From positions 1 through 64,000 of the forward strand of contig NZ_KB905398.1 of the NCBI RefSeq assembly GCF_000379465.1: a stretch of DNA of 64,000 bases. The letters are read 5' to 3'. The first letter of the stretch is position 1. Each line of letters opens with the position of its first letter. Below, piece after piece: positions 1 to 64,000 of this stretch. This DNA is from Sciscionella marina DSM 45152 (GTDB lineage Bacteria; Actinomycetota; Actinomycetes; Mycobacteriales; Pseudonocardiaceae). The position numbers were made by a program, and so were the translations under genes. Below the pieces are notes generated by a model. The model did no database searches. It was not told the DNA's origin and saw nothing but the letters and a program-made list of their open reading frames with translations.

Positions 1-3000
1 CCACGAGCAGCCAGGTGCCGGTCAGTGTTGTGGGGGTGGGTTCGGTGATGGGTTCCCAGGTGATTCGGTAGCGCCAGTCGGTGATGGTCGTGTCGGCCAG
101 TTCGCGGCGCCGCCAGGACGCAAGCGCGGGCAGGATGTCCCGCAGCTGCCCGTCCTCGACCGCCAACTCATCGGCGAGCCCATCGACGTCCCCGTCCTCG
201 ACCGCCGCCCAAAATCGCGAATCACCTGTCGTGTCCACTGCGGACTGCTGTGCCGGACGGTCGGGCCAGAACCTGGTGCGTTGGAAGGCATAAGTGGGCA
301 GATCAACCGCCTGTCCATTCAGGACAGTGGTCCAGTCCACCGAAACACCGTGCACATGCGCCCGGGACAGGCTGATGCGTAGCGCATCCTCGACCGGGGT
401 GTCCTTACGCAGCAAGGGAATGAACACCGAATCCGGTAGTGTCTCCGATCCTATTGACGACAAGGTGCCATCGGGTCCGATCTCGATGAACACCGAAACG
501 TCCCGCGCTGCCAGGGTTTCCACGGCATCGGCGAACCGGACCGGATGCCGGGCCTGCTCGGGCCAGTAATTCGCACCCAGTGTCTCAACGAGTCCGCCAG
601 TGAGCGCACCAGCCCACGGAATCTCCGGCACCGAAAACTCCAATTCCCCGGCCACTTGGGCGAGCTCATCGAGGACGGGGTCCATGTGGTGCGAATGGAA
701 CGCATGAGAAACCCGCAACCGCCGCACCCGATAACCCCGCTCACCCCACCGCTCGACGATTCCTTCGACCGTGTCGGCATCCCCAGAAACCACCACCGAG
801 GCCGGACTATTCACCGCGGCCAGCGACACCCCATCAACGCCATCGATCTCGGCACGCACCTCGGCCTCAGACGCCGCAACGGCCACCATCGCCCCACCCT
901 CGGGCAACGCCTGCATCAGCCGGGCACGAGCGGCAACCAGCCGCGCCGCATCAACCAGCGACAACACCCCAGCCGCATACGCCGCCACGATCTCACCAAC
1001 CGAATGCCCCGACACTGCATCTGGCCGCACCCCATGGGAAGCGAGCATCGCGACCAGCCCTACCTCGACGGCGAACAACCCGGTCTGGGCATACAGCGTC
1101 TGATCCGCCCGCTCATCCTCTCCCTCGGCCAGAACCACATCCCGGATCGAGGTGTCGAGTTCGGCCTCGATGAGCGCGCACGCCTCGTCGAACGCCTCCG
1201 CGAACACCGAACACGCGGCATACAGCCCTCGACCCATCCCAGCCCGCTGACTGCCCTGACCCGCGAAGACGAAGCCCACCCGGCCCGCACGCACCGAGCC
1301 GGTCACGACGCCAGGCGCGGACTGGCCAGTCGCCACGGCGGCCAGGCCCGCCAGCAGTTCCTCGCGGCCGCTGCCGGTCACCACGGCACGATGGTCGAAC
1401 GCCGTCCGAGTCGTCGCCAGCGACCAACCTGCATCCGCCGAACCCAGCCCCGGACGGGCCAACACAAACTCCCGCAACCGGCCCGCCTGCGCTACCAAAC
1501 CCGCGGCCGACCGAGCCGACACCGGCCAAACAAAACCACCGATAGCGGGAACACGTGCCCCCTCGGCGGGTTCCTCGACGTCCTCGGCGGGGGGTTCCTC
1601 GAGGATCACGTGCGCGTTGGTGCCGCTGATGCCGAACGCCGACACCCCGGCCCGACGCGGACGCTCACCAGCGGACCACTCCACCGGCTCCCGCAGCAGC
1701 TCGACGCTGCCCGACGACCAGTCCACGTGCGGCGACGGCTCGTCCACGTGCAGCGTCGCGGGCAGTTCGCCGTGTTGGAGAGACAGGACCATCTTGATCA
1801 CGCCGACCACACCGGCGGCCTGTTGACTGTGGCCGATGTTCGACTTCACCGATCCCAGCCACAGTGGCCGATCACGGTCCCGCCCGTAAGTGGCGAGGAC
1901 GGCCTGCGCCTCGATCGGGTCGCCCAGGGCAGTGCCGGTGCCGTGCGCCTCGACGACGTCCACGTCGGCCGCGTCGAGCCCGCCGTTGGCCAGCGCCGCG
2001 CGGATGACCCGCTGCTGCGAAGGACCATTCGGCGCCGTCAACCCGTTGGAGGCGCCGTCCTGGTTGGTCGCACTACCCCGCACCACCGCCAACACCCGAT
2101 GGCCATGACGCCAAGCATCGGAGAGGCGTTCGACGGCCAGCATGCCCGCCCCCTCGGCCCAGCCGGTTCCGTCGGCATCGGCGGAGAACGCCTTGCACCG
2201 GCCATCGGCGGCCAGGCCCTGCTGGCGGGCGAACTCGACGAACACGTCCGGGTCGGCCATGACCGTGACGCCACCCGCGAGCGCGAGCGTGCACTCCCCC
2301 GACTGCAGCGCCTGCACCGCCAAGTGCAGCGCCACCAACGACGATGAGCACGCGGTGTCCACCGTCACCGCCGGGCCCTCCAGGCCGAGCGCGTAGGACA
2401 CCCGGCCGGACAGGATGCTGGTAGCGGTGCCCATCAGCAGGTGGGCGTCCGCGTCGGCGGCGAGGGTGGAGCCCGCGCCGTAGCCGGAGGCGGCGGCTCC
2501 GGCGAACACGCCGGTGCGGGAGCCGCGCAGGGTGGTCGGGTCGATGCCCGCGCGTTCCAGGGCCTCCCACGACACCTCCAACAACAACCGCTGCTGCGGA
2601 TCCATCGCCAGCGCCTCGCGCGGGGAAATTCCGAAGAAATCCGCGTCGAACTCGGCCGCATCGGTCAGGAAGCCACCAACTTGGGCGTAGCCGGTGTTGT
2701 GCACGTCCCAGCCGCGGTCGGTGGGAAAACCGCCGACGGCATCGGTGCCCGTGGTCAGGAGGTCCCAGTACTGCTCGGGGGTGGCGACGCCGCCGGGCAG
2801 GCGCAGGCCCATCCCGACGATAACGAGGGACTCGGTGTCCGCAGTGGCCACCGCGACCGGCCGGTCGGTCTCGGTGGTGTCGCCGACCAGTTCACCGCGC
2901 AGGTACGCGGCCAGCGCGATCGGAGTGGGGTAGTCGAACACGAGGGTCGCGGGCAGGCGCAGAGCGGTGCTCTCGGCCAGCCGATCGCGCAGCTCCACCG

Positions 3001-6000
3001 AGGTCAGTGAGTCGAAGCCGAGGTCCTTGAACGCCCGGCCGGGGTCGACCGCCGTGGCCGAAGCGTGTTCGAGAACGGTGGCGGTACGGGTGCGGACCAG
3101 GTCGGTCAGCAGCCGGTCCTGCTCGGTCCTGGTGAGCCCGGCAAGCCGCAGGACCAGCTCGGAATCGGCGCCGCGAGTAGGTTCGGGTTCGGCGCTGCGG
3201 GCCGCTGCGGCCTCGGGCAGTGAAGCCAGCAGCGGACTCGGACCGCGCAGGGTGAACGTCGGGGCGAACCGATCCCAGTCGACATCGGCGAGCGTGACCG
3301 CGCATTCGCCACCGTCGAGGACCTTGCCAAGGGCCTGCACGGCGAGGTACGGATCCATGGGGCACACGCCGCGGCGCCGGGCCTGCGCACCGCCGTCTCC
3401 CGCGCCGAGGCCATGTCCGCCCCACAACCCCCAAGCCACCGAGGCGCCCGGCAGGCCGCGAGCACGGCGGCTTTCCGCGAGAGCATCGAGGAAGGCATTG
3501 CCCGCAGCGTAACCAGGCTGCCATGCGCTGCCCCAGGTCGCGGAGACAGACGAGAACAATACGAACGCCTCGAGATCCTCAGTCAACTCGTCGAGCCATA
3601 CCGCGCCCGCCACCTTGGCCTCGGTGACGGCGGCCTGTTCGGCCAGCGTCGTGTCCTGCAGCGCGGTTGCCTGCCCAACGCCCGCGGCGTGCACGACGGC
3701 GGTCAACTCTGGGGTGCGGTCCAGCAGCGCGGCGACGTTGTCCCGGCAGGCGACGTCACCGGCGAGGACATCCACCGCTGCGCCGCGCCTTGCCAGCTCG
3801 GCGACCAGTTCCGCGACGCCATCCGCGCGGGGACCACTCCGGCCGGTCAGCACGAGGTGCGGTGCACCGCGATCGACGAGCCACCGGGCGACATGGCCAC
3901 CGATCGCGCCAGTGCCGCCGGTGATCAGGACGCTGCCGCGCGGCGTATAACGCTCGGTGCCACGGGGCAGCGGCGCCCGCACCAGCCGACGTGCGGCGAT
4001 CCCTGCGGGCCGCAGCGCCACCTGGTCCTCACCGCGGTCCGCCAGCACCGCGCACAGTCGCGCGGTGGCGCGATCATCGAGGGTTTCGGGCAGGTCGATC
4101 AGGCCGCCCCAGCGGTCCGGGTGTTCCAGACCGATGACCCGGCCGAGGCCCCACGCCTGCGCCTGGTAGGGACGGGGCAGCGGCTCGGCAGGGCCGGTGG
4201 CGACCGCGCCCCTGGTGAGCACCCACAGCGGGGCCGTGATCTCGGCATCGCCGAGCGCCTGGGCGAGGGTCAGCGTCGCGGCGATTCCGTTGGGCAGCAT
4301 AGGGAATTCCGGGTGCGGCATCTCGTCGAATGCCAGCACGGACACGATCCCCGCGAGGTCCGTCCCAGGCAGCGCGGCGGCCAGTTCCGCGCGGTCGAGG
4401 CCATCGATGTCCAGGGTGATGACGTGTGCGCCACGCTCGGTCAGTGCCGGGCCGATTTCCGCCGACTCGCCCACCAGCAGCCAGGTGCCGGTCAGCGCCG
4501 CGGGGGCGGGTTCGGCCACCGGGGTCCAGGTGATCCGGTAGCGCCAGTCTGCCGCGCTCGAATCGGCCAGTTCGCGGCGCCGCCAGGACGCGAGCGCGGG
4601 CAGGATGTCCCGCAGTCGCCCGTCCTCAACGGCCAACTCGTCGGCGAGCCCGTCGAGGTCGCCGTGCTCGATCGCGGCCCAGAACCGCGAGTCGACGGTG
4701 GTATCCACTGTGGACTGCTGGGCGGGGCGTTCGGGCCAGAACCTGTTTCGCTGGAAGGCGTAGGTGGGCAGCTCAACCGTCTGTCCACTCAGGACAGTGG
4801 TCCAGTCCACCGGGACACCGTGTACGTGTGCCCGGGACAGCGCGGTGCGTAGCGCTTCCTCGGCCGGAATGTCTTTGTGCAGCACGGGGATGAACACCGA
4901 ATCCGGCAGCACGGTCGAGCCCATCGACGACAGGGTCCCATCAGGACCGATCTCGATGAACACCGACACATCCTGAGCAGCCATGGTGTCGAGAGCATCA
5001 CCAAACCGCACCGGCTGCCGCGCCTGCCCCGGCCAATACGATGCATCCGGCGTGTCAATCAACTCACCCGTGAGCGCACCCGCCCACGGAATCTCCGGCA
5101 CCGAGAAATCCGATTCCCCGGCCACCCGAGCCAACTCATCCAGAACCGGGTCCATGTGATGCGAATGAAAAGCATGACTGACCCGCAACCACCGCACCCG
5201 ACGATCCCGCCCTCGCCACCGGTCGGCAACCTCCTCGACGGTGTTGGTGTCACCGGAAACCACCACCGAAGACGGACCATTCACCGCCGCAATATCAACA
5301 CCGTCAACACCAGCAATATCCGCAAGTACCTCAGCCTCGCTGGCGGCGATCGCGGCCATCGCCCCACCCCCAGGCAAGGCCTGCATCAACCGAGCACGAG
5401 CAGCCACCAACCGAACCGCATCATTCAGCGACAAAACACCGGCAGCGTGAGCCGCAGCGATCTCCCCCACCGAATGCCCAACCACCACATCCGGACGAAC
5501 ACCATGCGCCGCCAACAGCGCAACCAAACCAACCTCAACCGCAAACAAACCCGTCTGCGCATAAAGCGTCTGATCCGCCCGCTCATCGCCCCCATCCCCC
5601 AAAACCACATCCCGAACCGGAACATCCAGCTCAGCCTCAATCAGCGCGCAAACCTCATCAAACACCTCCGCAAACACCCGACTCAAGGCATACAGTTCAC
5701 GACCCATCCCAGCCCGCTGGCTGCCCTGACCCGCAAACACAAAACCAACCCGACCCAAACCAGCAACCCCAGACACCACCGTGCTCACCGACCGGCCACT
5801 CGCCAACGCCGCCAACCCATCCAACAACTCACCACGATCGGAACCACAAACAACCGCACGATGACCGAACACCGACCGCGTCGTCGCAAGAGACCAACCA
5901 ACATCCACCGGATCCAGCTCCGGACGAGCCAACACAAACTCCCCCAACCGAGCAGCCTGACCCACCAAACCCTCAGCAGTCCGAGCAGACACCGGCCACA

Positions 6001-7408
6001 CCGGAACACCCAACACCACAGCACGCTCCGATTCCCCAGCCGCATCCTCATCCTCGGGAGCGGGAGCTTCCTCGAGAATCAGGTGCACGTTGGTGCCGCT
6101 GGCGCCGAAGGCGGAAACTCCGGCGCGGCGGGGGTGTTCGGCGACGGGCCACGGCACCGATTCCCGCAGCAGCCGCACCTTCCCGGCCGACCAGTCCACG
6201 TGCGGGGAAGGCTCCTCGGCATGCAGGGTCGCCGGGATCCTCTCGTGGCACAGGGCGAGCACCATCTTGATCACTCCGGCGACGCCCGCCGCCGTTTGGG
6301 TGTGCCCGATGTTCGACTTCAGCGAGCCCAGCCACACCGGAGTTTCCCGGTCCTGGCCGTAGGTGGCCAGCAGGGTTTCCGCCTCGATCGGGTCGCCGAG
6401 CTCGGTGCCGGTGCCGTGGGCTTCCACGACGTCCACATCGGACGGTGTCAGCTTGGCGTCGGCGAGAGCGGCGCGGATGACACGGCGTTGGGCGGGAGCG
6501 CTGGGGGCGGTGAGCCCATTGGAGGCGCCGTCTTGATTGGTGGCGCTGCCTCGGATGACCGCCAGCACGCGGTGCCCATTACTACGGGCTTCCGAGAGGC
6601 GTTCGAGGGCCACCATGCCCGCTCCTTCACCCCAGCCGGTGCCGTCGGCATCAGCGGAGAACGCCTTGCACCGGCCATCGGAGGCCAGGCCCTGCTGACG
6701 GGCGAACTCGGCGAACATGCTCGGAGTGGCCATCACCATCACCCCACCGGCGAGCGCGAGCGTGCACTCCCCGGAGCGCAGCGCTCGGATCGCCTGGTGC
6801 ATCGCCACCAGCGACGAGGAGCACGCCGTGTCCACGGTGACCGCAGGGCCGTTGAGGCCGAGCGTGTAGGCGAGCCTGCCGGAGAGCACGCTGATCGCGT
6901 TGCCCGCGACGAGATGTCCTTCCGGCCCACCACGCTCACGGGAAAGCCAGTCATAGCCGGAAGCGGTGGCGCCGACGAACACGCCGGTGGGCGAACCGTG
7001 CAGCGCCGTGGGTTCGAGGCCCGCGCGTTCCAGGGTCTCCCAGGCCACCTCGAGCAGCAGCCGCTGCTGCGGATCCATCGCCAAAGCCTCACGCGGGGAA
7101 ATACCGAAGAAGGCCGCGTCGAACTCGGTGGCGTCGTGCACGAAACCGCCCTGGCGCTCGTAGCCGGCGCCGATGTCCTCGACATCCCAGCCCCGGTCGG
7201 TGGGGAAGCCCGCGACGGCGTCGGTGCCGTCGGCGAGGAGGTCCCACAGGTCCTCCGGTCCGCGCACCCCACCTGGGTAGCGGCAGCCCATGCCGACGAC
7301 CGCGATCGGCTCCTCCGCCGCCGACTCCAGCTCGTGCAGGCGCCGGCGGGTGTCGTGCAGGTTCGCCGTCACCTGCTTGAGGAAGTACCGGAGCTTGTCC
7401 TCACTCAC
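1..7408 (-). CDS. Modular type I polyketide synthase, second subunit (partial, 1 complete module plus a KS-AT of the next)
   Basis: Extends a polyketide chain by at least two units; cut by the left window edge after about 2,469 residues. A class-1 N-terminal docking coiled coil (about residues 1-30) is followed by KS (Cys near 194 in DTACSSS), AT (GHSVG near 643, HAFH near 743), KR (GGTGAIG near 1164; Trp eight residues before the catalytic Tyr, no LDD) and ACP (GFDSLT near 1466). A second KS (Cys near 1685) and AT (GHSVG near 2134, HAFH near 2238) follow. HAFH predicts malonyl-CoA for both ATs. The KR pattern predicts an A1-type ketoreductase. No DH or ER fits between AT and KR of the complete module; the reductive domains of the last module are not visible. 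The GTG start at 7408 follows GAGGTGG and lies 24 bases after the upstream PKS stop, so both are one transcript. Codon use shifts sharply across the first AT (about 4975-6055). Confidence 0.95.
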   Translation of the reverse strand, partial: MSEDKLRYFLKQVTANLHDTRRRLHELESAAEEPIAVVGMGCRYPGGVRGPEDLWDLLADGTDAVAGFPTDRGWDVEDIGAGYERQGGFVHDATEFDAAFFGISPREALAMDPQQRLLLEVAWETLERAGLEPTALHGSPTGVFVGATASGYDWLSRERGGPEGHLVAGNAISVLSGRLAYTLGLNGPAVTVDTACSSSLVAMHQAIRALRSGECTLALAGGVMVMATPSMFAEFARQQGLASDGRCKAFSADADGTGWGEGAGMVALERLSEARSNGHRVLAVIRGSATNQDGASNGLTAPSAPAQRRVIRAALADAKLTPSDVDVVEAHGTGTELGDPIEAETLLATYGQDRETPVWLGSLKSNIGHTQTAAGVAGVIKMVLALCHERIPATLHAEEPSPHVDWSAGKVRLLRESVPWPVAEHPRRAGVSAFGASGTNVHLILEEAPAPEDEDAAGESERAVVLGVPVWPVSARTAEGLVGQAARLGEFVLARPELDPVDVGWSLATTRSVFGHRAVVCGSDRGELLDGLAALASGRSVSTVVSGVAGLGRVGFVFAGQGSQRAGMGRELYALSRVFAEVFDEVCALIEAELDVPVRDVVLGDGGDERADQTLYAQTGLFAVEVGLVALLAAHGVRPDVVVGHSVGEIAAAHAAGVLSLNDAVRLVAARARLMQALPGGGAMAAIAASEAEVLADIAGVDGVDIAAVNGPSSVVVSGDTNTVEEVADRWRGRDRRVRWLRVSHAFHSHHMDPVLDELARVAGESDFSVPEIPWAGALTGELIDTPDASYWPGQARQPVRFGDALDTMAAQDVSVFIEIGPDGTLSSMGSTVLPDSVFIPVLHKDIPAEEALRTALSRAHVHGVPVDWTTVLSGQTVELPTYAFQRNRFWPERPAQQSTVDTTVDSRFWAAIEHGDLDGLADELAVEDGRLRDILPALASWRRRELADSSAADWRYRITWTPVAEPAPAALTGTWLLVGESAEIGPALTERGAHVITLDIDGLDRAELAAALPGTDLAGIVSVLAFDEMPHPEFPMLPNGIAATLTLAQALGDAEITAPLWVLTRGAVATGPAEPLPRPYQAQAWGLGRVIGLEHPDRWGGLIDLPETLDDRATARLCAVLADRGEDQVALRPAGIAARRLVRAPLPRGTERYTPRGSVLITGGTGAIGGHVARWLVDRGAPHLVLTGRSGPRADGVAELVAELARRGAAVDVLAGDVACRDNVAALLDRTPELTAVVHAAGVGQATALQDTTLAEQAAVTEAKVAGAVWLDELTEDLEAFVLFSSVSATWGSAWQPGYAAGNAFLDALAESRRARGLPGASVAWGLWGGHGLGAGDGGAQARRRGVCPMDPYLAVQALGKVLDGGECAVTLADVDWDRFAPTFTLRGPSPLLASLPEAAAARSAEPEPTRGADSELVLRLAGLTRTEQDRLLTDLVRTRTATVLEHASATAVDPGRAFKDLGFDSLTSVELRDRLAESTALRLPATLVFDYPTPIALAAYLRGELVGDTTETDRPVAVATADTESLVIVGMGLRLPGGVATPEQYWDLLTTGTDAVGGFPTDRGWDVHNTGYAQVGGFLTDAAEFDADFFGISPREALAMDPQQRLLLEVSWEALERAGIDPTTLRGSRTGVFAGAAASGYGAGSTLAADADAHLLMGTATSILSGRVSYALGLEGPAVTVDTACSSSLVALHLAVQALQSGECTLALAGGVTVMADPDVFVEFARQQGLAADGRCKAFSADADGTGWAEGAGMLAVERLSDAWRHGHRVLAVVRGSATNQDGASNGLTAPNGPSQQRVIRAALANGGLDAADVDVVEAHGTGTALGDPIEAQAVLATYGRDRDRPLWLGSVKSNIGHSQQAAGVVGVIKMVLSLQHGELPATLHVDEPSPHVDWSSGSVELLREPVEWSAGERPRRAGVSAFGISGTNAHVILEEPPAEDVEEPAEGARVPAIGGFVWPVSARSAAGLVAQAGRLREFVLARPGLGSADAGWSLATTRTAFDHRAVVTGSGREELLAGLAAVATGQSAPGVVTGSVRAGRVGFVFAGQGSQRAGMGRGLYAACSVFAEAFDEACALIEAELDTSIRDVVLAEGEDERADQTLYAQTGLFAVEVGLVAMLASHGVRPDAVSGHSVGEIVAAYAAGVLSLVDAARLVAARARLMQALPEGGAMVAVAASEAEVRAEIDGVDGVSLAAVNSPASVVVSGDADTVEGIVERWGERGYRVRRLRVSHAFHSHHMDPVLDELAQVAGELEFSVPEIPWAGALTGGLVETLGANYWPEQARHPVRFADAVETLAARDVSVFIEIGPDGTLSSIGSETLPDSVFIPLLRKDTPVEDALRISLSRAHVHGVSVDWTTVLNGQAVDLPTYAFQRTRFWPDRPAQQSAVDTTGDSRFWAAVEDGDVDGLADELAVEDGQLRDILPALASWRRRELADTTITDWRYRITWEPITEPTPTTLTGTWLLV

Positions 7409-7432
7409 TTACGCCACCTCGTCGAATGCCGG

Positions 7433-10400
7433 TCAGTAGATGCCGAACTCTTTGCCGATGAATTCGAAGACCTCGTCGTCATCGGCCGACTCGAGCCGGC
7501 CGGAGACATCGGGGCCGTCCGCCCGTTCGCGGATCTCCTTCCACCTGGCCAGTACGGCCTCCAGACGGGCGGTGATCCGCGCGGCGCCGTCGTCCTCGGC
7601 CTGGTCCACCGGCATTCCGATCAGCATCGATTCCAGCCGGTCCACCTCGGTAAGCACGCGTTCCGGTTCGGCGCCGTCACCGGTGACGATCCGCAGCAGA
7701 TGTGCCGCCAGCGCTGCCGGGGTGGGGAATTCGAAGACCACGGTGGATGGCAGCTTCACCCCGGTCGCGGCCGAGAGCCGGTTCCGCAACTCCAGCGAGG
7801 TCAGCGAGTCGAAACCGATCTCGCTGAACGCACGGTCCGGCGAAATGGCCGCGGAGCCTGTGTGGTCCAGGACCCGCGCCGCCTCGGTGCGCACCAGCTC
7901 GGTGAGTTCCCTGTCCCGCTGGGCCGGGGGCAGCCCGGCCAGTCGTTCGACAAGAGCGGGACCGTCCCCGCTGTCGGCGGGCTCCGGTTCGGTCAGCGCC
8001 TCGGCGACCTCGGCCAGGGACTCGAACAGCGGGCTGGGACGGCGCAGGGTGAACGCCGGGGCGAACGTCGCCCAATCCACGTCCGCGATCGTCACCAGAT
8101 CCTCACCGCCATCGAGCACCTGGGCCAGGGCACGGACCGCCATCGCCGGGTCCAGCTCGCGCAGTCCGTGCCGCACCGAGCTCACCGGATCGGTGCCGTC
8201 GGCCCACGGCCCCCAGGCGATCGAGGTCGCCACCCGGCCGTGCGCACGGCGGCGTTCGACGAGGGCGTCGAGCGCCGCATTGCCCGCCGCGTAGCCGGGT
8301 ACAAGGGCGCTGCCCCAGGTGGCGGCGATCGAGGAGAAGACCACGAACGCGTCGAGCTCGCCGATCAGTTCGTCGAGCCAGATCGCAGCGGCGGCTTTGG
8401 CGGCGGAGACCTCGGCCAGCTCCGCCGTACTTGTATCGGCGACCGAGGTGGCCTGGCCCGCGCCTGCGGCGTGCACAACGGCGGTCAGCGCGGGGCCCTC
8501 GGCGGCAATCCGGTCCAGCAGACCGGCCAGCTCGGCGCGACGGGTGGTGTCGCAGGCGAGGATCAGCACCTCGCTGCCTGCGGCGGCGGTGTCGGAGGCC
8601 ACCGAGGCGGCTTCGGCGGTCAGCTGATTGCTCGCGGCAAGGACGACCCGCTCGGCGCCCCGTCCGGCGGCCCACCGGCCGACCTGTCCACCAATGGCGC
8701 CAGTGCCACCGGTGACGAGGACACTGCCGCGCGGCGTCCAGGTACGCGTGCGACGGGGCTGCGCGGCACGGGTGAGCCGCCGGGCCAGGATGCCGCGCTG
8801 GCGCAGCGCGACCTGGTCCTCCCCTGTCCCGGCAAGCACGGCGCACAAGCGGGAGGCGATGCGCTCGTCCCAGTTCTCCGGAAGATCGGCGAGCCCGCCC
8901 CAGCGTTCCGGGTGTTCCAGGCCGACGACCCGGCCCAGGCCCCAGGCTTGCGCCTGCGCCGGACTGGCTGCCTCGCCGGGAGCGGTGGCGACGGCGCCCC
9001 TCGTGAGCACCCACAGTGGAGCGTCGATCTCGGTGTCGCCGAGCGCGTGCACCAGGTCCAGCGTTGCGGCCAGGCCAGCAGTCATAGTCGGCCCGTCATC
9101 GGTGGGGGTTTCATCGAGCGCCAGCAAGGAGACCACCCCGGCGAGCCGGTCGAACTGGGCCAATTCCGCCCGATCGACCCGGTCGGCGGTGACGACGTGG
9201 GCGCCCCTCTCGGTCAGCGCGCGGGTGACCTCGGTGGAGCGACCGAGGACGAGCCAGGTACCGGTCAGGGTCGTGGTTCCGGATTCGGTCACCGGATTCC
9301 AGGTGATCCGGTAGCGCCAGTCGGCCACGGCGGACTCTTCGCGTTCGTTGCGCCGCCAGGAAATCAGCGCGGGCAGCAGATCGCCGATGCATTCGTCATT
9401 GACGGCGAGTGTGGCGGCGAGTTCACTCGGATCACCGTGCTCGACGGCGGCCCAGAATGCGGATTCGGCCGAGGAGCCGCCGGTAGCGGTTCCACCCGGC
9501 TGGACCCAGTAACGCTCGTGCTGGAAGGCGTAGGTGGGCAGGTCGACGGTCGTGCCACTGCCGAGGATTGTTGTCCAGTCCACGGCGACACCGCGCACGA
9601 ACGCCTCCCCGAAGGAGGCCAGCAACCGGTCCGCGCCACCATCATCACGACGCAACGTCCCAACCACGATCGGATCAGCGTCCTCGAGGGTGTCGGTGAC
9701 CGCGGTCGTCAGCACCGGATGCGGAGACGCTTCAACGAACACACCGTGCCCGGACTCACCAAGCGTGCGAATGGCGCGTTCGAATTCGACCGGTTCCCGC
9801 AGGCTCGCGAACCAATACTCGGCATCCAACTCCGGACCCGACAGCATCTCACCGGTCATTGCCGACACCATCGGAACATCACCCTGCTGCGGACTAATCC
9901 CATCCAGTACGGAAAAGATCTCCTCCCGCAGTGCGTCCACCTGACCCGAATGCGACGCGTAATCCACCGGAATCATCCGCGTCCGCACCTCCGGACACGA
10001 ATCCGCCAGTTCCTCCAAGGCCCCCGGGTCACCCGACACCACCGTCGCTTGCGGACCATTCACCGCAGCCACAGAAAGCCGCACGCCCCACGACTGGATG
10101 CGCTCGCGCACCACATCAGCTGGCTCGGCAATCGACATCATCCCGCCCTGGCCCGCCAGCGTGGCCAACGCCTTACTGCGCAAAGAAACCACACGCGCAC
10201 CATCATCCAACGACAAAACACCCGCCACCACCGCAGCAGCAATCTCACCCTGCGAATGACCAACCACCACATCCGGAACCACCCCAGCGGCCTTCCACAC
10301 CTCCGCCAGCGACACCATCACCGCCCACAACGCAGGCTGCACCACATCCGCAGACTCAAACCCATAAACACCAGACACGACATCATCCAAAGACCAGTCC

Positions 10401-13400
10401 ATAAAAGGCGACAACGCCCCAGCACACTCAGCCAACCGTGCGGCGAACACCGGCGACACCCCAGCCAACTCCCGGCCCATCCCCAACCACTGAGAACCCT
10501 GACCCGGAAACACAAACACCCTGCGACCAATGGCACCAGGCGCGGCAACACCGGTGAGCGCGTCCGCGCCGGTCGCCACCGCGGCCAACCCGGCAGCCAG
10601 CTCGTCGCGGGCATCACCGAGCACCACCGCACGATGTTCGAACACCGAACGAGTACTCGCCAACGACCACGCCACATCCCCATCCGGCACCTCCGGCCGG
10701 GCAAGGACGAACTCGCGTAGCCGACCAGCCTGGGCCGCAAGGGCCGCCGCGGTTCGCGCCGACACCGGCCACGCGGTGACACCCGGCGACAGCACCGGAG
10801 CGGTCGCGGTGGATTCGGCGGGCACCGGTGCGGGAGCCTCTTCGAGGATGACGTGGGCATTGGTGCCGCTCATTCCGAAGCCCGAGACGCCCGCGCGCCG
10901 GGTCCGGTCACCCGCCTGCCACGGCACCGGTTCGCTGAGCAGCCGCATCGCCCCCGCGGACCAGTCGACGTGCGGGGACGGCTCGTCCGCGTGGAGGGTT
11001 CGGGGCAGTTCGCCGTGCCGCAGCGCCAGCACCATCTTGATCACCCCGGCCACCCCAGCGGCGGCTTGGGCGTGCCCGATGTTGGACTTCACCGAACCCA
11101 GCCACACCGGCTGCTCCCGGCCCTGACCGTAGGTGGCCAGCAGCGCTTGCGCCTCGATCGGATCACCAAGCGTGGTGCCCGTACCGTGCGCCTCCACAGC
11201 ATCCACATCGGACGCCGAAAGGCCGGCGTCGGCAAGCGCCGCGCGAATAACCCGCTGCTGCGACGGCCCGTTCGGCGCGGTCAGGCCGTTGGAGGCGCCG
11301 TCCTGGTTGACCGCGCTGCCCCGGATCACGGCCAGTATGCGGCGGCCGTTGTGGCGGGCATCGGAAAGCCGTTCGACCGCCAGCATCCCGGCGCCCTCGG
11401 CCATCCCCATGCCATCGGCGCTCGCAGAGAAAGCCTTGCAGCGCCCGTCCACGGACAGGCCGCGCTGCCGGGAGAAGCCGACCAGGTCGCGCGGGGTGGC
11501 CATCACGGTGACACCGCCGACCAGCGCCAGCGAGCATTCGTCGTTGCGCAGCGCCTGGCAAGCCATGTGCAGCGCCACCAAGGACGAGGAGCAGGCGGTG
11601 TCGACGGTGAGCGCGGGCCCCTCCAAGCCGAGCAGGTACGACACGCGTCCGGACAGGACACTCGTCGCGTTCCCGGTCATCAGGTGCCCCTCGAGGCCAC
11701 CGCCCGCCGCCTGGCTCGTGAACTGGTCGTAGCCGGAGAAGTAACCGCCGATGAACACGCCGGTCCGGGATCCGCGCAGGGAACCGAGATCGATGCCGCC
11801 GCGCTCCAGGGCTTCCCAGGACACCTCGAGCAGCAGCCGCTGTTGCGGATCCATCGCCAGCGCCTCACGCGGAGAGATCCCGAAGAACCCGGCGTCGAAT
11901 TCCGGGGCGTCGTGCAGGAATCCACCCTCGCGCACGTAGAGCGTGCCGGTACGGTCGGGGTCGGGGTCGTAGAGGGTGTCGAGGTCCCAACCGCGATCGG
12001 TGGGCAGTCCGGAGATCGCGTCACCACCGGTCGCCAAGAGTTCCCACAACTCTTCCGGACTGCGCACCCCGCCGGGAAATCGGCAGCCCATGGCGACGAT
12101 CGCCAACGGTTCGTCCTCGGTCACCCGCACGCCGGGGATGTCCGCCGGTACCGGGTCCGCGCCGAGCAGCTCCGCGCGCAGGAATGCGGCGAGCGCGACC
12201 GGATCCGGATGATCGAACAACAGCGTGGTCGGCAGGTGCAAGCCGGTCGCGGTGTTGAGCCGGTTACGCAGTTCCACCGAGGTCAGCGAGTCCAGGCCCA
12301 TTTCGCTGAACGCCCGGGTCTGCTCGATGACCTCGGCGGAGTCGTAGCCCATGACCATGGCGGCCTCGGCGCGGATCAGGTCGACGAGGACCCGTTGCTG
12401 CTCGGTCTCCGGCAGTCCGGACAGTCGCGTGTACAGTGCGCCATCGGTATCGACGCCGGTCTGGGCCGGTGTCGCCGCACCAGCCGTGCGCAGTTCCGGA
12501 AGGTCGCGCAGGAATGGTGTGTTGCGCAGGTCTTCGGCGCCGCGTTCGGTTGCCAGCGCGTCGAAATCGACCTCCATCAAGGTCAGGACGACGCTGTCCG
12601 GGTCTTCGATCGCCTGGCCCATGGCACGCACGGCGAGCTCGGGGTCCATGAGGACTTCCCATTTGTTGCGGGCGAGCCGCTGCCGGGCGCCTTCGCTGGC
12701 CTGGCCGACCCCGCCGCCGTCCCACGGTCCCCAGGCAAGCGACAACCCGGCCAGCCCGCGTGCCCTGCGGTCCTCGGCCAGTGCGTCGAGGAAGCAGTTC
12801 GCGGCGGCATAGTTGCCCTGGCCGCCGTTGCCGAATGTGGCCGAGGTGGAGGAGAACAACACGAAAGCATCGAGGTCGAGGTCCGCGGTGAGTTCGTCCA
12901 GCCACACCGCACCTGCGGCCTTGCCGGACAGAGTGCTGGACAGCCGTTCGGGGTTCAGCCGGTCCAGGACACCGTCGTCGAGTGCACCCGCGGCGTGCAT
13001 CACGGTGGACAGCGCAGGCCCGGTGGCCGCGATGCGGTCCAGCACACCGGCGATCTCACCGCGTTCGCCGGTGTCACAAGTGAGGATGTCGACGTCCGCG
13101 CCCGCACCGGCCAGATCGGCGGCCAGCCCGGCCACGCCATCGGCCTGCGGGCCGGAGCGGCTGGTCAGCACCACGCGCCGGGCCTCGCGAGCCGTCAGCC
13201 AGCGGCCGACGTGACCGCCGATGGCCCCGGTGCCGCCAGTGATGAGCACGGTGCCGCGCGGACGGTAGTGCGTGGCCGAAGTGGCCGGCAGCGGTGCACG
13301 GGCCAGTCGCCGGGCAAGAATTCCGTTGCCACGCAACGCAACCTGGTCCTCATCGCGTTCGGCCAGCACAGCGCAGAATCGGCCGGCCGCCCGCTCGTCC

Positions 13401-16400
13401 CAGGCTTCGGGCAGATCGATCAGCCCACCCCAGCGGTCGGGATGTTCGGCGGCCACGGTCCGGCCAAGGCCCCACACCTGCGCCTGCCGGGGGTCGGCCA
13501 CGACCTCGCCGGAGCCGGTGGCGACCGCGCCCCGGGTCAGAGCCCACAACGGTGCGTCGATCCCGGCATCGCCGAGCGCCTGCACCAGTGCGAGGGTTCC
13601 GGCCAAACCGGTCGGCACCGCCGGATAACCGTCCATAGTGGACTCATCCAGGGCGAGCAGGGACACCACGCCATCGGGACGCAGCCCGGCGAGCCGACCG
13701 GCAAGGGCTGCGCGGTCGACGGTGTCCACGGCGATGGTGATCACCTCGGCGCCGTGCTCGGCGAGTGTCCGTGCGGCCGGATGCTCGGGAAGTTCAGCGG
13801 AGGAGACGGCCAGCCACGTACCGGAGAGCACCGCCGTCGTTGGCGCGGCCACCGGTGCCCAGGCAACCCGGAACCGCCAGTTCTCCGCGGCCGAGTCGCC
13901 GCGTTCACGGCGGCGCCAGGAGGCCAGTGCGGGCAGCACGCCTTCGAGGCGGGTGCGGTCTTCGATGGCGAGGGTATCGGCCAGCGTGTGCAGGTCGCCC
14001 TCCTCGACCGCGGCCCAGAACCGCGCCTCGGCCGTGCGCGAGCCACTGTCCTGTCCCGGCACGGTGGCCGTGGTCTTCGGTTGGGGCCAGTAGTGCTGGT
14101 GCTGGAAGGCGTAGGTGGGCAGCTCGACCCGATGGCCGCCGCCGAGCACGGCGGCCCAGTCGATGTCCACCCCACGCACGTGGCCCTCGCCAAGCGCGCG
14201 CAGGATCCGTTCGGCACCGCCGTCCTCGCGGTGCAGCGTTCCCACCACCATCGGCTCGGGCAGGTCCTCGCGGGCATCGAAAACCTCTTCCACTGCAGTC
14301 GTCAGCACCGGATGCGCCGAAACCTCGATGAACGCCTCGTACCCGGACTCGGCCAGACTCAGCACGGATTCGGCGAACCGGACCGGCTTGCGCACATTGG
14401 CGTACCAATAATCGGCGTCGAGCTCAGTGCCGTCGAGCCAGCGACTCTCCACAGTGGAGAAAAAAGGAATTTCCCCTTCTGCAGGCTGAATTCCGGCCAA
14501 CTCCCCGGGCAGTGTCTCGGCAAGCGGCTCCACCAGTACCGAGTGCGCCACGAAATCCGTTGCCGGAATGCGCCAGCGCATCACCCGGCGGGAGCGCAGT
14601 TCCCTCTCGAACTCGGTCAACGCCTCGGGTGAACCGGAGACCACGGTGGCGGTCGGGCTGTTCACCGCCGCGACGGACAGCCGCTCGCCCCACGGCTCCA
14701 GGATGTCGCTGACCTGCTCGGCGGGCATGACCACCGACAGCATTCCGCCCTCGACGTCCAGGACGCTCAACGCCTTCGACCGCAGCGCCACCACCCGGGC
14801 GGCGTCCTCCACCGACAAAACCCCAGCCACACACGCCGCGGCAATCTCGCCCTGACTGTGCCCGAGCACGGCGTCCGGACGCACCCCGGCCGCCCGCCAC
14901 ACCTCGGCCAGCGACACCATGATCGCCCACAACACCGGCTGCATCACATCCGCGCTGTCCAGACCAGGGGCGCCGTCGACACCGTTGACGACATCCGTCA
15001 AGTCCCAGTCCACAAAGGACGACAAGGCACACCCACACTCGGCGAACCGGGCAGCGAACAGCGGTGACTCCGCCAGCATCCGCCGACCCATCCCCAGCCA
15101 CTGACTACCCTGACCCGGAAACACGAACGCCACGCGCTCGCGGTCACCGGCAGCGGCGCCGCCCGTGATCACGCCCGGATCCGGCTGTCCGGTGGCCACC
15201 GCGGCCAGACCGGCCGCCAGCTCCTCGCGGTGCGCACCGAGCACCACGGCCCGGTGCCCGAAGCTCGCGCGGGTGGTTGCCAGGGACCAGGCGAGGTCGG
15301 CGGGATCCAGCTCGGGCCGGGCCAGGACGTACTCCCGCAGTCGCCCGGCTTGCGCCGCCAGTCCCTCCCCCGTCCGGCCCGATACCGGCCACGCCCGCGC
15401 CTCGGTCGCCAGCACCGGCAGATCCCGGCCGGTCACCTCGGCGGCGGGCTCATCCGGTGCCTCCTCCAGGATCACGTGCACGTTCGTGCCGCTCATGCCG
15501 AACGCGGACACCCCGGCCCGCCGTGAGGCGCCGTCGCTGATCCAGGGCAGTTCCTCGGTGAGCAGCCGAACCTGACCGGAATCCCAGTCGATGTGCAGGG
15601 ACGGTTCGCCGGCGTGCAGGGTGCGCGGCAGCGTTTTGTGCTGCAGGGCAAGCACCATCTTGATCAGCCCGGCGACACCAGCGGCCGTCTGGGTGTGGCC
15701 GATATTGGACTTCACCGACCCCAGCCACAGCGGCTGGTCACGCTCCTGACCATAGGTCGCGATCAGCGCACCCGCCTCGATCGGATCACCCAGAACAGTG
15801 CCGGTACCGTGCGCCTCGACGGCGTCCACATCCGAAGAACGCAACCCGGCATCGGCCAGCGCCGCCCGGATCACCCGCTGCTGCGCGGGACCATTCGGCG
15901 CCGTCAGCCCATTCGAGGCCCCATCCTGATTCATCGCGGTGCCACGAATCACCGCCAGCACCGGGTGCCCGAGGCGACGAGCATCGGACAACCGCTCCAC
16001 CGCCAGCATTCCGGCACCCTCGGACATCCCCATGCCATCGGCCTCAGCGGAAAAGGCCTTGCAGCGCCCGTCCACGGACAGACCGCGTTGCCGGGAGAAG
16101 CCGATGAACTGGCCCGGCGCGGCCATGACCATCACACCGCCGACCAGCGCCAGTGAGCACTCCCCGGTCCGCAAGGCCTGGCCTGCCGTGTTCAGGGCGA
16201 CCAAGGACGAGGAACAGGCGGTGTCGATGGTGACCGCCGGCCCCTCAAGACCCAGGGTGTAGGCGACCCGGCCGGAGATGACACTCCCGGAGTTGCCGGT
16301 GACCAGGTAGCCCTCGGCGCCGCTGTCGCCCTCGGCCATGCCTGCCCCGTACCCGGTGAGCGCGGCGCCCGCGAAGACCCCGGCCGGTGTGCCGCGCAGC

Positions 16401-19400
16401 GATTCGGGATCGATCCCCGCTCGTTCCAGGGCCTCCCAAGACACCTCAAGCAGCAGCCGCTGCTGCGGATCCATCGCCAAGGCCTCACGCGGGGAAATCC
16501 CGAAAAACCTGGGATCGAACTCGGCCGCGTCGTAGAGGAACCCACCGAACCGGGTATAGGACTTGCCCTGCTTGTCAGGATCGGGGTCGAACAGGTCAGC
16601 GTCCCAACCGCGATCGGTGGGGAATTCGGCGATGACGTCCGCGCCCGCGGTCAGGAGATCCCAGTACTGCTCCGGGCTTGCGGCGCCACCGGGGAAGCGG
16701 CAGCCCATGCCGATGATCGCCAGCGGCTCGCCGGGATCCGCGGTGACCGCCGCAGGGGCCGCCGGTTGCTCCGCGGCGCCGGTGCCGAGCAGCTGCCCGA
16801 GGATGCGCTCGGCGAGCGCCGCAGGATTCGGATAGTCGAAGACGATCGAGGAGGGCAACTTCAGCCCGGTCGCGGCATTGAGCCGTTTGCGCAACTCCAC
16901 CGCGGTGAGCGAATCGAAACCGAGCTCCCGGAATGCCTTCGCGCCGGGCACCTCGCGCGCCGAATCGTGTCCCAGGGTCGCGGCCGCGTGTGTCCGCACC
17001 AGTTCGGTGACGATCCGGGAACGCTCGGCGGCAGTCGCCTCAGTTAGGCCGCGGGCCAATTCCCCGTTCGCCGCGGGTGTCGTTTCCGGTGCCGGGCCGG
17101 TGTTCTGCCGGGCCTCGGGGATGCGTTCGAGCAGTGCGCGGGAGCGAGCTGCGGTGTATACGGGGGCGAAGCGGGCCCAGTCCATATCGGCGAGCACGAG
17201 GAAGGTGTCGCCCTCGGCGAGAACGCGCCCCATGGCGGCCAGCGCCGGCTCCGGCGGGAGGAATCGCATGCCCTGGCGCAGCAGCCGCGCCGGGGTGACG
17301 CTGCCCGGCTCATGTGCCGTGGCGGCGTTCAGCGCGTCCCAGTCGCGGGTGTCCCACACTCCCCAGGCGATCGAGGTGGCGGGTAGGCCGCGAGCACGGC
17401 GACATTCGGCGAGGGCGTCGAGATGGGCATTGGCGGCGGCGTAGACACCGTGCTCGTTGCTGCCCCAGGTGGCCGCGATCGAGGAGAAAAGCACGAACTC
17501 GTCGAGGTTCCCGGTCAGTTCGTCCAGCCAGACCGCGCCCGCGACCTTGGCCGCCAGCGCGGTCGCCAGCCCGTCGATATCGGTCTCTTCGATCCGGGTC
17601 AGATGGAACACGTTCGCCGCATGGATCACCGTGCTCAGGGCTGGTCCGCTCGCGGCGATCCGATCCAGCAGACCGGCCATCTGGTCCCGTTCGGCGATGT
17701 CGCAGGCCACGACGTCGACCGCGGTTCCCTGGCCGACAAGGGCAGCGGCGGACGAAGCCAAGGCCGCGCTCGGCCCGGAACGGCTGGGCAGCACGACCCT
17801 GCGGGCACCGTGTTCAGCCAGCCACGGGCCGATGTGCGCACCGATGGAGCCGGTCCCGCCGGTGACGAGCACCGTGCCACGCGGTGACCACGGGGCGGTG
17901 TCGGCCCGGCGCTGCCGGTCCCGTTCCAGCCTGCGCGCCAAGGTCCCGGCCGGGCGAACGGCGACCTGGTCTTCCGCGCCACCGGCCAGCACCCCGCACA
18001 GCCGCCGCGCCGTCGGCTCGTCCCAGGTGCCGGGCAGGTCGATGAGCCCGCCCCAGCGGTCCGGATGCTCCAGCCCGACGACGCGGCCGAGTCCCCAAGC
18101 CTGTGCCTGCACCGGGTTTGCCGGTTCATCTGCTGCAGTGGCGGCGACCGCACCCCGGGTGGCCACCCACAGTGGGGCGCCGATCCCCGCGTCACCGAGC
18201 GCCTGCACCAGACCGAGGGTCGCGGCGATGCCCCGGGGCACGACCGAGTTCTCCGCTACCGACTCCTCATCGAGGGCGAGCAGGGACAGCACTCCGGCGA
18301 GCTCGTCTCGGGGCAGTTCGGCGGCGATGCGTTGCCGGTCGGTGTCGTCCGTCCGCAGCACGCGGACCTCGGCACCGTGGCCGGTTAGCGCCCGCAAGCA
18401 GTCATCCGGGACTGCCGCACCGGTCACCACCAGCCAGGTCCCGGCCAGAACCGGGGTGCGATCCGCACCGGCCGGAGTCCAGGTGACCCGATACCGCCAC
18501 TGCCCGGCCGCGGCATCGTGGCGTTCGCGTCGGTGCCAGGACGCGAGCGCCGGAAGGACCTCGCCCAGGCTCTGGTCGTCGACGGCCAGGGTGTCGGCGA
18601 GACCGCGGACATCGCCGCTCTCGACGGCGTTCCAGAACACCGATTCGGCGGTGTCCTCGGCGAGCGCGGGTGCCTGGGCCGGTTGTGGCCAGTAGCGCTG
18701 CCGTTGGAAGGCGTAGGTGGGCAGATCGACCGGGTCCCGCTGGTCGAGCACCGCGGTCCAGTCGACGGTGACACCGTTCACGTGGGCCTCGGCGAACGAG
18801 AGCAGGAGGCGTTGTGCACCGCCGTCATCGCGGCGCAGCGTGCCGGTCACCACGGGGGAATCGTCCTCGAGGTTGTCCGCGATCGCCGTCGTGAGCACTG
18901 GGTGCGGGGAGGTTTCGAGGAACACCCGGTGCCCGGATGCGCCGAGGGTACGGATGGCGCGGTCGAATTCGACGGTGTTGCGCAGGCTCGCGTACCAGTA
19001 GCCCGCATCCAGCTCCGAGCCCTCGAGCATCTCTCCGGTCATCGCCGAGATCATCGGGATCTCGGCTGCGTGCGGGCTGATTCCTGCCAAGAGACCGAGG
19101 ATCTCCTCGCACAGGTCGTCCACATGGGCGCTGTGCGAGGCATAGTCCACCGGGATGATGCGGGTGCGCACCTCGGGGCAGGACTCGGCGAGCTCATGCA
19201 GCGCCCCGGGGTCACCGGACACCACTGTCGACTGTGGACCGTTGGCCGCCGCGAGCGCGAGCCGATCGCCGCAGGCCGCGATGCGATCCCGCACCACCGA
19301 GGCCGGTTCGGCAACGGACATCATCCCGCCACGCCCGGCCAGAGCGGTCAATGCCTTGCTGCGCAAGGCCACCACCCGTGCGGCGTCCTCAAGGGAAAGA

Positions 19401-21409
19401 ATCCCGGCAACCACGGCGGCGGCGATCTCGCCCTGCGAGTGGCCCACCACCGCGTCCGGCCGCACCCCCGCCTGCCGCCACACCTCGGCCAGCGAAACCA
19501 GCACCGCCCACAGCGCGGGCTGCACCACATCGGCGGACTCGAATCCGTGCGCACCGGCGAGAACCTCGTCCAGTGACCAATCCACGACGGGCGCCAAGGC
19601 CGCGGCGCACTCGGCCAAGCGGGCCGCGAACACCGGGGAGGACTCGGCCAGCTCCCGGCCCATGCCCAGCCACTGGCACCCCTGGCCGGGGAACACGAAC
19701 ACCGTCCGGCCGACACCGCCCGCCAAGACCTCCCCCGTGACCACCTCGCCCGCGGGCTGCTCGGCCGCGGCCGCGGCCAGCCCGGCGACCGGATCCTCCC
19801 CCGTCACGACCGCCCGATGCTCGAACTCCGAACGCGTCGTCGCCAGTGACCAGGCCACATCGGCGTTGTCCAGCTCCGGATGGGCCAGCACGTGTTCCCG
19901 CAGCCGACTCGCCTGCGCCGCCAGTCCCTTCCCCGAAGGGCTCGACAGCAACCAAGCCGTCGCCCCGGTCAGCACGGGAAGCCGGGATCCGGCGGCGGCC
20001 ACGTCCTGCTCGTTCTCCTCCGCCACCGGTTCGGGAGCTTCCTCGAGTACCAGGTGCGCGTTGGTGCCGCTGATGCCGAAGCCCGAGATCCCCGCGCGCC
20101 GCGGCCGTTCGCCCGCTTCCCACGGCACCGGCTCGGTCAGCAGCCGCACCGTGCCCGGCGACCATTCCACGTGCGGGGAGGGCTCCGCGGCATGCAGGGT
20201 GCGCGGCAGCATTCCGTTACGCAGCGCCATGACCATCTTGATGACCCCGGCGACCCCGGCAGCGGCCTGGGTGTGACCGAAGTTCGACTTCACCGATCCC
20301 AGCCACAACGGCCGATCGTCCGGCCGGTTCTGACCATATGTGGCCAGCAAGGCGGTGGCCTCGATCGGATCGCCGAGTGTGGTTCCGGTGCCGTGCGCCT
20401 CGACCGCGTCGACCTCCGCGGCGGGCACCCGCGCGGCGGCGAGGGCCGATTCGATGACCCGCCGCTGCGCTGGGCCATTGGGGGCGGTGAGCCCGTTCGA
20501 GGCGCCATCCTGGTTCACCGCACTGCCGCGGATCACCGCCAGTATCCGCCGGCCGTTGCGGCGCGCATCGGAAAGCCGCTCCAGCACCAGCATTCCGGCA
20601 CCTTCACCCCAGCCGGTGCCATCCGCCTCGGCCGAAAAGGACTTGCAGCGCCCGTCGCCGGCCAAGCCCTGCTGCCGGGCGAACTCGGCGAACAAGGTCG
20701 GGGTCGACATCACGGTCACCCCACCGGCCAGCGCCAGCGAACATTCCCCGGACCGCAGCGCCTGCGCGGCCAGGTGCAGTGACACCAGCGAGGAGGAGCA
20801 GGCCGTGTCCACCGATACCGCGGGCCCCTCCAGGCCGAGGGTGAAAGCGACCCTCCCGGAGAGCACGCTGTTCGCGGTCCCGGTCAGCAGGTGCCCTCCC
20901 ACGTCCTCGGTACCGATGCGCAAGCTCGTGCCATAGCCGGAGGAGTAGACCCCGGCGAACACTCCCGTGCGGGTTCCGCGCAGCGAGGATGCCACGATCC
21001 CGGCCCGTTCCAGGGTCTCCCAGGAAATCTCGAGCAGCAAGCGCTGCTGCGGGTCCATCGCCAACGCCTCACGTGGCGAGATACCGAAGAAACCGGCATC
21101 GAATTCCGGGGCGTCGTAGAGGAAGCCGCCCTGGTGCGTCGTCGAGAAGCTGGGTGTCTCCGCGTCGTACAGGTTGTCGACATCCCAGCCGCGGTCGGCC
21201 GGGAAACCGGATATCGCGTCGACTCCGTCGCCGACCAGGCTCCAGAACTGCTCCGGTCCGCTTATACCGCCGGGAAAACGGCACCCCATACCGACGATGG
21301 CGATCGGCTCGTTCGCGCGTTCGGAAAGCTCACGAGCCTGTTGACGCGTCTTTTGTAAGTCGGCGGTCACCAACTTCAGGTAGTCGCGGAGCTTATCCTC
21401 GTTCGCCAT
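7433..21409 (-). CDS. Modular type I polyketide synthase, three KS-AT-KR-ACP modules
   Basis: A 4,658-residue subunit with three extension modules. A docking coiled coil (1-30) opens it. Module A: KS Cys near 202, AT GHSQG near 656 with YASH near 756 (methylmalonyl-CoA), KR GGTGSIG near 1186, ACP Ser near 1498. Module B: KS Cys near 1730, AT GHSQG near 2184 with the non-standard FVAH near 2288, KR near 2729 with an LDD motif near 2811, ACP near 3041. Module C: KS Cys near 3270, AT YASH near 3816, KR near 4235, ACP near 4533. KR patterns: A has Trp at Tyr-8 and His at Tyr-3 (A2 type), B has LDD (B type), C has Trp only (A1 type). Spacing leaves no room for DH or ER. The C-terminus ends in the acidic docking tail DDEVFEFIGKEFGIY, matching the helical N-terminus of the next subunit. 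Start chosen at ATG 21409 because MANEDKLRDYL is the classical docking-domain start; the ribosome site (GGTGGAG) is close. There is no loading module. Confidence 0.97.
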   Translation of the reverse strand: MANEDKLRDYLKLVTADLQKTRQQARELSERANEPIAIVGMGCRFPGGISGPEQFWSLVGDGVDAISGFPADRGWDVDNLYDAETPSFSTTHQGGFLYDAPEFDAGFFGISPREALAMDPQQRLLLEISWETLERAGIVASSLRGTRTGVFAGVYSSGYGTSLRIGTEDVGGHLLTGTANSVLSGRVAFTLGLEGPAVSVDTACSSSLVSLHLAAQALRSGECSLALAGGVTVMSTPTLFAEFARQQGLAGDGRCKSFSAEADGTGWGEGAGMLVLERLSDARRNGRRILAVIRGSAVNQDGASNGLTAPNGPAQRRVIESALAAARVPAAEVDAVEAHGTGTTLGDPIEATALLATYGQNRPDDRPLWLGSVKSNFGHTQAAAGVAGVIKMVMALRNGMLPRTLHAAEPSPHVEWSPGTVRLLTEPVPWEAGERPRRAGISGFGISGTNAHLVLEEAPEPVAEENEQDVAAAGSRLPVLTGATAWLLSSPSGKGLAAQASRLREHVLAHPELDNADVAWSLATTRSEFEHRAVVTGEDPVAGLAAAAAEQPAGEVVTGEVLAGGVGRTVFVFPGQGCQWLGMGRELAESSPVFAARLAECAAALAPVVDWSLDEVLAGAHGFESADVVQPALWAVLVSLAEVWRQAGVRPDAVVGHSQGEIAAAVVAGILSLEDAARVVALRSKALTALAGRGGMMSVAEPASVVRDRIAACGDRLALAAANGPQSTVVSGDPGALHELAESCPEVRTRIIPVDYASHSAHVDDLCEEILGLLAGISPHAAEIPMISAMTGEMLEGSELDAGYWYASLRNTVEFDRAIRTLGASGHRVFLETSPHPVLTTAIADNLEDDSPVVTGTLRRDDGGAQRLLLSFAEAHVNGVTVDWTAVLDQRDPVDLPTYAFQRQRYWPQPAQAPALAEDTAESVFWNAVESGDVRGLADTLAVDDQSLGEVLPALASWHRRERHDAAAGQWRYRVTWTPAGADRTPVLAGTWLVVTGAAVPDDCLRALTGHGAEVRVLRTDDTDRQRIAAELPRDELAGVLSLLALDEESVAENSVVPRGIAATLGLVQALGDAGIGAPLWVATRGAVAATAADEPANPVQAQAWGLGRVVGLEHPDRWGGLIDLPGTWDEPTARRLCGVLAGGAEDQVAVRPAGTLARRLERDRQRRADTAPWSPRGTVLVTGGTGSIGAHIGPWLAEHGARRVVLPSRSGPSAALASSAAALVGQGTAVDVVACDIAERDQMAGLLDRIAASGPALSTVIHAANVFHLTRIEETDIDGLATALAAKVAGAVWLDELTGNLDEFVLFSSIAATWGSNEHGVYAAANAHLDALAECRRARGLPATSIAWGVWDTRDWDALNAATAHEPGSVTPARLLRQGMRFLPPEPALAAMGRVLAEGDTFLVLADMDWARFAPVYTAARSRALLERIPEARQNTGPAPETTPAANGELARGLTEATAAERSRIVTELVRTHAAATLGHDSAREVPGAKAFRELGFDSLTAVELRKRLNAATGLKLPSSIVFDYPNPAALAERILGQLLGTGAAEQPAAPAAVTADPGEPLAIIGMGCRFPGGAASPEQYWDLLTAGADVIAEFPTDRGWDADLFDPDPDKQGKSYTRFGGFLYDAAEFDPRFFGISPREALAMDPQQRLLLEVSWEALERAGIDPESLRGTPAGVFAGAALTGYGAGMAEGDSGAEGYLVTGNSGSVISGRVAYTLGLEGPAVTIDTACSSSLVALNTAGQALRTGECSLALVGGVMVMAAPGQFIGFSRQRGLSVDGRCKAFSAEADGMGMSEGAGMLAVERLSDARRLGHPVLAVIRGTAMNQDGASNGLTAPNGPAQQRVIRAALADAGLRSSDVDAVEAHGTGTVLGDPIEAGALIATYGQERDQPLWLGSVKSNIGHTQTAAGVAGLIKMVLALQHKTLPRTLHAGEPSLHIDWDSGQVRLLTEELPWISDGASRRAGVSAFGMSGTNVHVILEEAPDEPAAEVTGRDLPVLATEARAWPVSGRTGEGLAAQAGRLREYVLARPELDPADLAWSLATTRASFGHRAVVLGAHREELAAGLAAVATGQPDPGVITGGAAAGDRERVAFVFPGQGSQWLGMGRRMLAESPLFAARFAECGCALSSFVDWDLTDVVNGVDGAPGLDSADVMQPVLWAIMVSLAEVWRAAGVRPDAVLGHSQGEIAAACVAGVLSVEDAARVVALRSKALSVLDVEGGMLSVVMPAEQVSDILEPWGERLSVAAVNSPTATVVSGSPEALTEFERELRSRRVMRWRIPATDFVAHSVLVEPLAETLPGELAGIQPAEGEIPFFSTVESRWLDGTELDADYWYANVRKPVRFAESVLSLAESGYEAFIEVSAHPVLTTAVEEVFDAREDLPEPMVVGTLHREDGGAERILRALGEGHVRGVDIDWAAVLGGGHRVELPTYAFQHQHYWPQPKTTATVPGQDSGSRTAEARFWAAVEEGDLHTLADTLAIEDRTRLEGVLPALASWRRRERGDSAAENWRFRVAWAPVAAPTTAVLSGTWLAVSSAELPEHPAARTLAEHGAEVITIAVDTVDRAALAGRLAGLRPDGVVSLLALDESTMDGYPAVPTGLAGTLALVQALGDAGIDAPLWALTRGAVATGSGEVVADPRQAQVWGLGRTVAAEHPDRWGGLIDLPEAWDERAAGRFCAVLAERDEDQVALRGNGILARRLARAPLPATSATHYRPRGTVLITGGTGAIGGHVGRWLTAREARRVVLTSRSGPQADGVAGLAADLAGAGADVDILTCDTGERGEIAGVLDRIAATGPALSTVMHAAGALDDGVLDRLNPERLSSTLSGKAAGAVWLDELTADLDLDAFVLFSSTSATFGNGGQGNYAAANCFLDALAEDRRARGLAGLSLAWGPWDGGGVGQASEGARQRLARNKWEVLMDPELAVRAMGQAIEDPDSVVLTLMEVDFDALATERGAEDLRNTPFLRDLPELRTAGAATPAQTGVDTDGALYTRLSGLPETEQQRVLVDLIRAEAAMVMGYDSAEVIEQTRAFSEMGLDSLTSVELRNRLNTATGLHLPTTLLFDHPDPVALAAFLRAELLGADPVPADIPGVRVTEDEPLAIVAMGCRFPGGVRSPEELWELLATGGDAISGLPTDRGWDLDTLYDPDPDRTGTLYVREGGFLHDAPEFDAGFFGISPREALAMDPQQRLLLEVSWEALERGGIDLGSLRGSRTGVFIGGYFSGYDQFTSQAAGGGLEGHLMTGNATSVLSGRVSYLLGLEGPALTVDTACSSSLVALHMACQALRNDECSLALVGGVTVMATPRDLVGFSRQRGLSVDGRCKAFSASADGMGMAEGAGMLAVERLSDARHNGRRILAVIRGSAVNQDGASNGLTAPNGPSQQRVIRAALADAGLSASDVDAVEAHGTGTTLGDPIEAQALLATYGQGREQPVWLGSVKSNIGHAQAAAGVAGVIKMVLALRHGELPRTLHADEPSPHVDWSAGAMRLLSEPVPWQAGDRTRRAGVSGFGMSGTNAHVILEEAPAPVPAESTATAPVLSPGVTAWPVSARTAAALAAQAGRLREFVLARPEVPDGDVAWSLASTRSVFEHRAVVLGDARDELAAGLAAVATGADALTGVAAPGAIGRRVFVFPGQGSQWLGMGRELAGVSPVFAARLAECAGALSPFMDWSLDDVVSGVYGFESADVVQPALWAVMVSLAEVWKAAGVVPDVVVGHSQGEIAAAVVAGVLSLDDGARVVSLRSKALATLAGQGGMMSIAEPADVVRERIQSWGVRLSVAAVNGPQATVVSGDPGALEELADSCPEVRTRMIPVDYASHSGQVDALREEIFSVLDGISPQQGDVPMVSAMTGEMLSGPELDAEYWFASLREPVEFERAIRTLGESGHGVFVEASPHPVLTTAVTDTLEDADPIVVGTLRRDDGGADRLLASFGEAFVRGVAVDWTTILGSGTTVDLPTYAFQHERYWVQPGGTATGGSSAESAFWAAVEHGDPSELAATLAVNDECIGDLLPALISWRRNEREESAVADWRYRITWNPVTESGTTTLTGTWLVLGRSTEVTRALTERGAHVVTADRVDRAELAQFDRLAGVVSLLALDETPTDDGPTMTAGLAATLDLVHALGDTEIDAPLWVLTRGAVATAPGEAASPAQAQAWGLGRVVGLEHPERWGGLADLPENWDERIASRLCAVLAGTGEDQVALRQRGILARRLTRAAQPRRTRTWTPRGSVLVTGGTGAIGGQVGRWAAGRGAERVVLAASNQLTAEAASVASDTAAAGSEVLILACDTTRRAELAGLLDRIAAEGPALTAVVHAAGAGQATSVADTSTAELAEVSAAKAAAAIWLDELIGELDAFVVFSSIAATWGSALVPGYAAGNAALDALVERRRAHGRVATSIAWGPWADGTDPVSSVRHGLRELDPAMAVRALAQVLDGGEDLVTIADVDWATFAPAFTLRRPSPLFESLAEVAEALTEPEPADSGDGPALVERLAGLPPAQRDRELTELVRTEAARVLDHTGSAAISPDRAFSEIGFDSLTSLELRNRLSAATGVKLPSTVVFEFPTPAALAAHLLRIVTGDGAEPERVLTEVDRLESMLIGMPVDQAEDDGAARITARLEAVLARWKEIRERADGPDVSGRLESADDDEVFEFIGKEFGIY

Positions 21410-21565
21410 TACTCCACCATTCCAAGGCACACCGAAATATCGGGGTCAAGAATCCATCAATCGCGAATAAGCGGAACAAACACAACAAGACGTCATTGGG
21501 CAGGTAGATCTACTCGACAGCACAAAAATCAATCCCTGAACGAACCGTCAAGTATCGCTTGGAAA
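21410..21565 (-). promoter_or_regulatory. Leader/promoter region of the PKS operon
   Basis: An A/T-richer stretch between the hairpin at 21566-21604 and the PKS start codon. It must hold the PKS promoter or leader if the hairpin stops transcription from the small upstream gene. I could not identify a convincing -35/-10 pair. The ribosome site GGTGGAG sits just before the ATG at 21409. Confidence 0.4.
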
Positions 21566-21604
21566 CGAAGCATGATTGCCCGCCACGCGGTCAATCATGC
21601 TTCG
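21566..21604 (-). terminator. Strong hairpin between small acidic gene and PKS operon
   Basis: Perfect 13-bp inverted repeat: CGAAGCATGATTG at 21566-21578 and its complement at 21592-21604. The 13-base spacer can itself pair (CCGC/GCGG around CAC), so the stem is nearly continuous. It lies 134 bases after the stop of the small minus-strand gene and 157 bases before the PKS start. Reading on the minus strand it is followed by CGTTTCC, a weak U-run. It could be a terminator for the small gene or an attenuator in the PKS leader. Confidence 0.65.
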
Positions 21605-21738
21605 GTATTACGAAAACCGCCGCCAAAGCGGGGTCTGTCCGGCAGCCGATTCGTATCGGCAGCCACCCAGCCCAAGTACCCGGATACACGCCACGAGAAT
21701 CCGCCGATTCCCGAGCTCAGGACGACGGACGATGCCCA

Positions 21739-22083
21739 CTAGGCACGCGCGGCCTCGTCGACCACCTCCGCCTCGGCTTCGACCACGTCCGCGCTGACCT
21801 CCGCCGCATCTTCAGCCGTGGCACCAGCGGGCTGAGCTGGGACACTGAGCCCGGGAACTCCCAGTTCGGGAACTGTCTTCACCGCCTCGAGCGCGGACTC
21901 GATCGCCTCGGAGAGCGAGGGCGAAACCGTGTCGTCGAGCTCGATCTTCGTCACGGGCACATCCGCATTGGTCGGGAGCGTGTCGTCATCGAACAAGGCG
22001 CTGCCACGGATCGCTTCCTTCAGAGTCACCGATTCGTCATCGGTGATCTTCCGGCTGAGAACAAGGGAGAACTTATAACCCAC
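21739..22083 (-). CDS. Small acidic protein of unknown function beside the PKS operon
   Basis: A 114-residue protein whose function I do not recognise. Residues 1-70 look like a compact folded domain (starts GYKFSLVLSRKITDDES, contains a TKIELDD stretch and an amphipathic SEAIESALEAV helix). The last 35 residues are low-complexity Pro/Ala/Glu with alternating V and acidic residues. No signal peptide or membrane segment. Start is GTG at 22083, preceded by AAGGGTGA; no ATG fits better. It is transcribed away from the type II thioesterase gene and toward the PKS operon, but the hairpin at 21566-21604 separates them. From memory, similar small proteins occur as unnamed hypotheticals in actinomycetes; I cannot confirm this without a search. 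Confidence 0.75.
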   Translation of the reverse strand: MGYKFSLVLSRKITDDESVTLKEAIRGSALFDDDTLPTNADVPVTKIELDDTVSPSLSEAIESALEAVKTVPELGVPGLSVPAQPAGATAEDAAEVSADVVEAEAEVVDEAARA

Positions 22084-22324
22084 CGTCTATCACCCTTAAA
22101 GTCCTATACATAACGGATATTCGGCTCAGTCAACGGAACAAACCTAACCAAGCCGCTTCGCGCGACGCAAGAGTCCTGCAGCTATCGGAAAACACTCGCT
22201 CATCGAGATGTTCAACCGCATAAATCCGGCGGCTGAACAGAGACGACATGAATCCCTCGATCCGGATTGCCGGGGTACCCTCGCAGCGCAATATCCCGAG
22301 TTTTCCTCGCTAGCCTGGAGTACC

Positions 22325-23095
22325 ATGTCCCAGCATTCTTCCGAAGACAGCCTGTGGTTCCGCCGTTATCGGCCCCACCAGGATCCCGCTGCCCGGCTGG
22401 TGTGTTTCCCACACGCGGGCGGGGCCGCCTCGTTCTTCCGCCCGGTTTCGTTCGCGCTCCGGTCCCGGGTAGATGTCATCGCTGTCCAGTACCCGGCACG
22501 CCAGGATCGCCGGGCCGAGGCGCCGATCGACGATCTCCTGACGCTCGCCGACCGGATCCACGGTCTTCTGCGGGAGCAGCCGGAGCTCCCCTTGACGCTG
22601 TTCGGTCACAGCATGGGAGCCATCGTGGCCTTCGAGGTCGCGCGCCGCTGCACGGCCAAAGGACCATCCCCAGTGGGACTGTTCGTTTCCGGGCGCCGCG
22701 GACCGGCTATCCATCGGGAAGAGGGGGTGCACCAACGGGACGACGAGGGACTCTTGGCCGAGATTCGCGGACTCGGCGGATCCGCCGCGGAAATACTCGA
22801 CGATGAAGAGATCATGCGCGCCGCGCTACCCGCACTGCGCGGGGACTATCGCGCGGTGGAAACCTATCGCTGTCCACCCGAGGCAACGGTGCACTGCCCC
22901 ATTTCGGTACTGACCGGGGAGGACGACCCCAAGACGACGCTCGACGAGGCGAAGGAATGGGCCCAGCACACCTCGGGACGGTTCGACTTGCGAGTCTTCG
23001 AGGGCGGGCATTTCTTTCTCACGTCCAATATGGACGCGATCATCGAGCACCTGGATCGGCACTTCGAGACCGCCGGGGTCGGCTCAGGTATCTGA
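22325..23095 (+). CDS. Type II thioesterase (alpha/beta hydrolase, PKS editing)
   Basis: A discrete thioesterase of 256 residues, the usual size of type II editing enzymes that clear stalled or mis-primed acyl groups from PKS carrier proteins. The nucleophile is Ser96 in GHSMG, the acid lies in GEDDP (about 200-201) and the histidine is His229 in GGHFF. The N-terminal CFPHAGG motif is typical of the family. Start set at ATG 22325, preceded by CTGGAG; the longer frame from 22208 lacks a ribosome site and its extra residues do not look like thioesterase. It is divergent from the small acidic gene and convergent with the StrR-type regulator. There is no terminal thioesterase domain in the visible PKS, so this is not the chain-release enzyme. 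Confidence 0.93.
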   Translation: MSQHSSEDSLWFRRYRPHQDPAARLVCFPHAGGAASFFRPVSFALRSRVDVIAVQYPARQDRRAEAPIDDLLTLADRIHGLLREQPELPLTLFGHSMGAIVAFEVARRCTAKGPSPVGLFVSGRRGPAIHREEGVHQRDDEGLLAEIRGLGGSAAEILDDEEIMRAALPALRGDYRAVETYRCPPEATVHCPISVLTGEDDPKTTLDEAKEWAQHTSGRFDLRVFEGGHFFLTSNMDAIIEHLDRHFETAGVGSGI

Positions 23096-23162
23096 GATCG
23101 ATCCGGCGGTCGGCGGTTGTTCACCTGATGCTACTGCGGTGTTGAACATCCCCAGGCCGTGA

Positions 23163-23192
23163 GAGGTGCCGGTACCTGCGAACCGGCACCTC
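23163..23192. terminator. Bidirectional hairpin between convergent genes
   Basis: Perfect 11-bp inverted repeat GAGGTGCCGGT (23163-23173) and ACCGGCACCTC (23182-23192) with an 8-base loop. It lies between the stop of the thioesterase gene (23095) and the stop of the convergent StrR-type gene (23198), and probably terminates both. Confidence 0.75.
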
Positions 23193-23197
23193 CTCCG

Positions 23198-24226
23198 TCA
23201 CCGGAGCAGCTTAGCGAAACCGGACCACATGTCCGCGTAATGCTGCGCCAAGCCGTGCACCACCTCGGCACAGTGTTCGGGAACAGCGGTCGCGAGCTGC
23301 GGTAGACCATGCTTTTCCACCGCATTGCGGTGCAGCAGGCGAAGCAGCTGACGCCCCTCTTCTTTGTTGCGCAACGCCGGGTCCCGGAGCAACTTCTCGA
23401 GCAGGATCACCGGATCATGCTGCGAAGGATCGGAATCCCGCTGCTCAGTCCGCTGCCGCTGCGCCACGATGGATCCCGGTCCCCGCACCGCATCGTCGGT
23501 GCGGGTTTTCCGCTCCACGACGGCGGGCTGCCCGGAAGCCAGGCGCCTGCGCACATCGCTGACCGTAGCCGGGGAAACGCCGGCGCGGCGCGCAATCTCC
23601 CGGAGCGAGGCGTCGGGATACTCCTCCATCAGCCGGGCGGCCCGGATTCTCCCCTCTGCCTTGTTCAGCGGGTGAATCTTGCCATCCTTACCGACCCGCG
23701 CCACGGGCTCCGTGATCGCGCCACCGAGGCCACGCCGCACATTTCCCACGGTTCGCGCACTCAACCCGGAAACATCCGCAATCGCCCGGTCCGACTTGTG
23801 CGGATGCGAGGTGAGGATCCGCACCGCGGCGGCCCGGCGATCCTCCACGGAAAGCGGAAGCCCGTGCGTCACGTTCGCCTCGACGGCACGCAGAAAAGCG
23901 TCCTCCTCGGTACCGTCGAAGAACTCGACACCGATCACGGTCTGCCCCTTCGCTACGGCAGCGAGCAATCGGTGCATCCCGTCGATCACCCGCATCGTGC
24001 TCCTGTCCACCAGGATGGGCGGCAGCGGATCATCGACCTCGGCCAACCTGGCGATATGCGCGGCATCCTCTCCATTCAGCCGAGGCGAATCGGCGTGCGC
24101 CAGTTGCGCGATCGGGATGGTGACGCATCTGCCTTCACGGTTATCGCAATCCGAATCCGGTCGCGTTGGAACAGGCATTTCCGCCTGGCATGAAGACTCG
24201 TCCCGTTGAACAGTTCCACTGATCAA
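23198..24226 (-). CDS. StrR-family pathway-specific transcriptional activator (ParB-like N-terminus)
   Basis: A 342-residue DNA-binding activator of the StrR type, which switches on antibiotic gene clusters. A ParB/sulfiredoxin-like domain (about 35-125) carries RVIDGMHRL (79-87), the EEDAFLRAV segment and NVTHGLPLS (118-126). Two helix-turn-helix segments follow, SDRAIADVSGLSARTVG (about 145-161) and SLREIARRAGVSPATVSDVR (207-226). These match StrR in order and spacing as I remember it. Start is TTG at 24226 with GGGGAGG upstream; the stop faces the thioesterase across a terminator hairpin. Its upstream region holds two perfect inverted repeats (24259-24281, 24323-24351) that are candidate operators. 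It is the best candidate for PKS cluster control. Chromosome-partition ParB is unlikely: no parA neighbour, and the StrR signature is clear. Confidence 0.9.
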   Translation of the reverse strand: MISGTVQRDESSCQAEMPVPTRPDSDCDNREGRCVTIPIAQLAHADSPRLNGEDAAHIARLAEVDDPLPPILVDRSTMRVIDGMHRLLAAVAKGQTVIGVEFFDGTEEDAFLRAVEANVTHGLPLSVEDRRAAAVRILTSHPHKSDRAIADVSGLSARTVGNVRRGLGGAITEPVARVGKDGKIHPLNKAEGRIRAARLMEEYPDASLREIARRAGVSPATVSDVRRRLASGQPAVVERKTRTDDAVRGPGSIVAQRQRTEQRDSDPSQHDPVILLEKLLRDPALRNKEEGRQLLRLLHRNAVEKHGLPQLATAVPEHCAEVVHGLAQHYADMWSGFAKLLR

Positions 24227-24258
24227 GGAGACACCACCTCCCCACGAAGCACGCTATT

Positions 24259-24281
24259 TCACGATTCTTCGCGAATCGTGA
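24259..24281. promoter_or_regulatory. Perfect inverted repeat upstream of StrR-type gene (operator or 5' UTR hairpin)
   Basis: TCACGATTC at 24259-24267 and GAATCGTGA at 24273-24281 around the 5-base spacer TTCGC. It ends 33 bases from the TTG start of the StrR-type gene, where it could be an operator or an mRNA hairpin. It does not match the StrR consensus GTTCGACTG-N11-CAGTCGAAC that I remember. Confidence 0.55.
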
Positions 24282-24322
24282 TCATACATCCAGAAAAGCC
24301 GATCGGCTATATATACAGAGCC

Positions 24323-24351
24323 TGACAATGTCGTATTCCGCGACATTGTCA
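24323..24351. promoter_or_regulatory. Perfect 11-bp inverted repeat upstream of StrR-type gene (candidate operator)
   Basis: TGACAATGTCG at 24323-24333 and CGACATTGTCA at 24341-24351 with a 7-base spacer. The centre-to-centre spacing of about one and a half helical turns (18 bases) and the perfect symmetry suit a dimeric DNA-binding protein. It lies about 100 bases upstream of the StrR-type start codon, in an A/T-rich promoter-like region. Confidence 0.55.
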
Positions 24352-24780
24352 CACCGGGAATTGCCCTCGAATTACTGTTTTAACAATCGCTGATAGAAAC
24401 CGCAACGAACTATTTCCCCATTGACGACTGCGGTTCACCAACCATAGCGCCACGCAAAGCCCCAGTTCGGGCACCTCCTGCCGCTCGATGGAAAAGGTCG
24501 AATTTGCCTGTCGCCCCACTTTGCGTAGCGCCCCATCACAGGTTATAGCTTAGACTCCCCACAATACGAGCGTCAAGATAGCATATATCGGACAACATGC
24601 CCATTTCTGGCGGCGAAATGCGAGCGGCCGTTACTCCGGATAATCAGGCAAATCAGTCAGCTCGTGCACGTCCTACCGCTGTCCCGAACCCAACCCGCAG
24701 CGCAAAGCCCTGGATCGCGTTCGTGAATAGCAGTAACGAATCCTGGCCGAGATCGTCGCGCCGATTACGCTCAGAACATT

Positions 24781-24812
24781 GAAGGGGTCTGCAGGTACCT
24801 GCAGACCCCTTC
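24781..24812. terminator. Perfect 32-base palindrome downstream of the response regulator
   Basis: GAAGGGGTCTGCAGGT followed immediately by its exact complement, 16-bp arms with no spacer. It lies 55 bases after the stop of the response-regulator gene, so on RNA it forms a very stable hairpin that can end that transcript. Neither flank has a good U-tract, which is common for high-GC actinomycete terminators. Confidence 0.75.
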
Positions 24813-24867
24813 CATTGACACTGCGAACAATTCGTTAAACGATAACGCACCGAGAGTTTATCTCACG

Positions 24868-25509
24868 TTACGTGCTGAGCAGCCCTGCGTTGTACGCCGC
24901 TGCGACCGCCGCAGCCCGGTCACTGACCCCGAGCTTGCTGTAGACATTGAGCAGATGAGTCTTGACGGTGGCCTCGGTGATGAACAGCCGCGCCGCCACT
25001 TCACGATTGGTGTTCCCCTGCGCGACCAGATTGAGAACCTCGACCTCGCGTTGCGAAGGAACCTCGTTCCCCGGAACCTCGGGTTCCCGGACCCGGCGCA
25101 TCAGCCGCGCCGCGACCGTAGGGGACAACACCGCTTCGCCTTCGGCTGCGGCGCGAACCCCGCGCAGCAGCTCCTCCCGGGGCGCGTCCTTAAGCAGGTA
25201 CCCGGTCGCACCGGCATCGATCGCCGGGAGCACGTCGGCGTCGGTGTCATAGGTGGTGAGCACGAGCACTCGAACCGGAACCCCGGTGCGGACGAGTTCG
25301 GTGATCGCGGCGACGCCGTCGGTCCCCGGCATGCGCAGGTCCATGAGCACGACATCGGGGCGCAGCGCCACGGCCTGCCGGACCGCTTCGGCACCGTCCG
25401 CGGCCTGTCCGACCACTTCGAATCCGGAGTCATTGGCGAACATGCTGCTCAATCCGTCCCGCACGACGGGGTGGTCGTCCACGATCAGCAAACTGACAGG
25501 CCGGTTCAC
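24868..25509 (-). CDS. NarL/LuxR-type response regulator
   Basis: A 213-residue cytoplasmic response regulator. The receiver domain (about 1-120) shows the acidic pair in DDHPVVRDGL, the phospho-acceptor Asp in VLMDLRMPG (about 55) and the Lys in LLKDAPREEL. The C-terminal LuxR helix-turn-helix (about 145-205) includes LVAQGNTNREVAARL and EATVKTHLLNVYSKLGVSDR. Its ATG overlaps the stop of the histidine-kinase gene by four bases (ATGA), so the pair is translationally coupled and almost certainly cognate. The operon ends at the palindrome 24781-24812. Output genes are not evident from sequence; nearby targets could be the PKS cluster or the MFS exporter. Confidence 0.96.
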   Translation of the reverse strand: MNRPVSLLIVDDHPVVRDGLSSMFANDSGFEVVGQAADGAEAVRQAVALRPDVVLMDLRMPGTDGVAAITELVRTGVPVRVLVLTTYDTDADVLPAIDAGATGYLLKDAPREELLRGVRAAAEGEAVLSPTVAARLMRRVREPEVPGNEVPSQREVEVLNLVAQGNTNREVAARLFITEATVKTHLLNVYSKLGVSDRAAAVAAAYNAGLLST

Positions 25510-26792
25510 AAGCTCACCTCACTGATTCCCCGAGGACCGGCCGCCGATTCGTCCCGGATCTCGCTCACGGTCGCGTTTCCTTCCGCGACCACCGGTACGC
25601 GAGCGGAGATTCCCGTTCCCGCCCCCGGATCCGACTCCACCTGTAGTGTCCCGCCAACCTGTTCGGCCCGCTGGCGCATGCTGAGCAATCCGACACTCGA
25701 ATCGGCCCCCCGCTCGTTGAGATTGAACCCCTTACCGTCGTCACGCACATCCACGGCGACCTCATCGGCAAAGTAGGACAACGTCACGCCGACCCGGCTC
25801 GCCTCGGCGTGTTTGCCCACGTTCGCCAGCGCTTCCTGGGTGATCCGCAGCAGCGCCGTCTCGGCCTCGGCATCGAGTGGCCGCACGCTGCCCGTCGTGG
25901 TGAAGGCGGCAGCCACCCCGTTGCGGGTCGACCAGCGCTCGGCGACTTCACCGAGCGCGTGCTCCAACCGCGCGGTGCGCAAGGGCTCCGGGCGCAGCGC
26001 GCCGACCGAGCGCCGCGCTTCGGCGAGGCTCTCCCTGGCCAGCTGTGTCGCGGATTCGATGTGGTGCCCGCGCCCGTCGATGTCCTGTTCGGCGGCCCGC
26101 AACTGAGCGATGATCCCGGTCAGCCCCTGAGCGAGGGTATCGTGGATCTCCCGTGCCATCCGCTGGCGCTCGTCGTGCACTCCTGCATCGCGCGCCTTGG
26201 AAAGCAGCTCCTCATGCAGTCGCGCATTCTCCTCGAGGCTCGCGGCGAGCCTCCTGTTGGCGTCTCGCGTTTCCGCGAGAGCTCGTTCACGCTCGTCATT
26301 GCGCCGTCCACCGTGCCAGATCAACCAGGCGAACACGCACATCGGGACCACGTTCACCACGAGGACAGCGGCGAAGCTCAACAGCCCGAGCATCGTGGTC
26401 TTGTCGATCTCGGTGGCCTGTGCCGTCCCCGCTATCAGCGCCACCGCAGCGATCACCGGCAGCTGCCACGGCCAGGGAATCAACCGGAAGGCATAGACGT
26501 AGGCCGCGGGCACGAACGCCCCGAACCACGGATCGCGCACCACCAGGAGCGCCATGATGGCCAGTAGGCCGAGGACGAAAACCGTCATCACGCCCGGGCG
26601 TAGCCGCCATTCGGGGAACAGCGTGAACAGGAACAACATCCACAGAGCTGCCAGACCGCAGAGTCCGAGGTCCACAGCGAGCGAGGCACCATCGGCATGC
26701 TTCTCGATGATGGTGAAGGCGGTCAGCCCGGCGAGCAGCACATAGGGCAGTACCGTGACAACGGGGTGCCGGTGTGACTCCCACGATCGCAT
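25506..26792 (-). CDS. NarL-family sensor histidine kinase (membrane)
   Basis: A 428-residue sensor kinase with about five to six hydrophobic segments in the first 170 residues and almost no extracytoplasmic domain, so it probably senses something in or at the membrane. A short coiled coil (RERALAETRDANRRLAASL) links to a HisKA_3 dimerisation domain whose phosphorylated His is in AREIHDTLAQG. The ATPase domain has the N-box QEALANVGKHA and the G-box DDGKGF. Start set at ATG 26792 with GGAGG eight bases upstream. It lies 43 bases after the small membrane-protein gene and overlaps the response regulator by four bases. Confidence 0.95.
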   Translation of the reverse strand: MRSWESHRHPVVTVLPYVLLAGLTAFTIIEKHADGASLAVDLGLCGLAALWMLFLFTLFPEWRLRPGVMTVFVLGLLAIMALLVVRDPWFGAFVPAAYVYAFRLIPWPWQLPVIAAVALIAGTAQATEIDKTTMLGLLSFAAVLVVNVVPMCVFAWLIWHGGRRNDERERALAETRDANRRLAASLEENARLHEELLSKARDAGVHDERQRMAREIHDTLAQGLTGIIAQLRAAEQDIDGRGHHIESATQLARESLAEARRSVGALRPEPLRTARLEHALGEVAERWSTRNGVAAAFTTTGSVRPLDAEAETALLRITQEALANVGKHAEASRVGVTLSYFADEVAVDVRDDGKGFNLNERGADSSVGLLSMRQRAEQVGGTLQVESDPGAGTGISARVPVVAEGNATVSEIRDESAAGPRGISEVSL

Positions 26793-26835
26793 AACGCCAT
26801 CCTCCTTCAGGCCCCCGCCACCTGAACGACCGCAT

Positions 26836-27234
26836 TCAGCCCTTCGCAAAGGAAGCGCGCACGCGCTTGCCGTTGATCAGGACCACGACACCGAGTAGCA
26901 GCAGCCCGCAGATCCCCTGCTCGATCTTGACCCACAGCGGTAGAAAACCGGGAAGCGCGAGGATGACCGCGATCACGACCACCATGACCCCGGAGGAGAT
27001 ACGCAACCGCAGATACGACCTCGCCGAACCACGCGCCGCGCTGACCGCGAAACTCAACATCAACGCTCCGGTCAGGGCGACGATGATCGTCCGGATCCAC
27101 ACCGCGTCGGTGACAAGTGTGGGATTGTTCTGCAGCACGATGTCCGCGACGACGGTCAAGATGCTCACGGCCAGGTAGGTGCCGATCAGCACCTTCGGTG
27201 TCCGAAGTTCCTTGCTGATTTCGCTCATGCTCAT
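26836..27234 (-). CDS. Small four-helix membrane protein, first gene of the kinase operon
   Basis: About 130 residues with four predicted membrane helices (VLIGTYLAVSILTVVADIVL, TIIVALTGALMLSFAV, GVMVVVIAVILALPGFLPLWV, GICGLLLLGVVVLING) and a basic C-terminal end. No family recognised with certainty. Two ATGs compete, 27234 and 27228, with AAGGAGAGGG just upstream; the difference is two residues. Being first in an operon with a kinase and regulator suggests an accessory sensor or the sensed membrane component; that is inference. Confidence 0.8.
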   Translation of the reverse strand: MSMSEISKELRTPKVLIGTYLAVSILTVVADIVLQNNPTLVTDAVWIRTIIVALTGALMLSFAVSAARGSARSYLRLRISSGVMVVVIAVILALPGFLPLWVKIEQGICGLLLLGVVVLINGKRVRASFAKG

Positions 27235-27441
27235 CCCTCTCCTTTGTTCGTCTGTAACCGATCCTGCCGGGCCGTTCCCCGCGCGCGCATCCCCTGATGG
27301 CTCGATCCTCCGCCTCCACCGATCGGTTGATCGCATGCCGGACACGACGTGTGTCTCCGTGCCGGAGGACGCGGACTCGGTCGCCCAGGGTACACGCTCG
27401 CTGACCGAACGTTTCGGGGTTCGGTCCGCTCGTCCCTGTGT

Positions 27442-29052
27442 TCAGCTGGGTGCGGGTTTCGTATCGCGCACGAGCAGAGCGAGTATCGCCGCGAGCAGGG
27501 CGACCGCGGTACCGACCCAGTAGACCGTGTGCAGTCCGGTCATGAAGGTGTGGTGGGCAACATCGCTGACGGTGTCGGCGATCCGGGTTGCCTCGGACGC
27601 GGAGGTGCCGCCATGGGTGAGTCCCTGGACGATCCCTTCTCGTGCGGCGGGCGGAAAGCCGAGTTCCACGGTTTTCCCCAAACCGGCTGCGACCTGATCG
27701 GCCTCCAGTGTGCTGCCGAGCGCTCCGCGCAGGTTGCCGGCGAAAGTGGAGCCGACGATCGTGGCCATGACTCCGCCTAGTACCGAAGTGCCGAGGGCTC
27801 CGCCGAGTTGGGTCATGGACTGTTGCAACCCGGAAGCGACCCCGGCTTTGTCGACAGGTGCGTTCCCCACGATCGCCTGGGTGGCCGCCACCATCATGAA
27901 CCCGATGCCGAAGCCGGCGATCACGAAGATGGGGACCAGTTCCCACACGCTCGATCCGATCTGGATGCGTTGCATCAGCAGCAGCCCGATCACCAGCAAC
28001 ACGGCGCCCGAGACGAGGGTCTTGCGCACCCCGGCTTTCTCGGTCATCCATCCCGAGACCGGGGAAGCGACGAGCGAAGTCGCCGAGAGGGGCAATAATG
28101 CGATTCCGGTGGCCATCGCGGAGAGTTCTTGGGGACCCTGCAGGAAAAACGTCATGAAGAACATGAGGCTGAACAGGGAGAACATCACCACGATCATCAG
28201 CACGATACCGATCGACAGTGAACGGTTCCGGAACAGCGAAAGCGGCACCATCGGGCTGTGCGTTTTCCGCTCGATGACCATGAACACGGCCAGCAGTACG
28301 AGCCCCACTACCAAGAACAGCATGGTCGACGCGCTGGTCCACCCACTGTCCTGGGCTTGAGTGATGCCCCACACCAAGCTGGCCATGGCGAGGGTGAGCG
28401 TGACCGCACCGGGCACATCCAGGCGGTGGTTGCCTCGTTCACACGATTCGCGGATGATCACCAATCCCAGCGAGACACCGAGCACCCCGAAAGGCAGGTT
28501 GAGAAAGAACACCCACGGCCAGTTCGCGTACTGCACGAGTAGCCCGCCCACGATCGGTCCACCGGCGCTGGCGATGGCCGAGATGGAGCCGAAGATCCCG
28601 AGCGCGCGGGAGAGCTTGTCCACCGGGAACGCCGCACGCAGCACACCGATACCCGCGGGCCCGATCATCGCCCCGAACACCGCCTGCAACCCGCGAGCGG
28701 CCACCAGGAACCAGATCGAACCGGCCAGCCCGCACAGCAATGAGGCGAGCGAGAACCCGCCCACCCCCACCAGGAACAGGCGTTTGCGACCGAACTTGTC
28801 AGCCACCCTGCCCATCGGAATGGTCAACCCGGCCAACACCAGCAAATACGCGTTCGTGACCCACTGAATCCCCTCCGGGCTCGCATGCAGATCACTGGCG
28901 ATCGTCGGATTCGCCACCCCCACGACGGTGCCATCGATCATCACCACGAAAATCCCGGTCACCACCGCGAACAAGCTCAACCAAGCATGACGCGGAATAG
29001 TGCTGCCGCCCGTTGGTGGATCAACATGCGCGCCCGGCGTAGCAACAGACAA
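27442..29052 (-). CDS. MFS drug exporter, DHA2 (14-helix) family
   Basis: A 536-residue proton-driven multidrug exporter of the EmrB/QacA type. Visible motifs: MIDGTVVGVANPTIA in helix 1 (D1 motif), GRVADKFGRKR in the first cytoplasmic loop (motif A), and GPIVGGLLVQYANWPWVFFLN around helix 5 (motif C of antiporters). The length and a second hydrophobic half fit 14 helices. Start chosen as TTG at 29052, eight bases after GGAG; the frame continues upstream into insertion-sequence DNA and that extension is not part of the protein. Likely exports the polyketide or protects the host; inference from position. The gene begins about 95 bases from IS481 debris, so its native promoter may have been replaced. 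Confidence 0.93.
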   Translation of the reverse strand: MSVATPGAHVDPPTGGSTIPRHAWLSLFAVVTGIFVVMIDGTVVGVANPTIASDLHASPEGIQWVTNAYLLVLAGLTIPMGRVADKFGRKRLFLVGVGGFSLASLLCGLAGSIWFLVAARGLQAVFGAMIGPAGIGVLRAAFPVDKLSRALGIFGSISAIASAGGPIVGGLLVQYANWPWVFFLNLPFGVLGVSLGLVIIRESCERGNHRLDVPGAVTLTLAMASLVWGITQAQDSGWTSASTMLFLVVGLVLLAVFMVIERKTHSPMVPLSLFRNRSLSIGIVLMIVVMFSLFSLMFFMTFFLQGPQELSAMATGIALLPLSATSLVASPVSGWMTEKAGVRKTLVSGAVLLVIGLLLMQRIQIGSSVWELVPIFVIAGFGIGFMMVAATQAIVGNAPVDKAGVASGLQQSMTQLGGALGTSVLGGVMATIVGSTFAGNLRGALGSTLEADQVAAGLGKTVELGFPPAAREGIVQGLTHGGTSASEATRIADTVSDVAHHTFMTGLHTVYWVGTAVALLAAILALLVRDTKPAPS

Positions 29053-29147
29053 TCGCACACCTCCGGGAAAGAAACTTGGACTCGCCGTACAACCTACGGA
29101 CAACCACCGAACCAGTCGACCAGGAAGGGGTTCACACCTGAACGGCA

Positions 29148-29599
29148 TCACCGCAGACAGTCCTCGGCTGTCGTATGACTGCGCGGAACCCCTGCAAACT
29201 GCATGAGGCTGCGGGTGGTCCACCCGGTGACCGCCGCGACCTCGACGCGGGGGCAGCGGCGACGGAACTCGCGCACGATGTGCTGCTTCCGTTGGTCGTT
29301 GACGCCCTGGGGGTGGGATTGGGTCTTCTGTAGGAGCCTTTCATACGGTGTCTGGCCGTCCAGGCTGCCGTGGGGGCGATGATAGTTGTAGTAGTCCTCC
29401 CATTCCTTGAGTTTCTCGTTGAACGCACCGATGTCGCCGAGGACGACACCGTCGAGCAGGCGGTAGAACTCTTCGGCGTCGATGCGGTGGGAGCGTTCGA
29501 CCTTGCCGTTGAGCCGCGGGGTGGCGGGACGGATGTAGACATGACCGATGCCCTGGTCGAGCAGGTGCCAGTGAAACGCCGACTGGAACTCGGCTCCGT
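29148..29599 (-). pseudogene. IS481-type transposase, C-terminal part (separated by the IS110 insertion)
   Basis: Reads NGAEFQSAFHWHLLDQ, then HVYIRPATPRLNGKVERSHR and YYNYHRPHGSLDGQTPYERL, the C-terminal half of the DDE integrase core with the last catalytic Glu in KVERSH. It continues in frame from the N-terminal part that stops at IQTD (31323). The frame ends at TGA 29148-29150 after a tail that may extend past the native end. The other half lies 1.7 kb away across the IS110-type element. Confidence 0.88.
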
Positions 29600-29616
29600 T
29601 GCGTTCCTAACGGATG

Positions 29617-31005
29617 TCAAGCCGCTCGGTGGGGTTTAGCGTGTGTGTTGGACGGGTCGGTGGATGGAGCGCGTGGCGACTTCTTGGTTCGCTGACCCGT
29701 CCCCACTACGGTTGTCTTGCGGGATCGGCGAATGTCTTCGGGCACGGTGTATCGCTCGGCGACTATGGCGCGGGCTTGAGCACGAGTGACTGGCGTGCCG
29801 TCGACGTCGCGTAGCTGGTAGGGCGTGTTGTTCTTCCAGCAGGAAGCGATGCGTGTCAGCAGGGTGGTTGCGATGTGGCAGAGCGCAGAGTTGTGGTGTT
29901 TACCGGCTTCGACCATGAGCCGGTGGTATTTGGCTGCCAGGGTGGGGTCGTTGCGGCGGGCCTGGCTGGCGGCCATGAACAGCGCTTCGCGGAGTAGGGC
30001 GTCGCCGCGTTTGGTCGGTCCGCCGTGGCTGCCGGAGAGGCCGGAAGCATCCAGTGAGGGAACAAGGCCGCTGAAGCCGCGGACCGCGGCCAGCGACGAG
30101 AAGCGGTTGATGTTACCGAGTCGTCCGAGAATTACCGCCCCGGTCACGGCCCCGATGCCGGGCGCGGAGGTGATGATCCCCTCGGGGTCGCGTTCGGCGA
30201 CCAGGACGGTGATGCGTTCGTCGACGTCTTTGATTTCGTCGGTGATCGCCAGCGCGAGGCGGGCTTCGACGGCGATGTCGTCGGCCAGCTCGGAAAAGGC
30301 CAGTTCCTCGCCCCACAGCTGTGCTGTGGCCGCGGCGGCAGCCAGGATCTTGTCGGCCTCGGGTTCGCCCCATGAGCCGCGCGAGTGTCGGTAGAAGAAC
30401 CGGGTCAATCGCGAGCGGCCGAGGCGACGGATGGTGTGGGGGTCGGCGTAGCCGGCGGCGAGGAAGCGCCGTGGAGTCTTGTTCGCCAGATCACCGCTGA
30501 GGGCGGCGTGCCAGTCCGGTCCGAGGATCTCCAGCAGTGCATCGAGCCGGGCCAGGCTGGCGGTGCGACGCTGGACGAGCGTGGAGTGCAGCTTTGTCGC
30601 GCGCCGCAGCGGATCGCCTGGACCGGCGCCTCGCTCGGGATAGAGCCCTTCGGGGTGCAGCAGCGGCAGCCGGGCCAGCAGGATCGAATCCAGCCGATCG
30701 CTTTTGGTGTGTTTGGCATAGTAGGCGCGCAGATCCGCCGAACGCTCCGCCGATACCAGCACCACGGTGGCGCCCTGCCTGCGAAACCACGCTGCCAGCG
30801 GCACCCACGCATTGCGCGTCGGCTCCATCACGACCGTCACCTCGTCCGGCGTGACGTCGCTGGACAGTCGTGCCCACAACCGGTCTAAATCCTCGCCACG
30901 AGTGCGGAACCGGTGCCCGGACCACAACACCGTGCCCCGCTCGTCAGCCAGACTGGCTTGGTGCGGTGCGCGGACTGCGATGTCGATGCCCATCCGAACG
31001 ATCAC
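29617..31005 (-). CDS. IS110-family recombinase (DEDD transposase)
   Basis: A complete 462-residue recombinase. The N-terminal RuvC-like DEDD domain shows Asp in GIDIA, Glu in VVMEPT and two Asp in KSDRLDS. The C-terminal Tnp_20 domain has SAPGIGAVTGAVILGRLGNI and the serine-containing segment SGLSGSHGGPTKRGDALLR, in which the catalytic Ser of IS110 enzymes resides. GTG start at 31005 with GGGAG eight bases upstream. The basic tail is low complexity. It is intact and may be active; known family members are guided by an RNA from the non-coding end next to the gene. Confidence 0.95.
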   Translation of the reverse strand: MIVRMGIDIAVRAPHQASLADERGTVLWSGHRFRTRGEDLDRLWARLSSDVTPDEVTVVMEPTRNAWVPLAAWFRRQGATVVLVSAERSADLRAYYAKHTKSDRLDSILLARLPLLHPEGLYPERGAGPGDPLRRATKLHSTLVQRRTASLARLDALLEILGPDWHAALSGDLANKTPRRFLAAGYADPHTIRRLGRSRLTRFFYRHSRGSWGEPEADKILAAAAATAQLWGEELAFSELADDIAVEARLALAITDEIKDVDERITVLVAERDPEGIITSAPGIGAVTGAVILGRLGNINRFSSLAAVRGFSGLVPSLDASGLSGSHGGPTKRGDALLREALFMAASQARRNDPTLAAKYHRLMVEAGKHHNSALCHIATTLLTRIASCWKNNTPYQLRDVDGTPVTRAQARAIVAERYTVPEDIRRSRKTTVVGTGQRTKKSPRAPSTDPSNTHAKPHRAA

Positions 31006-31039
31006 TATCGGAGCTCCCTTTTTGTTCGACTGAAACCAG

Positions 31040-31310
31040 AACCGGCCGCCGGGGCTGCCGTGGGAGCTCGATCCGCACCAGACATTCGCTAACAGGGATC
31101 CACCTCCGGCCCGAAGGCCGACGCGGTCGCCGGGTTCCTAACAGGGCATCTCGAACTCCGGCAGTGGCCCTGCCCGCCAGCATGGTCAACAGGCAAGGAG
31201 TCGCGCAGCGCTCCACTCGGTCAAACAACGTTGACGGGCAGGTGCCGGACGACCCAATCCTGCCCCGCCGGCCGACAAGACAAGATCAACGCCGCACACC
31301 AAGCTTGAAT
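31040..31310 (-). ncRNA. Candidate bridge RNA locus in the left end of the IS110 element
   Basis: The left end upstream of the recombinase is non-coding and rich in potential stems, the place where IS110 elements encode bridge RNA. Reading the minus strand in order: GACCGA (31222-31217) equals part of the left target CAGACCGAC; GTTAGGAAC (31142-31134) equals the right element end at 29611-29603; GAATG (31087-31083) is complementary to CATTC at the left element end. Hairpins lie between the paired guides (GGAGCGC/GCG..CTCC near 31200; GGCC/GGCC near 31112). This order (target guide, then two donor guides) is that of IS621 bridge RNA. The right target guide is not clear. Exact RNA ends are unknown. 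Confidence 0.5.
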
Positions 31311-31322
31311 GTCGGTCTGGAT

Positions 31323-31963
31323 CTTCTCTACCTGGAATGGCAGTCGAGACAGCACGAAGTCCAGAAACTGGATCGCGGTCTTCTGATCGGACCGAGGGTA
31401 GATCCGCAGGATCCGCAAACGGGTGCAGTCATCGATCGCGGTGTACTGGTAGAACCGCTTCTTCCGACCGGTGTCGGTCATGATCGGATCGACGAACTTG
31501 ACGTCGATCTGCAACTGGTGGCCAGGTCGTTGCTTCTCATACCGCTTCCACCTCTGGCGGTGGCGCTTGTAGCGCTGGGAGGCAGGTAGCCGGCTCATGC
31601 CCGGGCGCTTGAGGATGCGATAGATCGTGGATGCGCTGATCTCTTGGTCGTGGTAGCGGCGCAGGTACATGCTGATCTTCAGCGGGCCGAAGTGGTAATG
31701 CTGCCGGAGGTGGACGATCTTCTCGACCACCTGCGGGTGAGTAATCGTCGGGCAATGCAGCGGCGCACTGGAGCGGTCTTTCAGCCCGTCGATGCCCTCG
31801 TCCTCGTAGCGCGTTTCCACCGGTAGAACACGGTGCGGCTGATGCCGTAATACCGGCAGGTCGCCGCAACGTTGCCGCTGATCTCTTCCGCGTGACGAAG
31901 AACGGCCAGACGCCGGTTCGCGCGCCTGACCAGATCCTTCTCACTCCACACTCGCTCAGCCAT
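31323..31963 (-). pseudogene. IS481-type transposase, N-terminal part (frameshifted and interrupted)
   Basis: Starts MAERVWSEKDLVRRANRR at 31963, a helix-turn-helix end, then GISRTVFYRWKR. A two-base insertion (CGCGC around 31806) shifts the frame, after which YEDEGIDGLKDRSSAP continues in the next frame. Further on are the DDE core residues in QLQIDVKFVD and YTAIDDCTRLRI. The protein breaks off at VEKIQTD where the IS110-type element begins. Both the frameshift and the insertion inactivate it. Confidence 0.88.
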
Positions 31964-32019
31964 GGGCCTCCCTTTGATCAAGAACCCAGACTGTCAACAA
32001 CCTCAGTCAGTTTTAGAAC

Positions 32020-32135
32020 TAGATGCTGTCGCCGACGAACTGAATGATCGGCCCCGAGAAACACCCGACTGGCTCAAACCCACCGAAATCCTCAACAAAA
32101 TCCCCCTCGAGCACAGTGGTGCACCCACCACTTGA
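32020..32135 (+). pseudogene. IS30-type transposase, C-terminal remnant
   Basis: The plus strand encodes AVADELNDRPRETPDWLKP followed by TEILNKIPLEHSGAPTT and a stop. The ELN-RPR-T--W--P pattern is the C-terminal signature of IS30-family transposases. No upstream part remains; it abuts the end of the IS481-type element, which presumably inserted into it or into neighbouring debris. Confidence 0.8.
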
Positions 32136-32602
32136 CACCGCCATCATCGAGGTATTGCGCTCGACCGGTTGACCCCACACTGGAGCCGATTACGTATTTC
32201 CTGCTCATCCTCAGCGGAATTGCACCATACACCCGCTAGCCGAATCAGCGGTCTGCCTGAGACCGACTCCGACCGGGCCCACTTTTCGGCCAACCTAGAA
32301 CCTACGGATGAAAAGGCCGCAGCCCTGGATGACACCTAGTGCCACCGGGCGCCGGTCAATGCCGGTTTGTGCAGTTCAACCCATAAATCGCCACCCGAGC
32401 GGTGTCAGCCAGTACCGAACTGTACCGGACAGGACATCGACACACGAGCCCGAACGGAGCCCGGTGAACCTTACACTTCAGTCCTAAGTAGACATATGGC
32501 CTTGCTGCAGCGAACCCTGCGACGGAATATGCTACCTATCCGCGCGCAGGCTGGCTCACCGGTGGTCGCGGCTTTCGGTGGGCACTTTTCACCCCTCTCG
32601 GT
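32136..32602. other. Non-coding debris between IS remnants and the P450 reductase gene
   Basis: About 470 bases in which I see no gene with a ribosome site or family resemblance. It probably contains degraded mobile-element sequence and the transcription end of the P450/reductase operon. No clear hairpin was found. Confidence 0.5.
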
Positions 32603-33568
32603 TCAGAGCCGTAAGGCCAGTCTTGGCCCCGAGCAGCGGGATACGCAGATCATCATGCAGGTGTTTTCGTTCTGTTCCTCGGTTGTCAGGACGTGGTCGC
32701 GGTGGTCGGCTGTTCCCTCGACGATGTCTGTTTCGCAGCTTCCGCATATGCCGTCCTGGCAGTCGCTGATGACGTCGATTCCGGCTGCCCGCACGACGTC
32801 GAGGATGGAGCGGTCGGCGGGGACCGGCAGTGTCAGGCCCGAGTTGGTCAGCTCGACGACGAACTCGCGCTCATCGTTGTCCACGGCGGTGGTGGGGGCG
32901 ACCGAAAACAACTCGTATCGCACTTGATCCGGTGAACCTGATCGGCGTGCTTGGTCCCGGACCGCATCGATCAGTCCTTGCGGGCCGCACACGTAGATCA
33001 GTTCGCCGCGATTGGCCGATGCCATTAGGGTCGCGAGGTCCGGGCGGCCGTATTCGTCCTCTGGTTGCACCGAGACCCGGGGGCCGTGGGCTTCCAGTTC
33101 GTCCAGGAATGCCATGGATCGGCGTGAACGTCCGCCGTACCACAGCCTCCAGTTCACGCCGGCGCGCTCGGCCTCGCGGATCATGGGCAGGATCGGTGTG
33201 ATGCCGATGCCTCCGGCGATGAAGGTGTAGCTTGTGGCGTCTTCGAGCCGGAAGTGGTTATGTGGGCGACGTATCCGCAGCACGTCGCCCACGGTGACCT
33301 CGTCGTGCAACCATCGCGAGCCACCACGGCCGTCCGGTTCGCGTAGCACCCCGATCCGGTAATGGTCGGTCGTTCCCGGGTCCCCGCACAGTGAATACTG
33401 GCGAGCCGAGCCATCTGGGGTCAGCACGTCGATATGGGCGCCCGCGCTCCACGGCGGTAGTGGCGCGCCACTGGTGCGGCGTAGGACCAACGAGCGCACA
33501 TCGGTGGCTTCGTCATGTGCCTGGGTGGCGCGTACGGAGATGGGGATGCGATCACCAGGCGATGTCAA
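32603..33568 (-). CDS. Phthalate-dioxygenase-reductase/VanB-type flavoprotein reductase, P450 partner
   Basis: A 321-residue electron-transfer protein, FMN domain first and plant-type 2Fe-2S ferredoxin last, the order of phthalate dioxygenase reductase. RQYS (57-60) binds FMN, GGIGITP (119-125) and YVCGPQG (192-198) belong to the NAD domain. The iron-sulfur ligands are Cys270, Cys275, Cys278 and a distal Cys in ENTCMMICVSR. The frame overlaps the P450 3' end by 17 bases. I chose TTG 33568 because the PDR-like sequence begins just after it, with GGGGG upstream; no ATG fits. Very probably passes electrons from NADH to the P450. Fused P450-PFOR proteins (CYP116B) use the same reductase type; here the two are separate. 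Confidence 0.9.
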   Translation of the reverse strand: MTSPGDRIPISVRATQAHDEATDVRSLVLRRTSGAPLPPWSAGAHIDVLTPDGSARQYSLCGDPGTTDHYRIGVLREPDGRGGSRWLHDEVTVGDVLRIRRPHNHFRLEDATSYTFIAGGIGITPILPMIREAERAGVNWRLWYGGRSRRSMAFLDELEAHGPRVSVQPEDEYGRPDLATLMASANRGELIYVCGPQGLIDAVRDQARRSGSPDQVRYELFSVAPTTAVDNDEREFVVELTNSGLTLPVPADRSILDVVRAAGIDVISDCQDGICGSCETDIVEGTADHRDHVLTTEEQNENTCMMICVSRCSGPRLALRL

Positions 33569-34784
33569 GGCGCTCAAGCCCCCGGAAGAAGTAGCTGGCG
33601 ATATAGGTGGGTTCGTAGCCGTCCGCCAACCGCAGTGTGGGCAGCCGGTCGAGCAGGGTCTCGATGGCCACACGTACCTCGGTGCGGGCCAGCTGGGATC
33701 CCGGACACTGGTGGATGCCGCTGCCGAAGGCCAGATGTTCCCGGACGTTGCCGCGGTCGAGATCGACCTCGTCGGGGTGGTCGAACTTGGTTTCGTCGCG
33801 GTTGGCCGAGCCGAACAGCAGCAGCAGTGCCGTGCCCTTGGGCAGGGTGACGCCGTCGAGTTCGACCTCGCGGGTGGTGACACGCATCAGTCCGCGGTGC
33901 GGCGCGTCGCGGCGCAGCGTCTCCTCGAGGATCTTGGGAAGGATTCCCCGGTCGGCTGCCGCCCGCTTCCACAGGTGCCGGTCGTCGTCGAGCATCAGCA
34001 GCAGGGCACTGGTCATCAGATCGCGGGTGGTGTCATGACCGGCGAAACGCAGGCCGCGGAACATGTAGTGCAGGTCGCCATGGCTGACCGGTGGGAAGTG
34101 GTCGCTGCCGTGGACGAGGTCTGACATGAAGTCCTCGCGTGGGTTGGCGCGGCGATCGGCGGCCATCTTCTCGACGTAGTCCTGGTAGTCGTGCAGGCGC
34201 CGGGCGGCCTCGACCTTCCCGTCGACGGGCGCGAGCGGGTTCATCAGCAGCATGTAGTCGTCGGTCCATGCCTGTACTCGGTCGACGTCCTCGGGCGGGA
34301 TACCGAAAACCAGGCTGACCACGAGCTGGACGAAGGGATCGGAGTACTGGCCGACCAGGTCCGCTCGTCGTTCGGGTACAACGGCGTCGATGAGCTCATT
34401 GGCGCGCCGTTGCATCGCGGGAAGCTGCCGGCGTACGCGGCGACCGGAAAAGGCGTGGTTGAGCACCTGCCGCAGCGGCGCGTGCTGGGGTTCGTCCGCG
34501 TTGACGACCGTGGACGCTTCCGGTAGCAGCCCGTCCAGGGCTTCCAGTACCTCGGGCGGGTTGGTCCACATCGTCGGGATGGCGTTGGCGGAGGAGAAGG
34601 TCTCCGGATCGTCGACGATGGCCCTGATGTCGTCGTAGCGGGTGACCATGTAGGCGTTCAGCGCGGGGCTGTAGGCCACCGGCTGCTCCGTGCGCGACCA
34701 GCGATAGAACAGGTGCGGGTCGGCGCGGTGGGGCGAGACCATCGGGTTGAATTCGGCGAGTCCCGCTGGCTGGGCGTTCGTCAC
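33552..34784 (-). CDS. Cytochrome P450 monooxygenase
   Basis: A 410-residue soluble bacterial P450. The I-helix oxygen-binding motif AGHDT is at 248-252, the K-helix ExxR at 288-291 (ETLR), and the haem loop FGSGIHQCPG places the thiolate at Cys360. It overlaps the PDR-type reductase gene by 17 bases, so the two are translated together and form a complete electron chain without a separate ferredoxin. It follows an AraC regulator and a catabolic operon on the same strand, so a catabolic hydroxylation or demethylation is more likely than antibiotic tailoring. The substrate cannot be read from sequence. Start ATG 34784 is preceded by AAAGGAGTGTGCTG. Confidence 0.96.
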   Translation of the reverse strand: MTNAQPAGLAEFNPMVSPHRADPHLFYRWSRTEQPVAYSPALNAYMVTRYDDIRAIVDDPETFSSANAIPTMWTNPPEVLEALDGLLPEASTVVNADEPQHAPLRQVLNHAFSGRRVRRQLPAMQRRANELIDAVVPERRADLVGQYSDPFVQLVVSLVFGIPPEDVDRVQAWTDDYMLLMNPLAPVDGKVEAARRLHDYQDYVEKMAADRRANPREDFMSDLVHGSDHFPPVSHGDLHYMFRGLRFAGHDTTRDLMTSALLLMLDDDRHLWKRAAADRGILPKILEETLRRDAPHRGLMRVTTREVELDGVTLPKGTALLLLFGSANRDETKFDHPDEVDLDRGNVREHLAFGSGIHQCPGSQLARTEVRVAIETLLDRLPTLRLADGYEPTYIASYFFRGLERLDIAW

Positions 34785-34891
34785 AGCACACTCCTTTGTG
34801 TCGTGTGTTCCAGACCCGGCCGACGGTAGGCAGCTATGCCGCTGCGGGCTATGCGCTCGACGTAGCGGATATCCGCCCCGCGCACGCAGTC

Positions 34892-35893
34892 TCAGCGTGA
34901 CTGGTCGTGCAGGGTGGCGACCGGGAGGTCACCGAACCGACGGCGGTAGTCGCGGGCGAATCGGCCCAGGTGGTGGAAGCCCCAGCGGGTGGCGATTTCG
35001 GTGACGGTGCGATGCGCGGGATCGGCGTTGACCAGGTCTCGGTGCGCGGATTCCAAGGCACGTGCGCGCCGGTACGCGGTCGGGCTGAGGCCGAGCTCGC
35101 GGGCGAACGCGTTTTGCAGGGCGCGCACGCTCACGCCGCAGACCCTCGCCAGTGCCAGTACATCCACCGGTTCGTCGAGGTGCTCCTCGATGAACCGGAC
35201 GGCCGTGCGCACCACGCGGCTGGTGGCGATCGGTCGTTCCGCGTCGAGTTCGTCGCGATACTCGTGCCGCGCGGTGTGCAGGAATGAGGTCAACAGCGTC
35301 CTTGTCAGCGAGTCGGCGATCCGCCGGCAGCGTTGCGGTGGGAGTGTGCTGCCGAGATCGAACACGGACTGCGCGAGACCGACCCAGGAACGAGCCGCGG
35401 CATCACTCAGATCGAGGGCGTGCTCGAACGCGATGGAACCTCGCAGGGGCCGATTCAACAGCTCGGTCAGATCGCGTTCGAGCACTTCGCGACTGAAGCG
35501 GATCCCGATCTGGGCGCACCCGGCGTTCCACCGGTCGATGACCGAGGGCAGATCCGGTGTGTAGACCGCGGCGGTGGAGGGCGACGCGATCAGCCGCTGA
35601 TCGCCGCAGCGGGTATCGACGCGTCCGGACAGGGGGATGTTGACCTGGTACCCGGTTTCCAACCGGCCACAGTCCAGTCGGACCGCTGCCCCATACTCGA
35701 TCGCACCGACGGTCATCTCGGGCCCGAACTCGCAGGCGCGCAGCCGCATTCCGACCGACTCACGGCCGTCCTGGTCGACCGGTATGAGGTGATGCGGGAA
35801 GAACGCGCGTTCGCCGATCGAGCGAGCACGATCGAGGTCACCGGTCGAGACGACCAGCCACTGCACACCACTGCGTTGTGGTTCTCGGCGCAT
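34892..35893 (-). CDS. AraC-family transcriptional regulator
   Basis: A 333-residue regulator. Residues 1-210 resemble the AraC-binding-like ligand domain (VNIPLSGRVD, AAVYTPDLP). The two C-terminal helix-turn-helix units (about 225-325) include DVLALARVCGVSVRALQNAF and VTEIATRWGFHHLGRFARDYRRRFG, the AraC signature. It sits 107 bases upstream of the P450 start on the same strand and 124 bases after the aldehyde dehydrogenase, so it probably controls the P450-reductase pair and may read through from the catabolic operon. Confidence 0.95.
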   Translation of the reverse strand: MRREPQRSGVQWLVVSTGDLDRARSIGERAFFPHHLIPVDQDGRESVGMRLRACEFGPEMTVGAIEYGAAVRLDCGRLETGYQVNIPLSGRVDTRCGDQRLIASPSTAAVYTPDLPSVIDRWNAGCAQIGIRFSREVLERDLTELLNRPLRGSIAFEHALDLSDAAARSWVGLAQSVFDLGSTLPPQRCRRIADSLTRTLLTSFLHTARHEYRDELDAERPIATSRVVRTAVRFIEEHLDEPVDVLALARVCGVSVRALQNAFARELGLSPTAYRRARALESAHRDLVNADPAHRTVTEIATRWGFHHLGRFARDYRRRFGDLPVATLHDQSR

Positions 35894-36017
35894 AACTACG
35901 AATCCCTGGGTCGGCGCCTTTCAGGTAGATCGGCCGGAGCCCGGCCAGTCAGACACGGTTTCTCTCCATCCCTGTGGGCGGTTCACCGAAAGTCCGGGGG
36001 TGTTGTTGGTGTTCCGA

Positions 36018-37502
36018 TCACCAGGCCACGGCCAGGTATTGGGTTTCGGTGTAGTCGAGTACTCCTTCGTGTCCGCCCTCGCGTCCAAGCCCGCTTTGTT
36101 TCGCTCCCCCGAACGGTGCGGCCGGGTCCGACAGCAGGCCACGATTGATACCCACCATGCCGGTTTCGAGTCGTTGTCCCAACCTGATGGCTTTGCTGAC
36201 GTCGCGCGCGTACACGTAGGAGGCGAGGCCGTATTCGGTGTCGTTGGCTTGAGTGACCGCGTCGCGTTCGTTGGTGAAGCGCACGATCGGGGCGACCGGA
36301 CCGAAGATCTCGGTGTGCAGGATGGCCGCGTCGGTGGGTACGTGGTCCAGGATCGTCGGGGCGATGTACCAGCCTTTGCCCTGGTTCTCGGTTTCGCCGG
36401 TCACCAGGGTGGCGCCGGCGGCCAGTGTCGAGTCCACGAGCGCGCGGATGTTGTCGCGTGCCCGTTTGTCGATGAGTGGTCCGAAGTCGGTGTATTCGTC
36501 CAGGCCGGGGCCGATGACGAGGTCTTGCAGCCGCCGCGCCAGTCCGGCGACGAACTCGTCGGCGATGTCGTCGTGCACGTAGAACCGGTTGGCCGCGGTG
36601 CAGGCCTGCCCGCCGTTGCGCATTTTCGCGATCATCGCGCCATCGAGGGCCGCGTCGAGGTCCGCGTCGGCGCAGACGATGAACGGGGCATTGCCACCCA
36701 GTTCCATCGACGAGGCGAGTACGCGGTCGGCGGCCTGGGCCAGCAGGCGGCGCCCCACGGCGGTGGATCCGGTGAACGAGATCTTCCGTACCCGGGCGTC
36801 GTCGAGCAGTGCCGACACCACTGGTCCGGGGTCGCTGGTGGGGATCACGTTGACCACCCCGGGTGGCGCGCCAGCACGCTCGAGCAGGCAGGCCAGCGCC
36901 AGTGCCGTCAGCGGGGTCTGCGCCGCGGGTTTGAGCACGGCGGTGCATCCGGCCGCCAAGGCGGGGCCGATCTTGCGGGTCGCCATGGCCGCGGGAAAAT
37001 TCCAGGGGGTGATCAGCGCGGCGACACCGACGGGGTTGAGCGCGGTGACCAGGTGGTTGCCGCCGCCGGGAGCTGGTCCGATCGTCCCGGTCAGACGAAC
37101 CGCTTCCTCGGAGTACCAGCGGAAGAACTCGGCGGCGTAGGTGACCTCGGCGCGGGCATCGGCGATGGCCTTGCCGTTCTCCCAGCTGATGAGGGCGGCT
37201 AGCTCATCGCGGTGTTGCTGCATGAGCTCGTAGGCGGCGCGCAGCACCTCGGCGCGGGCCCGGGGCGGGCGCTGAGCCCAGGTGGGCAGGGCGGCCGCCG
37301 CCGCGTCCACCGCCTTTCTCGCCTCGCCCGGGGTCACCGCGGACACCGTCGTGATCGTCTCGTCGGTCGCGGGGTCGAGGACGTCGAACGAGCCGGCACC
37401 GGCTGTCGCGCGCCATTCGTTGTCGATCCAGGCGCCGAGCGGGCGATGCGGCGACAGAAAGGTGTCTACCGCGTTGCGGGCGTGTTCGCGGTTGTCGGTC
37501 AT
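36018..37502 (-). CDS. NAD(P)-dependent aldehyde dehydrogenase (succinate-semialdehyde dehydrogenase-like)
   Basis: A 494-residue ALDH that oxidises an aldehyde to an acid. PWNFPAAMATRKIGPALAAG and FTGSTAVGRRL (cofactor domain), the general base Glu in ELGGN and the catalytic Cys in NGGQACTAANR are all present, as is the C-terminal PFGGAKQSGLGREGG. The overall pattern is closest to GabD-like semialdehyde dehydrogenases. The ATG overlaps the crotonase stop (ATGA), so they are coupled. Its place at the end of the transketolase/crotonase operon suggests it removes a short aldehyde produced by that pathway. Confidence 0.95.
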   Translation of the reverse strand: MTDNREHARNAVDTFLSPHRPLGAWIDNEWRATAGAGSFDVLDPATDETITTVSAVTPGEARKAVDAAAAALPTWAQRPPRARAEVLRAAYELMQQHRDELAALISWENGKAIADARAEVTYAAEFFRWYSEEAVRLTGTIGPAPGGGNHLVTALNPVGVAALITPWNFPAAMATRKIGPALAAGCTAVLKPAAQTPLTALALACLLERAGAPPGVVNVIPTSDPGPVVSALLDDARVRKISFTGSTAVGRRLLAQAADRVLASSMELGGNAPFIVCADADLDAALDGAMIAKMRNGGQACTAANRFYVHDDIADEFVAGLARRLQDLVIGPGLDEYTDFGPLIDKRARDNIRALVDSTLAAGATLVTGETENQGKGWYIAPTILDHVPTDAAILHTEIFGPVAPIVRFTNERDAVTQANDTEYGLASYVYARDVSKAIRLGQRLETGMVGINRGLLSDPAAPFGGAKQSGLGREGGHEGVLDYTETQYLAVAW

Positions 37503-38206
37503 TTCCCGAACATCTCCACGAACGCGTCCGCCCCCTGGCGCAGCGCCTGCTCGTAGGGTTCCTCGCGGCTGGCGAGGAACAGTGAGCGCCCGGCCAGCGC
37601 GGCCTGGCCGCCGCCTTGGGCGAGTTCGGCGTAGTGATGGACACGGTCGGCCAGATGCCCGGCGGGGACAACCTCGTCGACGATGCCGAGTTCATGGGCG
37701 CGGCGCGCGCCGAAGGGTTGCCCGGTCAGGGCGTTGGTCAGCGCGGCCTTGATCGGGACTCGGCGGGCCACCGGGCCCTGCGCGATCATCGGCCACGTGC
37801 CGAGGGTGGCCTCGATGGTACCGAGCCTGCAGCCCTCGACCGCGATGACGATGTCCGCGCTGCACACCAGTCCGAACCCGCCGGCCAGTGCGTCACCGTT
37901 GACCGCGGCCAGGATTGGTTTGCGCGCTCGCGGAAAGTGCGCGAACAGCTCGACCGCCGCGTCGGCAAACTCGCGGGCCGTTCCGGTTTCGCGCAGTTTC
38001 GGCCCGTCGGCGCCGCCGCAGAAGAACTCGCCGGCTCCGGTGAGCACGAGCGCGCCGACCGAGTCGTCGCCGTCGAGCTCGACCAGCGTGGTGTGCAGTT
38101 GAACGGTCAGGTCGGTGTCGAGGAGGTTCTTCGGCGGGCGGTTGAGCCGGATCCAGGCGACGCGGCCGCTGCGTTCGATCTCGACCAAGGGGCGTGTGGT
38201 GGTCAT
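37499..38206 (-). CDS. Enoyl-CoA hydratase/isomerase family protein (crotonase)
   Basis: A 235-residue crotonase-fold protein. The oxyanion-hole segments are ADGPKLRE and LAGGFGLVCSADI; one acidic residue remains in IEATLG, but the other usual Glu (GGGxEL) is replaced (GGFGL). Single-Glu crotonases act as isomerases, hydrolases or C-C lyases as well as hydratases, so the reaction is open. Start is ATG 38206, overlapping the stop of the Dabb gene by four bases; the longer frame to 38557 just reads through that gene in another phase. The 3' end overlaps the aldehyde dehydrogenase start. Confidence 0.92.
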   Translation of the reverse strand: MTTTRPLVEIERSGRVAWIRLNRPPKNLLDTDLTVQLHTTLVELDGDDSVGALVLTGAGEFFCGGADGPKLRETGTAREFADAAVELFAHFPRARKPILAAVNGDALAGGFGLVCSADIVIAVEGCRLGTIEATLGTWPMIAQGPVARRVPIKAALTNALTGQPFGARRAHELGIVDEVVPAGHLADRVHHYAELAQGGGQAALAGRSLFLASREEPYEQALRQGADAFVEMFGK

Positions 38207-38538
38207 ACCGCGTGTTCCTTTCGGCCGGTGATGGTGGCTTCTGGGACGTAGTCCAGGGCGAATCGCTCCTCGCACAGCTCGTCGAGCCGTTCGAGCAGCC
38301 GAAGGTGGGCCGGGTGGTTCCAGTACTGGTCCTGGAAAGCAGTTTCCGAGCTCAGACGGGCCAGGCAGGCGTGGGTGAAACCACGCTGCAACCCACTGGG
38401 GTTGAGGTTCTGCCCGAAGGTCAGCTCGAGCAGGCCGGGCAGGCTCCCATGGACCCCCGCGCCGAACTCGGATAGGGCCTGGGCCAGATCTTCGATGCGC
38501 CCGGGTTTCGGTTTGAAGACCACATAGTGTTCGAACAT
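38203..38538 (-). CDS. Dabb (stress-responsive A/B barrel) domain protein
   Basis: A 111-residue dimeric alpha/beta-barrel type protein: it starts FEHYVVFKPKPG, has PGLLELTFGQN and ends its barrel at CEERFALDYV. Dabb proteins in catabolic and biosynthetic operons range from small enzymes (cyclases, decarboxylases) to proteins without a known reaction. It is coupled by four-base overlap to the crotonase and lies 15 bases after the dehydrogenase gene. No catalytic residues can be assigned with confidence. Confidence 0.88.
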   Translation of the reverse strand: MFEHYVVFKPKPGRIEDLAQALSEFGAGVHGSLPGLLELTFGQNLNPSGLQRGFTHACLARLSSETAFQDQYWNHPAHLRLLERLDELCEERFALDYVPEATITGRKEHAV

Positions 38539-38553
38539 CGCTCAGGACTCCTT

Positions 38554-39462
38554 TCACGCCTCGCGTGCGGGCAGATCGGACACGAGGGCTTGCAACTCAT
38601 ACAGCGCGGAGAAGTCGTCCTGGCCGTGGCCCAGCCCGATACAGGACTGGATCAGTTCTCGGGTCACCGCGGCCAGTGGCAGCGGTACACCGAGCTCGCG
38701 TGCCTGCTCGAGGCCGAGGTCGAAGTCCTTGCGCAGCAACGTGGTGGTGAACGTGGGCGGCTGGTAGTCGCGGCTGATCAACGGTCCGGACTTGGCGGTG
38801 ATGAACTTCGAGGACAGCACCGTGTTCCCGAGGAACTCGAAAAAGGCCTCGCGTTCGATGCCCGCCTTGTCCATCAGCGCCAGCACCTCGCCCAGGGATT
38901 GGGTGATCAAGCCGAGCAGCAGGTTGTGACCGAGCTTCGCCAGCCGCGCGACCTCCCCCTGTCCGGCATACACGGCGGCACGGGCGATGGTCTCCAGCAA
39001 CGTGGACACGCGATCGAAGGATTCCCGCGGGCCGGAGGCGACGACACACGCGCCGCCGGCAGCGACCACGTCGGGGTTGCCACTGATCGGCGCGGCCACG
39101 AAATTCCACCCGGCCTGCTCTGCCGCGTCCCGGGTTTCGGCCGAAGCCTGCGGTGAAACGGTCGAGCAGTCGACGATCGTGCGGTCCGGGCCGGTGCCAC
39201 CCCCGGAGAACAGGCCCCCGGGGCCCGTGGTGACCGCCAGCAGGTCGGCAGGGCCGGAGACCGTGATGAACACGACCTCGCAGTCGGCCAACTCCGCCGG
39301 AGTACCGACGGGATTCACGTGGTCGGTTCGCCACTGGGCGATCTTCGATGGTGTCCGGTTGTAGGCGGCGATGGTGTGACCGGCGTCGATCAGGCGATCG
39401 GCCATCCGAGTACCCATGCGGCCGAGGCCGATCCAGCCGATGTGCGGGCGTGATGAGGACAT
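38554..39462 (-). CDS. Beta-hydroxyacid dehydrogenase (3-hydroxyisobutyrate/tartronate-semialdehyde reductase family)
   Basis: A 302-residue NAD(P)-dependent dehydrogenase. The Rossmann motif GWIGLGRMGTRMA (9-21) is followed by AYNRTPSK, where Arg suggests NADPH preference, the substrate-binding loop APISGN, and the catalytic Lys in ARLAKLGHNLLLG. It interconverts a beta-hydroxyacid and a semialdehyde, or reduces an imine in divergent members. The ATG overlaps the M24 gene stop (TGATG). Together with the aldehyde dehydrogenase it suggests a pathway running through a hydroxyacid/semialdehyde intermediate. Confidence 0.93.
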   Translation of the reverse strand: MSSSRPHIGWIGLGRMGTRMADRLIDAGHTIAAYNRTPSKIAQWRTDHVNPVGTPAELADCEVVFITVSGPADLLAVTTGPGGLFSGGGTGPDRTIVDCSTVSPQASAETRDAAEQAGWNFVAAPISGNPDVVAAGGACVVASGPRESFDRVSTLLETIARAAVYAGQGEVARLAKLGHNLLLGLITQSLGEVLALMDKAGIEREAFFEFLGNTVLSSKFITAKSGPLISRDYQPPTFTTTLLRKDFDLGLEQARELGVPLPLAAVTRELIQSCIGLGHGQDDFSALYELQALVSDLPAREA

Positions 39463-40823
39463 CAGGCTCCCTTCGGCTCGGCCGCCACGGCCCCATTACC
39501 CGTGGAGTGCGCGGGCACGACGTTGCCGGTCGGCACGGTCGAGGTGTTGAACGAGAACCCGTTCCAATAGCGGGTGCCCGCGACCAGCAGTTCGTCGGCG
39601 GGGAATCGTGTGATCACGCGGGCGCCGTCGGCGGTCACGACGACTTCCTCCTCGATGCGCGCCGCGGACGAGCCGTCCGGGGTCGGCCAGTAGGTCTCCA
39701 GCGCGAAGACCATCCCCTCTTCGATGTCGACGGGATGGTCGAGCGAGTGGTAGCGGCTGATCAACGGCTGCTCCCAGACCGAGAGGCCGACGCCGTGGCA
39801 GTACTGCAGCCCGAACGCCTCTTCCTCGCTGGCATACCCGAGATCCTTCGCAGACGGCAGCGCTCGCGCCACGTCGGCGCTCGTCGCGCCGGGGCGCACC
39901 GCTGCGATCGCGTTGTCGATCGCCTCGCGGGCCTTGCCGTAGGCGTCGCGCTGGGCGCTGCTGGCGCTGCCCACGTTCAAGGTTCGGTAATAGCAGGTGC
40001 GGTAGCCGTTGAACGAGTGGATGATGTCGAAGTAGGCGGTATCGCCGGGCCGAGTCAGCCGGTCGGAGAACACGTGCGGGTGCGGGCTGCACCGTTCACC
40101 CGAGATCGCGTTGACCGCTTCGACCTCTTCGGAACCGAGTTCGTAGAGCACCCGGTTGACCAGCGCGACGCACTCGTTCTCGCGGGTACCGACGTGCAGG
40201 TTGCGGTAGAGCTCGTCGTAGGCGGCATCGACCATCCCGGCCGAATGGTCCAGCAGGGCGATCTCGTCGACGGTCTTGATCCGCCGTGCCCGCTGCATCA
40301 GCTCCTGGCCGTTGACGATGTGCAGACCCTCCGCTTCCAAGGCGCGCAGCACCGGAATTTCGACCACGTCGACACCGATCGACTCGCCGGACAGACCGGC
40401 ATCGCGCAGCAGTTGGGCGATGCGGTGGGCGTTGCCGCGTTCCACACCGACGTCCTCGGGGATCGAACCCCGCCAACTCGAGATCCCGGCCTGCCAGCTG
40501 TCGGGACCGAACCAGGGCGCGTGTGCCTTGTGCTGGCGAGCCGCGGAACCGATATCCCACAGGATCGGGTCCCGATCACGCATCACCAGCGCGCACCGGA
40601 ACAGTTTGTCCCGTGCCCAGTTGCCGATGTAGGTGGCGGTGGTGTAGCGGATGTTGTTCATGTCGAACAGCACCAGCGCGCCGATATCGGAGTCGCGCAG
40701 CTGCCGTTGGACGCGTTCGAAGCGTTGGGTGCGCAGCCGGGTGAAATCGACCCGCTGTTCCCAGTCCACGGCCATGACCGCACCCGGCGAGGCCACCGGC
40801 GTGTCGTTGTTCAGAATGCCCAT
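39462..40823 (-). CDS. M24-family 'pita-bread' protein with degenerate metal site (DddP/creatinase-like branch)
   Basis: A 453-residue member of the M24B superfamily with a creatinase-type N-terminal domain (about 20-185) and a C-terminal pita-bread domain. Aligning the usual five metal ligands by motif: Asp266 (FDII), His343 (CHGVGL), Glu376 (LETYW) and Glu391 (RIEEE) are present, but the second Asp of the normal SDxTRT motif is replaced by Cys277 in GYRTCYYRT, and the following HE histidine is Trp350. So ordinary Xaa-Pro aminopeptidase activity is doubtful. It is distantly like the DMSP lyase DddP, but DddP's paired aspartates are missing too. Start ATG 40823; MAVDWEQ (about residue 18) is an alternative. 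It lies in the middle of the catabolic operon. Confidence 0.88.
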   Translation of the reverse strand: MGILNNDTPVASPGAVMAVDWEQRVDFTRLRTQRFERVQRQLRDSDIGALVLFDMNNIRYTTATYIGNWARDKLFRCALVMRDRDPILWDIGSAARQHKAHAPWFGPDSWQAGISSWRGSIPEDVGVERGNAHRIAQLLRDAGLSGESIGVDVVEIPVLRALEAEGLHIVNGQELMQRARRIKTVDEIALLDHSAGMVDAAYDELYRNLHVGTRENECVALVNRVLYELGSEEVEAVNAISGERCSPHPHVFSDRLTRPGDTAYFDIIHSFNGYRTCYYRTLNVGSASSAQRDAYGKAREAIDNAIAAVRPGATSADVARALPSAKDLGYASEEEAFGLQYCHGVGLSVWEQPLISRYHSLDHPVDIEEGMVFALETYWPTPDGSSAARIEEEVVVTADGARVITRFPADELLVAGTRYWNGFSFNTSTVPTGNVVPAHSTGNGAVAAEPKGA

Positions 40824-40848
40824 CAGAGAACTCCCTTGTCCTTGCTCG

Positions 40849-41853
40849 TCACACCGGTGCGTACTCGCCCGCTTCGACGGGCGTGGCCGCGGCCGCGGGT
40901 GGTTCGTCGGTGCGGTCCAGCGCGTTCCAGGCGGCGTCGATGATGTGCTGTGTCGTCAGGCCATAGCGTTCGAACAGGTAGGGGCCGCTCAGCGCTCCTT
41001 CGGCGAAGGTGTCGCGCAATCCCACTCGCCGTAAGGTTCGTCCCAGCCCTGCCTCGGCGAGGGTCTCGGCGACCGCGGATCCGAGTCCGCCGATGATGCT
41101 GTGGTTCTCCGCTGTCACCACCGCACGCGCCGACCGGGCGACGCGCACAACCGTGTCGACGTCGAGTGGTTTGATCACCGGCACGTTCACCACGGCGACC
41201 CGCACACCACGGCCTCGCAGCGTCGAGGCGGCGGCCAGTGCGGCCGACAGCATCATGCCGTTGGTGAAGATCGCGACCTCGTCGCCCGTGGAGATCACCT
41301 GCGCCTGCTCCAGCGACACGCGCCGGTCCTCGTCGAAGATCACCGGGATCTCCCCACGCTTGAGGCGCAGATATACCGGGCCGGGATGATCGGCGATCAA
41401 CGGCACGATCTGTGTGATCTCCGCGGCGTCGGCCACGTCGATCACGGTCATGTTCGGCAGTGCCCGCATCAGGGCGATGTCCTCGATCGCCTGATGGCTG
41501 GGCCCGCCGGGACTGGAGATGCCGGGCATGAACCCGATCAGGCGCACCGGCAGGTTGGGATAGGCCACCGCGTTCACGATCTGATCCAACGGCCGTCGCG
41601 TGGCGAACACACCGAAGGTGTGCACGAACGGGTTCAGTCCTTCGCGGGCCATCGCTCCGGCCATGCCGATCATGTTCGCCTCGGCCATGCCCGCATGCAC
41701 GAATCGGTCCGGCAGCTCGTCGCGGAACAGATCGACCTCGCACTGCCGGGTCAGATCCCCGGACAAGCACACGACATCCTCGCGTTGTCGTGCCAACTCC
41801 ACAAGAGCACGGCCGTAGGGTTTCTGCACGGTCTGGTAGGGCGGTTCACGCAT
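40849..41853 (-). CDS. Split transketolase, C-terminal (pyrimidine/C-domain) subunit
   Basis: A 334-residue protein with the transketolase pyrimidine-binding domain (about 5-170) and C-terminal domain. HAGMAEANMIGMAGAMA carries the conserved Glu that activates thiamine diphosphate; FGVFATRRPLDQI and GGPSHQAIEDIALMR are typical. With its N-terminal partner it should form a two-subunit ThDP enzyme that transfers or releases a two-carbon ketol unit. The two genes overlap by eight bases. Such split transketolases occur in sugar and sulfosugar pathways and in uncharacterised catabolic operons; no sugar kinase or isomerase is nearby, so a non-sugar ketol substrate is possible. Confidence 0.93.
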   Translation of the reverse strand: MREPPYQTVQKPYGRALVELARQREDVVCLSGDLTRQCEVDLFRDELPDRFVHAGMAEANMIGMAGAMAREGLNPFVHTFGVFATRRPLDQIVNAVAYPNLPVRLIGFMPGISSPGGPSHQAIEDIALMRALPNMTVIDVADAAEITQIVPLIADHPGPVYLRLKRGEIPVIFDEDRRVSLEQAQVISTGDEVAIFTNGMMLSAALAAASTLRGRGVRVAVVNVPVIKPLDVDTVVRVARSARAVVTAENHSIIGGLGSAVAETLAEAGLGRTLRRVGLRDTFAEGALSGPYLFERYGLTTQHIIDAAWNALDRTDEPPAAAATPVEAGEYAPV

Positions 41854-42694
41854 AGCGCGCCTCCAGTTCGGTGAAGGCCTGGTTCGCCAGGTCGGGGGGA
41901 AGTTTGATGAAATGCCCGTCCGCGTCGGGGGGCAAGCAGTCGAGGCCGTGCCGGGTGGAGGTGCGCGCGATGATCACGCTGGGACGTGTCGCGGACAGGG
42001 CATCGGCGTACGCGTGGCGCAGGGCGTCGAGATCGTGCCCGTCGAGCTCGGCGACGTGCCAGCCATGCGCGGCCCACTTCTCGCCGATGGGCTCCAGGGT
42101 GGTGATCCCGTCGACAGGACCGTCCACCTGTGAGTTGTTCGCGTCCAGCACCACCGTCAGGCGGCCGAGCCGGTGGTGGGCCGCGAACAGGGCCGCCTCC
42201 CACAACTGGCCCTCCTCCAGTTCACCGTCGCTGCACAGCACGAACGTGTGTGGCGCGTCCGCTTCCTCCTCGCGTCCGCGCAACCGGTCGGTGTAGGCGA
42301 ATCCCACACCCCCGGACAGGCCCTGGGCCAGGGAGCCGCAGGTGAGGTCCACGGCCGGGGACCGTTCGGTGCCGATGGCCTCCACACGCGACCCGTTCTG
42401 CCCGTATGCGGCCAGTTCCTCGGGGTCCAGCAGGCCGACTTCGGCCGCGACCGCGTAGGCGGCGACGATGTAGTGACCGGGCGAGCAGACGAACCGGTCC
42501 ACGCCGGGCCGGAACAGCTCGGCACACAACACCGCCAGGGTCTCGGCCGCGGACAGGGCCTGGCCGAGATAGCCGAACCCCTGTGGTGCCACCATGCGCA
42601 GCGCGCGCAACCGGATGCCCGTGGCCACCCGGGCCGCGTCGTGGCGCGGGGCGGGGATCGCGGTTGCGCGCGTGGGGGACAAAGAGCGTGTCAT
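41846..42694 (-). CDS. Split transketolase, N-terminal (ThDP diphosphate-binding) subunit
   Basis: A 282-residue ThDP-binding subunit. The diphosphate motif is SDGELEEGQLWEA (155-167) ending in NN (186-187); the usual first Gly of GDG is Ser. Also visible: the substrate-side His in SPGH, and GSLAQGLSGGVGFA. Start ATG 42694; the longer frame upstream overlaps the flavin reductase gene and lacks transketolase sequence. It overlaps the C-terminal subunit gene by eight bases and lies 43 bases after the flavin reductase. Together the two form a complete transketolase. Confidence 0.93.
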   Translation of the reverse strand: MTRSLSPTRATAIPAPRHDAARVATGIRLRALRMVAPQGFGYLGQALSAAETLAVLCAELFRPGVDRFVCSPGHYIVAAYAVAAEVGLLDPEELAAYGQNGSRVEAIGTERSPAVDLTCGSLAQGLSGGVGFAYTDRLRGREEEADAPHTFVLCSDGELEEGQLWEAALFAAHHRLGRLTVVLDANNSQVDGPVDGITTLEPIGEKWAAHGWHVAELDGHDLDALRHAYADALSATRPSVIIARTSTRHGLDCLPPDADGHFIKLPPDLANQAFTELEARYA

Positions 42695-42737
42695 GGGTTG
42701 TCCTTCGGGTCGGTGGGATCGCTGATCGATCATCGCG

Positions 42738-43238
42738 TCACGCTGCCCAGCTGCCGAAACGGCCGCGGTAGAACAGCAACGGATCGTCGAGTTCGGACTC
42801 GTCCAGGTCGGTGACGCGCCCGAGGACGATCTCGTGATCGCCGGCATCGTGCACAGTCTCGAGCCGACATTCGACGTAGGCCAGGTGCCCTTCGAGCACC
42901 GGTGTTCCCGTCCGGGACGGATGCCAGCGCACGCCGCGGAACTTGTCGCCTCCCGAGACGGCGAAGGTGTCACAGAGTTGTTGCTGCGCCCCGCTGAGGA
43001 TGTTGGCTCCGAACCGGCCGGTCTCGACGATCCTCGGCCACGAGCGTGAGGTCTTTTGCGGGCAGAACAACACCAACGGCGGGTCCAGGGACACGCTCAC
43101 CAGCGACTGCACGAGCAGCCCGGTCGGCCCGGCCTCGTCAACGCCGGTGATCACGGCGACCCCGGTACAGAATCGGCTCATCGTCGTTCGCAGTCGGCCC
43201 GGATCGACACTGGGTTCGAGATCCTGGTCGGTTGTCAT
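42738..43238 (-). CDS. Flavin reductase (HpaC/HsaB-like), partner of a two-component monooxygenase
   Basis: A 166-residue NAD(P)H:flavin oxidoreductase of the split-barrel family. LRTTMSRFCTGVAVITG, SLVSVSLDPPLVLFC and the GRVTDLD segment are diagnostic; Arg/Ser residues after TSRSW fit flavin binding. It should feed reduced FMN or FAD to the divergent hydroxylase at 44282-45517. Start ATG 43238 overlaps the RibB-like gene stop by four bases; the longer frame from 43355 lies inside that gene. Confidence 0.93.
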   Translation of the reverse strand: MTTDQDLEPSVDPGRLRTTMSRFCTGVAVITGVDEAGPTGLLVQSLVSVSLDPPLVLFCPQKTSRSWPRIVETGRFGANILSGAQQQLCDTFAVSGGDKFRGVRWHPSRTGTPVLEGHLAYVECRLETVHDAGDHEIVLGRVTDLDESELDDPLLFYRGRFGSWAA

Positions 43239-43879
43239 GCCACGCTCTCCTGTTCCACAAGACCAAGCCGGTACCGGTCGGCGAACTCGACCATCGCCGA
43301 GTGACGGGCCAACCGGGCACTGTCGGGCGTCACCAGATGGCTGTACACACCACAACTGCCCAGACCGGCACTTCGAACGAAATCGGCGACCTGCTGCGCG
43401 GGGCCCGAACCTTCAACGACGGAATCGACGCGGACCGGGACCATATGCCCGGGACGGTTGAAGTCCTCGCGAACCGAGCCGGGATCGGCCAGCAGCCGGG
43501 CCGTTCTGGCCCGATCACGGGCCGAGATGCCGGTCCCTATCCCCTCGGCCGCATCGACGGTCACCCGCATGGCACCAGCCGGACCGTCCTCGTCGGTCCA
43601 CGGCATCCCAGGCAGGCCCAGCCGTTGACACGCCGGAGCAGACACAGTGACGAACACCAGCCCCGAGCAATGGCGAACGACAAACGCCATCGTCGTCGCG
43701 GTCACCAGGCTCCCGGCCACGACAACAAGCCCGACAGGCTCACCACCCTGTGTCGACCCCAGAACCACAGGACGCCCCGCGCGAAGCTCGCCGACCGGAT
43801 CCACCGGGACACCGGCACTGGCCGGTCGCAGCGCCGACTCGGCGGCTGTGGCCACGCATCCATCGACCGCGACACTCAT
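43235..43879 (-). CDS. RibB-like protein (3,4-dihydroxy-2-butanone-4-phosphate synthase fold) lacking the catalytic acidic loop
   Basis: A 214-residue homologue of RibB, the riboflavin-pathway enzyme. Conserved RibB segments are GIGTGISARDRARTARLLAD (113-132) and NRPGHMVPVR (141-150), plus MAFVVRHCSG and CQRLGLPGM. But the acidic, metal-binding loop after the first strand (normally D-x-x-D-R-E-N-E-x-D) is GSTQGGEPVG here (41-50), with essentially all the acids lost. Synthase activity is therefore unlikely. It is the first gene of the operon (GGAG nine bases before ATG 43879) and is coupled to the flavin reductase, so a role in flavin handling, or a reassigned reaction on another phosphate or diol, is possible. 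No function can be claimed. Confidence 0.85.
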   Translation of the reverse strand: MSVAVDGCVATAAESALRPASAGVPVDPVGELRAGRPVVLGSTQGGEPVGLVVVAGSLVTATTMAFVVRHCSGLVFVTVSAPACQRLGLPGMPWTDEDGPAGAMRVTVDAAEGIGTGISARDRARTARLLADPGSVREDFNRPGHMVPVRVDSVVEGSGPAQQVADFVRSAGLGSCGVYSHLVTPDSARLARHSAMVEFADRYRLGLVEQESVA

Positions 43880-44281
43880 ATCTCAGGCTCCACTTCGCTG
43901 TAAGACCCCTCGAATCAGGTTGAAGCCAGTCTGTGGTCCACGAGGCCCCCGCACCATGGGCTGGTTACACAAAGTGTCGGGCAAGTCTTGTGCGGCACGC
44001 GTCCAGCAACTCGGATCCCGGACTTCACACCATTTCCGCCACTAGACATGAGCAGCGAATCTGTTGGATCGACACCCGCGCGAGGCGCAGTGCCAAGCAG
44101 AACCCACAACGTTCGGCCATTCTTCCCGGGAAGGGGTTTGCACAAACGCGGGCGCGCACTCTGTCACGACAGACCGTATACGGATTCACGACGGCGGGGC
44201 GAGACTTCGAGCCGTTCGAGACGAACCCCAACGCCGATGCCCCGGTGTGGTTCTCCCTAGCTCTGACCAATGGAGGTCACC
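43880..44281. promoter_or_regulatory. Divergent promoter region between the long catabolic operon and the hydroxylase gene
   Basis: About 400 bases separating the RibB-like gene (minus) from the hydroxylase gene (plus). It must contain both promoters. I saw no perfect long inverted repeat; the frame reading through it on the plus strand has no ribosome site and is rejected. The hydroxylase ribosome site GGAGG is at its right edge. It is the probable target of the PucR/CdaR-type regulator at 45575. Confidence 0.6.
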
Positions 44282-45517
44282 ATGACGGACACCCTGTCCC
44301 CTGCCGCCGAGACGACTCGTGCCACGGGATACGACGCCGACATCGTCGCCCGAGCAACCGCGTTGCACGACCTCATCCGGGACGAGGCAGCACAAGGAAA
44401 CGAAGCCCGCCAAATCACCCCACGCGTGACCGACGCGATCGACGAGGCCGGCCTGTTCAACCTGATGGTCCCGACCCGGCTAGGCGGACCCAGCGCCTCG
44501 GCTCGCACCATGATCGAGGCACTGATCGAACTCGGGCGAGCGGACGGTTCAGCGGGATGGAGTGCCGCACTGGTCAACGCGTGCACCTGGTTCGCTGTCA
44601 CCTACGGCGAAAAGGCCCAGCAGGACCTGTGGGCAGGCCATCCCCAGACCAAGGTGTGCGGGATCTTCTTCCCCGGTATGACCCGCCGCCACGAACTGGG
44701 CACCGGCTCGAAAGTCGAGGGCGGGTACGTGCTCACCGGCCGGTACCCCTACGCCTCAGGCAGCGCCGTCGCCGACTGGGCCACGCTCGGGATGATGGTC
44801 GACGGCCCGAACGGTGAGCCGACCATGGCACTCGGGCTCGTCGAAGCCAAGGACTGGACGGTCGAAGACACCTGGTTCACCTTGGGCATGCGCGGAACCG
44901 GGAGCAACACGCTGGTCGTCGAGGACGTGTTCATCCCCGACCACCGCATTCAAACGTTCGAAAACCTCTCCCAGGGCCGCTACGCCACCCCGTTCGCCGA
45001 ATCCGAACCGAACTCGCGCGCGGCATTCCTGCCCGTGGGCACCGTGATCCTCGCGGCCCCGGCGATAGGCCTCGCCAAAGCAGCACTGGACTACTCCCTG
45101 GGCAAACTGCCGACGCGCTCGGTCGGGTACACCGTGTACACCGAGGCGCGCAACTCCCCCACCCACCACATCGCCATCGCCCAAGCAGCCAGCAACATCG
45201 ACGCCGCCCACCTGCTGCTGGGCCGCGCCTGCGACGACATCGACTCCTACGCCGCCCGAGGCCAATACCCCGACGACCGCGCCCGCAGCCGCATGAGGAT
45301 GGACACCGGGCACGCGATCTCCCTGTGCAAGGACGCCATCGACGCTCTCATGACCGCCAACGGGGCCGGAGCGTTCGCGCAAGAAGGCACACTCGGCCGC
45401 ATCTGGCGCGACGCCAACACCGGGGCACGGCACGCCTTCGCCACCCCCGAGATCGGCAAGGAAGTCTACGGGCGCCTGCTGCTCGGCGCGGACGACGCAC
45501 TGACCATCCAGGTCTGA
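44282..45517 (+). CDS. Class D flavin-dependent monooxygenase (acyl-CoA dehydrogenase fold, HsaA-like)
   Basis: A 411-residue hydroxylase component of a two-component flavin monooxygenase. It has the acyl-CoA dehydrogenase fold (N-terminal helices, FNLMVPTRLGG, beta domain around GRYPYASGSAVADWA and GMRGTGSNTLVVEDVFIP, C-terminal helices) but sits in a cluster with a matching flavin reductase, as HsaA does with HsaB. Such enzymes hydroxylate phenols and related aromatics. Start ATG 44282 with GGAGG upstream. It is the only gene before a strong hairpin at 45521-45556, then the PucR-type gene. A ring-hydroxylation role fits the decayed hydroxyquinol pathway genes further right, but the true substrate is unknown. 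Confidence 0.92.
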   Translation: MTDTLSPAAETTRATGYDADIVARATALHDLIRDEAAQGNEARQITPRVTDAIDEAGLFNLMVPTRLGGPSASARTMIEALIELGRADGSAGWSAALVNACTWFAVTYGEKAQQDLWAGHPQTKVCGIFFPGMTRRHELGTGSKVEGGYVLTGRYPYASGSAVADWATLGMMVDGPNGEPTMALGLVEAKDWTVEDTWFTLGMRGTGSNTLVVEDVFIPDHRIQTFENLSQGRYATPFAESEPNSRAAFLPVGTVILAAPAIGLAKAALDYSLGKLPTRSVGYTVYTEARNSPTHHIAIAQAASNIDAAHLLLGRACDDIDSYAARGQYPDDRARSRMRMDTGHAISLCKDAIDALMTANGAGAFAQEGTLGRIWRDANTGARHAFATPEIGKEVYGRLLLGADDALTIQV

Positions 45518-45520
45518 CCA

Positions 45521-45556
45521 GTGTCGTGGCGGGATACCGTAGTCCCGCCACGACAC
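45521..45556 (+). terminator. Hairpin between hydroxylase and PucR-type gene
   Basis: Perfect 14-bp arms GTGTCGTGGCGGGA (45521-45534) and TCCCGCCACGACAC (45543-45556) with an 8-base loop, four bases after the hydroxylase stop. The ribosome site of the PucR-type gene (AAGGAGG) starts five bases later. It probably ends most hydroxylase transcripts and lowers read-through into the regulator; no U-tract is present. Confidence 0.75.
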
Positions 45557-45574
45557 CTTCAAGGAGGCATCAAC

Positions 45575-46909
45575 GTGGATGCAGCCGAACCAGCGGAGCC
45601 GGACTGGCTACTGGACCTCGCGCCCAGAAAAGACGACCCGGTCGAACCGCTCAGCGACGCCCCGACAAGAACACTCGCCGTGACCGAACTGGGCGACGGC
45701 CCCGTCGCGTGGGCGGTGGTAACAGCACGGCGAGCAGCCGACCACATCCTTGAACTGCTGCCGGCGTTCGGCGGCGACCTGGCCGCCGAACAGCTACTGC
45801 GGCGTGCCGTCGAGTCGACCACGATCGCCGTGCTGCGAGCGTTTCTCAGCGGCGACCCCGAAACCCTCTGGCCCGGCACCGAACCCGCCGACGCCACCAA
45901 CTCCTACGTACGCCGCGGTATCTCGATGGACTCCGTGATCCGCGGCATCCACCTGTGCCAAGAAACGATCACCGCCAGCCTCCTCGACGAAATCGACCGC
46001 CGCGGGCGGCCGGTGACCGACGCCCAGCACGCCAACGAGCTCCTGTTCCGCTGCTTCGACCTATTCAGCGCCAACATCGCAGCGCGTTACTCACTCGAAG
46101 CCGAGCAATGGTCACAATCCACAGCAGCGATACGAGCCGAACTGATCGACAAAGTGCTCTCCGGAACAGCCGTCGACGGACAACAAATCTCATCCGCGCT
46201 CGACTACCAGCTCGACGGAAGCCACCTCGCAGGGGTGATCTGGCTGGACCCCTCCCACGCCCAAGCCGGCGCACAAGACGAACTCGACGCCGCCCTCGAC
46301 ACCCTCGATCGAAAACTCGGCCAACACCACTCCCTACGCAGGTGGGCCGACCTGTCGACCGTGCACATCTGGCACGAGGACCCAGACGGCAACATCTACC
46401 AAGCCCTGCGGAAAATCAACGAATCCCCGCTACCGTCACGACGCGCCCGCATGGCGATCGCCGGCCAGGAAACCGGAATGGAAGGCTTCCGCAGCAGCCA
46501 CACCCGCGCCCTGTCCGCGGCACGCGTCGCGAACTTCTCCGGACAACAAGCGGCCTGGATCACCGACTACGCCGACATCGAACTCGTCGCACTCATCAGC
46601 ACCGACCTCGACATGACCCGCTCCTTCATCCGACGCATGCTCGGCCCACTCGCCCACGACGACCAACGTGCCGCCGAACTACGCGAAACACTCGAGGTCT
46701 ACCTCGACGTCCAACGCAGCATCACCCAAGCCGCCCGACGACTGCACACACACCGCAACACAGTCGTCTACCGCATCAAAAAAATCGAAGAAATCTTCGG
46801 CACCGACCGACTCAAAAACCACTCACTCGAACTCGGCGTCGCACTCCGCGCCACCTCCAGCCTCGGCGCCCCCGTCCTGTTCACCCGACCACCGCCGACA
46901 ACCACCTGA
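45575..46909 (+). CDS. PucR/CdaR-type transcriptional regulator
   Basis: A 444-residue regulator with a C-terminal PucR helix-turn-helix (about 380-435: YLDVQRSITQAARRLH, HRNTVVYRIKKIEEIFG). The middle holds a GGDEF-like degenerate domain typical of the family, and the N-terminal 150 residues are helical (ESTTIAVLRAF, RRGISMDSVIRGIHLCQ). Start GTG 45575, seven bases after AAGGAGG. It follows the hydroxylase gene across a hairpin and probably controls the divergent promoter region at 43880-44281. The frame can be read further upstream to 45521, but that lies in the hairpin. Confidence 0.93.
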   Translation: MDAAEPAEPDWLLDLAPRKDDPVEPLSDAPTRTLAVTELGDGPVAWAVVTARRAADHILELLPAFGGDLAAEQLLRRAVESTTIAVLRAFLSGDPETLWPGTEPADATNSYVRRGISMDSVIRGIHLCQETITASLLDEIDRRGRPVTDAQHANELLFRCFDLFSANIAARYSLEAEQWSQSTAAIRAELIDKVLSGTAVDGQQISSALDYQLDGSHLAGVIWLDPSHAQAGAQDELDAALDTLDRKLGQHHSLRRWADLSTVHIWHEDPDGNIYQALRKINESPLPSRRARMAIAGQETGMEGFRSSHTRALSAARVANFSGQQAAWITDYADIELVALISTDLDMTRSFIRRMLGPLAHDDQRAAELRETLEVYLDVQRSITQAARRLHTHRNTVVYRIKKIEEIFGTDRLKNHSLELGVALRATSSLGAPVLFTRPPPTTT

Positions 46910-47639
46910 ACAACACCCTCGAAACCACACCGCCAGAACGAGACAGGTCCCTTCACCAACGAGCTCGCTCCCCAACGGAACCTGATCTCGCTCAACCGCA
47001 TTCAGGACCACCCCAGCCGACCCGCTCGTCACCACCGCCGTCGACGATGCACCCGGGAAACCGCGACAAGTACGCAGTCAGGCCAATCGGCGTGTCATTA
47101 CGCTGGGGTTGCCATGTTGAGCTTCTTGGTGAGTGATCATCGGTCTTGTCCCGGATGATTCGTGGGCGCGCACCGAGCCGGTGCTGCCGCTGTGGATCGG
47201 TCGCAGGCAACGGTTCCCGGGACGGTTTCCGCTCGACGGCGAGCACTTCCGGCGTGCCATCGACGGGGACGTCACCGCTGATCTTGATGTCGAGACCGAA
47301 CAGTTCCGTCCGGTAGTACGGGTCGTGCGCACAGGGCGAAGCTGCGTCGCCGAGAGCAGCCACGGCCCCCTGGACCCGCTGGACAGCGGAGCTCCGGGGA
47401 TGTTCGGCGATGTGCGCTGCCGGGCACCGGGGTTCGAGGAGTCGTTTCGCCACGACGCACCTGCAGTACGCGCTGCGCACCGCGAGCGCCGATCACGAGT
47501 TCGGCGGCGGCCCCGTACGTGCCGGGAACCGCGTCGTCCGCAGCCTTACCTCGGTGCCCTCACTGGCTCGTCACCAGGCCCGGGTGCTCGTCGCGCCCTC
47601 GGCCGACCAGCCCCTCCCCGATCTGCGGTTCGCACCGGA
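46910..47639. other. Gene-poor stretch with degraded sequence
   Basis: About 730 bases between the PucR-type gene and the broken maleylacetate reductase. Apart from a likely transposase N-terminal fragment (47133-47237) I see only overlapping frames in several phases, none with a ribosome site, so this looks like decayed DNA. Confidence 0.5.
47133..47237 (+). pseudogene. Possible IS5-type transposase N-terminal fragment
   Basis: The frame MIIGLVPDDSWARTEPVLP followed by GRRQRFPGRFPLD resembles the start of IS5-family transposases (LVPD-LW---EPLLP...RYPGR). The resemblance then ends abruptly and the rest of the frame is not transposase-like. It would be a truncated remnant; identification is from memory and short. 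Confidence 0.4.
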
Positions 47640-48728
47640 CTACGCGCGGTCGGCCGGTCGCGGGCGGGACCCTGAATGGGCTGCGGTGAGGAGCGCGTCG
47701 AGGTCGTCGTGGGTCGGGGGTCGCGTAGGGCTGGGCCAGAACCTGCTGGATAACTTCGGGCAGGTCGGCTTTGCGCAGCCCGAGCTCGGCCAGTGACCGG
47801 GGTGCCCCTGCCGCGGTCGCGAGATCGGCCAAGGCGGTGGCCGGGTGGTCAGTCCGCAGTGCCCGGGACAGGGCGGCGTTGGCAGCCGGTGCGGTGGGCA
47901 GGTTGAAGGCCGCCACGTGCGGGAGCACCACGACGTGGGTCGGCGCCTGCGGCAGGTCGAAGGTGCCGCCCAGGATGTGACAGAGCTTGTGGTGCAGTGA
48001 CATCGTGGTCGCCCCCAGGCAGGCGCCGCAGAGCCAAGCGCCACGCAGAGCCAAGCGCCACGCAGGGCCAGGGACCGCGCCTCGCGGTCCGACGGGTCGG
48101 CAGCGATGGCGGGCAGGGCGGCGGCCAGGCACCGGATGCCGTCTTCGGCGAACAGCTCGATCACCGGTGACGTATCAGGCGCGTAAAGGGTCTCCACCGC
48201 GTGGGCGATCGCGTTGATCCCGCTGGTGCCGGACAAGGGAACCGGCAGGGCCATGGTCAGGTCGGGGTCATAGACCACGTTTCGGGGCAGTGCGGCCGGA
48301 TCGCGTCCGGTGCGTTTCCGGCCGGCCTCGGTGATGCCCCAGACCGGTGTCATCTCGGAACCGGAATAGGTCGTGGGCACGGCGACGACTGGCAGGCCGG
48401 TCTCGAGGGCGATCGCTTTGCCGAGCCCGATGGTCGAACCGCCCCCGATCGCGACGCAGCCGTCCGCGTCCACCTGCTGGGCGTGGTGCCGTCCCGCGGC
48501 CGCGACCTCGGCGGGGACGTGCATCCGGGCACCGGTGAACACCCCGGCTGCCCGGTTGCCGAGCAGGTCGGCGACGTGGTCGGCCAGGGTGCGCTGGTTC
48601 GGCGTGGTCAGCACGAGCAGCCGGCGTAGCCCGAGCTCGGAGACCTCGGCGTGCAGTTCGGCCAGCCGTCCCGGATCGAAGACCACTCGCATGGGCGGGG
48701 CCTCGTAGGTGAACGCGCCGGCCGTCAC
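47640..48728 (-). pseudogene. Maleylacetate reductase (iron-type alcohol dehydrogenase family), double frameshift
   Basis: Maleylacetate reductase makes 3-oxoadipate from maleylacetate, the step after hydroxyquinol ring cleavage. The first two thirds are normal: FTYEAPPMRVVFDPGRL, AIGGGSTIGLGKAIALETGLP, VPTTYSGSEMTPVWG, GINAIAHAVETLYAPDTSP. At 48032-48065 a perfect 17-bp tandem duplication shifts the frame; the true continuation (TTMSLHHKLCHILGGTFDLP, with the conserved His motif) is in another frame. Near 47710 one extra base returns it to the original frame for DDLDALLTAAHSG. The net +18 leaves an open frame with about 110 scrambled residues, so it is not seen as truncated by a gene caller. 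GTG start 48728 overlaps the upstream intradiol-dioxygenase stop (GTGA). Confidence 0.9.
48032..48065. repeat. 17-bp perfect tandem duplication inside the maleylacetate reductase gene
   Basis: AGCCAAGCGCCACGCAG occurs twice, back to back (48032-48048 and 48049-48065). Removing one copy restores the family sequence ALRGAWLCGACLGATTM. The duplication is the first of two frameshifts. Replication slippage or an assembly error could produce it. Confidence 0.95.
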
Positions 48729-48895
48729 GCCCGCTCCTCGAGCACGATGTCGAAATGTGCGTGGACGAAGGGCGCCGTGACCCCGAAGGCTGCCGCTGCC
48801 TCGTCGTCGTCCGATTCGGCGAAGTCCGCCAGGAGGCTCTGCTTGACCGCGAATTGTTGGCGCTTCGCTAGGAGTCGAGCATCTGTCGTGCCAGA
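48725..48895 (-). pseudogene. Intradiol ring-cleavage dioxygenase, C-terminal remnant (hydroxyquinol 1,2-dioxygenase-like)
   Basis: The last approximately 50 codons read LAKRQQFAVKQSLLADF, SDDDEAAAAFGVTAPF and HAHFDIVLEERA, the C-terminal end of hydroxyquinol/catechol 1,2-dioxygenases. An in-frame TGA (48896-48898) lies just upstream and the catalytic Tyr/His region is gone. Its stop overlaps the maleylacetate reductase start, the usual gene order for hydroxyquinol catabolism. The dioxygenase has been deleted from the left. Confidence 0.8.
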
Positions 48896-48898
48896 TCA

Positions 48899-49221
48899 TG
48901 GGTCGTCAGGAAGTCGAAACGCCGAGAACTTCCTGTCTCGCAACGCCGCATGCTGATCCTCAGCTTAGTTGCGGATTGTTCATGCTTCGGGCACGCGTAT
49001 CCGGGGGGTAACACCCTTTTCGCCCACCGCGATTCCTGTCAGTAGACGATCAAACCGAGTCTATCCTCAGGCAGAGGCTCGACACGAAGGAGCACACGCG
49101 TGAGGTTGGAGTCGATTCAGACACGAAACTTTAACGGATATGGACGTCTTGTGTGAGATTTCTGAGGGCAATAGATAGACCAGCATTGTCACTGGCGTCA
49201 GTCCTGGAATGGAGACAGTAA
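48899..49221. other. Non-coding stretch at the start of a lower-GC island
   Basis: About 320 bases without a gene I can support. Base composition begins to fall here compared with the catabolic region, which suggests the border of transferred DNA. The ribosome site of the next gene (GGAG) is at its right edge. Confidence 0.5.
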
Positions 49222-49944
49222 ATGTTTGAGCGCAATGCGGAATTTCCGATGGCTGTCGCTAGCGACGATGACGACGGGCTGAATGCCGCTATCGACTGGT
49301 GCTGCGAGCACATGCGCGACGATGACATCCTCACGGTGTGGACTCACTTGAGGTCAAATCTGCGCAACAGCCCGCAGCTCGAACACTTCGTCGCGTCTCA
49401 CCGGAACGTCGAGCACGTCGCAGGCAAAGGCGGAGGATTCGTCCGTCACACCGGGCCGGTCTTGATGGCCTGGCCGGGCATGGCAGACATAGGAGAGCTT
49501 TTTAGATTCGGCGTACATCACATACGCGCCCTGGGCGTCGTTGTGTCGAACGAAGACACGATCAGACCTTGGGTTTCGGAAGTCAAGCCGACGATTCTTG
49601 GCGATTCTACACCGTGGGAGGTCCAGACTCCCGAGATCGACGGCATCGTCATGGAGGCACTGAAGAGCCTGACTCGAGCCATGAACCACAACAACACCAT
49701 CTCGGCGGGTTCCGAGAAGGACCAAGTGGTAAGCACACTGCTTGCGTTGCACGATGCTGGGATCACCATGGATGACGAAGCAATGGAGGGCTGGGCGCTG
49801 GCGCACGGGTGGTCGGGCAAGAATCCTCAGCAACTGGGTAAGTATGTCCGGGACATCAACCAGGGGAAACGTCCGCAGTGTCGCACGAATGTTCGACCGG
49901 ACTACGTTGACTTCCTGCGTCGGCGCGCCAGCTGCCGTGACTAG
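49222..49944 (+). CDS. Hypothetical protein in a lower-GC mobile island
   Basis: A 240-residue soluble protein I do not recognise. It begins MFERNAEFPMAVASDDDDG, has no signal peptide or membrane helix, and is rich in Trp and His through the middle (GPVLMAWPGMADIG, GVHHIRALGVVVS). The C-terminal 90 residues (VSTLLALHDAGITMDDEAMEGWALAHGW followed by ARILSNW-like helices in GKYVRDINQGKRP) look like a helical DNA- or protein-binding end. GGAG lies seven bases before ATG 49222. Codon use is less G/C-biased than its neighbours. It precedes the integrase/att site and is probably cargo of that element. Confidence 0.75.
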   Translation: MFERNAEFPMAVASDDDDGLNAAIDWCCEHMRDDDILTVWTHLRSNLRNSPQLEHFVASHRNVEHVAGKGGGFVRHTGPVLMAWPGMADIGELFRFGVHHIRALGVVVSNEDTIRPWVSEVKPTILGDSTPWEVQTPEIDGIVMEALKSLTRAMNHNNTISAGSEKDQVVSTLLALHDAGITMDDEAMEGWALAHGWSGKNPQQLGKYVRDINQGKRPQCRTNVRPDYVDFLRRRASCRD

Positions 49945-50233
49945 CCTGACTCACAGGTGCGACACCGAGGCAGTGCAGGTCATCGCACTCTCCATGAGCG
50001 AGCCGACACCGACCACACCGGCCAGGCTCGCCTCGCTCAGCAGGGCCAGATGGAGTTGAGGGAGAGTCATGCTCGTACGGTTTCGGCTCACCTGCTGCCA
50101 GCCGCATAAGAGCGACACGCCCGGAACGTGGTCGCGATTTTCGTGGCATGAATCGTGGCACGAACTCGCGGCCAATAGTGGGATTTCTGGGTTCCATGTG
50201 ACGGATCGCGGGACTATAGTCGCTGGTAGAGGC
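49945..50233. other. Non-coding stretch before the tRNA fragment
   Basis: About 290 bases with no supportable gene; several overlapping short frames cross it in different phases and none has a family resemblance. Confidence 0.5.
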
Positions 50234-50300
50234 CTTAGAAACGAATGTTCCTGCTCTCCGGAAGCAGGTGTCGCAGGTTCGAATCCTGCCGAGGGCGCCA
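50234..50300 (+). other. tRNA-Leu(UAG) 3' fragment, probable attachment (att) site
   Basis: From an anticodon-loop-like CTTAGAA to the end CGAGGGCGCCA: it holds a variable arm CCTGC...GCAGG, the T arm GCAGG-TTCGAAT-CCTGC and an acceptor 3' strand with encoded CCA. The long variable arm and the TAG in the loop fit tRNA-Leu. The matching 5' half (starting GCCCTCG) is absent. Tyrosine integrases commonly recombine within tRNA 3' halves, and an integrase gene starts 77 bases downstream, so this is an attP- or attR-type core. Confidence 0.75.
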
Positions 50301-50376
50301 GGTCAAAGGCATGCATTGCTGGTCGGACCGGGGCTCATGGCATGAAACGTGGAATAGCTCTCGACAGACTGGGTGC

Positions 50377-52180
50377 ATGCCTAAAACCAGTGTGCCCAAA
50401 GAACATCACGAAAAGGGGAGCATCGAGACGCTCCCCAGTGGGGCTCTTCGCGTCCGCGTCTACGCGGGCGTGGATCCCGTCACAGGCCTCCCGCACTACC
50501 TTCGAGAGACCGTCCCAGCTGGCCCCATACCTGGAACAAGGCCAAGAAAATTGCCCGCTGTCTAGCGCATCAAGTTGACGAAGGCAGGCGCCCCAGGACA
50601 GAGGCCACGCTCACTGAACTCTTGGACATACATTTCCCGATACTCGATTGCACTGAGACAACTAGACGAACATACGAGCGTCATCGGCGTAAGCGCATCG
50701 AACCAGCCCTTGGGAAACTCAAGATCGCCAAAATCGACGCGTCGATTATCGAGTCATTCTATACCGAGCTCCGGACTTGTCGTGATCACTGCAAGCGGCA
50801 CAAGCATATCCGGCCTGACAAGACGCACGTTTACAAGCCACTCGGGAACTCAACCATTCTGGAAATACATGGCATCCTGTCGAAAGCATTCGGCCGAGCC
50901 GAACGCTGGGACTGGATTGTGCAGAATCCAGTTAAGAAGGCGGAGGCTCCAGCGAAGCCAGAACCTGACCCGCAGCCACCGTCTCCGAACGAAGCAGCCA
51001 GGATTCTCAATGAATCGTGGAAGGATGTCTCATGGGGAACGCTGGTATGGGTAGCGATGACGACGTCACCCCGCCGCGGGGAATTGTGCGCGCCTCGATG
51101 GAGTGATTTCGATGCTGATCGCAGGGTGCCTACTTATAAGCGTTCCATAGCTCAGGATGGGAAGGAGCTATGGGAGACAGACATGAAGACCCACAGAAAA
51201 CGCATTGTCGCATTGGACGAGAACACCACGGCGATCCTCAGCGATTATAAAGCCCACTGCCAACGGATGGCACGACTCGCGGGAACGCACCTTCGGAGGA
51301 CACATATATATTCTCTCGTGTTCCGGATGGGACCGTCCCGCTAAAACCTGCTTCGGTTTCACAGCGCTACCGTCGCCTTGCTCGGCGACTCGGCATCGAG
51401 TCGACCATTCATAAGCTACGCCACTATACTGCCACTGAGTTGATCACTGCGGGCGTTGATACCCGCACGGTGGTTGGAAGGCTCGGTCATGCTGGCGGGG
51501 GAACAACCACACTCAAGATGTATGCGGCATGGGTCAGCGAAGCCGGTCAGCGCGCTTCCGCGATTCTGCACGGACGGATGCCGCAACGCCCCATCGGGCA
51601 GGTCAGTACAATCGAGCGCGCCAAGGACGACCCCCAAGCGCCGTTCGAGATAGTCGCCGCTTCGATTCAGCGAGGCATCCTCGCGGGAAAGCTCTGCTAC
51701 GGCGAAGTTGTGCCCTCTGTCAAGGAAACCGCCGCCGAGCACACGGTCCGTGTCGGTACCGCACACCGTGCGCACGGACTGCTGCGATCACGGGGTCTTG
51801 TCACTGAAGGCGGCCGCGGTACACGGCCTACAATCATTGCGCCCGAGGCGCCCTGTGATTCAAGAGCGTTGAAAGCGACGGAGTCCGACGCCTCCGAGTC
51901 TCACGATTTCGACGATAGCGAAAAGCTACTCGAACTGCGTCTATTTTCCCTGGTTATCCCTGTCAAGGAATTCAGCACTCAGGCAAGCCCCACAGATGCG
52001 ACTACACTTCGTCTTCTCTTAAACGGGACTGCACGGCGGCACGGCGGATCTGAATTTAAGATCGAGGACTACGAACTGGAAGTACGCCAGGGAGGAAATT
52101 TAGTCACGACATTTGTCGCCTTATGGCTACGAGTGCCTGAGAGTCGGCAGAATGAAGCGTCTGGCAAGGCTGGCGATTAG
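50377..52180 (+). pseudogene. Tyrosine site-specific recombinase fused to a GntR-type winged helix (two frameshifts)
   Basis: Starts MPKTSVPKEHHEKGSIETL at 50377. A one-base shift in CCCC (about 50523) breaks the frame; HTWNKAKKIARCLAHQV and the core-binding domain continue in the next frame. A second shift near 51297 precedes IFSRVPDGTVPLKPASVSQR. All catalytic pieces exist: Arg in SPRRGEL, HKLRH, GRLGHAG and the nucleophile Tyr in TLKMYAAW. After the recombinase a GntR-like winged helix follows in the same frame (IVAASIQRGILAGKL, VPSVKETAAEHTVRVGTAHR) and about 100 more residues. The fusion is unusual. Both shifts would inactivate the protein unless they are sequencing errors. Confidence 0.85.
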
Positions 52181-52290
52181 ACGCGCCATTACTTTCTACC
52201 TTCCCTCAGATGACAGGTACCATCGGTACCGGCGTCGTCCAGGGATTCGTCCGGTTCGATGTCTATGACCTCAACGACGAGGGGTGCCTG

Positions 52291-52767
52291 ATGAAGCGGG
52301 AGCGTGCGACCACTCTCCTCGAGGAGCTGATTCGTCGCACAGCGGGTGCTGGTTGGCCGGTTCAGTTAGTGGAAACGGTCTACGTGTTCGGTTCATACTC
52401 CCGAGGCGCCACGGAGCCCGGTGATCTTGATGTCGCGGTCGACATTCAGCGTACTGACCAGTGGGTCGAGCATTTCGTCGCATGCCTGTTCGAAGGTCGA
52501 GACCCTTACTCTGAGCTTCGCCAGGCACTGCGTGGCAGGACCCGAAGCGTCTCGATCCTGTTCGAGCGTCGTCACGACCATGATGACGTGCCCATGAACT
52601 TGCTGTGGCGGCGAGGTGAACCCCTTGAATTGGCCGTCCAACGCATCCACACCATACCGGTAGACCCCACAGCTGGACGCGCATCCCGAGATGCCATGCC
52701 CGCCTGCTTCGAGGGGCTTGACAAGTGGTTACCCCGGTTTATGCGCCGCAAGAGTTCGAGGAACTGA
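52291..52767 (+). CDS. MNT-type nucleotidyltransferase domain protein
   Basis: A 158-residue protein with the minimal nucleotidyltransferase signature: GSYSRG followed by GDLDVAVDI with the two Asp needed for metal-bound catalysis. The rest is a helical C-terminal portion (LELAVQRIHTI). MNT proteins are often antitoxins of HEPN pairs or drug-modifying enzymes. No HEPN partner is adjacent. Start ATG 52291 preceded by GAGGGG; the longer frame from 52210 has no ribosome site. It lies at the right edge of the mobile island and is probably cargo. Confidence 0.75.
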   Translation: MKRERATTLLEELIRRTAGAGWPVQLVETVYVFGSYSRGATEPGDLDVAVDIQRTDQWVEHFVACLFEGRDPYSELRQALRGRTRSVSILFERRHDHDDVPMNLLWRRGEPLELAVQRIHTIPVDPTAGRASRDAMPACFEGLDKWLPRFMRRKSSRN

Positions 52768-52828
52768 TCACTAATTAGACGGGACATCGACCACTAGTCC
52801 TGATCAACCGCGCCCCTCAGCGCTGCTA

Positions 52829-54868
52829 TCAGCTTCCGGTGGCCTCCGCGACGAACCGGTGCTGACCCATCCAGCCGGTCTGCTCGATCTGCCGGACCCG
52901 GTGCTCGGGATCGAAGCTGATCTCGTACCTGGCTTCACTTCCGGGGCGAGTGAGAAACAGCTCCCACTTCGAGGAATCAGCCGAGTCCGCGCCGCCGTCA
53001 CGCAGATCCAGCGAAGCGTGGTCGACGGCCGGATCCCCGTTGACGTAGCCGAGGCTGGTGCGGGGCGTTCCGGTCACTGCACCGCGACCGGCCAGCAGCG
53101 ACCAGGCTGTGACCGACAACGGCTCGCCGGGCAGCAGCCTGTCCGCTTCGATGCGATGGGTGCGCTCTCGTCCGTCGATCTCCGCCACCGACAGCTCGTA
53201 GCCGCCCTGGGTGCGCCGGATCGCGTAGGTATCGGTGCCTAGTGCCGTCGTCGTGGTGGATTCACCGTGCTCGAGGGTGAAGTCGGCAGCGATCGACCAG
53301 CTGGAGTGCTGGGCGAGCGCGCCGAAGTCCGCGTGCCCGGTGTAGGTCTCCTCGACCTGCCAGCTTCCGTCCGGGAGCCGGCTGTGCCGGTACCGCAGGC
53401 GGCCCGCCTCGATCTTCCCATCGTAGTCGACCAGCCGCCCCTCATCGACCGTCGTGGCCTGCGCTGCCACGGCGGGGGGCTCGGGTTCGGGGACCGGTCG
53501 CTGCGCGACGCTGGTACGGGCGGCGAGCAGCCCGTCGAGATCGGCGCGCGTCAGGTGGTAGCCGTTGGTGAACACCGCACGGGGCCGGCGGAGTGTCGAA
53601 AGGTCTTCCAGCGGGTTGGCCTCGCTGAGCAGCAGGTCGGCCCGGGAGCCGACGGTGATCGTGCCCCATTCGCTTTCCTGGCCGAGGAAACGCGCGGCTT
53701 CCCTGGTGCCGCAGCTGAGCGCCTCGAACGCGCTCATCCCCGCCGCGAGGAAGTTCTGGAGTTCATCGTGCACCGAAAAGCCCTCGAACACCCATGGCGT
53801 GGGCGTGTCGGTACCCAGCAGCAGCGGAGCGCCTTCCTGGTGCAGGATCGAGATGACCCGGAGATGCGCGTCCACCCGCGCCTGGTTGACATCGCGCCAT
53901 TCCGAGGCCGGGCCTTGCATGTCGAGATTCGCCCTGGTGGCCTCGACGTTCCACTGGGAAATCGCGGCCGGTGGCTCGTAGCACAGGTGGCGTTTCGCGT
54001 CGTCGGTGACGTTGCCGACCTGGCCTTGCCAGGTGATGGTGGTGGGGCAGTTCCAGACCTGGCGTGCCGCCAGCTGGCCGCCGAGGCGGCCGATCGCGTC
54101 GTAGTCGAGGTGGTAGGCGATCACGCGCATGGCGTCCAGGCCGAACTTCTCCCCCATCGACCTCCCGGCGGGAAACTGCGTGTCCGGTTTGTGGTGGTCC
54201 AGGGCGACGCTCATGAGGTGCTCGAAGCAGTTCATGCCCGCGTCCATGGCCTCTTCGTTGGTCACGCCCTCCGGGCAGTGACCGGTGACCAGAATGCCGG
54301 CGTCGGCCGCGGCCCGCCCGACCGCCCGCAGGGTCTCCAGCCGCAGCCAGGAGTACGTCTTGATCTGGTCGTACCCCCGGTCGATGTAGTGCTGGACCAG
54401 GTTGTTCGCCTCGGCTGGGTCGTCGAGGTAGACGCACTGGGGCCAGACCGTCAGCCCTCGTTCGTCGACACCGTCGACGAGCGGGCTCGTCGACACCAGG
54501 TGGGGGCCGGGCAGTGCCCCGGACCGTACCTGCTGGGCGAAGGCCAGGACGAAAGGCTCACCGGACATGTTGCGCACCTGCGTGACCCCGCTGGCCAGGT
54601 GCATCCCGAAGACGGTCGGGTCGCGCAGGTGAACATGCATGTCCGCCAGGCCCGGCGACAGATACAGGCCGGCCCCATCGATGTCCCCCTGCTGCGGCGG
54701 GCGGTTGGCGTCGGTTCTCTCCACCGCCACGATCCGCCCGTTCTCGATGACGACCGTCTGTCCACGAAGGACTCTCTCGGTGTCCATCGGGACGACATTG
54801 ACGTTCCTGATGGCGACCGCGCCCTCGGATCGAGGCGGAAGCGCGAAATCTTCTAGAACTACTGCCAC
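52829..54868 (-). CDS. Metal-dependent amidohydrolase with C-terminal extension
   Basis: A 679-residue enzyme of the amidohydrolase superfamily (imidazolonepropionase/prolidase-like branch). Metal residues are HxH at 78/80 (MHVH), probable carbamylated Lys170 (QIKTYSW), His197 (GHCPEG), His217 (FEHLMS) and Asp354 (GTDTPTPW). Residues about 475-679 form a separate beta-rich extension (GHADFGALAQ, TDTYAIRRTQGGYELSV) absent from standard family members of about 400-450 residues. GTG start 54868 after AAGGAG. It adjoins prolyl-oligopeptidase-type genes, so an Xaa-Pro or N-acyl-amino-acid hydrolase role is plausible. No signal peptide. Confidence 0.9.
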   Translation of the reverse strand: MAVVLEDFALPPRSEGAVAIRNVNVVPMDTERVLRGQTVVIENGRIVAVERTDANRPPQQGDIDGAGLYLSPGLADMHVHLRDPTVFGMHLASGVTQVRNMSGEPFVLAFAQQVRSGALPGPHLVSTSPLVDGVDERGLTVWPQCVYLDDPAEANNLVQHYIDRGYDQIKTYSWLRLETLRAVGRAAADAGILVTGHCPEGVTNEEAMDAGMNCFEHLMSVALDHHKPDTQFPAGRSMGEKFGLDAMRVIAYHLDYDAIGRLGGQLAARQVWNCPTTITWQGQVGNVTDDAKRHLCYEPPAAISQWNVEATRANLDMQGPASEWRDVNQARVDAHLRVISILHQEGAPLLLGTDTPTPWVFEGFSVHDELQNFLAAGMSAFEALSCGTREAARFLGQESEWGTITVGSRADLLLSEANPLEDLSTLRRPRAVFTNGYHLTRADLDGLLAARTSVAQRPVPEPEPPAVAAQATTVDEGRLVDYDGKIEAGRLRYRHSRLPDGSWQVEETYTGHADFGALAQHSSWSIAADFTLEHGESTTTTALGTDTYAIRRTQGGYELSVAEIDGRERTHRIEADRLLPGEPLSVTAWSLLAGRGAVTGTPRTSLGYVNGDPAVDHASLDLRDGGADSADSSKWELFLTRPGSEARYEISFDPEHRVRQIEQTGWMGQHRFVAEATGS

Positions 54869-55303
54869 TGATCACTCCTTCGCAGAGGTTCCCTTGTGCC
54901 GACTCTTCGACGTGGCTTGGCCGCGCCGCGATCGGCCGCACCCAAGCCGACTGGTCGCACACCCAGCACGACCACTGCCCGGCGCCAATCTATTCTGGGG
55001 TGTACCGGTGCTCAATGCGATCGTCATATGTAGCGTCTCGAGACGCATAGTCTCGCCATCTGTGGCGTTACCAGTCGGGTGCCTCGCCGTCACCGGCAAC
55101 CACCTCGTCGATCCCGTTCACGGCCACGACGATTGTGGCGCCGATGGCGTCCAGACTTCGGCAATCGTCTCGCACCCGGGGGCGATTCATTCGCATAGCC
55201 TCTCCGCAATCGAAGCGACGATGCCGACGTCGTCTCCTAGGACGCATCTGAGGCCGCGCTGTCGACGCAGCTCCGACCTCGACCGAAAGAGGTAACGCGC
55301 GCC
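54869..55303. promoter_or_regulatory. Divergent promoter region with 14-base palindrome
   Basis: About 435 bases between the amidohydrolase (minus) and the binding-protein gene (plus). The perfect palindrome GCGTCTCGAGACGC at 55033-55046 is a good operator candidate for a regulator that controls both directions; no regulator gene is adjacent. No gene is supportable here. Confidence 0.6.
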
Positions 55304-56917
55304 ATGTTCAGAAAATCCGTTCCCGCCACAGCACCGCGCCGGACCGGCCGCACTCGGGCCGCCCTTGCCGCTTGCATCGGAGTGGGGCTTGTCCTGTCCG
55401 CATGTACCGGCACCAGCGCCCAGCCCGACTCGACCAGCTTCACCTACTCCTTGTCCAGCGCGCCGATTTCGCTCGACATGGCCAAGGATTTCGGTCCGAC
55501 CACCGAAACCATCACCCCGCTGGTTACCGAACCCCTCGAACGAATCTCCACCTCCGGCCAGCTCACGCCCAACGTCGCCACCGCGGTCAAGCAGCCCGAT
55601 CCGACCACACTCGTGTACACGCTCCGCTCCGGGATCAAGTTCTCCGATGGAAACCCCCTCACCGCCGACGATGTCGCCTGGAGCATCAATCACGCGGCAA
55701 CCCAGCCGGCACAGACGGCGGGCGACATCACCGCCTTCCGCGGCGTCGCGGTCACCGGACCGCTCGAAGTCACCGTCAAGCTCAAGGAGCCCGACCCGGC
55801 GGCGCGCGGCAAACTGGCGCTGATCACCTCGGTGCAAGAGGCCAAGTTCGCCAAGGAACACGCCACTGACCTCGGCGCCCGCACGGCACTCCCAGTCGGC
55901 AGCGGGCCTTACGTGTACAGCTCGTTCGCCACGAACGCGGTGACTCTCAAACCCAACAAGTACTTCTGGGGCCAGCGGCCGACGTGGAAGAACATGACGT
56001 TCAGCTTCATCGACACCGACACCTCGGCACAGCTGGCCATGCGCTCCGACTCCATCGGCGGCGCATCGGTGTCGGATCTCAAGACCGCGTCCAACTGGAA
56101 GTCCGCTGGCGCGACGCTTTACGCATCGCCGACCCTTCAGTCGCAATACCTGTCCCTGAACACCTCAGTGGCCCCGTTCAGCGACGTGCACGTGCGGAAG
56201 GCGATTGCCTATTCGATCGACAGGACGGGAATCCTGAGCTCCGCCTATGGCACCTATGGCAACCTGCTCAAGGGCTTAGTGGTACCGCAGACCGTCGCCA
56301 ATGTCGCCCCGTCAGCCGAAGCGGCCACACAATTCGTCGGCCAGCTCCCCCAGTACGGCTTCGACCCAACCAAGGCCGCGTCCGAGCTGGCGCAGTCCTC
56401 GGTGCCGCATGGCTTCACCGTCACGGTTCCCTATCCGACCAGCTTCCCCTGGTCCGAGCTGACCCTGCTGAACCTGCGACAGAACATGAAGAAGCTGGGT
56501 GTCACCGTCAATCTCAAGCCGGTGACGCAGAACCAGTGGCTCACCAGCGTATTCGGGCAGCAGAACACGGGCATCCAGATCGGCCTCGCCGGTGCAGACG
56601 TCCCGGACCCCAACGGACTGCTCAACGGCATGGTCGGCAGGGTGAACATGGGTCCGCAGCACTTCAACACGACAAGCTGGACGACACCCACCGTCGAGCG
56701 GGCGCTGCCGATCCTGTCGACTTCGAGCACGTCCACCGACCGCTGGTCCGCGGCCAAGACCATCCTGGCCCAGGTCGCCACGGAAGTTCCCTACGTCCCG
56801 CTCTTCTCGCCCAACAACGTGGTCGCGCTGGCCAAGGGATACAAGTTCACGAAGAAGGTCGACTACTTCGACATGATCAACGGCAGCTGGGTCTACGATC
56901 TGAAGGTCGCCAGTTAG
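55304..56917 (+). CDS. Oligopeptide/nickel-type ABC substrate-binding lipoprotein (SBP family 5)
   Basis: A 537-residue extracytoplasmic solute-binding lipoprotein. The signal is KSVPATAPRR-TGRTRAALAACIGVGLVLSAC with lipobox LSAC (Cys at about 34). SBP_bac_5 features include PISLDMAKDFGPTTETI, TLRSGIKFSDGNPLTADDVAWSI and YFWGQRPTWKNM. It captures peptides or similar ligands for import. No permease or ATPase gene is adjacent, so it is an orphan in this window. It is convergent with the S9 peptidase gene at 56952 and divergent from the amidohydrolase. Start ATG 55304 with AAAGAGG upstream. Confidence 0.94.
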   Translation: MFRKSVPATAPRRTGRTRAALAACIGVGLVLSACTGTSAQPDSTSFTYSLSSAPISLDMAKDFGPTTETITPLVTEPLERISTSGQLTPNVATAVKQPDPTTLVYTLRSGIKFSDGNPLTADDVAWSINHAATQPAQTAGDITAFRGVAVTGPLEVTVKLKEPDPAARGKLALITSVQEAKFAKEHATDLGARTALPVGSGPYVYSSFATNAVTLKPNKYFWGQRPTWKNMTFSFIDTDTSAQLAMRSDSIGGASVSDLKTASNWKSAGATLYASPTLQSQYLSLNTSVAPFSDVHVRKAIAYSIDRTGILSSAYGTYGNLLKGLVVPQTVANVAPSAEAATQFVGQLPQYGFDPTKAASELAQSSVPHGFTVTVPYPTSFPWSELTLLNLRQNMKKLGVTVNLKPVTQNQWLTSVFGQQNTGIQIGLAGADVPDPNGLLNGMVGRVNMGPQHFNTTSWTTPTVERALPILSTSSTSTDRWSAAKTILAQVATEVPYVPLFSPNNVVALAKGYKFTKKVDYFDMINGSWVYDLKVAS

Positions 56918-56951
56918 CACGCGAAGCATCCCCGCCGCGTCGTCCTGCCGG

Positions 56952-58964
56952 TCATCGATCGCTGACTGGCAGGATGGCCGCCGAGACGGGCATGTGGCGC
57001 TCGAACCAGTCGAGCACGCGGGTGCTGTGGTCGATCACGGCGGGAAAGGCTTTGATTCCGTGCCCTTCGCCGGGGTAGGACACGCAGACCGACTCGACGT
57101 GCGCGGCCAAGAGCGCTTGATGCAACTCGATGGCCTGGCTGGGCGGGGTGCACCGGTCGTCAAGCCCGGTCGTCTGCAACGTAGGAGTACGGACGCGGTC
57201 GGCGAACATCACCGGGCTCCGCTCGTGATAGAGACCACCGGCCGCGTGTGGGTCGGCAGCGAGGAAGATCCGGTCGAAATACGGGATGTTCGAAGTGTTG
57301 TGCTGGGAGTACCAGTTCGTCACCGGCGCCATCGGCACGGCCGCCGCGAACCGCTGGTCCTGCGTGATCAACCACGAGGACATGAAGCCCCCATAGGACT
57401 GCCCGGTGACTCCGACACGGCCGGGATCGACCACGCCGGTGGCCACGAGGTGATCGATACCGCTGAGGTAGTCGCCGGTGTCGGCGCCGCCCATGTCCCC
57501 GAACACCGCTTCGGCGAACTCCTGGCCCCGGCCCCCGCTTCCGCGCGGATTCGGATGCAGGACCGCGTAGCCGCGGCTGACCAGCAGCGGCGTGAGGTAG
57601 TGGCCCAGCTCCCACCTGTTGCGATACGCCCAGACCGGCCCGCCGTGCACGTACACCACCAGCGGATGCGGCCCCGGCGTGTCGGGGGTGCACAGCAGGC
57701 CCTCGATCTGCCAGCCGTCCGGCGCGGACCACCGCACCGGCACGACCGCGCCGGCCACGCTGGTGAGGTGATCGGCCCCGGCGTGCCGCAGGCTGGCGAC
57801 CACCTCGGTCTTGCCGTCACGCACCCAGGCCAGCTCGGGATAGATGTCGTAGGCATGGTGGACCACCGCGGCCGAGCCGTCGGCAAGGTAGGACGCGACC
57901 GGATAGCGATCGCCACAGGTCGACATACTCGACCAGGACTCGCGCGTCTGATCGGTCGTGGCGTCATACACGCCCGAGACGGTCTCCAGCCCGCGCTGCC
58001 CGAGAAAGGCGAGCCGGTGCTCGTCGAGCCAGTGCAGGTGCGTGACATCCACTCCGAGAGTGTCGATCACCGAGCGCTCGCCCGACTCACCGAGCAGGAC
58101 AACGTCCCCGGCCACCAGCCATCGGTCGGAGCAGCAAGCCTGCACGATCGCGACGTGCCGCCCGGCCGGGTCCGCGGCGGGCCAGCCCAGCTGCCGGTCG
58201 GTGCGGTAGATCGGCTCGACACGCCCCGAGGCTATCTCCAGGCGAAGCAGGTCGGCGGAATACCAGGCTCCCTCGTCGGGCATCGGGCTAGCGACCACCA
58301 CGAGCGCGTCGGCGCCGCACCAGGCTGCCTCCCACACATTGAGGCCCTCCGGAGATGCCTGCCGCACGGTGCGCTGCTCGACGTCGTAGATCCAGACGCT
58401 GCGCCAGTCGTCGGCGGCGGCTCCCGCGTCGACCACGGGCAGCCACTGGTCCGCCCTCGCCTCGACCCGGGCCACGCCACCGGAACCCTCACCACCCGAC
58501 ATGTCGGCCCCGAGCCCGGCGACGCCGAGTAGGATCCGATTGCCCGAGGGAGACCAGTGCAGATACTCCACGGTACCGGCGATCGGTGGCGTGGTGTGCC
58601 GCTGCCCCGTGGCCAGATCGAGCAGCTCCAGCTGCTGCACGCCGCACTGCGCCCGGCCGGAGGTGAACGCGATCGTCCGGCCGTGCGGTGCATAGCGCGG
58701 CCGCCGCTCGTCGGCCCCACCATCGGTCAACTGCCGTGCGCCGTCCCGGTCGGCGAGGCAGAGGCAGGTGCGGGGCCGCCCGGCGAGGGTTTCCCGTACC
58801 TCTCCGGCGAATGCGATCGCGGACCCGTCCGGCGCCGCGGCCGGGGTGGTGGCACTGCTGATCCGTCCGAACCCAGGTGCCTGGACTGCCTCGAAATACC
58901 GCTGAGTCCTGCGGAAAGCCTCGGTGGCGCGGATGTCCGCGGCAGTCGGATCGGGAAGCGTCAT
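56952..58964 (-). CDS. S9-family serine peptidase (prolyl oligopeptidase-like, acylaminoacyl-peptidase type)
   Basis: A 670-residue two-domain peptidase: an N-terminal beta-propeller (about 20-420) and a C-terminal alpha/beta hydrolase. The triad is Ser near 523 (TGQSYGGFM), Asp near 603 (GLDDRCTPP) and His near 635 (GEGHGIK). PNPRGSGGRGQEFAEAV is the characteristic hydrolase-domain motif. No signal peptide, so cytoplasmic. It is separated by about 100 bases from the SRPBCC gene and is convergent with the binding-protein gene. Start ATG 58964 with AAAGGA upstream. One of three S9 peptidases in the island. Confidence 0.95.
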   Translation of the reverse strand: MTLPDPTAADIRATEAFRRTQRYFEAVQAPGFGRISSATTPAAAPDGSAIAFAGEVRETLAGRPRTCLCLADRDGARQLTDGGADERRPRYAPHGRTIAFTSGRAQCGVQQLELLDLATGQRHTTPPIAGTVEYLHWSPSGNRILLGVAGLGADMSGGEGSGGVARVEARADQWLPVVDAGAAADDWRSVWIYDVEQRTVRQASPEGLNVWEAAWCGADALVVVASPMPDEGAWYSADLLRLEIASGRVEPIYRTDRQLGWPAADPAGRHVAIVQACCSDRWLVAGDVVLLGESGERSVIDTLGVDVTHLHWLDEHRLAFLGQRGLETVSGVYDATTDQTRESWSSMSTCGDRYPVASYLADGSAAVVHHAYDIYPELAWVRDGKTEVVASLRHAGADHLTSVAGAVVPVRWSAPDGWQIEGLLCTPDTPGPHPLVVYVHGGPVWAYRNRWELGHYLTPLLVSRGYAVLHPNPRGSGGRGQEFAEAVFGDMGGADTGDYLSGIDHLVATGVVDPGRVGVTGQSYGGFMSSWLITQDQRFAAAVPMAPVTNWYSQHNTSNIPYFDRIFLAADPHAAGGLYHERSPVMFADRVRTPTLQTTGLDDRCTPPSQAIELHQALLAAHVESVCVSYPGEGHGIKAFPAVIDHSTRVLDWFERHMPVSAAILPVSDR

Positions 58965-59070
58965 GGCAAGAATCCTTTTACGGCGAGTTACGCGGTGTCA
59001 CGTGCACAGAGCCGGACTGTCCTGGTGTGGCTCTCGATCATCTGCTGCCGTCGCATGCGACGGTCCCCGG

Positions 59071-59616
59071 CTAACGGGACCGCCCAGCGCCCCCGAGCTG
59101 CTCCCAACTTGCCCGTGCGGCGCCTTCGATCTGCTTCTTGACATCGCCGAGGTACTCGGTCAGGTATTCGTCGAACTCCGCGGTGAGCCGGGCGATGGTC
59201 GCCGCTACGTGCTGGCGCGCGTCCCTTTCGACGGCCCCGATCTCCAGCCGGGAGTGGCAGTCGAGCGCGTAACGGGTTCCGCTCGGTGTCTCCCGGGCGT
59301 GGTAGGTCGCGAGGACTTCCATGACCCCGTCGGCGTCGTCATCGTAGTGCGCGCTGAGGCTGAGTCGCCGCGCCGTATTGTCCTGCTCGGTGATCCGGAT
59401 CAGGCGGGCGTCGGGATCCTCCTCGGTCTCCAGGCGCATCCGGTAGGCACCCAGCGGGGCGCCCAGCTCGTCCAGCGGCTCGATGATGTATCCCAGCGCG
59501 CGAAACTTCTCCGCGCCGGCATAGTCCCCGACGATCGCTTTCCACACCGCGTCCGCGGGCGCGTCGATGTCGACCGCGACGTGGTTGACCGTCGTCGCCA
59601 GGGTATGGCTTGGCAT
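59071..59616 (-). CDS. SRPBCC/START-like (polyketide-cyclase-like) ligand-binding protein
   Basis: A 181-residue protein with an SRPBCC fold: VAVDIDAPADAVWKAIVGDY at the start, central antiparallel strands (RLIRITEQDNTARRLSLSA, RYALDCHSRLEIG) and a long C-terminal helix (ATIARLTAEFDEYLTEYLGD). The family binds hydrophobic ligands; no catalytic residues can be named. Only four bases separate it from the stop of the upstream S9 gene and its ribosome site lies in that gene's end (AAGAGG), so it is translationally coupled. It may carry or modify a ligand handled by the peptidases. Confidence 0.9.
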   Translation of the reverse strand: MPSHTLATTVNHVAVDIDAPADAVWKAIVGDYAGAEKFRALGYIIEPLDELGAPLGAYRMRLETEEDPDARLIRITEQDNTARRLSLSAHYDDDADGVMEVLATYHARETPSGTRYALDCHSRLEIGAVERDARQHVAATIARLTAEFDEYLTEYLGDVKKQIEGAARASWEQLGGAGRSR

Positions 59617-59620
59617 GTCG

Positions 59621-61627
59621 TCACCTCTTCGCCGGCATGTGGCTGGACAGCCAGGCCATCAACCGGGCGCTATAGTCGAAAAACGTGGGCATCGTCCGGA
59701 CACCGTGCCCCTCTTCGGGATAGGTGACCAGCACACTGTCCACCCCGGCGAGCCGCAGCCCATGGTGGAATTCCAGCGCCTGCGCGGGGTGACTGATCTT
59801 GTCCTTCGCGCCGCACACGCTGAGGGTCGGAGTGCGCACCCGGTCCAAGTAGTGGATCGGGCTCCTGCTGAAGTACCGCCCGGTCGGATTGTCGGGCCGA
59901 TCGTCGAGGAAAAGGTCGCAGAACGTCGGAACGTTGCCGGTGAAGCGGTCGCTCACCCAGTTGGACGTCGGCGCCACGGGTATCGACGCCGCGAAACGTT
60001 GGTCCTGGGTCGTCAGCCAGCAGCTCATGTAGCCCCCGTAGCTGGCGCCGGTGACGGCGATGCGGTTCCCGTCGATGACGCCGGCCGCTTCCAGCGCGTC
60101 GAGGCCCGAGAGGTAATCCTGGGTGTCGGCGCCGCCCATATCCCCGTACACGCGACGGGCGAAGTGCTGCCCGCCACCCATCGAGCCGCGCGGGTTCGGT
60201 TGGAAGAGCGCGTAGCCCGAGGCGAGTGCCAGCTGCGCGAACGCGGATCGGCCGACATACGACGGTGGCGTGTAGAAGACCGGACCGCCGTGAATCTGCA
60301 TCACCACCGGGTGCGGGCCTTGGCCCGGCGGCGTGAGCAGCCATCCGTGGATCTCCAGGCCGTCCGGAGCGCTCCAGCTGACATCGCGCGCGGAGCCGAG
60401 CGAGGACACCGACGCGGTGGTCTGCTCGGTGCCGAGGCGGCGGACCTCGCGCTCCTGGCCGCCCTCGAACGCGATCAGCGCCGGTGGCTCGAAGAAGGAT
60501 TCGGCGACGAAAAGGACGTCATCGGGATGGCGCCCGAGCGGAGCGATCTCCGGGAAGATCGTGCCCGAGATGGTGCGCTCACGCCCGCGCCACAGCTCCC
60601 GGCTGGACCCGACTTTGGTGTCGAGCAGGCCCAGCAGAGTGTCCGGACCACGCAGTGCGGTGAACAGCAGGTGCTGTTCCCCGCGCCAGAACGGATGCAC
60701 GACGTCGGCGTTCAGCGTCTCCGGGCAGGTGACGGCTCCGCTGATGACGTCGATCAGCCGGATATCGCCGGCGGTGATGTCGCGATCACTGCACACTGCC
60801 TCCACGACCGCGATCGTCGCGCCGGACGGGGCGGCGGCGAGCCCGGCGAGCTGGTCTTTCGGGCGGAACAGCACGCAAGCAGCACCGGTATCCAGCTCAA
60901 TCAACCGCAGATCGGCCTCGTACCAGGCGTTTTCCTCGGGTTGGTCCGAGCAGATGGCAGCGATCCGGCGCGGGCCGCACCAGACACCGCGCCAGATGTT
61001 GAGCCCGCACGGCGTCAGCTGGCGCACACGATCGGTGGTCAGCTCGTAAACCCAGAGCGTCCGCCATGGCTCGCTGTCGGCCACCCCTTCCACGACTGGC
61101 ATCCAGGACGGCCGGTCGGCGTCGACGGCCTCGACCGCCACGGCGCCCTGGATGCCGGCCAGATCGGAGCCGAAGCCCGCCACCCCGAGCAGGATGGACT
61201 TGCCGTCGGAAGACCACTCCACCGACTCGATGAAACCTTCGGGCGCGGGAGTCGGCCGATCGGTACCGGTTTCCATATCGAAGATGCGTAATCCGCCGGC
61301 ATCGGCCTCCCGGTCGGAGAGGTAGGCGATCAGCCGGCCATCGGGCGACCAGTTGGGCTCGGTGTCCGATCCCGGACCCTCGGTGAGCACATCGAGTGCA
61401 CCGGAAGCCAGGTCGATGAGGGTGAGCCGGGTCGAGGAGGTGCCGTCGCGCTTGAGCCCGCCGGCCAGCGCGTCGCACACCGCCGCGGCCGCAGCGGCGG
61501 TGCGCCCGTCCGGGCTCAGCGCGAGTTGGTTCACGGTGGTGACAAGTCCCGAGGCAGGACGGAGCCAGGCGGCCGTGACCTCCTCGGCGCGCTGGAACTC
61601 GGGGTGCTCTCGAATGTCTGCTGCCAC
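59621..61627 (-). CDS. S9-family serine peptidase (second copy in the island)
   Basis: A 668-residue peptidase with an N-terminal beta-propeller and C-terminal hydrolase domain, the same architecture and length as the protein at 56952. Catalytic residues: Ser near 528 (TGASYGGYM), Asp near 608 (GAKDKISHP), His near 640 (PEEGHGVR). The strong similarity in order (GGADTQDYLSG versus GGADTGDYLSG) indicates a duplication with divergence. GTG start at 61627 with GGAAAGG upstream. It lies 47 bases after the prolyl endopeptidase gene. Confidence 0.95.
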   Translation of the reverse strand: MAADIREHPEFQRAEEVTAAWLRPASGLVTTVNQLALSPDGRTAAAAAAVCDALAGGLKRDGTSSTRLTLIDLASGALDVLTEGPGSDTEPNWSPDGRLIAYLSDREADAGGLRIFDMETGTDRPTPAPEGFIESVEWSSDGKSILLGVAGFGSDLAGIQGAVAVEAVDADRPSWMPVVEGVADSEPWRTLWVYELTTDRVRQLTPCGLNIWRGVWCGPRRIAAICSDQPEENAWYEADLRLIELDTGAACVLFRPKDQLAGLAAAPSGATIAVVEAVCSDRDITAGDIRLIDVISGAVTCPETLNADVVHPFWRGEQHLLFTALRGPDTLLGLLDTKVGSSRELWRGRERTISGTIFPEIAPLGRHPDDVLFVAESFFEPPALIAFEGGQEREVRRLGTEQTTASVSSLGSARDVSWSAPDGLEIHGWLLTPPGQGPHPVVMQIHGGPVFYTPPSYVGRSAFAQLALASGYALFQPNPRGSMGGGQHFARRVYGDMGGADTQDYLSGLDALEAAGVIDGNRIAVTGASYGGYMSCWLTTQDQRFAASIPVAPTSNWVSDRFTGNVPTFCDLFLDDRPDNPTGRYFSRSPIHYLDRVRTPTLSVCGAKDKISHPAQALEFHHGLRLAGVDSVLVTYPEEGHGVRTMPTFFDYSARLMAWLSSHMPAKR

Positions 61628-61674
61628 GCTTTACCTTTCCTCACGATCCGATGCTCTGCCTGACCCGGTTCTTC

Positions 61675-63735
61675 TCAGCTCAGCGGTCCCTTGGCAATGA
61701 GGCCCACCTGATCCATCACGAACGCCAGCCATTCCGCGGTGTATTCGGCCTCGTGGCCGCCGGCTGGCTCGTGGCCGGTGTTGGGCCACACGCGCAAGTG
61801 CACGGGCCGCGTACCGGCGTTGGCCTCCTCGATCCGCGCGGTGAACTTCCGGCCCTGGAAGGGACGGCAGATGCTGTCCACGGTGCCGAACACCTGGAAG
61901 ACCGCGGGATACTCCACGTCGTCGGCAATGTTGTGGTAGGGCGACCAGCCGATGATGCGCCGGGCGTCCTCGGGGTTGGTCGGATCGCCCCAATCCTCGG
62001 AGACGATGTTGCGGACCCAGGCGGTCTCCGGGACCACCGGCAGGACCTCCATCATGTCGTAGATCGCGACGAGCGGGGCGACCACGCGCCACAGATGCGG
62101 CTGGAAGACGACGGCCGCGCCGGCCACCATGCCGCCATTGCTGAGCCCGTGGAAGGCCGTCCGGTCGGCGGCGGTCACCCCATCGGCGATCATGGTCTCG
62201 ACGATGGCTTCGAGGTCGTGGAAGGTATTGACCTTGTTCTCGCAGCGACCGCCGTCGTACCACGCCCGGCCGTACTCGCCGCCGCCGCGCAGCGAGGCCA
62301 GCACGAAGATGCCGCCCGCCTCGATGAAGGGCAGGAAGATCGTCGGAAAGGTGGGCAGGAACGAGGTGTTGAAGCCACCGTAGGCGAACACTAGCGCCGG
62401 CTGGGGTGTGCTCAGGTCGAGATCCTCGCGGTGGACCATGGTGTAGGGCACCCGGACACCGTCCCGGCTGAGGGCGAACCGTGACTCGGTGACCACGCCG
62501 GTGAGCCGGTGCTGGGTACCGCGGATCTCGCGGAGATCACCGGTCTCCGAGTCGTGCAGCAGCACCCGTTCCGAGCTGGTGAACGTCTCGTGAGTGAAGG
62601 TGAAGACGTCGGTCAGCGGCCGGATGGTGCGCTCGTAGTTCAGCGACGGGGTGGAACCGGGGTTCTCCAGCGGCAGGGTCTGCAGGAGATTGCCGTCGAG
62701 GTCGAACACGCGAATCCGCACCGACACGTCGACCAGGTCGCCGACGTAGATGCGGCCGGCGACCACACCGGCCCAGGAGACGAACCCCTCGCTCTCGGGC
62801 ACCAACTCGCGCCAGGTGGTGACGTCCTGCGAGGTCTCGGCCGGGATCTCGACGATCCGGCCGGGCGAGAGGACGCTGTTCACCCTGGCCACGTAGGTGC
62901 CACCGTCGACCCAGGTGCCGTCGCAGTCACCGTCCCAGCCCTCAGGCACGAACGGGCGCACCGCGAGGGTCTCCAAGTCGAGCAGCACGAGCGCGACGTG
63001 CTCGTGTGGTTCCGCGACGGCCACGGCCCAGCGGCCATCGGGCGAGATGTGCGGCGTCAGCCCGCCGTGGATCGAGGGAACCAGATCACCGGCCAGCACC
63101 ACGTCGTCGCGTTTCTGGGCGCCGTCGGCTACCGGCACGAAGCGGAGCCGGTGGGTCCCGTTGTCGTCGCGGTCGTTCATCCAGAAGCCGCTCTCGTCGG
63201 GCAGCCAGCCGGGTCGCGCCTCGGTGTAGAGAATGACGCTCATCTCGACCAGCCGCTCCCCTGTGGCGGTCGCGTAGGCGACGAGCCGACCCCGCTGCTC
63301 TCCGTTCACCAGCCAGCCGACAGCGACATAGGAACCATTCGGCGACGCCTCGAACATGAACAGCTCGGCGTAGGCTTCGGGTTCACCGAGTTCGGCGGCG
63401 AAGGAACGGGCTGAGGCGACGAGGTGGCCCTGCCCTCCGGGCTCGGTGGAAGCACGGAGCACATCGCCATCTTCCTTGACCCGCTCGAACCACCACCGCC
63501 CGCGTTTTCGCGGCGGGACGGTGGCGCTCGCCGCCTGACCCTGCGGCAGATCGCTCAGCTGTGACAACCGGTCCCGTACCGGCAGATAGTTGGGTGAGGC
63601 CAATGCGGTTTCGTGGGCCAGCCGGTCCCGCTCCCACTGCCAGTCGAGGGCCTTCTTGGTGTCCTCCTGTAAGTGCGGAAAACGGTCCTCGAAGGTGACC
63701 CCTCCGACGGTTTTCAGGGTGGGTCTGGCTTGCAT
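61675..63735 (-). CDS. Prolyl oligopeptidase (prolyl endopeptidase) family protein
   Basis: A 686-residue serine peptidase of the prolyl oligopeptidase subfamily S9A, which cleaves after proline in short peptides. The catalytic Ser is near 532 (HGLSNGGMVAG), Asp near 620 (GTVDSICRP), His near 653 (NTGHEPAGG). SLRGGGEYGRAWYDGG is a recognisable oxyanion/loop motif. Start ATG 63735 with GCAGGAG upstream; the longer frame to 63843 would overlap the next gene. It is the first peptidase of the minus-strand run and follows an FAD-dependent oxidoreductase by about 50 bases. Confidence 0.94.
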   Translation of the reverse strand: MQARPTLKTVGGVTFEDRFPHLQEDTKKALDWQWERDRLAHETALASPNYLPVRDRLSQLSDLPQGQAASATVPPRKRGRWWFERVKEDGDVLRASTEPGGQGHLVASARSFAAELGEPEAYAELFMFEASPNGSYVAVGWLVNGEQRGRLVAYATATGERLVEMSVILYTEARPGWLPDESGFWMNDRDDNGTHRLRFVPVADGAQKRDDVVLAGDLVPSIHGGLTPHISPDGRWAVAVAEPHEHVALVLLDLETLAVRPFVPEGWDGDCDGTWVDGGTYVARVNSVLSPGRIVEIPAETSQDVTTWRELVPESEGFVSWAGVVAGRIYVGDLVDVSVRIRVFDLDGNLLQTLPLENPGSTPSLNYERTIRPLTDVFTFTHETFTSSERVLLHDSETGDLREIRGTQHRLTGVVTESRFALSRDGVRVPYTMVHREDLDLSTPQPALVFAYGGFNTSFLPTFPTIFLPFIEAGGIFVLASLRGGGEYGRAWYDGGRCENKVNTFHDLEAIVETMIADGVTAADRTAFHGLSNGGMVAGAAVVFQPHLWRVVAPLVAIYDMMEVLPVVPETAWVRNIVSEDWGDPTNPEDARRIIGWSPYHNIADDVEYPAVFQVFGTVDSICRPFQGRKFTARIEEANAGTRPVHLRVWPNTGHEPAGGHEAEYTAEWLAFVMDQVGLIAKGPLS

Positions 63736-63788
63736 GTCCTGGCTCCTGCGCTGGGTGGGGAGAGTGTCTGCTGCGTCCGGCACGTGGG

Positions 63789-64000
63789 TCAGCCCATCAC
63801 GTTGCCGGCTGTCGACGAGGGTTCGCGCAGGCGCGAATAGCAACCAAGATTCAAGACGACGCCGGTCCTGGGGAGGGTGTACTCGACCGGCCGCAGGTCG
63901 TGCTCCGCGCCCGACTCGCTGGCCGAGACGATAGCGTGCAGGAAGCCGCCGACGACCGGTGCGTTCTTGAACTGGTTCCCGCTGGTTCCGATCGCGACGT
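63789..64000 (-). CDS. FAD-dependent oxidoreductase (DAO family), C-terminal end only
   Basis: The last 69 codons before TGA at 63789. VAIGTSGNQFKNAPVVGGF is the FAD-binding C-terminal motif of DAO-type amine oxidases and dehydrogenases (sarcosine, D-amino acid or hydroxyproline types). The remainder is outside the window. It is on the same strand as, and 53 bases before, the prolyl oligopeptidase gene, so it is probably operonic and oxidises an amino acid released from peptides, perhaps proline-like. Confidence 0.8.
   Translation of the reverse strand, partial: VAIGTSGNQFKNAPVVGGFLHAIVSASESGAEHDLRPVEYTLPRTGVVLNLGCYSRLREPSSTAGNVMG

Follow-up and report, generated by a model that had tools for sequence, protein, structure and literature searches.

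Which compound would be broken down by an operon that combines a split transketolase with a protein of peptidase family M24, and what would these two enzymes do in it? Such an operon is found in Sciscionella marina DSM 45152, and we analysed it within a stretch of 64,000 nucleotides, hereafter the window.

Organisation of the operon and its surroundings

The operon lies on the minus strand and comprises nine genes, transcribed in the order RibB-like protein, flavin reductase, transketolase N-terminal subunit (TKN), transketolase C-terminal subunit (TKC), M24 protein, β-hydroxyacid dehydrogenase of the 3-hydroxyisobutyrate dehydrogenase type (HIBDH), Dabb protein, crotonase and aldehyde dehydrogenase (ALDH). 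Neighboring genes overlap at five of the eight junctions, and the largest gap measures 43 bases. All nine reading frames are intact, as are those of the divergent hydroxylase and PucR genes, and their Pfam matches fit the enzyme classes named in the preliminary description, which was right on this point. The start of the crotonase gene was corrected to 38206 and that of TKN to the ATG at 42694.

Table 1. Features of the operon and its neighborhood (positions in the window).
Feature	Coordinates	Strand	Evidence
Phthalate-family reductase, partner of the P450	32603-33577	-	Fer2 4.5e-11
Cytochrome P450	33552-34784	-	p450 3.9e-24
AraC	34892-35893
NAD(P)-dependent aldehyde dehydrogenase, succinate-semialdehyde-dehydrogenase-like	36018-37502	-	Pfam Aldedh 6.8e-161
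Crotonase-fold enzyme	37499-38206	-	Pfam ECH_1 1.2e-35
Dabb small barrel protein	38203-38538	-	Pfam Dabb 4.8e-13
β-Hydroxyacid dehydrogenase, 3-hydroxyisobutyrate / tartronate semialdehyde reductase family (HIBDH-type)	38554-39462	-	NAD_binding_2 1.2e-33, NAD_binding_11 9.5e-20
M24-fold enzyme, Cys277 replacing the bridging metal-ligand Asp	39462-40823	-	Peptidase_M24 1e-31
Cys277 codon	39993-39995	-	computed from M24 gene start 40823
Transketolase C-terminal subunit (TKC)	40849-41853	-	Transket_pyr 1.4e-29, Transketolase_C
Transketolase N-terminal, ThDP-binding subunit (TKN)	41846-42694	-	Transketolase_N 6.3e-30
Flavin reductase, HsaB-like	42738-43238	-	Flavin_Reduct 2.9e-44
Degenerate RibB-like protein	43235-43879	-	DHBP_synthase 1.1e-38
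Flavin-dependent oxygenase, HsaA / acyl-CoA dehydrogenase-like type	44270-45517	+	NCBIfam HsaA and PDB matches
PucR-type regulator	45521-46909	+	HTH_30 1.1e-18, GGDEF_2 2.5e-07
Maleylacetate reductase, frame-broken	47640-48899	-	overlapping matches in two frames, 47994-48716 and 47710-48057

The operon is one part of a larger island. The P450 and its phthalate-family reductase probably form an upstream part of the same pathway. On the other side, the broken maleylacetate reductase gene is either a pseudogene or a sequencing error. A genome-wide search for ring-cleavage dioxygenase homologues returned hits on contigs C86, C2 and C6 only, and none on the window contig; with the dioxygenase missing from this contig and the maleylacetate reductase frame-broken, we rejected an assignment as a hydroxyquinol pathway operon. 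Contig C2 carries a separate pair of hydroxyquinol dioxygenase and maleylacetate reductase genes, both intact; the product of the oxygenase may therefore go there, which counts against the aromatic reading proposed below.

The oxygenase reaches 243 bits against the NCBIfam HsaA model (equivalog cut-off 450) and the flavin reductase 202.8 bits against HsaB (cut-off 230), scores that indicate a common superfamily but not an identical function. In the PDB, the oxygenase matches XiaF (3.4e-58) and HsaA (3.6e-52), and it is 48% identical to an oxygenase on pRHL3 of Rhodococcus jostii RHA1 and 45% identical to one of Streptomyces sp. SID8352. The top NCBIfam model for the ALDH is succinate-semialdehyde dehydrogenase, where its 555 bits fall short of the 646 required, and the top PDB match of the crotonase is a 3-hydroxypropionyl-CoA dehydratase (1.6e-23). 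We rejected the RibB-like protein as a working RibB (DHBP synthase), as an alignment to 3mk5 showed that the RENEGD-like catalytic acid loop is lost. The loop is likewise lost in one RHA1 RibB-like protein, from the hydroxylase operon, and kept in another RHA1 protein.

The M24 protein and the split transketolase

The AlphaFold model of the M24 protein (pLDDT 85.1) bears out a pita-bread fold, with Foldseek matching this predicted structure to prolidases, creatinase and the ectoine hydrolase DoeA at probability 1.00. The protein shares with these enzymes the first, third, fourth and fifth metal-ligand positions (D266, H343, E376 and E391) and the histidine of the SGxxxxPH motif, but differs from them in the bridging aspartate, which is replaced by Cys277 here and by cysteine in all 58 aligned relatives; the other four ligands are likewise unchanged across these 58. 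The motif GYxxCYYR around it was present in 114 of 114 M24 copies. Among the nine other M24 proteins of this genome, the bridging position is Asp in five and Cys in one, the rest having Pro, Gln or a gap.

A plain M24 metallopeptidase of the Xaa-Pro peptidase type was rejected, since the five-ligand set D, D, H, E, E is broken at the second Asp, and DoeA was rejected because its model TIGR02993 requires 613 bits and the protein scores 50.8; NCBIfam scores fall far under the cut-offs throughout this group. The best match of the M24 protein in both fold and sequence was the DMSP lyase DddP (4s01; Foldseek E 5.7e-27, phmmer 2.2e-26). Its Asp295, His371, Glu406 and Glu421 positions are retained, whereas Asp307 corresponds to Cys277 and Asp297, Tyr366 and Asp377 are unconserved in the alignment, the residue roles being those given in PMC4108388. 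With these four positions unmatched and with an NCBIfam score of 120 bits against a cut-off of 600, DddP was rejected as well. Pfam and NCBIfam place the protein no further than as a member of the peptidase family. The earlier label of a pseudo-peptidase, if it is taken to mean an inactive enzyme, fits poorly with four invariant ligand positions of five and an invariant cysteine at the fifth; judged from these residues, the active site looks reshaped rather than dead.

The N, pyr and C domains of transketolase are all present across TKN and TKC. Both subunits found their top PDB match in the two-subunit transketolase of Carboxydothermus hydrogenoformans (6yaj/6yak; TKC 1.9e-65, TKN 4.2e-38 to 6yak), which, however, retains Arg, Ser and His where the window proteins have Gln, Gln and Met. 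In all 11 transketolases of the M24-linked type, the positions of yeast His30 and His103 are Tyr and Ile, that of human His416 is Met, and those of human Arg318 and Ser345 are changed (Ser345 to Gln in the window), while Arg474 is retained. We take these six to be the substrate histidines and the phosphate-binding residues, one of the changed histidines presumably being the one that holds the C1-hydroxyl of the donor; three of the four phosphate-binding positions are thus altered in 11 of 11. The His30, His103, Arg318, Ser345 and His416 positions led us to reject a classical transketolase acting on phosphosugars, a reaction that is unlikely because the enzyme lacks two histidines of the active site and most of the residues that bind phosphate.

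These changes bear directly on whether the operon could serve classical sugar catabolism, in which, as in apiose-type pathways, the split transketolase would take a glycolaldehyde unit from a ketose and pass it to a phosphorylated aldose. Even though the top PDB matches are true transketolases, one of them split, and RbsA-like sugar ABC genes occur at other M24 loci and in one transketolase locus (L094), the substitutions just described make this very unlikely, as does the operon's lack of any sugar kinase, isomerase or aldolase.

Conservation of the M24 locus

The preliminary description would have been refuted had the gene set not been conserved elsewhere, but its core is. Streptomyces sp. 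SID8352 carries a near-identical set, with 10 of the 11 genes of the operon and divergent pair (ALDH 61% and PucR 32% identical). A transketolase of the operon's type adjoins M24 in 11 of 111 M24 loci, and a pyruvate-dehydrogenase (PDH)-type E1 is found instead in 67; no locus among the 111 contained both. A ThDP enzyme of either kind is therefore present beside M24 at 78 loci. Against a core of this composition, 33 of the 111 loci have neither (17 of 75 when full-flank loci are counted).

The suggested neighborhood check for co-occurrence of M24 and transketolase also came out in its favor. An M24 gene lies within 3 kb of TKC in seven of the eight genomes (the window's own included) whose TKC is at least 58% identical, and in none of 49 genomes at 49% identity or less, an association that exceeds chance. 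In the tree, the M24 proteins of the eight transketolase loci included form one clade (100/100). Dabb genes occur at 7 of 11 transketolase-type M24 loci vs. 0 of 100 others, and HIBDH family members at 10 of 11 vs. 56 of 100. Reference genomes contain at least 589 stretches that encode relatives of the M24 protein, and the module, whose loci carry uptake systems and one-component regulators, was found in actinobacteria, Chloroflexota, Acidobacteriota, Bacillota, Myxococcota and Pseudomonadota.

The conserved core consists of the Cys-substituted M24 protein, a ThDP-dependent enzyme predicted to cleave C-C bonds and a β-hydroxyacid dehydrogenase. The RibB-like gene of the nine-gene set put forward earlier lies outside this core and by gene labels is absent from the other ten transketolase-type M24 loci. 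The M24 protein stays constant while the kind of ThDP partner changes, which suggests a shared chemical step. Because the site residues are changed and a PDH-type E1 occupies the same place elsewhere, the group split off could be something other than glycolaldehyde, and the release of a two-carbon unit proposed before does not stand in its classical sense.

Possible pathways and substrates

We tentatively read the operon as catabolic for an aromatic compound, probably phenolic and perhaps methoxylated, with ThDP-dependent C-C cleavage, a reading that we hold at somewhat less than even confidence. The P450 pair may first free a hydroxyl group, after which the HsaA-type oxygenase, a hydroxylase by class, would hydroxylate the ring together with the flavin reductase. 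Dabb and crotonase could rearrange or hydrate the dearomatised product, and the M24 enzyme might then form an anionic α-dicarbonyl or ketol by hydrolysis or lysis of a C-C or C-N bond. This product would be cleaved through ThDP by the split transketolase, which by its sequence has lost the classical residues for binding sugar and phosphate; at other loci a PDH-type E1 stands in its place. The resulting semialdehyde would be handled by the ALDH and the β-hydroxyacid dehydrogenase, and PucR is the probable sensor of the compound. The scheme of hydroxylation, ThDP-dependent cleavage and semialdehyde clean-up outlined in the preliminary description is thus consistent with the enzyme classes and neighbors, and, as it had stated, we found no named pathway with this gene set in the open-access literature (open-licence papers).

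Part of the aromatic context comes from RHA1, whose hydroxyquinol-type operon on pRHL3 shares the oxygenase, the flavin reductase, a loop-degenerate RibB-like protein, a maleylacetate reductase and a divergent P450 (31%) and reductase (46%). It differs in having an annotated ring-cleavage dioxygenase and in lacking transketolase, M24 and HIBDH genes. A Dabb gene is present there too, but the window Dabb did not match it at E 1e-4, which counts against the aromatic reading. The RHA1 arrangement, without transketolase and M24, could also indicate that the operon houses two independent modules. One, comprising HsaA, flavin reductase, the RibB-like protein and formerly maleylacetate reductase, would hydroxylate a phenol and feed the hydroxyquinol pathway encoded elsewhere in the genome; the other, with M24 and transketolase, would be unrelated to it. 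The intact pair on contig C2 would suit this, as would loci L095 and L102, which have transketolase, M24 and HIBDH and no oxygenase in the stretch examined. However, HsaA and flavin reductase recur with transketolase, M24, ALDH, HIBDH, crotonase and Dabb genes in SID8352, and locus L214 joins them with TKN, TKC, HIBDH and ALDH, and we regard two modules as decidedly unlikely.

Locus L214 also contains a vanillate/3-O-methylgallate O-demethylase-like (LigM-like) gene, in line with the aromatic reading, and a second LigM-like gene lies beside M24 at locus L157 of Nocardioides sp. PD653-B2, where the M24-adjacent crotonase is 59% identical to that of the window. Against this, LigM-like genes are rare (2 of 149 loci searched), L214 has no M24 gene, and L157 has neither transketolase nor E1. 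Loci L096, L213 and L214 encode crotonases of the 6-oxocamphor/β-diketone hydrolase type, and locus L105 has an intradiol-dioxygenase-like gene, both in favor of the aromatic reading. The window crotonase is not of that hydrolase type, which counts against it.

A more specific form of the aromatic reading would be a widespread route in which oxygenated rings are dismantled without a ring-cleavage dioxygenase. The Cys-metal M24 enzyme would open either the dearomatised ring or the first product made from it, and a ThDP enzyme, exchangeable between loci, would cleave the dicarbonyl that results; we consider this unlikely, if worth stating. It is similarly doubtful that the ThDP partner in such a route would be the split transketolase here and a PDH-type E1 or acetolactate-synthase-like enzyme elsewhere, haloarchaea included, or, with about the same reserve, that the M24 group would use a thiolate at its metal site and so add a catalytic type not seen before in this fold. 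In the anaerobic resorcinol/hydroxybenzoquinone pathway (bqd) of Azoarcus anaerobius and Thauera, a PDH-like ThDP complex helps to split a hydroxylated ring with no dioxygenase. That pathway is anaerobic and is not known to include an M24 enzyme. If the aromatic reading is true, a non-dioxygenase route would be added to the aerobic breakdown of lignin-type phenolics.

The gene content of the other M24 loci leads in a different direction. Of the 100 without transketolase, 42 have an amidohydrolase from the superfamily of PRK08204 / 8-oxoguanine and 5'-deoxyadenosine deaminases, 47 XRE-cupin regulators, 34 RbsA-like ABC ATPases and 33 bicupins; in many, the amidohydrolase, RidA or a bicupin is found where aromatic genes might have been expected. 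Because of these loci, a nitrogen-containing compound fits equally: the M24 protein would be a creatinase/ectoine-hydrolase-like C-N hydrolase that follows deamination by an amidohydrolase, with the oxygenase opening or de-aminating a heterocycle. The predicted M24 model does match the folds of creatinase and ectoine hydrolase, among others, and RidA adjoins M24 on Paenarthrobacter plasmids, one of which also has SulR and HsaA-type genes. The SadA/SadB/SadC sulfonamide monooxygenase of Microbacterium and Paenarthrobacter belongs to the same flavin oxygenase superfamily as the window oxygenase, and the Paenarthrobacter R1 plasmid encodes a protein 40% identical to the latter and a family M24 protein near SulR. 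This M24 gene, however, has no transketolase or E1 within 9.5 kb, and the window contains no sad cluster. Among the 11 transketolase loci, only one has an amidohydrolase, as a broken gene (L092), and none has XRE-cupin; together with the low ectoine hydrolase score given above, this makes a nitrogenous substrate rather unlikely. Were it true, it would name a group of C-N hydrolases at present annotated as peptidases.

Finally, the cluster might make or modify a secondary metabolite instead of degrading a nutrient. The top PDB match of the oxygenase, XiaF, is a biosynthetic enzyme, and the region 2-21409 contains very long open frames (2469 and 4658 aa). We consider this highly improbable, given that the module is spread over six bacterial groups with uptake systems and one-component regulators.

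Conservation of the operon

The nine minus-strand genes of the preliminary description are present as tightly packed open frames, overlapping at five of eight junctions and separated by at most 43 bases, with the genes for the HsaA-type oxygenase and the PucR regulator divergent from them. The contig is one (C19) of an 8.5-Mb draft genome. The closest twin, in Streptomyces sp. SID8352 (locus L093), carries ten of the window's eleven genes, RibB being missing, in the order PucR divergent from HsaA, flavin reductase, crotonase, the two transketolase subunits TKN and TKC, M24, Dabb, aldehyde dehydrogenase (ALDH) and β-hydroxyacid dehydrogenase (HIBDH). Identity between the two operons is highest for M24 (81%), followed by TKC (69%), TKN (64%), ALDH (61%), Dabb (55%), HsaA (45%), crotonase (44%) and flavin reductase (37%); for PucR (32%) and HIBDH (28%) it is so low that we claim family membership and no more. 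The operon is a real, conserved catabolic module, and it has no assigned pathway. None was found among the openly licensed papers searched, a scope narrow enough to make this absence weak evidence.

Coordinates of the operon, its M24 gene and other features of the genome
Feature	Position	Strand	Remark
Catabolic operon	36018-43879	minus	nine genes
M24 protein	39462-40823	minus	Cys277 at the bridging position
Two transposase-like open frames	29617-31005 and 31221-31820	minus	adjoin the catabolic island; translations judged by eye
Two very long open frames	2-21409	minus	2469 and 4658 aa
Maleylacetate reductase	47640-48899	minus	broken by a frame change
Another M24 protein (L206)	L206 (own genome, contig C48), 9439-10707		GYTACLYRQ

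The M24 protein and its metal site

In the alignment, Cys277 of the M24 protein occupies the position of the bridging Asp of the M24 family. It is invariant across 58 aligned relatives, as are D266, H343, E376 and E391, and the motif GYxxCYYR is found in all 114 copies. An assignment of the lost ligand to Tyr278/279 was ruled out by the gap-free spacing of GYxSDxTRT against GYRTCYYRT, which aligns Cys277, and is also countered by an alignment with M24 proteins of the same genome, where Cys277 again falls at the ligand position. Among nine further M24 proteins encoded by this genome, the bridging position is Asp in five, Cys in one, and Pro, Gln or a gap in the rest. The M24 protein of L206 has Cys at this position and is without the first Asp; its neighborhood differs from the window operon.

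The predicted structure (pLDDT 85.1) has DddP as its best fold match. Four DddP residues described in PMC4108388 are not conserved in the window protein, two of them catalytic (Tyr366 and Asp377) and two of them ligands (Asp297 and Asp307). Because of this, and of the replacement of the bridging Asp by Cys, M24 is not a standard peptidase, and it is not a DddP either; the functions of DMSP lyase, ectoine hydrolase and working Xaa-Pro peptidase were rejected. It is not obviously an inactive enzyme, and Cys277 is a candidate metal ligand.

The same Cys is found at the ligand position of two plasmid-borne haloarchaeal relatives (L204 and L205; about 31-33% identity). Among six haloarchaeal plasmid regions, a small sample, an annotated ThDP enzyme lies within about 6 kb of M24 in four (L204, L209, L210 and L211), two of which (L209 and L211) additionally carry an E1 alpha/beta pair, and neither is found near M24 in L205 and L212. 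Recurrent neighbors in these regions are EthD proteins, cupins and luciferase-like oxygenases. A Haloferax NAD(P) oxidoreductase adjoining M24, considered as an HIBDH, proved to be an extended SDR in a family scan.

ThDP enzymes in the neighborhood of M24

The family search (390 genomes, E 1e-90 or better) detected M24 relatives in 36 genomes, and the order search (298 genomes, E 1e-60) in 25. At least 589 relatives came from a pattern scan of reference genomes; the best 80 were retained, an uneven sample since these were the top-ranked ones and several came from one genus. Gene calling on 113 loci returned an M24 gene in 111, and the two without one (L145 and L158) were dropped. Duplicates, overlapping or adjoining stretches and close relatives (L046, L051, L074, L076, L079, L080, L083, L089, L090 and L091) were excluded, as was L040, a Rhodococcus plasmid locus with M24 and without transketolase or E1, from the 111-locus counts.

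Both window-type transketolase subunits were found within 9.5 kb of M24 at 11 of the 111 loci, which bears out the co-occurrence that the preliminary description had proposed to check. A PDH-type E1 lies within the same distance at 67, neither enzyme at 33, and both together at none; where the flanks were complete, one or the other was present at 58 of 75 loci. E2 accompanies 38 of the 67 E1-type loci. The transketolase loci differ from the other M24 loci in their content of HIBDH (10/11 versus 56/100) and Dabb (7/11 versus 0/100) genes. The smallest, L095 and L102, comprise only TKN, TKC, M24, HIBDH and a regulator gene, whose product we read from its sequence as putatively GntR/FadR-type. 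Three Streptomyces E1 loci (L112, L115 and L127) have more distantly related transketolase-like genes several kb away; since these lie outside the transketolase clusters, the three loci were not scored as having both. L112, L113, L117 and other Streptomyces loci show a regular cluster of XRE-cupin, M24, E1a, E1b, amidohydrolase, bicupin and SDR genes, without E2, the E1 pair having no lipoyl partner nearby.

Conversely, eight genomes encode a TKC of at least 58% identity (seven from the family search and G134 from the order search), and in seven of them, the window's own included, M24 lies within 3 kb of it. The exception, G553, is a 78%-complete draft with no M24 in the 20 kb read around TKC or in the family search (E 1e-90). 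Of 49 genomes with a distant TKC, the 36 from the family (43-49% identity) are all absent from the M24 hits of that search (E 1e-90). The other 13, from the order search, include two with M24, neither near TKC: in G032 about 48 kb separate the two genes on one contig, and in G036 they lie on different contigs. In a 58-row M24 tree, the eight transketolase-associated rows form one side of a branch with a support of 100/100. A single uptake of the transketolase would fit these eight rows but is contradicted by L213, where 2 kb separate the transketolase set from an M24 belonging to the other branch (53%), and by L214, where the set is present with no M24 in 20 kb.

All 11 M24-linked transketolases read GYLGQ at the yeast His30 motif, have the Ile of E(A/S)IGTE at the His103 position and Met at that of human His416, and are changed at Arg318 and Ser345 while keeping Arg474; these are residues that we take to act in the substrate site. 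Histidines are kept in GHY (AHY in one) and in DGHF. The housekeeping transketolase of the same genome, in contrast, keeps the classical GHPG, PGHPE and THD motifs. The catabolic split transketolases of Pararhizobium and Pantoea have also lost the His30 and His103 equivalents, so this loss is not exclusive to the M24-linked group.

Substrate clues and surrounding genes

An operon of the RHA1 plasmid pRHL3 encodes a homologue of the HsaA-type protein (48% identity) along with an annotated dioxygenase, maleylacetate reductase, Dabb and RibB-like protein; a P450 and its reductase lie nearby. The surroundings of the window's operon hold the same kinds of genes except for the dioxygenase, and their maleylacetate reductase is frame-broken; on contig C2 (L207), an intact homologue adjoins a dioxygenase gene. 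In L214 (Pseudonocardiaceae), HsaA (48%), a MTHFR-like gene, TKN and TKC (called as one frame), HIBDH, ALDH and flavin reductase occur together with a match to vanillate/3-O-methylgallate O-demethylase (4.5e-109) and a crotonase whose best match is 6-oxocamphor hydrolase, a type also found in L096 and L213. Nocardioides sp. PD653-B2 (L157) combines M24 with an O-demethylase-like gene and a crotonase, which share 59% identity with their counterparts in L214 and in the window, respectively. O-demethylase-like genes occur at two of the 149 loci searched, and an intradiol-dioxygenase-like gene adjoins M24 in L105.

Other loci speak against an aromatic substrate and point to nitrogen compounds: those without transketolase abound in amidohydrolases, bicupins, XRE-cupin regulators and RbsA-like transporters, and on Paenarthrobacter plasmids RidA and sulfonamide genes lie close to M24. 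Degradation of the sulfonamide side chain was set aside as the function, since the heterocycles are reported to accumulate (PMC10873849). Loci with and without transketolase may share one core and act on different substrates. The general reaction scheme first outlined is partly upheld. Phenolic breakdown by the oxygenase, an M24 step, ThDP-dependent C-C cleavage and semialdehyde clean-up is the mechanism that we tentatively favor for the operon, at somewhat less than even odds.

Paenarthrobacter ureafaciens SD-1, a reported sulfamethoxazole degrader, has a 42-kb plasmid (L041/L203) with M24, a fused E1, E2, RidA, an amidase and an HsaA-type gene; a near-equal one of 42,658 bases is present in Paenarthrobacter sp. 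R1.

The RibB-like gene is outside the conserved core. The DHBP synthase acid loop is lost both from its product and from the RibB-like protein encoded in the RHA1 hydroxylase operon, whereas a second RHA1 RibB, adjoining a luciferase-like oxygenase, keeps it. On pRHL3 (L172 and L174), RibB-like genes stand beside two-component flavin oxygenases, with the loop degenerate in one and intact in the other.

Elsewhere in the window, the transposase-like frames suggest mobility of the region, and the two very long frames probably encode large synthases.
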